A stretch of DNA of 40,212 nucleotides from an uncultured Bacilli bacterium (GTDB lineage: Bacteria; Bacillota_I; Bacilli_A; RF39; UBA660), in the NCBI GenBank assembly GCA_947624045.1, contig CANQIL010000011.1, positions 1-40,212 on the forward strand, in the 5' to 3' direction. Position numbers and translations under genes: made by a program. The notes beneath the pieces are model-generated. The model worked only from the letters and a program-made list of their open reading frames with translations. It ran no database searches and was not told the origin of the DNA. This document shows positions 1-40,212 of the stretch, in pieces. Each line of letters opens with the position of its first letter. Within the stretch, counting starts at the first letter, position 1.

Positions 1-119
1 CAAGTACCTTAAACCCTTGTATTTGCTTACCAAAATAGCCATTTCTTCTATTTTTGGATTTAACCGATACCTCCATGCCCGCTATCTACAATTACACCTA
101 CTAAAGAATTGTTATTCAT
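1..119 (-). pseudogene. N-acetylmuramoyl-L-alanine amidase N-terminus, frameshifted remnant (runs off window)
   Basis: The ATG at 119 has a good ribosome binding site (AGAGGTGAAATT) and opens with MNNNSLVGVIVDSGHGGIG, the zinc-binding start of the Amidase_3 family (VDSGHGG). The frame then stops at TAA after 19 codons. The +1 frame continues without a stop to the window edge with NGYFGKQIQGFKVL-like sequence, which resembles the next part of such amidases. I read this as a gene broken by a small indel. The remainder lies outside the window, so a short expressed peptide or a sequencing error cannot be excluded. Confidence 0.5.
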
Positions 120-185
120 AATTTCACCTCTAGTATACAATATGAAATTATAGGCATTTGGTGATAATATTAAATTTTTAATGCA

Positions 186-212
186 ATTAAAAGAGTAGCT
201 TTTATACTACTC
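186..212 (-). terminator. Rho-independent terminator of the Wadjet operon
   Basis: On the minus strand GAGTAG (212-207) pairs with CTACTC (198-193) around an 8-nt loop and is followed by TTTTAATT. The jetD stop codon TAG lies inside the left arm, so the hairpin overlaps the coding end. Confidence 0.7.
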
Positions 213-1394
213 ATAATCAATGTTTTCTTGTTCCAATTTAATATTTTCTTTTTCCATATAATTAAGGACATCAAGATATTTATACATATTTTTATTTTCT
301 TTTAATTTTTGTAAGCGAACTTTATCGTTGGAAGTTAGCTTAATAGCATAATTTTTATATTTTATTAGTGTTTCTATATCCATTTTCTTAGTATCAAAAT
401 TTATATTTGTACTTTCTATTAAATGAGCTAAAATATAAAAACCACCTACATCAATATCACCACTATGAAAAAATGAGATTTGCTTATTAAAGTTATAAAG
501 TTTCAATAACAATACTTTTCTAATTTCATTATGAAAGCCACCTAAATATAAAATACATCTATCTTTTGATGGATAATTATAAAAACTATCTAAATTTTCA
601 ACTGTTATAATTTCCTGACAAGGTAGAGATAAAACTTCTAAATTTAAGATTTGATTACTTGATAAGACTAGTTCTGTTTGTAAATCTTGTAAATTTATAA
701 CTTGATTATTTATTTTAAAAGTAGCATTTCCTTTAATATAGACAAAGTTAGGGTTTTTATAAACGTTATAATGAAGTAAGCAATCCTCTTCTTCATAGTC
801 TGTGCATTCTTTTATGATTGAGCAAATTTTACTACTAATTGCCTCTAGTCTTTTAGAATCATGTAAGTATTTAGCACTAAATTTACGACGACTTATCTCT
901 GTTTTTTGCTTAGATAACTTATCTAGTACTACTAATATTTCTTCTAATTCTTTTTCATTATTAAAATACTTTTTGGTTGACTGAAAAGAATCTAACTTAT
1001 TAGTAATAATATCACAAAACGATTTTACTAGACTGTCTTTATTATAGTATTTTTTTATAATTTCTAAGTACCTTTGATTTTTTTCTTGAGGAGAAAAAGT
1101 ATTCATATACTTATAGATTTCATTTATATAATCAATATTTAAATAAACTCTTTCAATTTGCTTATATAATTTATTTTTCTTTGCTTCAATAAAATGTAAA
1201 TTTTCTAAATTACTAACAGCTTGTTCTATAGCATCTTCATATAAATAACTATCATCTGATACGTAATTAGGCATATTTTTAGAATCAAAAATTAAAGATA
1301 TTCTTCTTTTTACGGTAATATTTTTAGAAACACTACTATTTTCATACTTTTTTATTAATTTCTCTAAGATTATTTTTTCATAATTATTCTTCAT
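207..1394 (-). CDS. jetD: Wadjet protein JetD (TOPRIM nuclease subunit, DUF2220-like)
   Basis: JetD is the nuclease of the Wadjet plasmid-defence complex; JetABC extrudes DNA loops and JetD cleaves small circular DNA (established for the family). The C-terminal half shows the TOPRIM signature. A conserved Glu lies in VENLDSF (about residue 266 from the ATG at 1394), then CILYLGGF, then HSGDID with the DxD acid pair about 46 residues later. The N-terminal half is helical and charged, as expected for the arm that contacts JetA. Size, about 395 aa, is normal. The ATG at 1394 overlaps the end of jetC by 11 nt. An ATG at 1409 is also in frame and adds five residues; neither has a strong ribosome binding site, so coupling to jetC is likely. 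It is the last gene of the operon and looks intact. Confidence 0.92.
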   Translation of the reverse strand: MKNNYEKIILEKLIKKYENSSVSKNITVKRRISLIFDSKNMPNYVSDDSYLYEDAIEQAVSNLENLHFIEAKKNKLYKQIERVYLNIDYINEIYKYMNTFSPQEKNQRYLEIIKKYYNKDSLVKSFCDIITNKLDSFQSTKKYFNNEKELEEILVVLDKLSKQKTEISRRKFSAKYLHDSKRLEAISSKICSIIKECTDYEEEDCLLHYNVYKNPNFVYIKGNATFKINNQVINLQDLQTELVLSSNQILNLEVLSLPCQEIITVENLDSFYNYPSKDRCILYLGGFHNEIRKVLLLKLYNFNKQISFFHSGDIDVGGFYILAHLIESTNINFDTKKMDIETLIKYKNYAIKLTSNDKVRLQKLKENKNMYKYLDVLNYMEKENIKLEQENIDYE

Positions 1395-4300
1395 TAAAGG
1401 CAATCTCATCTAACGTTACTGTTTTAGCATAAGAAATATTGTTATCTTTGAAAATTAATAAATTAGTATTTACATAAGGTATTATAGTAGCAATTCTATT
1501 TGGAGGTACAGCTATCATAAGTTGAATATTAAGACTATTATAAAAATTCATCATAGCTTCAATTCGAGATTCATCCATATTATTAAAAGCTTCATCAAAC
1601 ATAACAAAGCAACCTACAGAACTATCCTTTTTAGAAGAACGAAGAAGTTGTTCAAAGGAAGCGGCAATGATAACGTAGAATGGAGTTTGAATTTCACCAC
1701 CACTTTTTTCTTTAGATACTTTAGAAAAATAATATGTTTCATCATTTTCATTAGTTATTTTTATATCATAAGACATATAACGACGATAATCAGTATATTC
1801 ACTTACTACTTTGTTCATAGTATCAAGAGAAGTTGAAGATGTTATCTTTTCAAATAATTCATCCATAGTATCTTGTTCTTCTAAAGATAAGTGTTCTTCA
1901 AATAAAGTATTTATCTGGTAATCTTTACCACTAGTAATTATTTTATAGTATTTAGCAAGTTCTGGGTCATTACTACTAGTATATATAAATTCATACTTAT
2001 CTTTACCAAAATAACTATTTTTTAAAGCTTTATTTAGATTTTTTAATTCTTCTTCAGCATAATATATTTTATTTTTTAATTTACTAATAAAATCTTCATG
2101 AAAGCTTTTTTGACATTGCTCTTCAAATTCTATACTTTTAGACTTATATTTCTTTAGATCTTTTTCACGCATTCGATATAATTCTTGAAGATAATAATCA
2201 ACATTATCAATAGAAGTAATTTCATCTAATTGATATTTACTATTATAGCCTTCTTGGAAATTTTCAATTTTAGTTTTTAATTCAATGTATGAATTATTTA
2301 AGAAATTGCTATCTTCTTTTAAGCTTTTTTCTAATTTAGTAATATCTTTATTGGCTAGTAAGTTTTTAAAATCTTCTTCATAATCAGTATAACTCTTAAG
2401 AGAGTCCTTATATTCATCATGTTCTAGTTGTAAATTTTTCATATCATTAGATAAAGTTTGGTTAGTAGCACGTATGGAAATTAGTGATTCATTTACTTCA
2501 TTAAAAGCTTTAGTTTTTAGAGACTTTTCTTCTTCTAATTTCTTCTTTTCTTCTATGACATTAGTAAATAAGTTATCAACATTTAATGACTCGCGACGTT
2601 TTTTTATTGTTTCTAGTTCATTAGTTGAATCTATATACTTTTGAATTTGAGGAAGAGATTTAAAAATATAATCAAAATCAATATTTTTTAAATTGTTTTG
2701 TGATAAATCTAATTTATTATATCTTTCTACTGATTCGTTATAAGACTTACTTGTAGTAGCTTTATCAGCTTCATACATTTTAATTTGTTGATTTAAGGCA
2801 TCTTCACCTATGTAGTAATATTTATATGCCTCAGGATTAATTTGTCTTGCTGTATGATTACGATAAGTCATGCAAGTTGGAGTAATAGCGTTTTCATATT
2901 TTTTTAAATCATTGACATCTAGGCAACAAGTGACTCTATTTAATAAGTAAAAGGCATAATCTTTAGCATATATATTTGAAGATGTAACATAATTAGAAAG
3001 ATTATCATTAGAATTATCATTTTTAGAAACTTTTTCTCTTATTTTAGCAATATTTACTAGACCAACGCCTGAAATTTTTTTGTCTTTTTTAATAGATTCA
3101 TAGATATTTAAGGCTTCATCAAAATATTTGGGTTCAATAATTAAATCAAATTTTTGAGTATTTAAATAGCCCTCTATAGCATTACGCCATTTTTCATCTG
3201 TTATTTCTAGATATTCACATAATGGTCTTATTTCTATATCTTTTTTATACTTATCTTTTAAATAACTAGCTATTTCTGTTTGAAGTAAAGTTATGCCACT
3301 ATTAGGAAAAGGAAACTTTTTTGCCTTTAATAAAGATAGATTATTTTCAATTTCGGTAAGCTTTAGTTTTAATTTTTTTAGATTAGTATTAGTATTATAT
3401 AATTTTTCATCAATATCATTTTTAGCTATAGTAGCTTGATGATAAATATCAGTAATTGTATCTTTAATTTGAGTAAAGTCAGTTGTATAGACATCTAACT
3501 TGGTAAGTTTTGAAGACCAAGAATAATCTTTTAAATTCTTTTGAGCCATTTTAATATAGTCATTCAAATTATTCAAATCTTTTTTTAAGGCTTTTACCGT
3601 TTCAGTAGTTTCTTTTTCTTTTTCTTTCCAATCTTCTAATAGTCTATATTCTTCATGTTCTAATAATCTAGTTTCATATTTAGAAATCATTACATTAAGA
3701 TTACTAATATCATTATTTATATTTTCTAGTTTTTCTTTTAAAAGATTTTCTTCATTAGTATTTTTATTTAACTTAAAAGATATTTCTTCTAATTCTTTAG
3801 TAATTTTAGTTAAAGAGAGCTTTTTTAAGAAGTAATTATTTTTAGAAATATCTTCTTCAGTTTTCAAATAATTATTATTTAAGTCTTCTAACTTTTCTAG
3901 TTCAGCAATTTTAGCTTCTTCGTTAGCAATTAATTCTTGAAGATTACGAAACTGTTCTATATTTTGTTGAAGATTTTCTAAAGAAATGTTATCTTCAGAA
4001 AGTAAGAAAGTATTTACAAAGTCATTAATATTAGAAATAGGTTTGAAAGCTAAGGCTTTTGTTAGTAACTCAGAATATTTTTGATGAGGTATGCCTAAAA
4101 AGGAAGAGAGCATTTTAGATATTTCAGAAGTAGTATCAAAATATTCAACATTTTCTTTTCTTTTAAATCTATTCATACTAATGGGAATATTGTCTTCAAT
4201 AAATAAAGAATCAGTTAATTGACATTTAGCTATTCGAAAAAAGCCTCTTGTTAGATTAGAAGTACTTGGTATTTGGATAATGGCACCTATAACATCATAT

Positions 4301-4605
4301 TTCTTAGCTAAATCATCATAGAACTCTAAAGCTATATAAGAAGTAACATCTTGAGCTCGTAAATATTCTTTGTTACTTAAACTTAATTTACCTCTTACAT
4401 AGGATTCTAATGTTCTTTTGGTAACATCACCAGCAGCTTGATTAAATTTAGCTTTGCCTCCTGTTAAGACATATTGGATAGCATCTAATAAAGTTGATTT
4501 ACCACTTCCGTTGATACCTGTTAGTAAAGTGTTGTTTTTAATTGCAAATGTTTGATTATAAAAAGTATGCCAATTAATCAATTTTATCTTCGTTATTTTC
4601 TTCAT
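1384..4605 (-). CDS. jetC: Wadjet protein JetC (SMC/MukB-like ATPase)
   Basis: JetC is the SMC-type motor of the Wadjet complex, a MukB-like dimer driving ATP-dependent loop extrusion. Numbered from the ATG at 4605, the Walker A motif GINGSGKST is at about residues 30-38. A long coiled coil with a central hinge-like globular part follows (around 430-620). The C-terminal head has the ABC signature KSGGE near 967 and the Walker B FDEAFNNMD near 1003. I chose 4605 because AAAGGTGATAGTT precedes it at normal distance and MKKITKIKLINWHTF matches the family start. The reading frame is open to 4644, but those extra codons lie inside jetB. Its start overlaps jetB by 32 nt and its end overlaps jetD. 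At 1073 aa it is full length with all catalytic motifs. Confidence 0.95.
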   Translation of the reverse strand: MKKITKIKLINWHTFYNQTFAIKNNTLLTGINGSGKSTLLDAIQYVLTGGKAKFNQAAGDVTKRTLESYVRGKLSLSNKEYLRAQDVTSYIALEFYDDLAKKYDVIGAIIQIPSTSNLTRGFFRIAKCQLTDSLFIEDNIPISMNRFKRKENVEYFDTTSEISKMLSSFLGIPHQKYSELLTKALAFKPISNINDFVNTFLLSEDNISLENLQQNIEQFRNLQELIANEEAKIAELEKLEDLNNNYLKTEEDISKNNYFLKKLSLTKITKELEEISFKLNKNTNEENLLKEKLENINNDISNLNVMISKYETRLLEHEEYRLLEDWKEKEKETTETVKALKKDLNNLNDYIKMAQKNLKDYSWSSKLTKLDVYTTDFTQIKDTITDIYHQATIAKNDIDEKLYNTNTNLKKLKLKLTEIENNLSLLKAKKFPFPNSGITLLQTEIASYLKDKYKKDIEIRPLCEYLEITDEKWRNAIEGYLNTQKFDLIIEPKYFDEALNIYESIKKDKKISGVGLVNIAKIREKVSKNDNSNDNLSNYVTSSNIYAKDYAFYLLNRVTCCLDVNDLKKYENAITPTCMTYRNHTARQINPEAYKYYYIGEDALNQQIKMYEADKATTSKSYNESVERYNKLDLSQNNLKNIDFDYIFKSLPQIQKYIDSTNELETIKKRRESLNVDNLFTNVIEEKKKLEEEKSLKTKAFNEVNESLISIRATNQTLSNDMKNLQLEHDEYKDSLKSYTDYEEDFKNLLANKDITKLEKSLKEDSNFLNNSYIELKTKIENFQEGYNSKYQLDEITSIDNVDYYLQELYRMREKDLKKYKSKSIEFEEQCQKSFHEDFISKLKNKIYYAEEELKNLNKALKNSYFGKDKYEFIYTSSNDPELAKYYKIITSGKDYQINTLFEEHLSLEEQDTMDELFEKITSSTSLDTMNKVVSEYTDYRRYMSYDIKITNENDETYYFSKVSKEKSGGEIQTPFYVIIAASFEQLLRSSKKDSSVGCFVMFDEAFNNMDESRIEAMMNFYNSLNIQLMIAVPPNRIATIIPYVNTNLLIFKDNNISYAKTVTLDEIAFNEE

Positions 4606-5212
4606 AACTATCACCTTTTTCTTGATAAGAATTAATTTTATCATTTAACTGTTTTATATTACTTACTTCTACGACATATTGAATTGTAGGAAAAATTTCA
4701 ATTAAAGTGTCATCTTTTTGAAAATTAGTACCTTTGAAATTTATAATATTATACTTTTTAAATAAAGTAAGACCGGTTGTTAAATCAATTGTTTTAAATC
4801 TTTGTAAGTTATCAAAATTAAATTGTTCACATTTACTTTGAAGTTCACCAATAGAAGTAATAACTTTGTTTTCTAAAGATATATCGTGTAATTTTTGATG
4901 ATATAGTAATCTTAATATTAATAGTAAAAGACTATTATTTTTATTAAGAGATAACTTTTTAGTATATTCAGATGTTAGAACTAAAGTTTTTTGTAGACTA
5001 TAATGAGTTAGCTCTCTTGCACTAAGTAGAAAATAATTTTTAAAAACAGTAAAGTGCGTAACGATAAAATAGTAGTCTTTCTTGTCTTCTTCCTTACTAG
5101 CAGTTAAATAATTAACATTTATTAATTTGTTGGTAAGATAAGCAAAAGTTTCTTGGTCTTTATCTGATAATTTTTGGTATTCTTCAGTAAATATGGTAAG
5201 GGCTTCATTCAT
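4574..5212 (-). CDS. jetB: Wadjet protein JetB (MukE-like subunit)
   Basis: This 212-aa protein sits between jetA and jetC and overlaps both, which is the JetB position in Wadjet operons. JetB is a MukE-like winged-helix protein that joins the JetA kleisin to the JetC heads. The visible content fits: a helical, acidic protein with an aromatic-rich core (YYFIVTHFTVFKNYFLLSARE near residues 45-65) and no catalytic motifs. Its ATG overlaps the jetA stop codon in an ATGAATGA arrangement, indicating translational coupling. The assignment rests mainly on gene order, size and neighbours, because this subunit diverges fast. Confidence 0.88.
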   Translation of the reverse strand: MNEALTIFTEEYQKLSDKDQETFAYLTNKLINVNYLTASKEEDKKDYYFIVTHFTVFKNYFLLSARELTHYSLQKTLVLTSEYTKKLSLNKNNSLLLLILRLLYHQKLHDISLENKVITSIGELQSKCEQFNFDNLQRFKTIDLTTGLTLFKKYNIINFKGTNFQKDDTLIEIFPTIQYVVEVSNIKQLNDKINSYQEKGDSYEENNEDKID

Positions 5213-6581
5213 TTTTCTTTTTCCTTTCTATTATAAATGATGGGATATGAATATTATCAATTACTTCTTCAGTATCTTGCCATAGGACTTGATAGTCACA
5301 AGTTGTTTCTTTAGAATAAATTAAGGCTAGGAGAACTTTGATAAATTCACTTTTTTGCTTGATATTAAAATCTTTTATTGTTAAGTTTTGCTTGGTACTT
5401 AGCATAGTCATAATTTGCTTATTTATTTCTTTTTTAGAATGCTTTAGGTTTGTTGCTAACTGGTGGTAAAAGGCTTTTTCAATGGTAGTATTGGAATTAG
5501 TGGTACTTTCTATAGGCAATTCAGAAAAGACGATACTTGTTCTTGGCGTGTAAAGTGATGTTTTTATGATGTTTCTTGCATCAAATAATTTAAAAGTCAT
5601 ATCATTTTCTTCAAGTAATGAGAAGTTTTTTAAAATATTTATTAAGTATCCTTCAACGTTAGCATTATGATTCATAAGCATTTTGATTCTTTCTATCGCA
5701 ACAGTGATATATCGACTATTTTTGATATCTATTTCTTCCATAATTGTAATGATGCGGTCAAAAATGCCTTCTAAGAAATGCATAGATTCATAAAATTTTT
5801 CAGTAGCGGCTGTTTCAGCAATGTTGTCTTCTTTTACAATTTGCTCAATGATAGATGATTTGTATACAGTATTTTCTTTGATATTTGCACAGATATTATT
5901 AAAAGGAATTTTATACTTATGGGGGTTATCATTAGTTTTCATATAATAATAAGCATCATCAATAATCTTTTCTTTGTATTCACCAAGTAATTGAGATAGT
6001 ATTTCTTCTAATTGTTCTTCTTCTGTTGCGTTTTCTAAATTAGTAATACGTTTAATATATTTCTTTATATTAGAGTTTAGACTTCTTAATTTTTTAAGTA
6101 AATCATTAGCTTGATTTATAGTGTCTTGAATAGTGAAGTAACCTCTTTTTATTTCTAATCTTTCTAAGTTATGATAAATTCTATAGACATAGCTACTTAG
6201 TTCTAAATTGCGACTTTCACCAAAGTTGTAGTAAGTATCTAAAAAGGAAATGGCATAGTCTTCAAAATTTACATATAGTTGCTGGTTTTTACCATATTCT
6301 GTATCTATCCAACCACATTGTTTTAATTTTCGGAAAATAAAATTAGCTTTGTCATTGGAATCTTTAAGTTCTATATCCTCATCATTATCAATTTCTGCGT
6401 TTATATTTTGTTCTAGATAATCGTTAATTAAATTAATAAAGTCTTCTTTTAAAAAAGTGTAACTGTTACTTTCAGATGATTTTGAGTAAATGAAAAATAA
6501 AATATCGGCATACGTCTGTCTTGATGGTGATGATAAAAGTGAAAAGAATTTGGCTGGAATGATATCAAATAAATGAAACAT
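5205..6581 (-). CDS. jetA: Wadjet protein JetA (MukF-like kleisin)
   Basis: First gene of the operon. JetA is the kleisin subunit that bridges the two JetC heads. The N-terminus MFHLFDIIPAKFFSLLSSPS followed by RQTYADILFFIY is the typical JetA opening. It is followed by winged-helix-like and long helical segments with several acidic stretches (for example residues 60-72). The 458-aa length is normal. It ends in TGA, showing that TGA is a stop in this organism, and overlaps jetB by 8 nt. The promoter immediately upstream has consensus elements and an inverted repeat over its -10 (see separate entry). Confidence 0.92.
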   Translation of the reverse strand: MFHLFDIIPAKFFSLLSSPSRQTYADILFFIYSKSSESNSYTFLKEDFINLINDYLEQNINAEIDNDEDIELKDSNDKANFIFRKLKQCGWIDTEYGKNQQLYVNFEDYAISFLDTYYNFGESRNLELSSYVYRIYHNLERLEIKRGYFTIQDTINQANDLLKKLRSLNSNIKKYIKRITNLENATEEEQLEEILSQLLGEYKEKIIDDAYYYMKTNDNPHKYKIPFNNICANIKENTVYKSSIIEQIVKEDNIAETAATEKFYESMHFLEGIFDRIITIMEEIDIKNSRYITVAIERIKMLMNHNANVEGYLINILKNFSLLEENDMTFKLFDARNIIKTSLYTPRTSIVFSELPIESTTNSNTTIEKAFYHQLATNLKHSKKEINKQIMTMLSTKQNLTIKDFNIKQKSEFIKVLLALIYSKETTCDYQVLWQDTEEVIDNIHIPSFIIERKKKNE

Positions 6582-6601
6582 ACTGAGCCCCCTTTTTAGT
6601 T

Positions 6602-6641
6602 AATTGTGCCCTATTATAGCACAATTGTTTTATTTTTACAA
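6602..6641 (-). promoter_or_regulatory. Wadjet operon promoter with palindromic operator over the -10
   Basis: On the minus strand there is TTGTAA (6641-6636), a 17-nt spacer and TATAAT (6618-6613), preceded by TGTGC. A perfect inverted repeat AATTGTGC/GCACAATT occupies 6602-6609 and 6619-6626. Its two 8-bp arms flank the -10, with one arm in the spacer and one at the start of the transcript. A protein bound there would block RNA polymerase. The promoter is well supported; operator function is inference. Confidence 0.75.
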
Positions 6642-6651
6642 TATAGAGGCT

Positions 6652-6688
6652 AACAAAAAAAGAATCCGGATAGTTCCATAGATTCTTA
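6652..6688 (-). terminator. Rho-independent terminator of the coiled-coil gene
   Basis: On the minus strand AAGAATC pairs with GATTCTT around a 14-nt loop, followed by TTTTTTT. The stop codon (6688-6686) lies in the left arm. It isolates the Wadjet promoter from upstream transcription. Confidence 0.8.
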
Positions 6689-7639
6689 TTTATTTTCATT
6701 TTGATTATTTTGACCTAAAATTTTAACGCCACCATTAGCTTCAACTGTTTTGGTTGCTAATTCTTTTAGTTCAATATATGCTTTATCCATTTTTTCTTGC
6801 AAGCTAGTATTTAGTGCACTGGCTTTACTTAACTCTTCTTGTAGGGATGCAATTTTATCATTTTGTCTATCAATAGTATTTTGAAAATCTTTCTTTAATA
6901 GCTCAGTATTATATTTATACTCTTTTTCTAACTCAGAAGTAGCTTCTTTTTTACCACGTTCATATTCTTTATTTATTAAGTTAGGTATATCATTTACTTT
7001 CTTTTCTAAATCTTCAAGATATTTAGCTTTATCTTTAGCTTCAGCTAATAATTTTTTAGTTTCTTCCTCAGTCTGCTTTAGGGCTAATTCACGAGACTTT
7101 TTCTCATCTTCCCAAGCGTTGTTGGCAAGTTCACGTTCTCTTTTGATTTTATAATCATATTCTTCAGTTTCTCTTTTTCTCTCAGTCTTTAGGCTTTCGC
7201 TTTTTAGTTCAAATTCTTTAACTAAATCATTAGTCTTTTTAGTGTACTCAGCTTCTAAAGCTTTTAAGTTTTCTTCTATTTTAGCTGATTCATTCTTTTT
7301 ATGATTTTCTAAGTCAATTAAAAAGTCTTTGCCAGTATTGATAACTAAAGTTAAATTATTTAGTTCTTTTTCAACACCATATAAATTTTGTAATTTTTCC
7401 TCTTCTGCACTAATAGCAATTTCTAAATCTTTAAATTTATTAACTAATTCTTGAGAAAAAATATTTTGTTCAACATTTTTCTTAGTTTCAGTTACAGATT
7501 TTTCAACTTGCTTTGCTTTAGCTTCTTCAATAGGATTTGATTTAACTTTAGCGGCATTTTTCTCTCTTAATAGGGCTTCATTTAAGGCATCTAAAATTTC
7601 TTGTTTAGTGTTTTTTAGTGTAATTTCTTCTTTTTTCAT
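6686..7639 (-). CDS. Hypothetical cytosolic coiled-coil protein
   Basis: A 317-aa protein with no signal peptide or membrane segment. Residues 55-300 are almost pure charged coiled coil, rich in Lys, Glu, Leu and Ala with continuous heptads. The ends are short and less regular; the C-terminus is Asn/Gln-rich. The start has a good ribosome binding site (AAAGGAG). It has its own promoter and terminator, so it is not part of the Wadjet operon, although it lies directly upstream of it. Function is not recognisable: it could be a structural filament, a scaffold or a DNA-associated coil. No phage-tail or SMC head motifs are visible. Confidence 0.75.
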   Translation of the reverse strand: MKKEEITLKNTKQEILDALNEALLREKNAAKVKSNPIEEAKAKQVEKSVTETKKNVEQNIFSQELVNKFKDLEIAISAEEEKLQNLYGVEKELNNLTLVINTGKDFLIDLENHKKNESAKIEENLKALEAEYTKKTNDLVKEFELKSESLKTERKRETEEYDYKIKRERELANNAWEDEKKSRELALKQTEEETKKLLAEAKDKAKYLEDLEKKVNDIPNLINKEYERGKKEATSELEKEYKYNTELLKKDFQNTIDRQNDKIASLQEELSKASALNTSLQEKMDKAYIELKELATKTVEANGGVKILGQNNQNENK

Positions 7640-7674
7640 AAGTGTACTACTCCTTTAATAATTTAATTAATTTT

Positions 7675-7703
7675 ATTGTAGCACACTATTCTTGGTAAGC
7701 AAA
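7675..7703 (-). promoter_or_regulatory. Promoter of the coiled-coil gene
   Basis: On the minus strand TTTGCT (7703-7698), a 17-nt spacer and TACAAT (7680-7675) occur about 40 nt before the ATG. The sequence before the -10 (TGTGC) matches that of the Wadjet promoter. Confidence 0.55.
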
Positions 7704-7718
7704 TAATTTTTTTCGCGT

Positions 7719-8201
7719 TTAGCCTCTTTTTAGTCTTAAATGATATTTAATTGTTTCAGCGGATGAGATGTATTTATCTACAAAGCAAACTAAAAAGGAC
7801 TCTTTATATTTAGGAATGCTTCGTAATGTTAAAGGCCACATATGTTTTAAAATTATATCTTTTTCTTTTGGTGATAAGGAAAAATATTTTAGGGCATCAT
7901 CTAGAGCTTTTTTAGGATGAGTATAGCCATGTTTTTCTAATAAGCGAGTTGCTTTATAGGCTTTATGCCAGTCATAAAGAAAAAAATCATGTAAAAGAGC
8001 AGCTCTTGCTACTGCTTTGTAATCAAGGTGCATTTTCTTAGCAAATTTATAACTTTTATAAGATACATCTAGGCAATGCTTTAAGCACGTTGTATTGCCG
8101 TGTTGAATAAACTCATTCATTTTTAAAACAATGGCATTATCAACTAAATCTTCTATTATTCTATAATACTCTTCATCAATATTCTTATATTTTTCAAGCA
8201 T
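7719..8201 (-). CDS. HD-domain metal-dependent phosphohydrolase
   Basis: A 160-aa single-domain protein. It contains the HD-superfamily pattern: a His near residue 42 (KHCLDVSYKSYKFAKK), the paired metal ligands AALLHDFFLYDW (His-Asp about residues 71-72), and a later His in IILKHMWPLT. HD proteins hydrolyse phosphoester or nucleotide substrates; the substrate here cannot be told from sequence. The length equals one HD domain with no partner domain. It lies downstream of corA on the same strand with a 33-nt gap and may be co-transcribed. No (p)ppGpp synthetase or HD-GYP motifs are seen. Confidence 0.85.
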   Translation of the reverse strand: MLEKYKNIDEEYYRIIEDLVDNAIVLKMNEFIQHGNTTCLKHCLDVSYKSYKFAKKMHLDYKAVARAALLHDFFLYDWHKAYKATRLLEKHGYTHPKKALDDALKYFSLSPKEKDIILKHMWPLTLRSIPKYKESFLVCFVDKYISSAETIKYHLRLKRG

Positions 8202-8234
8202 AATTATCCCTCTTTATCATTATATTCTTACTCA

Positions 8235-9179
8235 TTATAACATATTTTTTTTATGAAGAATTAAAGCAATTAATAATGATATGACAAATGAAGCAACAAT
8301 TAAAATTGAAAAAGCATTTTCATTTGTACTAATAGAGCCTAAAGGAACATTCATTCCTAAGAATGAAGATATCATAGTAGGAATAGATAGTACGATAGTA
8401 GCTCCAGCTAAAAACTTCATAATTAAATTAAGATTATTTGAAACAATAGTGGCATAAGTATCAGTAATTGATGATAAAATATCTTTATAAATAGTACTCA
8501 TTTCAAAAGCCTGCTTATTTTCAATAATAGCATCTTCTAAAAGGTCAGCATCATTATCAAACAAAGGTAAGATTATTCCCTTAGATAATTTTTCTAAGAC
8601 TAAATCATTGGCTTTTAAGGAAGTAATGAAATAAACTAAGGTTTTTTCTATTTCTAAAAGGTCTATTAAGTCTTTATTTTCTGTTGATTTTTTTAGGACT
8701 TTTTCCTTTTCTTCAATATCTTTGTTTACATTTTTTAAAGCTCTTAAATAATAACTTGATGTATTAATTAAAATTTGAATTAAAAACCGTGTTTTTTTGG
8801 CAGTACGAAAGTCTTTTATTTTACCTTGCTTAAAGGCATCAAGAATATTTGTTTTTTTAGGAGATACGGTAATAACGTAATTATTTTTAGTAATAATTAT
8901 TCCTAATGGATAGGTTTTATATTTATGGTCATCGTCTTTTTCTTTTAAATAAGGAGTATCTATAACTACTAAAGTAGCATTTTGGCTTTGTTCAATACGA
9001 GGTAATTCTTCATCATCAAGCATTTTTAAAATAAGGTCTTCATCAATTTGCGTTTTTTCTATTACTTTAGCTATTTCATCTTTAGTAGGTGTAATTAAGT
9101 CTATCCAACAGTCTGTTGTTATTTTTTTGCATTTTTTGATTTTCTTTTCAACTGGAGTAGTTTTATAAATTTTTAGCGT
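8235..9179 (-). CDS. corA: CorA-family magnesium transport protein with non-AUG start
   Basis: CorA forms a pentameric Mg2+ channel in the cytoplasmic membrane. The C-terminus has two membrane helices with the selectivity motif GMN between them (FLGMNVP), followed by a short Lys-rich tail. The first in-frame ATG (9023) would give only 262 aa and delete part of the conserved cytosolic domain. Upstream the frame stays open and encodes LKIYKTTPVEKK ... WIDLITPTKDEIAKV, classic CorA N-terminal sequence. There is no ATG, GTG or TTG between the upstream stop and this segment. The best start is ACG at 9179, three bases after GGTGAT; ATT at 9182 is the alternative. That gives about 314 aa, the normal family length. 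Family assignment is firm, the start codon less so. Confidence 0.9.
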   Translation of the reverse strand, partial: TLKIYKTTPVEKKIKKCKKITTDCWIDLITPTKDEIAKVIEKTQIDEDLILKMLDDEELPRIEQSQNATLVVIDTPYLKEKDDDHKYKTYPLGIIITKNNYVITVSPKKTNILDAFKQGKIKDFRTAKKTRFLIQILINTSSYYLRALKNVNKDIEEKEKVLKKSTENKDLIDLLEIEKTLVYFITSLKANDLVLEKLSKGIILPLFDNDADLLEDAIIENKQAFEMSTIYKDILSSITDTYATIVSNNLNLIMKFLAGATIVLSIPTMISSFLGMNVPLGSISTNENAFSILIVASFVISLLIALILHKKNML

Positions 9180-9207
9180 AATATCACCATCCCTTTTTCA
9201 ATGCTAT

Positions 9208-9236
9208 ATTGTACCATTTATTGGGTTAAATTTAAA
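9208..9236 (-). promoter_or_regulatory. corA promoter
   Basis: On the minus strand TTTAAA (9236-9231), a 17-nt spacer and TACAAT (9213-9208) with an extended TG. The 5' leader is only about 25 nt, too short for an M-box type Mg2+ riboswitch. Confidence 0.55.
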
Positions 9237-9253
9237 GAGAAAGTTTACTTTAC

Positions 9254-9285
9254 GTTAAAAAAGCACTCAATTTAGTTAAGTGCTC
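9254..9285 (-). terminator. Rho-independent terminator
   Basis: On the minus strand AGCACT and AGTGCT pair around an 11-nt loop, followed by TTTTTT. It ends the transcript of the 284-aa membrane-anchored protein gene. Confidence 0.8.
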
Positions 9286-9305
9286 TTAATTATATTATAT
9301 AAAAA

Positions 9306-10160
9306 TTAGTTTTTGAAATAATTTCCAGTAGCATATAAAATTTGCCCTAAGTCATAAAAACTATTGTCATTATTAAAACCAAGAATAGTTATGGAACTAC
9401 CTACTGTATTTGGAGCAGTTTCTTCTGCCATTAAGAATTTTATAACATGAGAGACATTTGGTAATTTTCCATAGGAATTTACGTTGTTCGTTTTAATGGC
9501 ATCTTCGATAGGCATATATTCAACTGTACCATCGCTCATTAGAAATAGCAATGTCTCAGCACCGGCTGATTGACCAAATCCACTAATAAAAATATCTTCA
9601 ACAGTGTTAGACATTACAATTGTGTAGTTATTATCATGAGCACGAAATTTTATTGTTTTTTTGTCAGTGTTTAATTTGGCATAAGCATTTATAGTATTAC
9701 TATTAGATGTAACTAAAGTGTAAATTGAATTTTCATCATTAAGGCAACCATTAGAGTTAAACTCAGTCAAATAGTCTGGTCCAACAACTCCTCCTTGACC
9801 TCCTGATGGAGTTGCTTGTACTCCTCCAAGTCCTGAAGTAGCACTAGAAGAATTATCAGTTGTATTAGAATTATTCGTACTACTATTATTAGAACTTTCA
9901 TTTGAATTGCTATTTGATTGATTATTAGTATTTGTATTATTTTCTTTTTCTACAACGGTAGAATTATTTTTATTTGTTTCTTTGTTGTTATTGGAAAATA
10001 CATTATTTTGTTCTAAGACTATATATAAAGTTAAACCTAGTATGGCTATTATTAAAACACCTATTGTTATAAAATATTTTTTGTCATCATTTCTTTTTCT
10101 ATGTACATTTTCTCTTTCTGCACTTTTTCTTATTTCTTCATCTTTTTCATATTCTTTCAT
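9306..10160 (-). CDS. Membrane-anchored Asn/Ser-rich extracellular protein, unknown function
   Basis: An N-terminal charged cytosolic tail of about 28 residues is followed by one hydrophobic helix (YFITIGVLIIAILGLTLYIV). Next is a 70-residue low-complexity Asn/Ser/Thr linker and a Gly-rich hinge. The roughly 150-residue C-terminal domain includes a beta-rich SDGTVEYMPIEDAI segment. Topology is type II, with the C-terminal domain outside. The ATG at 10160 is preceded by AGGAG at seven bases; an in-frame GTG two codons earlier lies too close to that site. The C-terminal domain contains one Cys and no catalytic pattern I recognise. It lies just downstream of an HtrA-like protease gene but has its own promoter-like sequence. 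The SDG/EY motif suggests a beta-propeller-like or ligand-binding fold, which is weak inference. Confidence 0.8.
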   Translation of the reverse strand: MKEYEKDEEIRKSAERENVHRKRNDDKKYFITIGVLIIAILGLTLYIVLEQNNVFSNNNKETNKNNSTVVEKENNTNTNNQSNSNSNESSNNSSTNNSNTTDNSSSATSGLGGVQATPSGGQGGVVGPDYLTEFNSNGCLNDENSIYTLVTSNSNTINAYAKLNTDKKTIKFRAHDNNYTIVMSNTVEDIFISGFGQSAGAETLLFLMSDGTVEYMPIEDAIKTNNVNSYGKLPNVSHVIKFLMAEETAPNTVGSSITILGFNNDNSFYDLGQILYATGNYFKN

Positions 10161-10209
10161 ACACACTCTCCTCTTTATTTTAGTTTAGCATGTTAAAATG
10201 TAAAGATAA

Positions 10210-10245
10210 AGAAAAAATGTAAACCTATTAATCAATTTACATTTT
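10210..10245 (-). terminator. Rho-independent terminator of the abi-htrA operon
   Basis: On the minus strand AAATGTAAA pairs with TTTACATTT (9 bp) around a 12-nt loop and runs into a T-rich end. Confidence 0.8.
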
Positions 10246-10280
10246 TATTTACAATTGTTTTTTCCTATATTTGACACATT

Positions 10281-11408
10281 TTAATCAGAACTTTTACCTA
10301 AAGTAACTTTTGTTTTATGCTCTTTGCCATCTCTTATATAAGTAACTTCTATTTTATCACCAGCTTGATATTGATATAGTTCATAACGTAGATAAGCTAT
10401 ATCTTTTACTTTAGCATCATTTAATTTAATAATTACATCACCTTTTTGTAAATCTGAATTAGCGGCAGCTGAATCTTTTTCACATTCAACTATTACTACT
10501 CCTTCAGTAACATCTTTATCAAGCATAATTTGATTTCTATATAGGCTCATTGTATCAGTTGTATTTAACATACTAATACCTAGAACAGGCCATTCAATTT
10601 TTTTGCCATTTTCTAAAGATTCTACATGACTCATGGCATATTCAATTGGAATAGCAAAGCCCATTCCTTCAATTTGTGAATCAACTAATTTCATAGAGCA
10701 AATGCCAATTACTTCGCCATTGATATTTAGAAGTGGTCCACCACTATTTCCTGGGTTAATAGAGGCATCTAGTTGTAAAACACGCATTACCCAGTCATTG
10801 TTAGAAGAGTTACCTACACTAACACTTACCATTCGGTCTTTACCAGATAGGACACCTGATGTTACACTACCACGATAGTCATAGCCCATTGGAGAACCTA
10901 CTGTGAAAACAGTATCACCTAAACTCATCTTTTCACTGTTACCAATATTCGCAACCATTTTTATTTTATCTTTTGAAACTCTTAGAACGGCTAAATCAAG
11001 ATATTCATCACTACCTAAAGTTTCAGCTTCTATTTCTTCATCAGAAGAATTAACAACTTTTATTTCTTTACTATCTGATACAACGTGTTGATTTGTTAAA
11101 ATATAGCCATATTCATTATCTACTTTATAAACAAAGCCACTACCAGTTGATGCTAGTTCATCATTATTATAAACTTGAACAACTACGACAGCATCATATA
11201 TTTTGTCAATTGCGGCCTTTAAAGACGTTTTTTCATAAACTTGTGTTTCATTCTTAGTAATAACAGTATTATTACTACTTCCTATAACCTCATTAATAAT
11301 AGGTGTCCACTTTAGAATAGAAAACATTACTACTCCACCTATTACAAAAGAAAAAATTACTAAAAAAACTAATTTAACATTTTCATTACTACTTTTATTT
11401 TTAGACAT
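10281..11408 (-). CDS. HtrA/DegP-like membrane-anchored serine protease (trypsin + PDZ)
   Basis: An S1C serine protease that would act on misfolded or specific proteins at the outer face of the membrane. One N-terminal membrane helix (about residues 11-33) is followed by a linker and a trypsin-like domain. The triad is complete: His108 in LTNQHVV, Asp138 in YLDLAVL and Ser222 in NPGNSGGPL. A single PDZ domain lies around residues 285-370. The length of 375 aa is typical for Gram-positive HtrA. Its ATG overlaps the last 8 nt of the upstream Abi_2 gene, so the two are translationally coupled, an unusual pairing. A strong terminator follows. Confidence 0.93.
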   Translation of the reverse strand: MSKNKSSNENVKLVFLVIFSFVIGGVVMFSILKWTPIINEVIGSSNNTVITKNETQVYEKTSLKAAIDKIYDAVVVVQVYNNDELASTGSGFVYKVDNEYGYILTNQHVVSDSKEIKVVNSSDEEIEAETLGSDEYLDLAVLRVSKDKIKMVANIGNSEKMSLGDTVFTVGSPMGYDYRGSVTSGVLSGKDRMVSVSVGNSSNNDWVMRVLQLDASINPGNSGGPLLNINGEVIGICSMKLVDSQIEGMGFAIPIEYAMSHVESLENGKKIEWPVLGISMLNTTDTMSLYRNQIMLDKDVTEGVVIVECEKDSAAANSDLQKGDVIIKLNDAKVKDIAYLRYELYQYQAGDKIEVTYIRDGKEHKTKVTLGKSSD

Positions 11409-12351
11409 TTAACTTGCTCCTTTCAATTTTTCTAATATCTTCCCAATTAAGAGGGAAGCCCATCTTCTCTAGTACTTTATCAATACTTATAGTTTTTAAA
11501 TTATAGTTTAGTGTTTCAATACAATTATCAATTTCTAAACACATATTCTTAAAATCCTCTTGAATAAGCATTTGCTTTAAAATAATTATCAAAGCAAATA
11601 CATCATTCTTACCATAAATATATTCATCATCTTCCTTCGGTATTTTTAATAAACTATGAAAAACGGTGTCATTGATGTATTTTTGGGTTTTATTTTCATA
11701 TAAAATATCTTCATGAGCACACAGATTTCGGTAGTTAGCGAGGATTGGTAGATAGTTCATTAGAATATTAGACTCAATTCCATAGATGTCAGCTATTTCT
11801 TTTTGGTCTTCTGGTTTTAAAACAGAATACAGTTCACTTACTATTCCAAAAGATAAGACTTTTACTAATATCCATAATGGTATATATCCATAATTAGAAA
11901 CATAATGTAGTGTAGCTGAGTGTTGGGAACAATTTACTCTTATTTGTCTTTTCATTTTCTTTAATAAATCATTTAGTTGAGCTTGCTTATCAGGCTTTCT
12001 AGTAAAGTTTTTAGGTTTTAGGTAATCACTTTCCTTATAACCATACTTTTTAGATAACTGATAAGATGTAATAGATTTTAAATTATTCTCAATAACAAGC
12101 AAATACTTAAATAAAATATTTCTAAATGAACGGTCAAATAAAAATAAACTATATAACTCTTCAAAAGTAGTGCCTTCTTTAAAAGTTTTATCTTCAGATG
12201 AGTTCATGAAAAGATGACGGTAACCATTTAAAAAGAAATAGTTTTCGCGAAGTAAAACTTCTTTAACATAAGCTTCATCATGAATAGTCATACCTTTTTG
12301 TTTTAAAATTTTTACTTGCTCGTCTAAAGTCTTGAAGTTTTTTTCTATCAT
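11401..12351 (-). CDS. Abi_2 / AbiD-AbiF family abortive-infection HEPN protein
   Basis: The 316-aa sequence has the Abi_2 layout. It opens with a segment about repeated YLNGYRHLF-like sequence (residues 38-48), followed by the FLFDRSFRNILFKYLLVIENNLK helix. It ends with the HEPN RNase motif Rx4H: Arg208 and His213 in YRNLCAHEDILY. Family members act as abortive-infection or RNA-cleaving anti-phage proteins. It overlaps the HtrA-like gene and heads that operon. An extended -10 promoter lies close upstream, leaving no room for the ncRNA sometimes found with abiF genes. Domain assignment is good; a defence role is inferred from family knowledge and from the nearby Wadjet operon. Confidence 0.9.
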   Translation of the reverse strand: MIEKNFKTLDEQVKILKQKGMTIHDEAYVKEVLLRENYFFLNGYRHLFMNSSEDKTFKEGTTFEELYSLFLFDRSFRNILFKYLLVIENNLKSITSYQLSKKYGYKESDYLKPKNFTRKPDKQAQLNDLLKKMKRQIRVNCSQHSATLHYVSNYGYIPLWILVKVLSFGIVSELYSVLKPEDQKEIADIYGIESNILMNYLPILANYRNLCAHEDILYENKTQKYINDTVFHSLLKIPKEDDEYIYGKNDVFALIIILKQMLIQEDFKNMCLEIDNCIETLNYNLKTISIDKVLEKMGFPLNWEDIRKIERSKLNV

Positions 12352-12368
12352 ATTCTCACCTACAATAG

Positions 12369-12377
12369 ATTATATCA
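12369..12377 (-). promoter_or_regulatory. Extended -10 promoter of the abi-htrA operon
   Basis: On the minus strand TGATATAAT lies about 18 nt before the AGGTGAGAAT-ATG start, with no clear -35. The 5' leader is very short. Confidence 0.55.
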
Positions 12378-12418
12378 TAATATTTGTAGAAAAAATATGA
12401 AAATTTAGTGAATTTGTG

Positions 12419-12427
12419 TGATATAAT
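12419..12427 (+). promoter_or_regulatory. Extended -10 promoter of the phospholipase C-like gene
   Basis: TGATATAAT on the plus strand lies 40 nt before the ATG at 12468; no clear -35 is seen. It is divergent from the abi promoter about 45 bp away. Confidence 0.55.
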
Positions 12428-12467
12428 TTTAGTAAGTGCTTATACTTATAGAAATGGGGGAATTATT

Positions 12468-13439
12468 ATGCCAGCTACAATTACGCATGCTTATTTTGCT
12501 AAAGATGTTTATGAAATATTACCAAGTAATATTAAGGATAAATTAAATGTTAAACGAGTAAAGATGTTTGGGCAGTCAACGGATCCATTAATGTTTTATA
12601 ATTTGTTCTCTGTTTTACCAGGGAAAAAGATAAGAAAATTAGACCATTATTTTCATACCCATAAGACGCAAGAGTTTTTTATAAACTTAATTAACTATAT
12701 TAAGGAAAACAATCTAAGTGATGATGAAGATGTTAGTTCATTTTTAGTAGGATTTATATGTCATTATATGTTAGATTCAACAGTACATCCTTACGTTATA
12801 TATAAGACAGGACAATTTGATGAAGATAAGCCTAGTACTTATAAATATAATAATATTCATGGTTTTATGGAAGCTTTTATCGATAATGATATGGTTAGAA
12901 GAAGAAATAAGACTAATCCGTATACTTTTCCATTAGAAAAATTTTGCTTTTCATTAGAAAAGTTTTCAACTAAGTTAAATAAAGTGATAGACTATGCGTT
13001 TAAAAAGACTTATAAGCAAGAAAATATCAGTAAGATTTATTATAAGTCTTTAAAACAAATGAAATGGGCTTTGGTGCTATTTAGAAAAGATAGATATGGT
13101 ATAAAGAAAAATGTATATAAATTTATTGATACTTTTACAACAAAGAAGACTTATCGATTTGAGGCAGTTAGTTATCACTATCCACTTGAAGATAAGCATA
13201 ATTTTTTGAATAGTAATCATAAAGAATGGCGTAATCCAGCTGTTTATGATATGACAAGTACTGAATCATTTATCGACTTATATTTGAAGGCATTAAAACA
13301 AGCAAAAGTATTAGTATGTGGTAGCTTTGATTATATAAATGGTAAAGATATTGATTTAAAGAGTTTATTTACTAATAAAAGCTATGTAACAGGATTGGAT
13401 TGTGATGAAAAGAAAGAGTTAAAATACTTTGAATTTTAA
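12468..13439 (+). CDS. Zinc-dependent phospholipase C-like protein (Zn_dep_PLPC family)
   Basis: The sequence opens MPATITHAYFAKDVYEILP, the N-terminal metal-site helix of the zinc-dependent phospholipase C / S1-P1 nuclease superfamily. Further likely zinc ligands are in FGQSTDPLMF (Asp), HYFHTHKTQEF, ICHYMLDSTVHPYV (His-x3-Asp-x3-His) and HGFMEAFID. The length of 323 aa is typical for the cytosolic or non-classically exported Firmicutes members; no signal peptide is visible. I chose the ATG at 12468 because GGGGG sits eight bases upstream and the family motif starts there, although the frame is open 20 codons earlier. The substrate (phospholipid or other phosphoester) is unknown. Confidence 0.88.
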   Translation: MPATITHAYFAKDVYEILPSNIKDKLNVKRVKMFGQSTDPLMFYNLFSVLPGKKIRKLDHYFHTHKTQEFFINLINYIKENNLSDDEDVSSFLVGFICHYMLDSTVHPYVIYKTGQFDEDKPSTYKYNNIHGFMEAFIDNDMVRRRNKTNPYTFPLEKFCFSLEKFSTKLNKVIDYAFKKTYKQENISKIYYKSLKQMKWALVLFRKDRYGIKKNVYKFIDTFTTKKTYRFEAVSYHYPLEDKHNFLNSNHKEWRNPAVYDMTSTESFIDLYLKALKQAKVLVCGSFDYINGKDIDLKSLFTNKSYVTGLDCDEKKELKYFEF

Positions 13440-13493
13440 TTCTTTTTTGTATAGAAAAGAAATTATTCCTAATACTATAAATAGGTGATAATA

Positions 13494-14561
13494 ATGTTTT
13501 ATAGATATGAAATTAGGAATAATGGTAGAGAAGATATTTTGTATTTATATTTAAATATGAAAGAAGAATTTTCTAAAGAGTTAGGTCGAGGGGCTAGTAA
13601 TGAGGAACTTAGTAGGAGGACTAAAAATTTTATTAGAAATAACAATATCAATTTTAATGGAAAAAAAGTATATTTAATAGTAGATGGTATTGTAGTTAGG
13701 ACTTTAGATATTAGTAGAGTTCCTGATATTATAGAAGTTAAAAGTAATAAAAATTTAAGTGATAGTAATTACTTAGTTACAGTAAAATTAGAGGATAATT
13801 CGTTAATAGAAATTAGTTTGAGAGAATATTTGTTGGGGGTGTTAGCGGGATTTTTCTTTTTTGATATAGAGAAAGAAACTTTTAAAGTATTAGCTATTTT
13901 TTTTAGGACTTATGCATTTAAAATGATGGAAGAAAATAATTTTATAGAAGCTAATTCTTACTTTGCAAGTTTTGCGGATATTAATAATTATAGACTAGTT
14001 TGGGATAAAAATTATGAAGAAAATTACAATTATATAGATAAGGCTATAAGTGAAACGGAGTTGGAATTTGCTTCTTATAATAAAAAATTTATCTTACCTT
14101 TTGTGCATTATTGTAATAGTGGATTTACTTATACTAATAAAGACTTTCCCTATTTGAAAAAAGTAAATAGTTTATGGGATTTAGCTTGTCCTAATTATAT
14201 TGAAACAAAAATTTTTAGTTATGAAGAACTAGCAAGTATTCTGGGAATTAGATTTGATAAAAATATTAAGTTTGATATATTAGAAATGGAAAATAAAAAA
14301 TTTATCAAAAAAGTGAAAATTAATAATAAGGAATTTTCAGGAGATGATTTAGTTAGGTTACTTAAGCTTAGGTCTTTGGAAATTACATTTATTTTTAACA
14401 ATAATTATTTAAAAACAATTACTAAGGGTTGGGGAAATTTCTTAGGATTAAGCATTTATGGCGCAAATGAATTAGCTAAGAATAATTGTAGTTATATTAG
14501 TATTTTGAGTTATTATTACCCTACTGTTAAATTGATGAAGTATGAAAAGAATTTTCAATAG
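13494..14561 (+). CDS. SpoIID/LytB-like protein with degenerate active site
   Basis: SpoIID-family proteins are peptidoglycan lytic transglycosylases. The homologous blocks here are LREYLLGVLAG...FRTYAFKMM, a middle YCNSGFTYTNKDFPYLKKVNSLWD segment and the C-terminal GWGNFLGLSIYGANELA ... SYISILSYYYPTVKL. The catalytic Glu of the VxAxE(M/N)P motif aligns without gaps to Phe in LAGFFFF, and the conserved GWGHGVGMSQYGA is GWGNFLGLSIYGA (His to Asn). The protein is therefore probably not a lytic enzyme. No N-terminal membrane helix is visible, unlike true SpoIID. The ATG at 13494 follows AGGTGAT at four bases; an upstream GTG overlaps that site. It may be a binding or scaffold derivative. Confidence 0.82.
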   Translation: MFYRYEIRNNGREDILYLYLNMKEEFSKELGRGASNEELSRRTKNFIRNNNINFNGKKVYLIVDGIVVRTLDISRVPDIIEVKSNKNLSDSNYLVTVKLEDNSLIEISLREYLLGVLAGFFFFDIEKETFKVLAIFFRTYAFKMMEENNFIEANSYFASFADINNYRLVWDKNYEENYNYIDKAISETELEFASYNKKFILPFVHYCNSGFTYTNKDFPYLKKVNSLWDLACPNYIETKIFSYEELASILGIRFDKNIKFDILEMENKKFIKKVKINNKEFSGDDLVRLLKLRSLEITFIFNNNYLKTITKGWGNFLGLSIYGANELAKNNCSYISILSYYYPTVKLMKYEKNFQ

Positions 14562-14574
14562 ATTTATGTGATAC

Positions 14575-14628
14575 ACTAAAATAGCAACATTTTGTGTCTA
14601 TCTTTTACTAGCAATATTTTAGTACAAT
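14575..14628 (+). promoter_or_regulatory. Promoter region of the first RHH gene, with inverted repeat
   Basis: A 9-bp perfect inverted repeat ACTAAAATA (14575-14583) / TATTTTAGT (14615-14623) ends at a TACAAT -10 (14623-14628). RHH proteins often bind such sites in their own promoter. The sequence TTTAGTACAAT also recurs at the second RHH promoter. Operator function is inference. Confidence 0.35.
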
Positions 14629-14644
14629 GTTAGTGGTGATGTGC

Positions 14645-14791
14645 ATGATTTCTAGTAACATTAGAATTCCCGAAGAATTGTGGAATCAATTGAGGCAATT
14701 AGCTTATGAAGAAAAAAGAAGTATAAATTCTGAGCTAATTTACATAATAGAAAAATATATTGAAGAAAAAATGCTTTTAAAGTCAAAATAA
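14645..14791 (+). CDS. Small ribbon-helix-helix (Arc/CopG-like) protein, 48 aa
   Basis: Encodes MISSNIRIPEELWNQLRQLA and continues through EEKRSINSELIYIIEKYIEEK. The short N-terminal strand (SNIRIPEEL) followed by two helices separated by KRSINSE is the Arc/MetJ ribbon-helix-helix pattern. Such proteins are dimeric DNA binders, often antitoxins or autorepressors. GGTG sits six bases before the ATG at 14645; an ATG two codons upstream is possible. No toxin gene is adjacent. The terminator hairpin overlaps the last codons. Confidence 0.8.
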   Translation: MISSNIRIPEELWNQLRQLAYEEKRSINSELIYIIEKYIEEKMLLKSK

Positions 14792-14802
14792 AAGCTTTTT
14801 TT
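14773..14802 (+). terminator. Rho-independent terminator overlapping the RHH stop codon
   Basis: GCTTTTA (14773-14779) pairs with TAAAAGC (14789-14795), followed by seven T. The TAA stop begins the right arm. Confidence 0.7.
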
Positions 14803-14807
14803 ATCCC

Positions 14808-14836
14808 TTGATTTCGTATATAAAATTTAGTACAAT
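14808..14836 (+). promoter_or_regulatory. Promoter of the second RHH gene
   Basis: TTGATT (14808-14813), a 17-nt spacer and TACAAT (14831-14836), followed by a strong AGGAGGAGGG ribosome binding site. Confidence 0.7.
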
Positions 14837-14856
14837 TAAGTAGGAGGAGGGTTGTT

Positions 14857-14988
14857 ATGGAAATTACATTAGATTTAAAAGAAGAATTGTTTAAAAAATT
14901 GCAGGAAGTTGCGACTGATGAAAAGCGAGATTTTGATGAGGAAATTGCTTACATTATTAGAAAGTATTTAGAAGAAAAGGATAAATAA
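14857..14988 (+). CDS. Second small ribbon-helix-helix-like protein, 43 aa
   Basis: Opens MEITLDLKEELFKKLQEVAT and ends RKYLEEKDK. It has the same strand-helix-helix plan as its upstream neighbour, and the second helix (EEIAYIIRKYLEEK) resembles SELIYIIEKYIEEK there, suggesting a tandem duplication followed by divergence. It has an excellent ribosome binding site and its own promoter. No partner toxin is visible. A DNA-binding role is inferred from the fold. Confidence 0.75.
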   Translation: MEITLDLKEELFKKLQEVATDEKRDFDEEIAYIIRKYLEEKDK

Positions 14989-15077
14989 AAAAAGCATTTT
15001 TCGCAATGCCAAGTAAAAAAGTTAATTAATTTGTACTTTTACTAGAATATTCTAATATCGAAAAGATAATAGAGAAT

Positions 15078-15125
15078 GCAAAAAAAACAAAAAGACGATG
15101 GCTTATCACTTTGAGCTATCGTCTT
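15078..15125 (-). terminator. Rho-independent terminator of the 175-aa protein gene
   Basis: On the minus strand AGACGAT pairs with ATCGTCT, with an inner AGCT/AGCC extension, followed by TTTTTGTTTTTTT. Confidence 0.85.
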
Positions 15126-15130
15126 CTTTA

Positions 15131-15658
15131 TTACATTGTTCTTGGAGTTTCTTTTTCAGATATTTCATATTCTGCAAATTCTTTTTCAACATAATTTTTC
15201 ATCCAATCGATATAGGATCTTACTGAATCTCCGAGATTACTAGTATTTATTTTTGAAATAATTTCTGGTGTAATTTGCATAAGATCTTGTGGGTCAACTG
15301 TTAATGGAACTTTTTTAAAAAATTTAAATTTTGCATTTTTTTGTTGTTCGTTATTATAAGTAAGTAAATTATCATCAGAAAAGTTTGCAAATAATCCATT
15401 TGTTGGAGCCTCCTCTGTTTCATAAATACGAACAGACATAATAGCTTTTTCCCTAGAGTAATGTTCTTCAAACAACCCGTTTCCTTTATATGTTACTAAT
15501 GTATAAACATCTTCTATATTTTCTCCAGTCATTAGATTATCATCATTATTATCTTCTTTAAAGCATTGTTTATCACCTGGAACTATATATCCAAGATGAT
15601 TTAATGTTATAGCGTATATACCATCTTTTTGTGGCATAATCCTTTTAACTTCTTCCAT
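15131..15658 (-). CDS. Hypothetical protein, 175 aa
   Basis: I do not recognise this family. It is an acidic, soluble, probably alpha/beta protein with no signal peptide or membrane helix. Aromatic and hydrophobic stretches (DGIYAITLNHLGYIVPGD near residues 12-29; YTLVTYKGNGLFEEHYSREKAIMSVRIYE near 52-80) suggest a beta-rich N-terminal domain. Residues 120-175 look helical. It has a consensus ribosome binding site (AGGAGG) and its own TACAAT -10, and ends at a strong terminator. It lies just downstream of the type VII secretion genes but is transcribed separately; whether it is a cargo or immunity protein is unknown. Confidence 0.7.
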   Translation of the reverse strand: MEEVKRIMPQKDGIYAITLNHLGYIVPGDKQCFKEDNNDDNLMTGENIEDVYTLVTYKGNGLFEEHYSREKAIMSVRIYETEEAPTNGLFANFSDDNLLTYNNEQQKNAKFKFFKKVPLTVDPQDLMQITPEIISKINTSNLGDSVRSYIDWMKNYVEKEFAEYEISEKETPRTM

Positions 15659-15805
15659 AATTAAACCTCCTAATAATCAAAATACTATGTACGCACTAAT
15701 TGTAACATATTTTTTATTGTTTTTATAAATTTCAAATAAATTTTACATAAATTGAGTAAGTAATTTACATTTTTCTGTTATTTTAGTGATTAATTGTTTG
15801 TCGAC

Positions 15806-15897
15806 TTATACTATTAGGAGTTTTGAATAACCTTTATTATCGCTCCATATGAAAATAGGACTATCTGGAAAAAACAAATTAATTTCTTGACAGTTTT
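15806..15897 (-). pseudogene. Possible C-terminal gene remnant in the 15,659-15,908 gap
   Basis: The 250-bp gap holds no complete gene. One minus-strand frame reads INLFFPDSPIFIWSDNKGYS and ends KLLIV-stop, with no start codon of its own except a TTG. The aromatic-rich, beta-like ending looks protein-derived rather than random, so it may be the end of a lost gene. The rest of the gap contains the TACAAT promoter of the 175-aa gene near 15,700. This is weak evidence. Confidence 0.2.
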
Positions 15898-15908
15898 TTT
15901 AGCTTAAA

Positions 15909-16127
15909 TTAATTTTTTTTACTAGCTAGTTCCTCTAAAGCTTTATCAGCATCTTTGTTTATTTCCAGGGTAGTTTCTAAATACTTAGAGTATCCTTCAA
16001 CGGTAGCGGTAAAATCAGAAAGTTCTTGAATATTTTTATCTTTGATAAGCTCATTTATAATAGATGACTCTTTTTTTAAAGCATTGGCGATTGCGGATAT
16101 TTCTTCATATTTTAATTCACCTATCAT
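15909..16127 (-). CDS. Small helical protein of the type VII secretion cluster, 72 aa
   Basis: A short all-helical protein: an Ile/Ala/Ser-rich first helix (residues 5-27), a turn, then an amphipathic helix (34-68) ending in Lys. It has no Cys, signal peptide or membrane segment. The size and two-helix plan recall the Esx/WXG100-like accessory or chaperone proteins of T7SS loci, though the WXG motif is absent. It overlaps the 60-aa gene by 4 nt (ATGA), so the two are coupled and probably made in equal amounts. It is the last gene of the essC operon. A substrate or chaperone role is inferred from context. Confidence 0.7.
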   Translation of the reverse strand: MIGELKYEEISAIANALKKESSIINELIKDKNIQELSDFTATVEGYSKYLETTLEINKDADKALEELASKKN

Positions 16128-16306
16128 AGGCTTTCCTCCTCTGAATTCTTTTTAAAGTCATCGGCATATTTTATAACTATAGGCTTATATTCTTCAATAC
16201 TTTCAATATAATTATAATTATCTTGAGAGTCCCATTTAGTTTTCATAATATTCAAATACTCATAAATTTTATTTACTGCTTCAACATATTTTTTATAATC
16301 ATCCAT
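16124..16306 (-). CDS. Small WXG100-like helical protein of the type VII secretion cluster, 60 aa
   Basis: Two helices flank KTKWDSQDNYNYIES (about residues 23-37), a Trp followed by polar residues and an aromatic, reminiscent of the W-x-G hairpin of WXG100 proteins but shorter than the usual 100 residues. The C-terminal helix (YKPIVIKYADDFKKNSEEE) has the acidic or polar end common in exported Esx proteins. It starts 9 nt after the ubiquitin-like gene and overlaps the 72-aa gene. Assignment as an Esx-type substrate is plausible, not proven. Confidence 0.7.
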   Translation of the reverse strand: MDDYKKYVEAVNKIYEYLNIMKTKWDSQDNYNYIESIEEYKPIVIKYADDFKKNSEEESL

Positions 16307-16315
16307 AAATTCTCC

Positions 16316-16573
16316 TTATACTAAGATAATTCTTGAGCCATTTTGTAAATTAGTTTGGCGAACAATCATATTAACATCATAAATCTCACCAGTTTCCTTA
16401 CTATAAAAATTACTATCTTCCTTTGGAATATAAGAATTTTCAGTTAATTCAACTAGGGATTGTTCTATTAGATTTTTTATAGTACCTATAGTTTTATTAA
16501 TAGGAATATATAAATCATAAGATTTTTCTATTAAAGGAATTTCTAACTCTATTAATATTTTATTCTTATTCAT
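16316..16573 (-). CDS. esaB: Ubiquitin-like type VII secretion protein (YukD/EsaB family)
   Basis: At 85 aa it matches the length of YukD/EsaB, cytosolic ubiquitin-fold proteins found in type VIIb secretion loci that regulate or assist the system. The visible pattern is ILIELEIPLIEKSYDLYIPI (first beta hairpin), TIGTIKNLIEQSLVEL (helix) and a final strand GSRIILV. The repeated hydrophobic strand and helix layout and the position 8 nt after essC support the call. No conserved C-terminal diglycine is present, as expected for the family. Confidence 0.85.
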   Translation of the reverse strand: MNKNKILIELEIPLIEKSYDLYIPINKTIGTIKNLIEQSLVELTENSYIPKEDSNFYSKETGEIYDVNMIVRQTNLQNGSRIILV

Positions 16574-16581
16574 AAAGCCTC

Positions 16582-19500
16582 CTATTCGTTAGCAAGTAAT
16601 TTAATTACATAAGCTTTGCCTTTTAAAATAATATAACCAAAATTAGCAGGTATTTCTTGACGTAGTAATCGAGATTGAGTTGTTACTTTTAAAGTAAACT
16701 GATTACTTATACCATTACCTATCCAAATACCTTCAGATAAATCAACGTTGGCTTTAAACCAATCTTCATACATTAGACTCTTAATATTATCAATAGTATC
16801 TATAAGAATAAATTTAATGTTTGCTTGCGTACTATCTTTTAAAACAGTTAATAACTTATCTTTTCTATCACCATCTATTTTAGATAATAGGGAGTTTATA
16901 CCGATAAGCAGACAAATAAGAGTATTTTCTGAACTTGCTTCTTTTTCTTTTTCATAGTAAGCAGTTAATTTATCTATTGAAGTTGTACAGTTATCGGCTT
17001 GATAAAGAACTTTATTAGAAGAAACATCATCATCTATTACACTATTACTATCCATAACAATACATCTAGTATTTGGTACTTGGGTAATGACATTGATGAT
17101 GCCTTTTATAAAGTTTGGCTCTGTAGAAATATCATCACCAGTGATAGTGTACATTCTTCTATTTTCTAGACTGATTCTTGCGACTTCTAGAGTTTCTTTA
17201 GTTATACCTACAGGGATAGTTTCTAGTGAGCCTAAGAAATCTCTAACTGAATCAAAGTTAACTATTTCTGGTAAAATTGGGATACGTTTAGCTTTAAAAT
17301 CACAGATATTATTTAATTTTTGACTAATTACTTTAATATAATCAATCATTTTTTCTTCAGTATATGGATAAGCTGTTTGGAATTCATAAATATTATCTAG
17401 AGAAATTAAACCACGACCAAATACTTTAGATGGCTCTTTCTTTCTAACACCAGCTAGAATAGAACTATAATCAGATGAGTCATTAAATTGTAAAACAACA
17501 TTTTGTTTAAAATTCTGACGAAGACGATATCTAACAGTATTAGTTCCATTAGTACTAAATATGAAGACAACACCATATTTTAAGCATTCTCTTGTTAGTT
17601 GATTCATTAATTCTTCATAATCAGGATATGTTTCTAAGAAAGCTTCAACATTGTTGATAACTATAACAATTAAAGGAATTTGTTTGCCTCCATGATTAAT
17701 ATAAAAATCATAAGAACCATTATAATCAACAAATAATTTCTTTCTATCTTCAATTATTAACTGAATCATTTTAAATAAATTATTAATTTTTTCAGCTTCT
17801 GTTGATAAGATAACTTCGCCAACATGAGGAGCATTTTTAAACATAGTTAGTGTTTCAGCACCAAAATCTAAAACATAAAAGTTAACTTCTTTAGAATCAT
17901 GCGTAGTAATACATGAATAGATAATACTAGTAAGCATTAGTTCTTTGCCACTACCGGTAGAGCCATAGATAATAGTATTTCCATCTTGAGATAGAGGTAG
18001 TGTTAGGACATTTTGCTTTTGATTATCAGGGTCATCATATTCACCTATGATAGGATTAATAACATTTTTAGTAGTTGCATAGTGATATTTTTCTTTAATA
18101 CTATCAACATATATTACATCAGGTATTCTATCTAGCCATAATTTAGGAATAGCTATTTGTTCAGTTTTAGCTTCATCAACAATATATTTAATTATGCTAG
18201 TTATTTCTTCACCTTTAGATTCCACTACTACTTCATTTTGTTTAGTATCAAGTGTTTTTATGAAGTTGCCGACATTATCAATAATATTAATTGATTGGTC
18301 TATTTTCTTTTTTCTCTTTTCAGTTGGATAATACTGAGCTCCAGCCCAAGCTGCTTGACCTAAAGCGAATAGTTCATTGTAACCTACTTGTAAGTAAAAA
18401 CGACCAGGATTTTTTAAAGAAGCAGCATCGGGTACTTTTATCATATCCATACTATCAGATTTATCTTGAACTTTTAAGCAGACTCTAAACTTTGAGTTAG
18501 ACCATATTTGGTCATTGACAACGCCACTTGGCTTTTGGGTTGCTAAAATAAGATGGACACCTAAAGAACGACCGATACGTGCTGTTGATATTAGTTGGTC
18601 CATAAATTCAGGACGTTGGTCTTTTAATTCGGCAAACTCATCAGAAATGATAAATAAATGCGAAATGGGCTTGTCAACTAGGCCTTTTCTATAAAGACTT
18701 TGGTATTTATAAATATCAATGGTACTTTCATCTAGTTTATCTCTAGCTTCGTTAAACATTCTTTGTCTTTTTCTTAATTCACTTTGAATAGAAGCTAGGG
18801 ACCTATTCATTTCAACAGTATCTAGGTTGGTAATAGTACCAGCTAGATGAGGTAATTTCATACCGGTTTCTTTATTTTCAAAAACACCAGCTAGGCCACC
18901 ACCTTTGTAGTCAATTAATACAAAAGATACTTCGTAAGGGTGGTAATTTAAAGCCATTGATAGGACATAAGTAATAATAAATTCAGACTTACCAGAACCT
19001 GTCATACCTGCTATTAAGCCATGAGGACCATGGGCTTTTTCATGCAAGTCTAGTTTGAATAATTCTCTAGATTTATCAACACCAACAGGAGCTTGCAATG
19101 ACTTAGTTGGGTCATTTTGTTTCCAACGATTTAAAATATTTAATTGGTCGACCATACCAACATTATACATTTCTAGAAAACTTAATCCTTGAGGTAGTGT
19201 TCTAGTTTCTTTGGCTATATCAATTGGAATATTTGCAAGTATTTTGCAACATTCATAAATATTTAAAGTTGGGTCAAAATCGGCCATAAACTCTTTTTGC
19301 TTGTTGGATACAAGTTCATTTTCAAAGACTCCTGATACTTTGTCGCCAATACTTATAAATGTTTTACACTCATTTGGAATATTAACTAATCTTGGACTTA
19401 CGACGATTAAACTAAAACTATAATTAGCACCTGACTCACAAATATCTTTTAAAATGTCTAAATCTCTTAAAGATTTGTAGTCGTCAGTAAAAATAACGTA

Positions 19501-21159
19501 ATAAGGTTTTAAGTGATGATAGTCAGTGTTGTTAACTTCCATTTTACCATTTACTTCTTTAAATTTACGAGCTTGAAATTCTTTTTCTAAGATTAGGGAT
19601 ATTTCTTTAGCTTCATCTAAGTTAGTAGCAAAGTATCTGGTTTGTTTATCATTACTCCAACAATGAGGAGCTATTTTTAAATATTCCCAATTTTGGGCAT
19701 TTTGCTCGTTAGTTAGAATAACTATTTTTAAATCTTCGTAACTATGAAAGGTTAGCATTTGTAGAATTAGGCCTTCAATGAATTGTTTTTTATTTTTAGC
19801 GGTACCTATGATAGCTGAGATGTTATTTTTAGCAAAGGAAATAGAGATAGGAACATTTTCTAAAGTTCTTGATTCAGCTCCTAATTTGTAGACTTCTTGT
19901 AAAAGATTATCATCTTCAAGAGAGAAATGTTCTTCAGGGAATGATATTTTACCTTGTAGTTCAGTTGAGCCGACACCTAATCTTAAATCGAGAAAGTCAT
20001 CTTGTTCTAGTTCTCTTTCCCATAAATTTCTTTTACGATTATAAATTATTTCCTTAGTAGCACTTAAGGGAAGATAATTATCGATTAGAATCTGACGTTG
20101 AATTTTCATTTCGGCTTGAATTTTTTGACGTTTTGATTCAATATATTCTAAGTATTTGGTTTGACGAAGTTGTTCTTTTTCTTTTCTTTGCTTCTTTTGA
20201 AAACGTTTTTGTAAAACGGGCCATAAAAGCATAGTCATCATCATAGCTCCAGCCATTACTAGTGATGGTAAAGCTTGAGATAAATCAGTTGAGCCATCAA
20301 TGACACCAGATAAAGCATTATAACCCATCATCATAGACATCATAGCCATTGTTAACATAGGTCCTAAGGTATAAATTAGAGGGGTTTTGTCTTCTTGCTC
20401 TTTGGCAGGTGGTGAATCTATGGTGATTAAAGCATCTTCTATTTTTGTTTTAAAACGAGGAGATTTGTAAAAATAATCTTCTTCATTAAAAAATTCAATA
20501 CCCTCTTCATCAGGGTTATCTTGAACGACTTGCTTTTGAATGACAGGAGGCATTACTTCAAAAAGGCTATTGTCAAAACGAACTAAATTGCCAATGTTAT
20601 TAATTATAAGCGAATCTTTCATAACAATAATACGAAGACCCATAATAAAAATAATATCACCATATTCTAGGGCACTAGCAGTGGTTGCTAGATTGTTGAC
20701 ATAAGTTCCATATTTACTATTTAAATCTTGAATTACCCACTTGCCTTTACCATAAATTAATCTAGCATGTTGTTTAGAAACAAGTGGATATGTATAAGCA
20801 ATGTTTGTCTTATTATCGTTACCGATAATTATTTCGCCCTCTCTTTTTAGACGAAGCTTTAAACTGTTGGTATCATTAGAGGGAGAACAATATAAGATTA
20901 CGTATTCATTGTCCGTATTAATTTTTAAGAAATAAAGACTATAATCTTTTAAAATAGCTGATTCTATTTCTTTATCGCCAGCCATTATCTTAGTTTCAAA
21001 GTCGCTTTTTATTTTCCATTCGCCGTTTTCTTCTTCGACATTAATTAAGTTACGAGAGTTGCCTAGATAATCATTGTCTGTTATCCAGTAGTTTCCAGCA
21101 ACTTTAGTTGGTAATTCAAAGTTATAAATTTTTCGTTTTTTGATTAGTCTGACTATCAC
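16582..21159 (-). CDS. essC: Type VIIb secretion ATPase EssC (FHA, transmembrane, FtsK/SpoIIIE domains)
   Basis: EssC is the membrane motor and substrate receptor of type VIIb secretion. The 1525-aa protein starts at a GTG behind GGGGTGAT. The N-terminal beta region contains an FHA domain at about 105-175 (IIIGNDNKTN, LVSKQHARL, DLNSKYGTYVNN). Two membrane helices follow near 261-281 and 297-315, then a degenerate ATPase-like domain. The first full FtsK/SpoIIIE domain has Walker A GMTGSGKS (718-725) and Walker B ISDEFAEL (838-845). The second has Walker A GSTGSGKE (1066-1073) with a weak Walker B (IPLIVIVINN, no acid pair). The C-terminal domain has lost its P-loop, as usual for EssC. It heads the operon with EsaB-like and two small proteins; EsaA, EssA and EssB are not in the window. 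Confidence 0.95.
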   Translation of the reverse strand: MIVRLIKKRKIYNFELPTKVAGNYWITDNDYLGNSRNLINVEEENGEWKIKSDFETKIMAGDKEIESAILKDYSLYFLKINTDNEYVILYCSPSNDTNSLKLRLKREGEIIIGNDNKTNIAYTYPLVSKQHARLIYGKGKWVIQDLNSKYGTYVNNLATTASALEYGDIIFIMGLRIIVMKDSLIINNIGNLVRFDNSLFEVMPPVIQKQVVQDNPDEEGIEFFNEEDYFYKSPRFKTKIEDALITIDSPPAKEQEDKTPLIYTLGPMLTMAMMSMMMGYNALSGVIDGSTDLSQALPSLVMAGAMMMTMLLWPVLQKRFQKKQRKEKEQLRQTKYLEYIESKRQKIQAEMKIQRQILIDNYLPLSATKEIIYNRKRNLWERELEQDDFLDLRLGVGSTELQGKISFPEEHFSLEDDNLLQEVYKLGAESRTLENVPISISFAKNNISAIIGTAKNKKQFIEGLILQMLTFHSYEDLKIVILTNEQNAQNWEYLKIAPHCWSNDKQTRYFATNLDEAKEISLILEKEFQARKFKEVNGKMEVNNTDYHHLKPYYVIFTDDYKSLRDLDILKDICESGANYSFSLIVVSPRLVNIPNECKTFISIGDKVSGVFENELVSNKQKEFMADFDPTLNIYECCKILANIPIDIAKETRTLPQGLSFLEMYNVGMVDQLNILNRWKQNDPTKSLQAPVGVDKSRELFKLDLHEKAHGPHGLIAGMTGSGKSEFIITYVLSMALNYHPYEVSFVLIDYKGGGLAGVFENKETGMKLPHLAGTITNLDTVEMNRSLASIQSELRKRQRMFNEARDKLDESTIDIYKYQSLYRKGLVDKPISHLFIISDEFAELKDQRPEFMDQLISTARIGRSLGVHLILATQKPSGVVNDQIWSNSKFRVCLKVQDKSDSMDMIKVPDAASLKNPGRFYLQVGYNELFALGQAAWAGAQYYPTEKRKKKIDQSINIIDNVGNFIKTLDTKQNEVVVESKGEEITSIIKYIVDEAKTEQIAIPKLWLDRIPDVIYVDSIKEKYHYATTKNVINPIIGEYDDPDNQKQNVLTLPLSQDGNTIIYGSTGSGKELMLTSIIYSCITTHDSKEVNFYVLDFGAETLTMFKNAPHVGEVILSTEAEKINNLFKMIQLIIEDRKKLFVDYNGSYDFYINHGGKQIPLIVIVINNVEAFLETYPDYEELMNQLTRECLKYGVVFIFSTNGTNTVRYRLRQNFKQNVVLQFNDSSDYSSILAGVRKKEPSKVFGRGLISLDNIYEFQTAYPYTEEKMIDYIKVISQKLNNICDFKAKRIPILPEIVNFDSVRDFLGSLETIPVGITKETLEVARISLENRRMYTITGDDISTEPNFIKGIINVITQVPNTRCIVMDSNSVIDDDVSSNKVLYQADNCTTSIDKLTAYYEKEKEASSENTLICLLIGINSLLSKIDGDRKDKLLTVLKDSTQANIKFILIDTIDNIKSLMYEDWFKANVDLSEGIWIGNGISNQFTLKVTTQSRLLRQEIPANFGYIILKGKAYVIKLLANE

Positions 21160-21197
21160 TTTAAATCACCCCAGTCATTATTCCTATTCTATACCTA

Positions 21198-21226
21198 ATT
21201 ATAATAATTTTTTGGTAATTTTACAA
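21198..21226 (-). promoter_or_regulatory. essC operon promoter
   Basis: On the minus strand TTGTAA (21226-21221), a 17-nt spacer and TATAAT (21203-21198), about 39 nt before the GTG start. Confidence 0.7.
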
Positions 21227-21301
21227 TAATTATTTAGATATTTTTTGTGCTTCTAGTATTTTATTTGTACTAGCTTTTTTTGAAAGTTTGCATATCTTAT
21301 A

Positions 21302-22114
21302 ATGGTGATTGATATTTTATTAGCATGGTTTATGAAAATTAGTCCTGTTTGGCAAGCTTTAATAGCGGGTATTTTTACTTGGAGTGTTACTTTATTTGGT
21401 GCAGCAATTGTCTTTTTCTTTAAAAAGGTAAATAAAAGTATAATGGACGCTTTGTTAGGCTTTTCGGCAGGGGTAATGGTTGCGGCATCGTTTTGGTCAT
21501 TACTTAGTCCAGCTATTGATATGGCAAATGAGCTTAATATGATATCATGGCTTGTTGTATTCTTAGGCTTTTTTAGTGGAGGTTTACTTTTATTTTTAGG
21601 GGATAAGTTTTATTCATTATTTTCCAAAAAAGAAACAATTTCTAAGGATAGAAAAAAAAGATGTATGATGCTTATCTTTTCGATAGTTTTGCACAATATT
21701 CCAGAGGGGTTGGTAGTTGGTTTTGCTTTTGGAGCAGCTGCTTACGGATTTACGGGCTCAACTATATTATCGGCAATTACTTTAGCTGTTGGAATTGGGC
21801 TTCAAAATTTTCCTGAGGGAAGTGCAGTTAGCTTGCCTTTAAGAAGAGAGGGTGTTTCTAGAGGTAAGGCTTTCTTCTATGGGCAATTAAGTGGAATTGT
21901 AGAGCCAATTTCAGCCGTAATTGGAGCGATATTGGTCTTAAAAATACAAGTGTTATTACCTTTCATGTTAGCTTTTGCGGCTGGGGCAATGATTTATGTT
22001 GTGGTGGAAGAATTAATTCCCGAAAGTCAGACTAATACTAAAAAAGATTTAATGGCTTTGTTTACTTTAGTGGGCTTTTCAGTGATGATGATTTTAGATG
22101 TTGCTTTAGGTTAA
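21302..22114 (+). CDS. ZIP-family divalent metal (zinc) transporter
   Basis: A 270-aa polytopic membrane protein with about eight hydrophobic helices. The ZIP metal-site helices are clear: VLHNIPEGLVVG (helix IV) and GIGLQNFPEGSAVSLPLRREG (helix V), plus VVEELIPES near the C-terminus. A loop with basic residues (KKETISKDRKKR) lies before helix IV. These proteins import Zn2+ or related ions; the exact ion cannot be read. The first ATG overlaps a TATAAT sequence, so either the message is nearly leaderless or the true start is slightly downstream (GTG 21305 or ATG 21332). It is divergent from essC and probably unrelated to secretion. Confidence 0.92.
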   Translation: MVIDILLAWFMKISPVWQALIAGIFTWSVTLFGAAIVFFFKKVNKSIMDALLGFSAGVMVAASFWSLLSPAIDMANELNMISWLVVFLGFFSGGLLLFLGDKFYSLFSKKETISKDRKKRCMMLIFSIVLHNIPEGLVVGFAFGAAAYGFTGSTILSAITLAVGIGLQNFPEGSAVSLPLRREGVSRGKAFFYGQLSGIVEPISAVIGAILVLKIQVLLPFMLAFAAGAMIYVVVEELIPESQTNTKKDLMALFTLVGFSVMMILDVALG

Positions 22115-22117
22115 AAG

Positions 22118-22147
22118 AAAAAGGCTTTGTGGGCCTTTTTTCTTTTT
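22118..22147. terminator. Bidirectional terminator between the ZIP transporter and endolysin genes
   Basis: AAAAGGC/GCCTTTT stem with an A-rich 5' side and TTTTTTCTTTTT on the 3' side. It serves the ZIP gene on plus and the converging endolysin gene on minus. Confidence 0.85.
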
Positions 22148-22153
22148 AGAATG

Positions 22154-22873
22154 TTATTTTTTTAAGAATAGTTGTTCATCTTTTTTTAAATAGATACCGT
22201 ATAGGTCCGTTTTAGGACAGGTGAAAATAAGTTGTGGTTTAGTTTCTTCAAAGGGCTTTTCATCATCTTTTTCTTGAGGTGCTGTTGTTATTTCTGCAGG
22301 AGGTTCTTCTTTAGGTTCTTTAGGAGTTTCTTCTTTAGGAGGCTCTTCTTCTAATACTTCTACTTCTATTTTTTTGAAATTATAATTGTAATTGTTTAGT
22401 ATCGTTATTTCATCGTTTATCCAAAGACAGTCTTCTGGTTTTTTGCCATTATTTATTGACCAGTTACCTAAGTTATTTTTGAACCAACCAGAACCTGTAA
22501 ATTTTCCTTGAGCACATTCAATATGACAATGATTGCCGTTAGCTTCGCCTTTAGTTCCCTCAGAGTAAAAAACTTCATTCTGTATAATTTTTTTGCCTAC
22601 AAATAGGTTACTTACATCGTTGGCGTGGGCAAAAAGAATAGTCATGTAGTCAATTGTTCCATCAGGATATTGTACTTTGTCTACGCTTTCTAGCCATACT
22701 TCATTGGCATCGTTTTGATATATTTTTTTGATAATGCCAGTAAAGGGAGCATAAATAGGACTAATAGATGTATCTTTTCCAGCTTCATCGATAGCAAAAC
22801 TATCTTGATGAGAGCCTTCATTGTAACCTTGAGTAATACGCATTACCTTGCTAGGATAAAGAGGTTTTTCCAT
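22154..22873 (-). CDS. M23-family peptidase, phage-type endolysin
   Basis: A LytM/M23-like peptidoglycan endopeptidase without a signal peptide, as in phage endolysins that rely on a holin. Zinc ligands fit the M23 pattern: His22 and Asp29 (SHQDSFAID), and the HxH motif His115-Cys-His117 (GNHCHIECAQG). The catalytic domain is about 1-165. It is followed by a Pro/Glu-rich linker (about 172-215) and a short C-terminal segment (QLIFTCPKTDLYGIYLKKDEQ) that may be a wall-binding or SH3-like stub. Its ATG overlaps the holin stop codon (TAATG). The gene pair forms a lysis cassette without other phage genes nearby. Confidence 0.85.
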   Translation of the reverse strand: MEKPLYPSKVMRITQGYNEGSHQDSFAIDEAGKDTSISPIYAPFTGIIKKIYQNDANEVWLESVDKVQYPDGTIDYMTILFAHANDVSNLFVGKKIIQNEVFYSEGTKGEANGNHCHIECAQGKFTGSGWFKNNLGNWSINNGKKPEDCLWINDEITILNNYNYNFKKIEVEVLEEEPPKEETPKEPKEEPPAEITTAPQEKDDEKPFEETKPQLIFTCPKTDLYGIYLKKDEQLFLKK

Positions 22874-23211
22874 TATTCTTCCTCCTTATTTATAATATTC
22901 TCTTCAGAAATTGTTACTCCTTTTTTAGTAACTATGTCTGTAAATGATGCGAGTTTGCCTTCTAATGTCTTGTAAATCGTATCTGCTCCAAGAAAAGAAA
23001 ATAGACCTACCCATAGACTAGCGGGAAAAGTAATGTCGGTAAAAGTTACGCAGAATAGAAAGCCAATTATTAGATTAACTAAAAAAGAATATAGTGTGAT
23101 AAATTTGCTCTTTTTAAAGTGTTTTTTAGTTTTTTGAATAAATGTACAAGTTATAGGACTAAGGGCAATTGAAATGATTAGTATTTTTTGTAAATAGTCT
23201 AAATTTAACAT
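22873..23211 (-). CDS. Phage-type holin
   Basis: A 112-aa protein with three hydrophobic segments (about 8-26, 37-57 and 66-80), basic loops (KTKKHFKKSK) and a charged hydrophilic C-terminus ending EEE. LWVGLFSFLGADTIYKTLEGK resembles the end of small Firmicutes phage holins. Holins permeabilise the membrane to release the endolysin encoded immediately downstream. It has an AGGAGGG ribosome binding site and a promoter with TTGTTT and TATATT at 17-nt spacing. The cassette may be a prophage remnant, a domesticated lysis or secretion device, or a phage-derived system used with toxins. Confidence 0.8.
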   Translation of the reverse strand: MLNLDYLQKILIISIALSPITCTFIQKTKKHFKKSKFITLYSFLVNLIIGFLFCVTFTDITFPASLWVGLFSFLGADTIYKTLEGKLASFTDIVTKKGVTISEENIINKEEE

Positions 23212-23229
23212 AATTCCCTCCTCTAATTT

Positions 23230-23258
23230 AATATATGCTCTGTAAATTTTATAAACAA
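23230..23258 (-). promoter_or_regulatory. Promoter of the holin-endolysin cassette
   Basis: On the minus strand TTGTTT (23258-23253), a 17-nt spacer and TATATT (23235-23230), close before the AGGAGGG ribosome binding site. Confidence 0.6.
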
Positions 23259-23305
23259 TTAATTCAACTAGAAAAGGAAAAGTTTTTTAGTAGAAAGCTT
23301 AATAA

Positions 23306-23336
23306 ATAAAAAAAGCATAAACCATTAAGCTTATGA
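23306..23336 (-). terminator. Rho-independent terminator after the small RNA
   Basis: On the minus strand CATAA (23335-23331) pairs with TTATG (23320-23316) around a loop, followed by C and TTTTTTT. The hairpin is near-identical in sequence to the one after rpsI (24,400-24,432). Confidence 0.6.
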
Positions 23337-23390
23337 AGTAGTTTATAAATAAATAAAACAGAGGGTAATTAGCCACTCTGTAATTTTTTA

Positions 23391-23490
23391 GTGTTATTTG
23401 CCTTGGTGCGACGCTATTACATAGCGCTTACCAAATGATAATGTAAATTCAATAAATTTACGGCGCATATCAAGGACTTACTGATAACAC
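23391..23490 (-). ncRNA. Putative stand-alone structured small RNA (cloverleaf-like, unnamed)
   Basis: On the minus strand a transcript beginning near 23490 folds with nested perfect helices. P1 is GTGTTAT/ATAACAC (23490-23484 with 23397-23391). P2 is CCTTG/CAAGG (23475-23471 with 23405-23401). P3 is TGCG/CGCA (23467-23464 with 23410-23407). P3 closes three hairpins, each separated by a single base: GTAAATT-TATTG-AATTTAC, TTATC-ATTT-GGTAA and CGCTAT-GTA-ATAGCG. A further hairpin ACAGAG/CTCTGT (23381-23358) and a terminator follow. A perfect sigma-A promoter lies at the right distance upstream. No open reading frame explains the region. It adjoins a DUF3800 gene; several published RNA motifs are named after DUF3800 genes, but I cannot say whether this is one of them. 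Confidence 0.75.
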
Positions 23491-23494
23491 TATT

Positions 23495-23523
23495 ATTATA
23501 ATATGCAATTTTTCAAATGTCAA
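23495..23523 (-). promoter_or_regulatory. Perfect consensus sigma-A promoter of the small RNA
   Basis: On the minus strand TTGACA (23523-23518), exactly 17 nt, then TATAAT (23500-23495). The predicted start at 23490-23488 coincides with the 5' strand of helix P1. Confidence 0.85.
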
Positions 23524-23528
23524 TACAT

Positions 23529-23572
23529 GTTGAGCCCATATTTTGTCGTTGTTAAGCCCATATTTTGTCGTT
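23529..23572. repeat. 22-bp tandem direct repeat upstream of the small RNA promoter
   Basis: Two abutting 22-bp copies (23529-23550 and 23551-23572) differ at one position (G/A). The core reads AGCCCATATTTTGTCGTT on plus. They lie just upstream of the -35 of the small RNA promoter. The 22-bp period is about two helical turns, so two proteins would bind on the same face. Confidence 0.9.
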
Positions 23573-23588
23573 AGTTTTAACTATTTAG

Positions 23589-24294
23589 TCATTGTATTGG
23601 AAAGAAAAATTCTCCTGCTAGATATTTTTCACTTTTCATTTTATTAATTTCATTAGAAAAGCAATTGTTTGCAATTAAATTTGTATAGTATATATTAGAA
23701 AACACATCTGCTATTTGTATTAATTCTCTAGTTTCAGATTGGCAATATTCAACATGAAATTTTTCTTGTATATGATTTCCTGTAACTAATTCGGTATTTA
23801 AATATTCTCTTAGAGTTGACCTTGTTTCAGTTTTAACATTTCTTTCGTCAATATATAGATAGTTTTCTTTGACAGATATTTGTTTATACTTAGTAAAATG
23901 TTCAATACTCAATTTTAAAAGATAATTAAAAGCTCTTGCGGTATTATTATAAAAATAATCTTTGACTTTCTTATTGTCACATACTATATAATATATTTCA
24001 AATAGTTCATTTTGACAAAAAAAGTTAATGAATTTTCTTTTCATATTGGCAGTAAAACAACTACCTTTTAATTCTTTAAATTTCCCATTATCATAAAACA
24101 TCTTAGTATCTTTATCCATTTTTTTTTAAATCGTCAAAATTACTGCTTATAAATCTTTTAAAAGCTCTTTTTAATCTATCTTTATTTTTAGGCAGTATGA
24201 TACAGATGACAAAATATTTGTTTTTATAATAATTTAAATTTTTTTTAGTCATACTTCCAGATTCATCTATATAATATGTATTAATATTTATCAC
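23589..24294 (-). pseudogene. DUF3800-family protein gene split by a poly-A frameshift
   Basis: Two minus-strand frames together encode one DUF3800 (RNase H-fold-like) protein. The first (24294-24112) has the opening TYYIDESGS with the first conserved Asp and a hydrophobic strand. The second (from 24119 to 23589) has YIDERN and ends with the conserved IQIADVF segment. They meet at a run of nine A (GATTTAAAAAAAAATGG). Removing one A fuses them in frame as DLKKMDKDTK, giving about 233 aa. All three acidic sites are intact, so only the homopolymer breaks the gene. Possible explanations are real inactivation, phase variation or transcriptional slippage, or a sequencing error. The first frame begins at a GTG with awkward ribosome binding site spacing. 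DUF3800 function is not firmly known. Confidence 0.8.
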
Positions 24295-24399
24295 TCCCTG
24301 ATTAGTTAATAATATTATACCATGAATTGATAGATAAAATTTATAAATTAACTGCAGATTATGAGATAAATCTTAATGAATCTTATTTGTATTTAAACA

Positions 24400-24432
24400 T
24401 AAAAAAACCCATAAACTATTAAGCTTATGAGG
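24400..24432 (-). terminator. Rho-independent terminator of the rplM-rpsI operon
   Basis: On the minus strand CTCATAA pairs with the TTATGGG side (two G-T pairs) around a 9-nt loop, followed by seven or more T. Confidence 0.8.
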
Positions 24433-24449
24433 TATAAAAGAAACATATT

Positions 24450-24872
24450 TTAACGTTTTGAGAATTGTGGAGCACGACGTGCTTTCTTTAATCCTGGTTT
24501 TTTACGTTCTTTCTTACGTGAATCTCTAGTAATCATTCCTGCTACTTTTAAAGTCTTTCTGAAGCTATTTTCAGAATCAGCAGGTGTAGTTGAATCATAT
24601 TGAAGTAATGCTCTAGTTATTCCTAAACGGATAGCTCCTGTTTGTCCTTGGAAGCCACCACCATTAACTTTAGCATCAACATCAAACATTTCAGCTGTAT
24701 TAGTCAACACTAATGGTTGAGATAGGTCCATTACACAAATTTCTGATGGGAAGTATTCTCTTACATCTCTACCATTAACAGTAATTTTTCCAGTACCTGG
24801 AGTTAATGTAACTCTTGCTACACTTGATTTTCTATGTCCTGTACCAGTGTATACTTTATTTTCTTTTGCCAT
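24450..24872 (-). CDS. rpsI: 30S ribosomal protein S9
   Basis: Small-subunit protein near the P-site tRNA. The 140-aa sequence has the S9 landmarks: [13 protein letters not shown] at the start, [36 protein letters not shown], and the C-terminal basic tail ending PQFSKR, where the Lys-Arg end contacts the tRNA anticodon loop. A slightly long N-terminus (MAKENKVY) is normal. It lies 11 nt after rplM and is co-transcribed with it; a terminator follows. Confidence 0.98.
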
Positions 24873-24883
24873 AACCTATCCTC

Positions 24884-25315
24884 CTACTTTACTTCAAGCA
24901 CTTCTGGTTTTTGTGCTTGATGTTTATGCTCGTTTCCTGCGTAAACAAATAATTTCTTATACATTTGTCTTCCAAGTCTATTATGAGGAAGCATTCCTTT
25001 GACAGCTCTTTCCATCATTTCAACTGGATATTCTTCACGCATTACTTTAGCAGTTCTTTCTCTTAATCCACCTGTATACATTGAATGGTTATAATACATT
25101 TTGTTTTCTAATTTGTTACCTGTTAAGTTAACCTTTTCAGCATTAATAATTATAATATTATCTCCGCAATCAATATGTGGTGTATAAGTTGGTTTGTGCT
25201 TTCCACGTAAATATTTTGCCGCAAGAGATGCAACACGTCCTAAAGATTTTCCTTCGGCATCGATTACATACCATTTACGTTCAACAGTTTCTTTTTTTTG
25301 CATATAACTTGTCAT
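24884..25315 (-). CDS. rplM: 50S ribosomal protein L13
   Basis: Early-assembly large-subunit protein. Recognised by [36 protein letters not shown], the central NHSMYTGGL, and [22 protein letters not shown] place the start at 25315 ([10 protein letters not shown]) because AAAGGAG lies seven bases upstream and this gives 143 aa, the family length. The frame is open to 25351, but those codons run through the leader structure. First gene of the rplM-rpsI transcript. Confidence 0.97.
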
Positions 25316-25383
25316 AATTTTTCTCCTTTTACTTAAACTAGACTTTCCCACGGTCTAATTTATGTGGGGATTTAAATGTACCG
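25316..25383 (-). promoter_or_regulatory. rplM leader with H-type pseudoknot (candidate L13 autoregulatory leader)
   Basis: The short 5' leader on minus contains CCCAC (25368-25364), TAGAC (25357-25353), GTGGG (25351-25347) and GTCTA (25343-25339) in that order, so the two 5-bp helices interlock as an H-type pseudoknot just before the ribosome binding site. Firmicutes rplM genes are known to carry an L13 leader; I infer this is the local version, binding L13 to repress translation. I have not matched it to the published consensus. Confidence 0.65.
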
Positions 25384-25389
25384 ATTAAA

Positions 25390-25418
25390 ATTATACTAAA
25401 AAAAGCATTAAAATGCAA
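25390..25418 (-). promoter_or_regulatory. rplM-rpsI promoter
   Basis: On the minus strand TTGCAT (25418-25413), a 17-nt spacer and TATAAT (25395-25390). The spacer contains a small GCAT/ATGC hairpin and a T-run that probably also terminate the preceding gene. Confidence 0.75.
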
Positions 25419-25446
25419 GAGTTTTTAACACTTTTTTCGTTATACC

Positions 25447-25785
25447 CTATATGGTTTTTACAGTTGAATTTTCATTAAATTTTTCTTCTAGAAGACCTAA
25501 CTTTTCTAGGGCACTTTCTATTTCTTCATCTGATAGTGATTCAATGTATCTTTCGGTTACGCAAGCGTTTTGATATTTTCTTAAAACGGCTTCATGCTCG
25601 GCTTCTTCAAATAAAGTAGTTGAAGCTACGGTACCGGTTGAGCCTAAAGTTGTTGCGGCATGTGATTTGTTAATTGAGCCATCATCATTTAAAGTAAAAT
25701 CAGTATTACCCAAAGCAGTCGTAGTTGGCATAGCATAAGTTGTAGTTGGGCTTAGTGATGTAGTAGTTCCTAAAGTATCAAACAT
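25447..25785 (-). CDS. Hypothetical protein with Thr-rich N-terminal half, 112 aa
   Basis: I do not recognise this family. Residues 1-58 are low-complexity and Thr/Ser/Gly-rich with TTT and TLG repeats (TLGTTTSLSPTTTYAMPTTTAL) and no hydrophobic signal. Residues 58-112 form acidic helices (EEAEHEAVLRKYQNACVTERYIESLSDEEIESALEKLGLLEEK), with one Cys. It starts 1 nt after the 257-aa gene and is co-transcribed. The composition looks like a disordered arm attached to a small helical module, which could be a substrate or a scaffold-binding protein. Confidence 0.65.
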   Translation of the reverse strand: MFDTLGTTTSLSPTTTYAMPTTTALGNTDFTLNDDGSINKSHAATTLGSTGTVASTTLFEEAEHEAVLRKYQNACVTERYIESLSDEEIESALEKLGLLEEKFNENSTVKTI

Positions 25786-25786
25786 A

Positions 25787-26560
25787 TTAAATCTTTCCTT
25801 TCTGTTTAGCTATTGTATTATTAATAGCTTTTTGATTTTCAATTAATTTTTTTAATTGCTCTAATTGTTCCTTACTTTTTATTGAAGATATAATATCATC
25901 AAATGAGGGAACATCTTGTAATTCTTCGTGTTTACTAGCTACTAAAGAGTTAGCTTCTTCATATTTTTTACTATTTCTTTGTAATTGTTGTAGCCATACT
26001 TTTTTCATTTTATCTTCTTTAGCTTCTAGTCGATATATATTATGATTTTGAATATTTACACATTGAAAGTTAATAAAAGCACTAAATAGTTCTAAAGGAA
26101 TAAGGATAAGTGCTTGAGGAAGTCCTAAAAGAGCTAATGCTGATAATATAGCTATTAAAAGAAAGTTTTCTTTTAGATTTTTCTTATGGACTTCTTTATT
26201 CCAATTTAAGTATTCTTTTATTTCTAAGGGTCTTTTATAATTTATATGATAATTCCTATTCATTTCTCTATGAAATTCTTTATGGGATAATTCTTTTTGA
26301 ATGTTAGCATTTTGGATAACAATATTTTTTTCGTAATCAGAATGGAGTTTTTTTAATTTATGTTTTTTTTGCCAATCAATATACTTATCGTGATAATGTA
26401 GGTAATTAGGGCAAATTTTTTTGATAACTTTGAACTTGATATCTTCAGCTTTAAAAACAACATTTTGAAATTTTTCGGCTCCTAATTTTTTAGTTATAAG
26501 AATTTTTTCACTATTAGTTAGATTATTAGTTACTATTTTTCTTAGTAATGAATCAACCAT
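25787..26560 (-). CDS. Hypothetical membrane-inserted helical protein, 257 aa
   Basis: Not recognised. A basic, helical cytosolic region (1-130) is followed by a hydrophobic hairpin (about 135-170: FLLIAILSALALLGLPQALI and a second stretch with LIPLELFSAFINF). A second charged helical region (180-257) ends in a coiled coil (IKSKEQLEQLKKLIENQKAI). Both ends are probably cytosolic. It has a strong promoter (TTGAAA, 17 nt, TATAAT at 26621-26593) and a GGGG ribosome binding site. With the adjacent 112-aa gene it forms a two-gene unit inserted between truA and rplM, where these genes are normally adjacent. No function is assigned. Confidence 0.7.
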   Translation of the reverse strand: MVDSLLRKIVTNNLTNSEKILITKKLGAEKFQNVVFKAEDIKFKVIKKICPNYLHYHDKYIDWQKKHKLKKLHSDYEKNIVIQNANIQKELSHKEFHREMNRNYHINYKRPLEIKEYLNWNKEVHKKNLKENFLLIAILSALALLGLPQALILIPLELFSAFINFQCVNIQNHNIYRLEAKEDKMKKVWLQQLQRNSKKYEEANSLVASKHEELQDVPSFDDIISSIKSKEQLEQLKKLIENQKAINNTIAKQKGKI

Positions 26561-26592
26561 TATAACCCCTTCTTTTCCTTTGATAGCTTCAT

Positions 26593-26621
26593 ATTATAGC
26601 ATATCTCCTACTTTTTTTCAA
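26593..26621 (-). promoter_or_regulatory. Promoter of the 257-aa / 112-aa gene pair
   Basis: On the minus strand TTGAAA (26621-26616), a 17-nt spacer and TATAAT (26598-26593) with an extended TG. Confidence 0.75.
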
Positions 26622-26660
26622 TAAAAAACTAGACTTCCTAATTTAATGAGTTCTAGTTAA
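26618..26660 (-). terminator. Rho-independent terminator of truA
   Basis: On the minus strand ACTAGA pairs with TCTAGT, with weaker inner pairing, followed by TTTTTT. It separates truA from the next gene pair. Confidence 0.75.
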
Positions 26661-27397
26661 TTATCTTTAAAAGTAATTTTAGTTAGGAAAAGTCCCTCAG
26701 CTGGAGCTGTCTTACCGGATTTGGAACGGTCTTTACTTAATAAGATTTTTTCCACAGTTTCTGTGGATAGTTTATTTTCACCTACTCTAATTAAAAGACC
26801 AACCATATTTCTGACTTGATAACGTAAAAAGCCATTTCCTGTAAAGGTAAAAATGATAATATCATCTTTTTTACTAATGTTAGCTTTATAGATAGTTCTA
26901 ATACAATTTTCTTTTTCTTTGTTCTCTGTAACAAAAGCTCTAAAATCATGAGTTCCTTTAAAATAAGTTATAGCTTCTTGCATACTTTTTATATCTAAAT
27001 TATGATTATATTGGTAAACATAATTTCTTTGTAGGGGATTGTATTCACCAGTATTAAGATAGTATTTATACTCTTTTTCTTTTACATTGTAACGGGCATG
27101 AAAAGTATTTTCTACTTTTTTAGCTTCTATGATATGAATATCAGCAGGTAAATTACTATTAAGAGCTCTTTTTAAGTTTTTCTCATTAATGGAAATATTT
27201 AAATCAAAATGAGCATATTGACATAGAGCGTGTACTTTTTTATCAGTACGCCCAGTAGCAGTAATAGGTGTTTTAGTATTAGCATTTATTTTTTTTAAGG
27301 CTTCTTCTAATTTTTGTTCAATTGTTTCTTTGTTAGGTTGCTTTTGAAAACCGGAATAGGCTGTTCCATCATAACTAAACTTTATTAAAAAACGCAT
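26657..27397 (-). CDS. truA: tRNA pseudouridine(38-40) synthase TruA
   Basis: Converts uridines 38-40 of the tRNA anticodon arm to pseudouridine. The N-terminal KFSYDGTAYSGFQKQPN and the catalytic loop TGRTDKKVHALCQYAHFD (nucleophilic Asp in RTD, about residue 51) are clear, as are YYLNTGEYNPLQRNYVYQY, GTHDFRAF and GNGFLRYQVRNMVGLLI. The length of 246 aa is normal. It lies 11 nt after the second EcfA-like gene, where EcfT would normally come between them. Confidence 0.97.
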   Translation of the reverse strand: MRFLIKFSYDGTAYSGFQKQPNKETIEQKLEEALKKINANTKTPITATGRTDKKVHALCQYAHFDLNISINEKNLKRALNSNLPADIHIIEAKKVENTFHARYNVKEKEYKYYLNTGEYNPLQRNYVYQYNHNLDIKSMQEAITYFKGTHDFRAFVTENKEKENCIRTIYKANISKKDDIIIFTFTGNGFLRYQVRNMVGLLIRVGENKLSTETVEKILLSKDRSKSGKTAPAEGLFLTKITFKDN

Positions 27398-27408
27398 AAA
27401 TTTCCTTT

Positions 27409-28197
27409 CTAAACGTGCTTATAAATGTCTTTTATAATATCACGTATATCTTTATAATAGTCTATTTTTATATCTTTTTTTGTTCTAGCAAGATGAGTAA
27501 ACTCTAAAATTGGTGGTACTTCTACTTTATTTTTTTTAAGTAAGTCAATATCTTTATAAATGTCCTCAGTTTTTCCTACTATGACATTAGTATCACTAAT
27601 AATTATTGTTTCTTTTGTATATTTATAAAGACTTGTCGTATCTTTTGAAATTAAGATAATGGTCTTTTGATATTTATCTTGTAATTTTAAAAGAAGAGTC
27701 ATTATTTTTTTTTCATTTATTAAGTCTATGCCTAAAAATGGCTCTTGTAAAATGATTATATTAGGATTTTCTAAAAGAATGCTTGCGATTAAAAGGAGCT
27801 TTCTTTCTAGATTTGATAAATCTTTTATGAATTTATTTAAGTAAGAAACAGGTAAGCCAACTATTTTTAGAGAGTCTTTTAATTTCTTAGCGGTATCTGT
27901 AAAGGTTAATTCTTTTAATTTTATCATTGTAGTTAAATATTCTTTTATTGTTAGTGAATAAAGGGCTTTATCAATATTGGAGGGAGATAAGCCTACTCTT
28001 TTACGGAATACTTTTATATTTTCTTTCGTTACTTTGTTATCTCCTAAGAAAAAGCTACCTTTATTTAAAAAATTAAGATTTAAAGCAAGCGCTAGTTCAT
28101 CTTTTTTAGAACCAGTTATTCCGACTAGGGAATTGCTTGGAATAGTTAAGTTTAGTTTATGATTTAGGAGTTCATAATTTTTAAGAATTATTTCCAT
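27409..28197 (-). CDS. EcfA2-like ABC ATPase with degenerate nucleotide-binding motifs
   Basis: Position (between rplQ and truA, overlapping a second ATPase), size (262 aa) and overall fold match the EcfA2 subunit of energy-coupling factor vitamin/metal importers. The motifs are damaged. Walker A is GITGSKKDE (26-34) instead of GxxGxGKST. The signature is LSNLE (127-131) instead of LSGGQ. Walker B has Gln151 in place of Asp before Glu152 (IIILQEP). The H-loop His is Lys185. The domain order is preserved and the sequence is free of stops, so it is a maintained protein with a changed activity rather than random decay. It overlaps the upstream ATPase by 10 nt. No EcfT follows. It could be a pseudo-ATPase partner in a heterodimer. 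Confidence 0.75.
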   Translation of the reverse strand: MEIILKNYELLNHKLNLTIPSNSLVGITGSKKDELALALNLNFLNKGSFFLGDNKVTKENIKVFRKRVGLSPSNIDKALYSLTIKEYLTTMIKLKELTFTDTAKKLKDSLKIVGLPVSYLNKFIKDLSNLERKLLLIASILLENPNIIILQEPFLGIDLINEKKIMTLLLKLQDKYQKTIILISKDTTSLYKYTKETIIISDTNVIVGKTEDIYKDIDLLKKNKVEVPPILEFTHLARTKKDIKIDYYKDIRDIIKDIYKHV

Positions 28198-28964
28198 AAC
28201 TTATCAACCATCCTATCCATATCAAGTTCTATATCAGTAATTAAGTTATAATCTTTTAATTTAACAGATAAGTCTATCATAAAGGGAAGTCTTAAGCCTA
28301 TTTTATTTAATACATTATCTTTTTGTAGTACTTCAATAGGTTTACCCTCTAAGTAGATTACGCCTTTTAATAAAATATATAAATAATCAGTAGTAATTGT
28401 TTCTTCAAGATTACTTGTAGTCATTATAATAGTTAACTTTTTTTGTTCTTGATATTTTTTTAAAATATTAATTATATTTTGATAGTCTTCTTTAGAAAAA
28501 TAAAGGCCTATATCATCAAGTAAAAGAACCTTTGGACAGTTTAAGAGAATTAGGAGTAATTTTATTTTTATCAATGTAGATAAATCCAAACTAGTGAAGA
28601 GAATATTTTTAATAGATGATAATTTTAATTCTTTTAATAGATAGGCTACATCATCTTTATTAGATTTATTTGATAAAGATAAAAGTTCTTCTTCTAATGT
28701 GTTATAAGTAAAAGTAATCTCTTCAGGAATTAGTGAACTAATCATTTTTAGATATTTATCTAATTTTTGTTCTTCTACTAAAGTGCCATTAAAGATAATA
28801 GATTTATTTTGAAAAAGTTCGCCACTTAAAATTCTTATTAATGTAGTTTTTCCACAATTATTGGGACCTGAGATAGAAATAAATTTTTGAGATGGTAGGG
28901 AAATATTAAAATTATGAAAAATATCTAAGTAATTTAAATTAGTAATTTTAATTATTTCACTCAT
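28188..28964 (-). CDS. EcfA1-like ABC ATPase, partly degenerate
   Basis: 258 aa with an intact Walker A GPNNCGKT (33-40) and a C-terminal tail NKIGLRLPFMIDLSVKL that is characteristic of EcfA subunits. The signature is LDLSTL (about 126-131) instead of LSGGQ. Walker B is LLLDD (147-151), with Asp replacing the catalytic Glu. The switch His is replaced by Ser184 (TTSNLEE). It could bind ATP, but hydrolysis is likely weak or absent. It overlaps the second ATPase by 10 nt and follows the 308-aa gene by 12 nt, so all are one transcript. ATPase family is certain; an ECF transport role is doubtful. Confidence 0.78.
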   Translation of the reverse strand: MSEIIKITNLNYLDIFHNFNISLPSQKFISISGPNNCGKTTLIRILSGELFQNKSIIFNGTLVEEQKLDKYLKMISSLIPEEITFTYNTLEEELLSLSNKSNKDDVAYLLKELKLSSIKNILFTSLDLSTLIKIKLLLILLNCPKVLLLDDIGLYFSKEDYQNIINILKKYQEQKKLTIIMTTSNLEETITTDYLYILLKGVIYLEGKPIEVLQKDNVLNKIGLRLPFMIDLSVKLKDYNLITDIELDMDRMVDKLWK

Positions 28965-28976
28965 AAGCTTCTCCTT

Positions 28977-29903
28977 TTAAATATTACTTAAAACTAATTT
29001 TTTGGCAACTTCAGTAGCTTCTTTACTTTCAATTAATTCTGGTGTTATTTCAAAACCAAAGCTTTCATTATAAACATAGGCATCGGCTAAATTCCAAATG
29101 GCATCTTTTAAGAAGTCTTGGTCATTAAAAAGTCTAGTTATAATATCGGCTGTTTCATAATTCTCATATAAATCAATATGGTCTATTAAAAGATTTTTAT
29201 CTTCATCAGTTGCTTCCTTAGATAATTCCATTTCTTTTAAAAGGTATTTTGAGGTAGCGTAATCTATTTTACCAATATCTAATAAAAGGGTAATAGCATT
29301 TTCAGAATCTAATTTGATAAGATTTCCAATATAACCTAAAACATTCGCAATTATACCGCCTTTGAATTCAATTCCCATTATATTATGCTGATATTCATTT
29401 TTGTCATAAACGTATTTAATTATTGTTTCAATACCTATAGGATTATTGTAAGTTGTAACGTCTTGATTATGAACAGGAAATAAAGCTTGCAAATGATAAT
29501 TTTCTTCTTCTGTTAAAGATTTCATAATTAGTGATTTTCCTAGATAACTTAAATTAGCAAACTCAAAAGATGCATAAAGTATTTTTTCAAAAAAACTTGG
29601 GTCATTATAAATTACTGTGACTAAATCATCTATGTTTTCAATATCGGTTAAAAGGCCAAAAACATCTTCATCTGAATCACTGTTTAGGCAATCTTTTTGT
29701 TTATGTGAATACATTTTGTAAGCATCTAAATAAGCTACTTCTAGTAAATACATAGAAATAACGGAGTTTTCTGGTTCTTGAAAAAAGTTATAAATATTTG
29801 GAATATGAGCTGATAGTAAGGTATGGGCATCTACACCAAGTTGATTGCCTGTTTCTACCCAATTTTCGATTATTTCACGAACTTTTACATTATAATTATC
29901 CAT
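28977..29903 (-). CDS. Hypothetical acidic helical protein, 308 aa
   Basis: Not recognised. A soluble, acidic, nearly all-helical protein without signal, membrane segment, repeats or metal motifs. Short recurring patterns such as IENIDDLVTVIYNDPSFFEKILYASFEFANLSYLGK (about 90-125) and ADIITRLFNDQDFLKDAIWNLADAYVYN (about 252-280) resemble each other (hydrophobic-ND-x-x-F) and may be internal duplicates of a helical repeat. It has a strong ribosome binding site (AGGGGGA). It lies between an SDR gene and the two EcfA-like genes with 12- and 25-nt gaps, so it belongs to the SDR-308aa-ABC-ABC-truA transcript. It could be a scaffold for the degenerate ATPases; this is speculation. Confidence 0.7.
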   Translation of the reverse strand: MDNYNVKVREIIENWVETGNQLGVDAHTLLSAHIPNIYNFFQEPENSVISMYLLEVAYLDAYKMYSHKQKDCLNSDSDEDVFGLLTDIENIDDLVTVIYNDPSFFEKILYASFEFANLSYLGKSLIMKSLTEEENYHLQALFPVHNQDVTTYNNPIGIETIIKYVYDKNEYQHNIMGIEFKGGIIANVLGYIGNLIKLDSENAITLLLDIGKIDYATSKYLLKEMELSKEATDEDKNLLIDHIDLYENYETADIITRLFNDQDFLKDAIWNLADAYVYNESFGFEITPELIESKEATEVAKKLVLSNI

Positions 29904-29928
29904 AAATTTTCCCCCTGAATTTTATAAT

Positions 29929-30681
29929 TTATTTGCGTTTTCTTTTTTGAATATGATAAATAACTCTTAATAAGAATTTTTCTGATACAAACCGACTAAA
30001 GAATTTGGCTAATTTCATTTTTGTTCCCGGTATAATTATCATTTTATTTTTAAACATTTTTTCAATACTATATCTTGCGACGTAATCACTAGATAAAGGT
30101 GCAACACTGAAGTTAACGTTCGCAACATCATTAAAATTAGTGTCAACTGGTCCGGGACATAGAACTGATATGTGGATATTGTTTTTCTTTTTCTTCTCTT
30201 CGTAATATAGTGCACAAGTTAGTTGGTATACATAAGATTTAGTAGCATAATAGGTAGCCATTAAAGGACCGGGCTGAAAGGCTGCTGAGGAAGCAACGTT
30301 TAAGATATAGCCAAAGTTTTTCTTTTCCATATCTTTAAGAATAGATTTAGTTAATATATGAACGGCTTTAATGTTAGTATCTATCATATCTAGTTCTTTA
30401 TAAAGGTCAGTTTCTGTGAAAAAGCCAAAGTCGCCAAATCCGGCATTATTAATTAAAATATCGATGTTTTCTTTTTTGATGAATGCGTATAATTCTTTTA
30501 CTTTTTGTTCATTAGCTAAGTCGGCAACGATGATAGTTACTTTTGCTTTTAGTGACTCTTGAACTTCTTCTAATTTTCTTCTATTTCTAGCAACTAAAAT
30601 AAGCTCATAGTTTTGTTCTGCCAATACTTTAGCAAAGGATAAACCTATTCCGGAAGAAGCCCCTGTAATTAGTGCTTTCAT
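29929..30681 (-). CDS. Short-chain dehydrogenase/reductase
   Basis: A classical SDR of 250 aa. TGASSGIG (residues 6-13) binds NAD(P). ADLA, NNAGFGDFG, and the catalytic Ser (VASSAAF) with YYATKSY (Tyr-x3-Lys) and the downstream CPGPVDTNF complete the active site. Arg residues after the glycine motif (VARNRRKL) suggest NADPH. The C-terminus is basic and ends KRKRK, as in DltE/YqjQ-like members acting on lipids or other small carbonyls; the substrate is not predictable. It heads the operon that continues to truA. Confidence 0.93.
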   Translation of the reverse strand: MKALITGASSGIGLSFAKVLAEQNYELILVARNRRKLEEVQESLKAKVTIIVADLANEQKVKELYAFIKKENIDILINNAGFGDFGFFTETDLYKELDMIDTNIKAVHILTKSILKDMEKKNFGYILNVASSAAFQPGPLMATYYATKSYVYQLTCALYYEEKKKKNNIHISVLCPGPVDTNFNDVANVNFSVAPLSSDYVARYSIEKMFKNKMIIIPGTKMKLAKFFSRFVSEKFLLRVIYHIQKRKRK

Positions 30682-30710
30682 GTGTCACCTCCATCACTTC
30701 TCTTAGTTAA

Positions 30711-30716
30711 ATTATA
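30711..30716 (-). promoter_or_regulatory. -10 element of the SDR-truA operon
   Basis: On the minus strand TATAAT (30716-30711), preceded by TTG and followed by a GGAGGTGAC ribosome binding site before the ATG. The -35 is unclear. Confidence 0.5.
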
Positions 30717-30727
30717 CAATAATATTC

Positions 30728-30758
30728 AAAAAAATAAAAGACAGAGAATTTGTCTTTT
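30728..30758 (-). terminator. Rho-independent terminator of the surface protein gene
   Basis: On the minus strand AAAAGACA pairs with TGTCTTTT around a 7-nt loop, followed by A and TTTTTTT. Confidence 0.8.
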
Positions 30759-30782
30759 AGATTTGTTTGGGAATTGATGGGG

Positions 30783-32792
30783 TTATGGTGTTAGGGTCAA
30801 GCGAGTTGAATAACTACTATGTGCTATAGCGTGTGTGCCATAGGCATTAAAAACACCTGCAGGTGAGTTATAGATATAGTCCCCGCTTCGTGCAAACCAT
30901 GCAGTTTCGCGTGATACAAAATCAATATAATCATTGTACCAACTTGCAGTTTCGCTTAATGCTTGTCCATAACAAATTACTTGGCTACAAGCAAAATTTG
31001 GCTTTGCAGAAGTCCATATACTTGATGACGGATTAGCACTTTTATATTTATTATAATACTTTTCGTTAGGTAGCGGTACTGTACCTACTGCTGTTCCATT
31101 AGTGTTTAATCCTTTAAATCCTGATGAACTTGTTGCGATTAATCCATTATGTGTATTTGCTCCTTGTTCATCATATTCTAAAACCCCCATAACATATTCC
31201 CAAGCTCCGCCACTCGTATCATATATTCCATAAATATTTCCTGTTGTAGAAGCACCTGGTCCAGCTTGGCCTCTTCCATTGCCTAGCTCAGTCATATTAT
31301 TATAAGAATAAATTGTTGCTGATTCAGTTGCACTTGGACTTCCTCCACTGTGTCCTGTTATATAACCACTATCATTGTTTATGTATATTTCTTTATTTAC
31401 TACTGTATATTCACTATTTCCATATTTACCATATTTACTTTGTGAAAGATATGCAACAGCTCCCCACTCATCATTTTTCATCATATGCAAATCACCATTA
31501 TTTATATCAAATCCAAACACATTAGCATTATGTAATTGCATACTTCTGGCCATATAGAAAAAGCTACTTAAATTTTGAATTCTTATTGAAGTTATTCCTG
31601 GTTTTATTGTTACTTCACTTACATCACATACTTCATTTACACAGGCTTGTTTATCTGTTAATAAGCTTCCTGTTGTTTCAAATTTTCCTACCCATATGCC
31701 ACTTCTCTTTTCACCTCCAAAATCAAAGGCTTCATTTGTTCGCCAGTTTGTTGGGGTATTCCCTGTATATTGAGCACTTCCTGTTTCAGTTACTTTAGAA
31801 ATAAACTTGACATCTATTTCTCCGGGCAAAGCTTTAGTTGGATTATCATTTCCAAAACTGGCTTTTCCAAAATAGTCTTTCCCATCTTCACTTTTTATGG
31901 TATATGAATATCTTGGTATCCATACCCACATTGTATTTATATCTTCCATATCTATAGGTGTACCTATTTCTGCTTCATTTTTATAATATTTTCTTGAGTT
32001 TTTTCCATTTTCTACTACTGTTACAGCATTGGCCCATTTTTGCTCACTATAGTCATACCAATTGTTATTCTCATTATTTACATCGGCTTTCCTCCACTCA
32101 CCTGTTTTATCATCTATTTTATGATAATAGACTGGTATCATATCTCCATTTAACTCAGGTGCATTTGGTATATTATCAACTATTGGTGTTACTATACTAC
32201 TATCATCTTCATCTACAACACTTTCATAAATAAAAGCTCTATCTAATCCTCCTATTATTACTTCACCTGTTGGCATTTCCGTTGATGAGTTTAGAAAGGT
32301 TGCTTTTAAAGTTACTGTTTCAGTTTCTTTTTCATTTAAGGCAGAAATACTAGAAAAATCAGTTGTTCCTTTTATTTGTTCTTTTCCATAGTTTACTTCA
32401 TATATTACATTATTTTTTAAAATATCTTGGTCATTAGAATTTCCTAAAAAAGTTAAATTAGAACTTTTTCCTGTTACATCTACTAGTCTTGCCGGAATAT
32501 TTCCTGTATTTTGAACAGTCAATGTAAAAGTACAAGCATCACCTGGTTTATTAAATACTACACTCATACCCTCTATAGAAGTACCAGTAACTGTACCTAT
32601 TTTACATTCAGCTGTACCTGTAGAAACAGTCTTAATTTCATCAGTTAAAAAAACTACATCCCATTTAGATTCTACTTTAGCTGTACCATTTATATTTAAA
32701 TTAGCTGATAACAAAGCATAGCCAATTGATAAGACTAGGACTGCTACACAAAGACAAGCTATTATAATTAATTTAGTTTTTCTACTATTCAT
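30783..32792 (-). CDS. Large secreted surface protein (TasA/camelysin-like N-terminus, FGE/C-type-lectin-like C-terminus)
   Basis: About 669 aa. A short basic N-terminus and hydrophobic helix (KLIIIACLCVAVLVLSIGYALL) followed by SANLNINGTAKV recall the export signal and start of TasA/camelysin-like matrix proteins. A beta domain with two Cys follows (about 40-190), then a proline/aspartate linker (about 195-215). The middle-to-C-terminal region has VWIPRYSYTI, GIWVGKFETTG, GIYDTSGGAWEYV and a final Ser/Tyr-rich STRLTL end. This resembles the formylglycine-enzyme/C-type-lectin fold used by many gut Firmicutes surface proteins. There is no LPXTG or C-terminal anchor. The true start is ATG 32792, because the GTG at 32804 overlaps the ribosome binding site. 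It is likely an adhesin or matrix component; expression may vary through its promoter. Confidence 0.8.
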   Translation of the reverse strand: MNSRKTKLIIIACLCVAVLVLSIGYALLSANLNINGTAKVESKWDVVFLTDEIKTVSTGTAECKIGTVTGTSIEGMSVVFNKPGDACTFTLTVQNTGNIPARLVDVTGKSSNLTFLGNSNDQDILKNNVIYEVNYGKEQIKGTTDFSSISALNEKETETVTLKATFLNSSTEMPTGEVIIGGLDRAFIYESVVDEDDSSIVTPIVDNIPNAPELNGDMIPVYYHKIDDKTGEWRKADVNNENNNWYDYSEQKWANAVTVVENGKNSRKYYKNEAEIGTPIDMEDINTMWVWIPRYSYTIKSEDGKDYFGKASFGNDNPTKALPGEIDVKFISKVTETGSAQYTGNTPTNWRTNEAFDFGGEKRSGIWVGKFETTGSLLTDKQACVNEVCDVSEVTIKPGITSIRIQNLSSFFYMARSMQLHNANVFGFDINNGDLHMMKNDEWGAVAYLSQSKYGKYGNSEYTVVNKEIYINNDSGYITGHSGGSPSATESATIYSYNNMTELGNGRGQAGPGASTTGNIYGIYDTSGGAWEYVMGVLEYDEQGANTHNGLIATSSSGFKGLNTNGTAVGTVPLPNEKYYNKYKSANPSSSIWTSAKPNFACSQVICYGQALSETASWYNDYIDFVSRETAWFARSGDYIYNSPAGVFNAYGTHAIAHSSYSTRLTLTP

Positions 32793-32833
32793 ATATTCAA
32801 ACACCTTTTTTCCACTGTTTCTATTTTTACCTA

Positions 32834-32870
32834 ACTATATCATACCCCCCCCCCCATTGGGTATTGTCAA
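32834..32870 (-). promoter_or_regulatory. Surface-protein promoter with an 11-G tract in the spacer
   Basis: On the minus strand TTGACA (32870-32865) and an extended -10 TGATATAGT (TATAGT at 32839-32834) are separated by 25 nt that include eleven consecutive G (32855-32845). Loss of about eight G would restore the normal 17-nt spacing. A G tract this long is exceptional in such AT-rich DNA and matches the design of phase-variable promoters. The role is inference. Confidence 0.65.
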
Positions 32871-32878
32871 GAGAAACA

Positions 32879-32911
32879 TAAAAAAATTATGAAGAGTAAT
32901 TTCTTCATAAT
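32879..32911 (-). terminator. Rho-independent terminator of the ribosomal protein operon
   Basis: On the minus strand ATTATGAAG pairs with CTTCATAAT (9 bp) around a 7-nt loop, followed by TTTTTTT. Confidence 0.85.
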
Positions 32912-32931
32912 CATTTATCAAACTATTTAGA

Positions 32932-33327
32932 TTATTTTTCTTTCTTAGCTGCTTTCTTTTCTTTCTTTTCTTCTGGTTTAGTTTCATCTACAAGTTTTAA
33001 AATTACCATTAAAACGCCATCTCCACGTCTTTCAGTTAATTTTAAAATTTGTGTATAACCACCATTACGATTTGCGTAACGAGTAGCTAAATCATGGAAA
33101 ACTTTATCCACTACTTCTTTATCATTATGTAAAAATGCTAGTGCTTTACGACGAGAAACTAAATCACCTTTTTTACCATAAGTAATCATTTTATCAACAA
33201 ACTTACGTACTTCTTTAGCTCTTGTTTCAGTAGTTGTTATTGTTTCATTTAAAATTAATTGCTTAGTTTGAGTCGCAAGCATACTTCTACGATGTTTATT
33301 ATCTACACCTAATTTTCTATATGCCAT
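32932..33327 (-). CDS. rplQ: 50S ribosomal protein L17
   Basis: Large-subunit protein near the exit tunnel and last gene of the alpha operon. [25 protein letters not shown] and the central [15 protein letters not shown]...[30 protein letters not shown] are diagnostic. A 15-residue Lys/Glu tail makes it 131 aa, a little longer than the usual 115-125. It is followed by a strong terminator. Confidence 0.98.
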
Positions 33328-33345
33328 AGTTTTTCCTCCTTATAA

Positions 33346-34296
33346 TTAGTCTTCATCACGTAAGATTAAACCCATATCTCTTATTTTATCAAGAACTTCT
33401 TTTAATGATTTTTTGCCTAAGTTACGTATTTTCATCATATCAGATTCACTCTTATTAACTAAATCTTGTAATGTATGGATTCCTGCTCTTTTTAAACAAT
33501 TGTAAGCTCTTACTGAGAAATCTAAATCTTCAATAGATGTTTCTAAGGCTTTTACTTTTGGGTCTTCAGTTTTTTCAATCATCATACCACTTACATCAGC
33601 AATTGTTGATAAATCAGTTAAGATTTCTAAGTGCTCAATTAAGATACGTGAAGCTAAAGCAATTGCTTCTTCAGGTTTAATTGAACCGTTTGTCCAAACA
33701 TCTAAAATTAATTTATCATAGCTTTCATCTTGCCCAACACGAGCGTTTCCAACTTCATAAGAAACTCTTTCAATTGGAGAATATAATGAATCGATAGCAA
33801 TTTCGCCAGCTTTTTTGATATCATGTATTCTTTTGTTATCTTCACTTCTTACATAGCCACGACCATTTGTAACAGTCATTTCCATATTAAGTTTAGCGCC
33901 TTTTGATAAAGTGCAAATAACTTTGTCCTTATTAATAACTTCGACATCGGCATCACATTCAATATCTCCAGCAGTTATTTCGCCTTCTTTATCGGCATTA
34001 ATACGTACAATCTTTGGTTCATTTGAGTAATTTTTAAATACTACTCCTTTTAAATTTAATATAATTGTTGTTACGTCTTCATAAACTCCGTCAATTGTTT
34101 GAAATTCATGTAAAACGCCATCAATTTTGATACTACTAATAGCACTACCTGGAAGAGATGATAACATAACTCTTCTTAAGGCATTTCCTATTGTAGTACC
34201 GAAGCCTCTTTCTAATGGTTCTAATTCAAATCTTCCGTAAAAATTACTTTCTACAGAATCAGTTATTTTATAAATTGGTTTTTCAAATTGTAACAT
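33346..34296 (-). CDS. rpoA: RNA polymerase alpha subunit
   Basis: Scaffold of RNA polymerase. The N-terminal dimerisation domain has FELEPLERGFGTTIGNALRRVMLSSLPG. A short linker leads to the C-terminal domain with two helix-hairpin-helix motifs (SVRAYNCLKRAGIHTLQDLV and IRNLGKKSLKEVLDKI), which contacts UP elements and activators. The length of 316 aa is standard. An intact C-terminal domain fits the UP-like repeat found at the small RNA promoter. Confidence 0.98.
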   Translation of the reverse strand: MLQFEKPIYKITDSVESNFYGRFELEPLERGFGTTIGNALRRVMLSSLPGSAISSIKIDGVLHEFQTIDGVYEDVTTIILNLKGVVFKNYSNEPKIVRINADKEGEITAGDIECDADVEVINKDKVICTLSKGAKLNMEMTVTNGRGYVRSEDNKRIHDIKKAGEIAIDSLYSPIERVSYEVGNARVGQDESYDKLILDVWTNGSIKPEEAIALASRILIEHLEILTDLSTIADVSGMMIEKTEDPKVKALETSIEDLDFSVRAYNCLKRAGIHTLQDLVNKSESDMMKIRNLGKKSLKEVLDKIRDMGLILRDED

Positions 34297-34336
34297 GAAA
34301 CTAACCTCCCTTTACTTTTTTTCACATACGTTTATT

Positions 34337-34720
34337 TTATCCACGTGGACGTTTTGGTGGACGACATCCATTGTGTGGTATTGGTGTAACATCTGCGATA
34401 GCGGTTACTTCTAAGCCTGCAGTTTGTAATGAACGAATTGCGGTTTCACGGCCTGGTCCTAAACCTTTAACGCGAACTTCAACTTTACGCATTCCCATAT
34501 CATAAGCAGTTTTTCCTGCAGCTTCAGCAGCCATTCCAGCAGCAAATGGAGTTGATTTTTTACTTCCTTTAAAACCTATTGCACCTGATGATGCCCAACT
34601 TACAACATTTCCATCTTTATCAGTTATTGTTGTGATGGTATTATTGAAAGTTGAATGAATATGAGCAATTCCCTCAGGTACATTCTTTTTAACTTTTTTC
34701 TTTCTTGTTTTATAAGCCAT
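34337..34720 (-). CDS. rpsK: 30S ribosomal protein S11
   Basis: Platform protein of the small subunit. Recognised by [54 protein letters not shown] and the C-terminal [11 protein letters not shown] end. The length of 127 aa is normal. It lies between rpsM and rpoA with about 40-nt gaps, consistent with one operon. Confidence 0.98.
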
Positions 34721-34760
34721 AAGTCTTACCTCCTTTATAAATTTACTTAGTATCCTTTAA

Positions 34761-35129
34761 CTAAACTTTCTTTTTGTTAGCAACAACTTTGCCTTTTCCT
34801 TTACGAGTACGAGCATTGCGGTTTGTTCTTTGTCCTCTAACAGGTAAACCTTTTTTATGGCGACTGCCTTGATATGAGTTAATCTCCATTTTAGTTTTAA
34901 TGTTCATACTAACTTCACGGCGTAAATCACCTTCTGTTAAATGCTTGTTGATTTCATCACGGATTTTTACTAAATCATCTTGTGATAAGTCCTTTGTCTT
35001 AGTTTCTGGATTAATGTTTACTTCTTTTAGAATTTGTTTTGCAAGACTTCTTCCAATTCCGTAGATATAAGTTAATGATATACAAATGTGCTTATCATTA
35101 GGAATATCTACACCTTTAATACGTGCCAT
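34761..35129 (-). CDS. rpsM: 30S ribosomal protein S13
   Basis: Head protein contacting P-site tRNA and bridge B1. [27 protein letters not shown], the [15 protein letters not shown] segment and the basic C-terminal [15 protein letters not shown] tail are diagnostic. The length of 122 aa is typical. Confidence 0.98.
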
Positions 35130-35144
35130 TTAATACACCTCCTA

Positions 35145-35258
35145 TTAACCTTGTACTTGTTTGTGTTTTGGATTTTCACAAATAACTCTAATTTTTCCTT
35201 TGCGTTTTACGATTTTGCATTTTTCGCAAATCTTTTTAACTGATGCTTTAACTTTCAT
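35145..35258 (-). CDS. rpmJ: 50S ribosomal protein L36 (zinc form)
   Basis: A 37-aa protein beginning [20 protein letters not shown] and ending NPKHKQVQG. The zinc ligands are Cys11, Cys14, Cys27 and His32, the C+ type of L36. It lies between infA and rpsM, the usual place, with a GGAGG ribosome binding site. Confidence 0.97.
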
Positions 35259-35272
35259 TTTTATCCCTCCTA

Positions 35273-35488
35273 TTATTTACGATAGGTAATACGCCCACGT
35301 GTTAAGTCATAAGGCGATAGTTCTATCATTACGGTATCTCCTGCTAGAATGCGAATATAGTTCATTCGTATTTTACCAGAAACGTGGGCCTCCACAATGT
35401 GTCCATTTTCTAGTTGAACTTTGAACTTCCCTCCCGGGATAATTTCTAGAACTTTACCTTCTAATTCAATTGTATCTTCTTTAGCCAT
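35273..35488 (-). CDS. infA: Translation initiation factor IF-1
   Basis: A 71-aa OB-fold protein that blocks the A site during initiation. [64 protein letters not shown] are the standard IF-1 sequence. It lies 4 nt after map and before rpmJ, the conserved Firmicutes order. Confidence 0.98.
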
Positions 35489-35492
35489 CTTT

Positions 35493-36239
35493 TCACTCTC
35501 CTGTCAATATTTCATAGCCATCATTAGTTACTACTATTGTATGTTCAAAATGAGCTGATGGGCTACCATCTAATGTATCTACTGTCCAGTTGTTGTCGTG
35601 TACATATACATCTGGTCTGCCTAGAGTTAACATAGGCTCGATTGCTAAAACCATGCCCGCTTTTAGACGAGGTCCGGTATTTTTAGTGCCAAAGTTAGGT
35701 ACCTCAGGATCTTCGTGTACTGATGTTCCAACGCCGTGGCCACATAATTCTTTGACAACTCCTAGCTTATGTTCCTTAGCATAGGTTTCAATAGCATTAC
35801 TTATATCACCGATTCTGTTTCCGGGCTTTACTTGTTTTAGGCCTTCATATAAAGAAGCTTCAGTATTTTTTAGAAGTTCAGAAACTTCACTTGATACTTC
35901 ACCAACTTTATAGGTCCAACCAGAGTCCCCGTGATATCCTTTGTAGCAAGCTCCTATATCAATAGATACAATATCACCATTTTTTAAAACTCTATCACTA
36001 GGAAATCCATGTACAACTTCAGAATTTATACTAATACATAGAGCGGTTGGGAAACCATTGTATCCCTTAAAAGAAGGTGTAGCATCTTTACTGCGTATGA
36101 AGTCTTCTGCTAACTTATCTAACTGTTTTGTTTTAATACCTTCTTTTATATATGGTTGTAGATACTTGTGTGTGTCATAAACGATTTTACCAGCAATTCT
36201 TAAGAGTTCTATTTCACGCTCACTTTTGATTGTAATCAT
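35493..36239 (-). CDS. map: Methionine aminopeptidase, type I
   Basis: Removes the initiator Met from nascent proteins. A 248-aa single-domain enzyme. The metal ligands are visible: Asp in [18 protein letters not shown] (two Asp), His in [13 protein letters not shown], Glu in AIEPML and Glu in [17 protein letters not shown]. It lacks the N-terminal zinc finger of eukaryotic forms. It lies 11 nt after adk, forming the adk-map-infA-rpmJ block. Confidence 0.97.
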
Positions 36240-36250
36240 TAATTCATCTC

Positions 36251-36904
36251 CTATTTACTAATAATTTCGTCTACTTTTTTGAAAACATTTTCAACTGTGT
36301 CATTACCGTCTACTGTTTTCAATACATTTTTTTCTTTATAATAATTAATTATCGGCTCAGTTTTTTCTTTGTACATTTGATATCTAGTTTGGAAAGATTC
36401 TAGGTTATCATCAGTACGTTGATAAAGTTTGCCACCACAATTATCACAAGTAGATTCTATTAGTGGAGCATTATTTTCATCATTAATATTATATATAGCT
36501 CCACAGTTTTCACAAATGCGGCGACCGACAATTCGTTTTTCTAAGGTGTTAGCTGATATATCAATTAAGATTACATTTCCTATTGTTAGTCCAAGCTTTT
36601 TTAAGATTTCATCATATTTAATGGCTTGGTCTAGATTTCTTGGGAATCCATCAATTATAAAACCATTTTGGCAGTCGTCTTTTTTAAGACGTTCTTCAAT
36701 TAGTTGATAAGTGATTTCATCTTTTACTAATTTGCCACTAGCAAGCGTTTCCGCAACATAGTTTCCAATTTCATTGTCTTCTTTAGATATTTCTCTTAAA
36801 ATATCACCAGTTGAAATGTGGGGTATGTTGTACTTGGCAACGACCAACTCGGCTTGAGTGCCTTTGCCGGCTGCGGGTGGCGCGATAAACATAATATTTT
36901 TCAT
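36251..36904 (-). CDS. adk: Adenylate kinase with zinc-finger lid
   Basis: Interconverts AMP + ATP and 2 ADP. 217 aa. The LID carries four Cys (CENC ... CDNC, about residues 130-156), the zinc type found in Gram-positives. DGFPRNLDQA, GRRICE and DDN are present. The P-loop is unusual: IAPPAAGKGTQ, with Ala in place of the two conserved glycines of GxPGxGKGTQ, while Lys-Gly-Thr is kept. It is co-transcribed with secY (2-nt gap). Confidence 0.96.
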   Translation of the reverse strand: MKNIMFIAPPAAGKGTQAELVVAKYNIPHISTGDILREISKEDNEIGNYVAETLASGKLVKDEITYQLIEERLKKDDCQNGFIIDGFPRNLDQAIKYDEILKKLGLTIGNVILIDISANTLEKRIVGRRICENCGAIYNINDENNAPLIESTCDNCGGKLYQRTDDNLESFQTRYQMYKEKTEPIINYYKEKNVLKTVDGNDTVENVFKKVDEIISK

Positions 36905-36906
36905 AA

Positions 36907-38181
36907 TTACCTTCTACTATATCCTTTTTGATAACATCTCGTTAGAAGACTTCCTTCTAATTGTTTGTATGTTTCTAGAGCTACTCCAACAACAATTAGT
37001 AAACCAGTTCCTCCAATTGTAACGGAAGTTGGTAGACTTGTAAATTTAGAAAATAGAATTGGAAGTCCAGCAATAATTACTAAGAAGACAGCTCCTAAAA
37101 CTGTTATTCTTGATAATATTTTACTAACATATTGTTTTGTTTCTTCTCCTGGGCGAATACCCGGTATATAACCACCGTTTTCTTGTAAGTTCTTTGCAAA
37201 TTCTTCTGGCTTTAATTGAATAAATGTATAGAAGTAAGCAAAGAAGAAAATTAAGACTACGTAAATGACAAAGCCAACGGGTGTTGTATATGTCAAATAC
37301 TTTTGTACTACTAAGGTGAAGCCTTCTTTTTTAATTACTTGGGCAATTATACTTGGAAGTGATAGTAAGCTTGATGCGAAAATTACGGGTATAACTCCAG
37401 CTGAGTTAACTTTAATAGGCATAAAGCTTTGAGCTTGACTACCATAAACTGTTGTTGATTTGTTAGCATATTGAATTGGGATACGTCTTTCGGATTCTTG
37501 AACGAATATGACACCAATTACAATAGCAAAGTAGATTATTACAAATAGTAAAAATTTTATTACTCCAAAGGTTATTACTTGAGCTGTTCCGTCAAAAGCG
37601 ATTAGTGCTTTAAAGGCATCAATAAACATTTGAGGAAGAGTGGCGATGATACCAGCCATAATTATTAAGCTTACACCATTACCTATTCCTTTTTGAGTAA
37701 TTTGGTCGCCTAACCATAGTAGGAAAGCTGTTCCTGCTGTTAGGACAGTTGCGATGTACATATACTGCATAGGATTTCCCTCTTTACCAATGAAAGCAAA
37801 GGAAAAGGCATATCCCTCAATAAAAGCAAAGGCAATTCCTAAATATCTAGTTATTTGACTTATTTTTTGACGACCAGTTGCGCCTTGATTTCTTAACTCA
37901 GTGAAATAAGGAATAATATCCATTTGTAATAATTGAACGATGATTGATGCGGAGATGTAAGGCATAACTCCTAAAGCAAATATTGAGAAATTCTTTAGGG
38001 CACCTCCACCTAGCGTATTAATTAGTTCTAGGAAACCTAGGTTACTAGTTAAATCATCTGTTCCGGGAACACGAATTGATATTCCTAAGATGAATATCAT
38101 TAGGGCTCCAAAGGTGAAGTAAATTCTGTGACGTAGGTCTTTGTTAGTTGAAGTAAATAGTTGCTTCATACTTTTAAACAT
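36907..38181 (-). CDS. secY: Preprotein translocase channel SecY
   Basis: Central channel of the Sec translocon in the cytoplasmic membrane, with ten hydrophobic helices. The start MFKSMKQLFTSTNKDLRHRI leads into TM1; the plug is FSIFALGVMPYISASIIVQLLQM. The cytosolic ribosome-binding loop QESERRIPIQYANK and the later GIRPGEETKQYV are present. The C-terminal LLTRCYQKGYSRR is short. The length of 424 aa is normal. It exports the surface protein, HtrA-like and other extracytoplasmic proteins in this window. Confidence 0.98.
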   Translation of the reverse strand: MFKSMKQLFTSTNKDLRHRIYFTFGALMIFILGISIRVPGTDDLTSNLGFLELINTLGGGALKNFSIFALGVMPYISASIIVQLLQMDIIPYFTELRNQGATGRQKISQITRYLGIAFAFIEGYAFSFAFIGKEGNPMQYMYIATVLTAGTAFLLWLGDQITQKGIGNGVSLIIMAGIIATLPQMFIDAFKALIAFDGTAQVITFGVIKFLLFVIIYFAIVIGVIFVQESERRIPIQYANKSTTVYGSQAQSFMPIKVNSAGVIPVIFASSLLSLPSIIAQVIKKEGFTLVVQKYLTYTTPVGFVIYVVLIFFFAYFYTFIQLKPEEFAKNLQENGGYIPGIRPGEETKQYVSKILSRITVLGAVFLVIIAGLPILFSKFTSLPTSVTIGGTGLLIVVGVALETYKQLEGSLLTRCYQKGYSRR

Positions 38182-38182
38182 C

Positions 38183-38626
38183 TTAGATCACCTCAGCTTT
38201 ACTTCCAGCCTCTTTAATCTTTTCTAAAGCACTAGTTGAAAATTTAGAAGCTTGAATAGTTAATTTCTTTTCTAACTTTCCGTTACCTAATACTTTTATA
38301 CCATCTTGAGAATTTTTAATAATTCCAGCATCCTTTAATAATGCAGGAGTTACTACTGTTCCATCTTCAAATTTATTTAATGCAGAAACGTTAATTATAG
38401 CATATCTTGTTTTAAATAAATCGTTTGAAAAACCTCTTTTTGGAAGTCTTCTATATAATGGTAATTGTCCTCCTTCAAAAACAGGATTAACATTACCACC
38501 ACTACGTGCTTTTTGACCTTTTTGACCACGTCCACTTGTTTTACCAAGACCACTACCTGGACCGCGACCTACACGCTTTTTAGCATGAGTAGCACCGATA
38601 TTTTTTTCTAATTCATGTAATTTCAT
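38183..38626 (-). CDS. rplO: 50S ribosomal protein L15
   Basis: Late-assembly large-subunit protein. [41 protein letters not shown] and [16 protein letters not shown] are diagnostic. The length of 147 aa is standard. Its start codon overlaps the rpsE stop codon (TAATG), leaving no room for rpmD (L30), which normally lies between them. Confidence 0.98.
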
Positions 38627-39135
38627 TATCCTAATATCTCCTCTACTGTTTTTCCACGAAGTGCTGCAACTTGTTCTGGAGTCTTAATAGACTTAAGTGC
38701 ATTTAATGCAGCAGTTGCCATATTTAATTTAGTTCTTGCTCCTAGTGATTTAGAGACAACATCACGAATTCCTGCTAATTCTAAAATAGCACGAACTGAT
38801 CCACCAGCGATAACACCAGTACCTGCTTGGGCAGGTTTGATTATAACTCTAGCAGCACCAGCTGTTCCAATTGCTTCATGAGCAACTGTTCTGCCATCAA
38901 TTAAAGGAATAGTGATAATATTTTTGTTAGCATCTTGAATTGCTTTTTTAATAGCATCAGGTACTTCAGCAGCTTTGCCAATACCTAATCCAACTTTACC
39001 TTTACGGTCTCCAACGACAACCATAGCAGAATATCTTCTTTGACGTCCACCTTTGTTAACTTTAACAACGCTTTTAACATCAATTACTAATTCTTCTAAA
39101 AGTTTGTCCTTAGATTCTTGAGTCTTTTTTTGCAT
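38626..39135 (-). CDS. rpsE: 30S ribosomal protein S5
   Basis: Decoding-fidelity protein. [64 protein letters not shown] and [26 protein letters not shown] are diagnostic. The length of 169 aa is normal. It lies 12 nt after rplR and overlaps rplO by one base. Confidence 0.98.
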
Positions 39136-39147
39136 ATTACCCTCCTA

Positions 39148-39510
39148 TTAGAATTCTAGTCCATTTTCACGTGCAGCTTCTGCTAAAGCTTTAACACGTC
39201 CATGATAAAGGTATCCTCCTCTATCAAATACCACTTTTGTAATTTTTGCTTTGGCTGCGGCTTGGGCAATTGCCTTACCAACAACTTTAGCTGCTTCGAC
39301 ATTACTTCCGTTTTTAATATTTAAGTTTTTATCTAATGAGGAAGCAGATACAAGAGTAGTTCTAGTTTCATCATCAATTATTTGTGCATATATTCCAGTG
39401 TTAGAACGAAACACACATAATCTTGGAGTTTCGCTTGTACCCATCATATTTTTACGAATTCTCTCATGACGAACTACACGCATACTATTACGAGATTCTT
39501 TTTTAATCAT
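39148..39510 (-). CDS. rplR: 50S ribosomal protein L18
   Basis: 5S rRNA-binding protein. [47 protein letters not shown] and [28 protein letters not shown] are diagnostic. The length of 120 aa is normal. It lies between rplF and rpsE, the usual order. Confidence 0.98.
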
Positions 39511-39532
39511 TTTATTTCTCCTTCCTACTTAC

Positions 39533-40063
39533 TTAAGCAGCTTTCTTTCCTTCTTTACGACGAACATGTTCATCTTTGTAACGAATACCTTTACCTTTAT
39601 ATGGTTCAGGTGGTCTAACTTTTCTAATATTCGCAGCAAATTCACCAACTAAAACTTTATCGATTCCTTTAACAGTAATTTCAGTATTACTGCTAGATTC
39701 TACGGTAAGTCCTTCTGGTATTTGAATTTCTACTGGGTGTGAATAACCAGCACTTATTACAAGCTTTTTGCCTTGAACATTGAAACGATATCCTACACCA
39801 ATTATTTCAAGATTTTTTTCATAGCCTTTGGTAACACCAATAATCATATTATTGATTAAGGCATTCATAGTACCATGCATAGCTTTAGCATTTTCATTTT
39901 GACGTTCTAAAGTTATTTGGCCTTCTTCTTGTTTCATAGTTATATCTTTTAACATTGGTTGTTGTAGGGTTCCTTTTGGTCCTTTTACAGTAACAACGTT
40001 GTCAGTAAGTTCAACAGTTACTCCTTCGGGAACTGTAATAATACGATTTCCAATACGGCTCAT
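39533..40063 (-). CDS. rplF: 50S ribosomal protein L6
   Basis: Large-subunit protein near the GTPase centre. [53 protein letters not shown] and the C-terminal [17 protein letters not shown] are diagnostic. The length of 176 aa is normal. It follows rpsH by 75 nt and starts behind AGGAGGTGTC. Confidence 0.98.
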
Positions 40064-40138
40064 AATGACACCTCCTATATCTTATTTTAAATTTACCATA
40101 AAACGTTTTTGTCCTATGGGTTTCAAATATTTGTCTTT

Positions 40139-40212
40139 TTACCAAATATAAGCTAGAACTTCTCCACCTATATTTTGTTTACGAGCTTCTTTATCTGTCA
40201 TAATTCCTTTAG
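40139..40212 (-). CDS. rpsH: 30S ribosomal protein S8, C-terminal part (continues outside the window)
   Basis: The minus strand encodes KGIMTDKEARKQNIGGEVLA followed by YIW and TAA, the conserved end of S8. The gene extends beyond the right edge. Position directly upstream of rplF is the normal spc-operon order. Confidence 0.95.
   Translation of the reverse strand, partial: KGIMTDKEARKQNIGGEVLAYIW

What the first reader, a model, noticed from the sequence alone, without database searches (positions are those of the whole stretch)
23358..23572. Undescribed stand-alone structured RNA with perfect promoter and tandem activator-like repeats
A minus-strand TTGACA-17-TATAAT promoter starts transcription exactly at the 5' strand of a perfect 7-bp closing helix. 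Inside are two more nested helices that close a four-way, cloverleaf-like junction of three hairpins separated by single bases, then terminator hairpins. Just upstream of the -35 are two abutting 22-bp repeats (one mismatch). Nothing codes for protein here. The layout (regulated strong promoter, compact RNA, terminator, adjacent DUF3800 gene) looks like a functional sRNA unit, perhaps paired with DUF3800.
Basis: partly seen in the sequence, partly recalled or inferred. Interest (0 to 1): 0.85.

Follow-up and report, generated by a model that had tools for sequence, protein, structure and literature searches.

The report
Mobile structured RNA paired with DUF3800
A small bacterial RNA of about 100-150 bases, with a shape that evolution has clearly preserved, sits next to a predicted nucleic-acid-cutting protein (DUF3800); the two travel between gut bacteria as a roughly 1.1 kb cassette that repeatedly turns up just after the same ribosomal-protein gene, which makes the unknown job of such RNAs easier to test.

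Summary
The finding is real. The minus-strand RNA (23490-23391, terminator to ~23351) is a conserved structured RNA: 19 distinct homologous loci keep its four core helices (96.8% of base-pair cells paired; 15 of 22 pairs show changes on both sides), with a conserved sigma-70 promoter. It is not wholly undescribed. It shares its core with Rfam's DUF3800-I RNA (RF02969), but scores below that family's cut-off (24.5 versus 44.2 bits) and replaces the family's 5' hairpin with a closing helix and a conserved GUAAGUC. I treat it as a sister variant, not a member. All 7 intact DUF3800 genes of this clade with readable flanks carry the RNA just downstream; in the window the gene is frameshifted. The DUF3800-RNA cassette sits directly 3' of rpsI in ten lineages whose S9 proteins are mostly only 60-80% identical, so it is mobile; the site resembles a prophage attachment site. 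The 'activator' repeats are a window-only tandem duplication, and the four-way cloverleaf is a conserved three-way core plus a variable insertion. Most likely the RNA binds and controls the DUF3800 nuclease, perhaps as an antitoxin-like partner, because it outlives the gene in five loci. That last step is inferred.

The parts
23495..23523 (-). promoter TTGACA-17-TATAAT
   Evidence: read in sequence; conserved in relatives and, with the same 17-base spacing, in the divergent L152 and L153
23391..23490 (-). structured RNA core: P1 23490-23484/23397-23391, P2 CCTTG/CAAGG, P3 TGCG/CGCA, variable H1 insertion, H3 CGCTA-TGTAA-TAGCG
   Evidence: 19 homologues, 15 of 22 pairs with changes on both sides, 96.8% of cells paired
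23351..23381 (-). intrinsic terminator ACAGAG...CTCTGT plus U-tract
   Evidence: sequence; fold; hairpin kept with altered letters in relatives
23529..23572 (-). two abutting 22-bp repeats, one mismatch
   Evidence: present in the window only; relatives have a single diverged copy or none
23589..24294 (-). DUF3800 gene, interrupted: 24112-24294 (N-terminal part) and 23589-24119 (rest), frameshift at an A9 run
   Evidence: PF12686 on both pieces; intact 235-aa homologue in L002/L029
24450..24872 (-). rpsI (ribosomal protein S9), whose 3' end is the insertion site
   Evidence: PF00380; same neighbour in all ten close copies
24393..24434 (-). left copy of an imperfect direct repeat (rpsI terminator region; attL-like)
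   Evidence: local alignment score 52 against a shuffle maximum of 38; similar to the DNA next to a prophage at rpsI in G017
23299..23340 (-). right copy of the same repeat (attR-like)
   Evidence: beyond it the DNA matches the empty site of the same genus

Best explanation
A divergent DUF3800-I-type structured RNA is transcribed from its own strong promoter and ended by an intrinsic terminator. It works with the neighbouring DUF3800 protein, a predicted RNase-H-fold nuclease with an invariant D-E-D-D set. The pair is a roughly 1.1 kb cargo cassette that moves between Bacilli into an integrase-type attachment site at the 3' end of rpsI. Shown here: structure, linkage, horizontal transfer, and selection on the protein. 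Inferred: the RNA binds DUF3800 and controls it, most simply by holding the nuclease in check (antitoxin-like). In the window the RNA remains intact while the protein gene is frameshifted. My confidence is about 0.95 for a conserved structured RNA linked to DUF3800, 0.85 for mobility into the rpsI 3' end, 0.6 for direct RNA-protein partnership, and 0.35 for inhibition as the mode.
For: Covariation in 19 homologues, 0 of 500 shuffles reaching the observed values. Unbiased linkage: in a protein-based search, 7 of 7 intact clade genes with readable flanks have the RNA just downstream; L023 has it upstream; R2-found loci L162 and L166-L169 have DUF3800 directly upstream. Purifying selection: median dN/dS 0.077. 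Invariant D11, E75, D150, D197 and DES motif across 12 diverse DUF3800 proteins. In most pairs DUF3800 DNA is 82-93% identical where S9 proteins are 60-80% identical. Same rpsI site in ten copies. Direct repeats in L031 (about 75 bp) and the window. Empty sites in the genus. Tyrosine-integrase prophage at rpsI in G017 sharing flank DNA. RNA persists where DUF3800 is broken or absent: window, L161, L163, L164, L153.
Against: No transcript, binding, nuclease or toxicity data exist here. Many DUF3800 proteins lack this RNA, and of 31 DUF3800-I hits above cut-off only 13 lie within 500 nt of a DUF3800 detected by the Pfam model, so such RNAs may have a role of their own. The structure model of DUF3800 was too poor to use (mean pLDDT 51). 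Orphan RNAs might simply not have decayed yet. The A9 frameshift could be an assembly error.
Confidence: 0.55

Rival explanations
1. RNA-guided nuclease: the RNA is a guide or scaffold (like omega or bridge RNA) that directs the DUF3800 RNase-H-fold nuclease to DNA, including the rpsI site (homing).
For: RNase-H fold of DUF3800 as published (PMC10910872); constant neighbour RNA; repeated insertion at one site.
Against: No guide-like segment: the RNA is nearly identical among copies at rpsI, and the only variable part (H1 insertion) varies within same-site copies. RNA matches to the rpsI tail are at chance level. Site choice is explained by an integrase-type site.
Confidence: 0.15
2. The RNA has its own job (for example a trans-acting regulator or decoy) and DUF3800 is a co-travelling defence or accessory gene.
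For: Orphan RNAs; tandem array of five DUF3800-I RNAs far from any detected DUF3800 in G220; separate promoters.
Against: In the clade every intact DUF3800 with readable flanks has the RNA adjacent, even where the side has changed.
Confidence: 0.25
3. The site-specific distribution is vertical inheritance with many losses, not mobility.
For: All rpsI-site copies examined lie in related genomes of uncultured Bacilli.
Against: DUF3800 DNA mostly 82-93% identical while S9 protein is mostly 60-80% identical in the same pairs; module absent from seven same-genus genomes.
Confidence: 0.05

Closest known systems
DUF3800-I RNA, Rfam RF02969
   Same: P2/P3, H1, unpaired UAA and H3 (UAAGCG...UGUAA...CG-C) in the same order; adjacency to DUF3800; reciprocal weak matches at the exact annotated positions, against one weak chance hit in an equal-sized control
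   Different: Below gathering score (24.5 in the window; best relative 33.0; cut-off 44.2); no 5' hairpin; has a P1 closing helix and invariant GUAAGUC and GGUAAG segments; usually downstream of the gene
Type III toxin-antitoxin systems (ToxIN-like)
   Same: Small structured RNA beside a nuclease on mobile DNA; RNA outlasting the nuclease would fit an antitoxin
   Different: Single RNA, not a tandem repeat array; DUF3800 is not a ToxN-type protein (own knowledge); RNA has its own promoter
Elements integrated at the rpsI 3' end (e.g. IMESag-rpsI, PMC5090054; prophage in G017)
   Same: Same integration site; flanking direct repeats in two copies
   Different: Only about 1.1 kb and no integrase or mobilisation gene in the cassette

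Membership tests
DUF3800-I RNA (RF02969) | score at or above Rfam gathering cut-off (44.2 bits) | tested here: not met
   24.5 bits in window; 21.9 for L021; best relative L167 33.0
DUF3800-I RNA (RF02969) | core P2-P3-H1-UAA-H3 with the TAAGCG/CGYC hairpin | tested here: met
   reciprocal hits on annotated positions
DUF3800-I RNA (RF02969) | 5' hairpin of the Rfam consensus | tested here: not met
   Rfam alignments leave it mostly unfilled or unpaired; replaced by P1 5' strand plus GUAAGUC
DUF3800-I RNA (RF02969) | genomic association with DUF3800 | tested here: met
Conserved structured RNA | covariation supporting the proposed helices in independent homologues | tested here: met
   15 of 22 pairs with changes on both sides, 0 of 500 shuffles
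Type III toxin-antitoxin | tandem RNA repeats upstream of the toxin | tested here: not met
   single copy, downstream
Type III toxin-antitoxin | RNA neutralises a toxic ribonuclease | not testable with these tools
   needs expression tests
RNA-guided nuclease (TnpB/IscB/IS110-like) | variable guide segment matching a target | tested here: not met
   no guide-like segment; chance-level match to the rpsI tail
DUF3800 protein (PF12686) | Pfam gathering score and conserved acidic residues | tested here: met
   window pieces 24.4 and 22.9 bits against 21; invariant D, E, D, D in relatives
Integrative element at rpsI | attL/attR direct repeats bounding the insert | tested here: inconclusive
   clear in L031, imperfect in window, not detected in six other copies or in degenerate L037
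Integrative element at rpsI | integrase gene in the element | tested here: not met
   host genes follow directly in window, L029, L030 and L035

The most novel reading that the evidence does not exclude
A new kind of minimal mobile addiction or defence cassette: one RNase-H-fold nuclease held in check by one compact three-way-junction RNA, spreading without its own integrase by using the rpsI attachment site of resident phages or integrative elements.
Probability: 0.25. Interest if true: 0.8.

Novelty: new variant of a known kind. Interest (0 to 1): 0.55.

Why it matters
DUF3800-associated RNAs were found by comparative genomics, and I found no function for them in the papers held. This clade gives a compact natural test case: a one-gene, one-RNA cassette with clean empty sites, a defined core structure, intact and gene-broken natural copies, and a plausible mode of transfer. 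It widens the DUF3800-I group beyond what the Rfam model detects, and it separates the constant RNA core from dispensable parts.

Tried and rejected
Phage and plasmid DNA searches gave only short AT-rich matches to the 3' flank. Viral-contig scans by protein and by RNA pattern gave nothing. PADLOC and NCBIfam: no match for DUF3800. No solved DUF3800 structure by sequence. AlphaFold model too poor (mean pLDDT 51), so no fold search was run. An RNA-guided homing idea was raised by the repeated rpsI site and dropped after the complementarity test and the attachment-site evidence. Activator-repeat idea rejected. tRNA/tmRNA: none. The window as a prophage: rejected, neighbours are ribosomal-protein genes, although a holin/endolysin-like pair sits beside the module and is a resident of empty sites too.

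Full report
Observation. All the sequence features described are present on the minus strand, and the fold is better than shuffles (z -2.4 to -2.8). Rfam at its own cut-offs finds nothing in the window, and there is no tRNA or tmRNA. The RNA occurs once in its genome.

Homologues. A first DNA search found one strong homologue in another genus (G028, 89% identical over promoter plus RNA); the 22-bp repeats are missing there. A protein search with that genome's intact DUF3800 found nine loci. The seven with an intact gene and readable downstream flank all have the RNA directly after DUF3800. Of the other two, L034 ends at a contig edge, and L037 is degenerate and lacks the RNA. A more distant copy (L023, G067) has the RNA upstream of its gene, with a wholly different but complementary P1. 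A covariance model then found homologues in two more families (G494 and G476), and its successor found 15 of 385 genomes of the order positive. After removing records of the same locus, 19 distinct loci are in hand.

Structure. On the 19-locus alignment (17 distinct rows), 96.8% of pair cells are standard pairs, 15 of 22 pairs have changes on both sides, and no shuffle of 500 reaches these values. Sliding partners by 1 to 3 columns drops pairing to 30-54%. That alignment was fitted to the structure, so some lean is expected; the sequence-only alignment A5, with L023 trimmed to its core, already showed five both-side changes. Invariant or nearly invariant unpaired stretches are GUAAGUC and GGUAAG.

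Relation to known RNA. The best Rfam match is DUF3800-I at 24.5 bits, below its cut-off of 44.2. Other members reach 27.8 and 33.0. Conversely, the covariance model R2 scanned over 30 DUF3800-I loci gives six weak hits, all exactly on the annotated RNA and strand, whereas an equal-sized control set gives one unrelated hit. The cores are therefore homologous or at least very alike, but a 5' hairpin that is part of the Rfam consensus is missing. I file it as a sister variant, not as a member.

Partner protein. DUF3800 is under strong purifying selection in this clade (median dN/dS 0.077). D11, E12, S13, E75, K77, D150, S187 and D197 are invariant in a diverse set. The RNase-H fold is published for DUF3800 from a predicted structure (PMC10910872); my own model was too weak to confirm it. 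In the window the gene is split by a frameshift at a run of nine A; whether this is biology or assembly is open.

Mobility. All ten close copies, including the window, follow rpsI directly. In most pairs DUF3800 DNA is 82-93% identical (lowest 78%), while the S9 proteins range from 59 to 90% and are mostly 60-80%, which points to transfer into one site. Seven same-genus genomes lack the module; in six of them rpsI is followed directly by the holin gene that flanks the module in the window. L031 carries a direct repeat of about 75 bp (rpsI tail plus terminator) on both sides, and the window an imperfect 42-bp one. In G017 a tyrosine-integrase prophage occupies this place, and the left flank of several module copies matches its attachment-side DNA above shuffled controls. 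The rpsI 3' end is a published integration site in other Firmicutes (PMC5090054). No integrase is present in the cassette, so it is cargo, a deletion derivative, or a satellite; I cannot tell which.

Function. Five of 19 loci keep an intact-looking RNA where DUF3800 is frameshifted (window), degenerate (L163), deleted (L161) or absent nearby (L164, L153), whereas no intact DUF3800 of the protein-based set lacks the RNA. This asymmetry is what an inhibitor RNA would leave, but the numbers are small and an independent RNA role would look similar. No guide-like variable segment and no complementarity to the site beyond chance were found.

Limits. The genomes holding the close copies are metagenome-derived drafts, adjacency across contig ends is unknown, the second model's seed includes 11 of the counted loci, and no expression data were available.

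Noticed in passing
window 22154-23211 (-): Holin-like and endolysin-like genes (PHROGs) lie next to rpsI and are conserved there in most genomes of the genus and in related genera, so they look like resident genes rather than part of the insert.
   Followed up: partly
window 16582-21159 (-): 1525-aa FtsK/SpoIIIE plus FHA protein, EssC-like, suggesting a type VII secretion locus.
   Followed up: no
L132 (G220), record 718426-719346: Five DUF3800-I RNAs in tandem within 1 kb; nearest DUF3800 found by the Pfam model is about 148 kb away.
   Followed up: partly
L106 (G100), 2029 onward: A DUF3800-I-type hairpin (CTAAGCGTATGTTAAGTACGT) about 100 nt after rpsI with no DUF3800 nearby: a second such RNA type at the same site.
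   Followed up: partly
L156 (G067), 248-11667: The divergent DUF3800 plus RNA pair sits beside two large serine recombinases and a type I restriction subunit.
   Followed up: partly
L145 (G006), after rpsI: Scar-like repeats GTAACCCACAAGTAGCCCAC at the empty rpsI site, resembling the prophage-side DNA of G017.
   Followed up: partly
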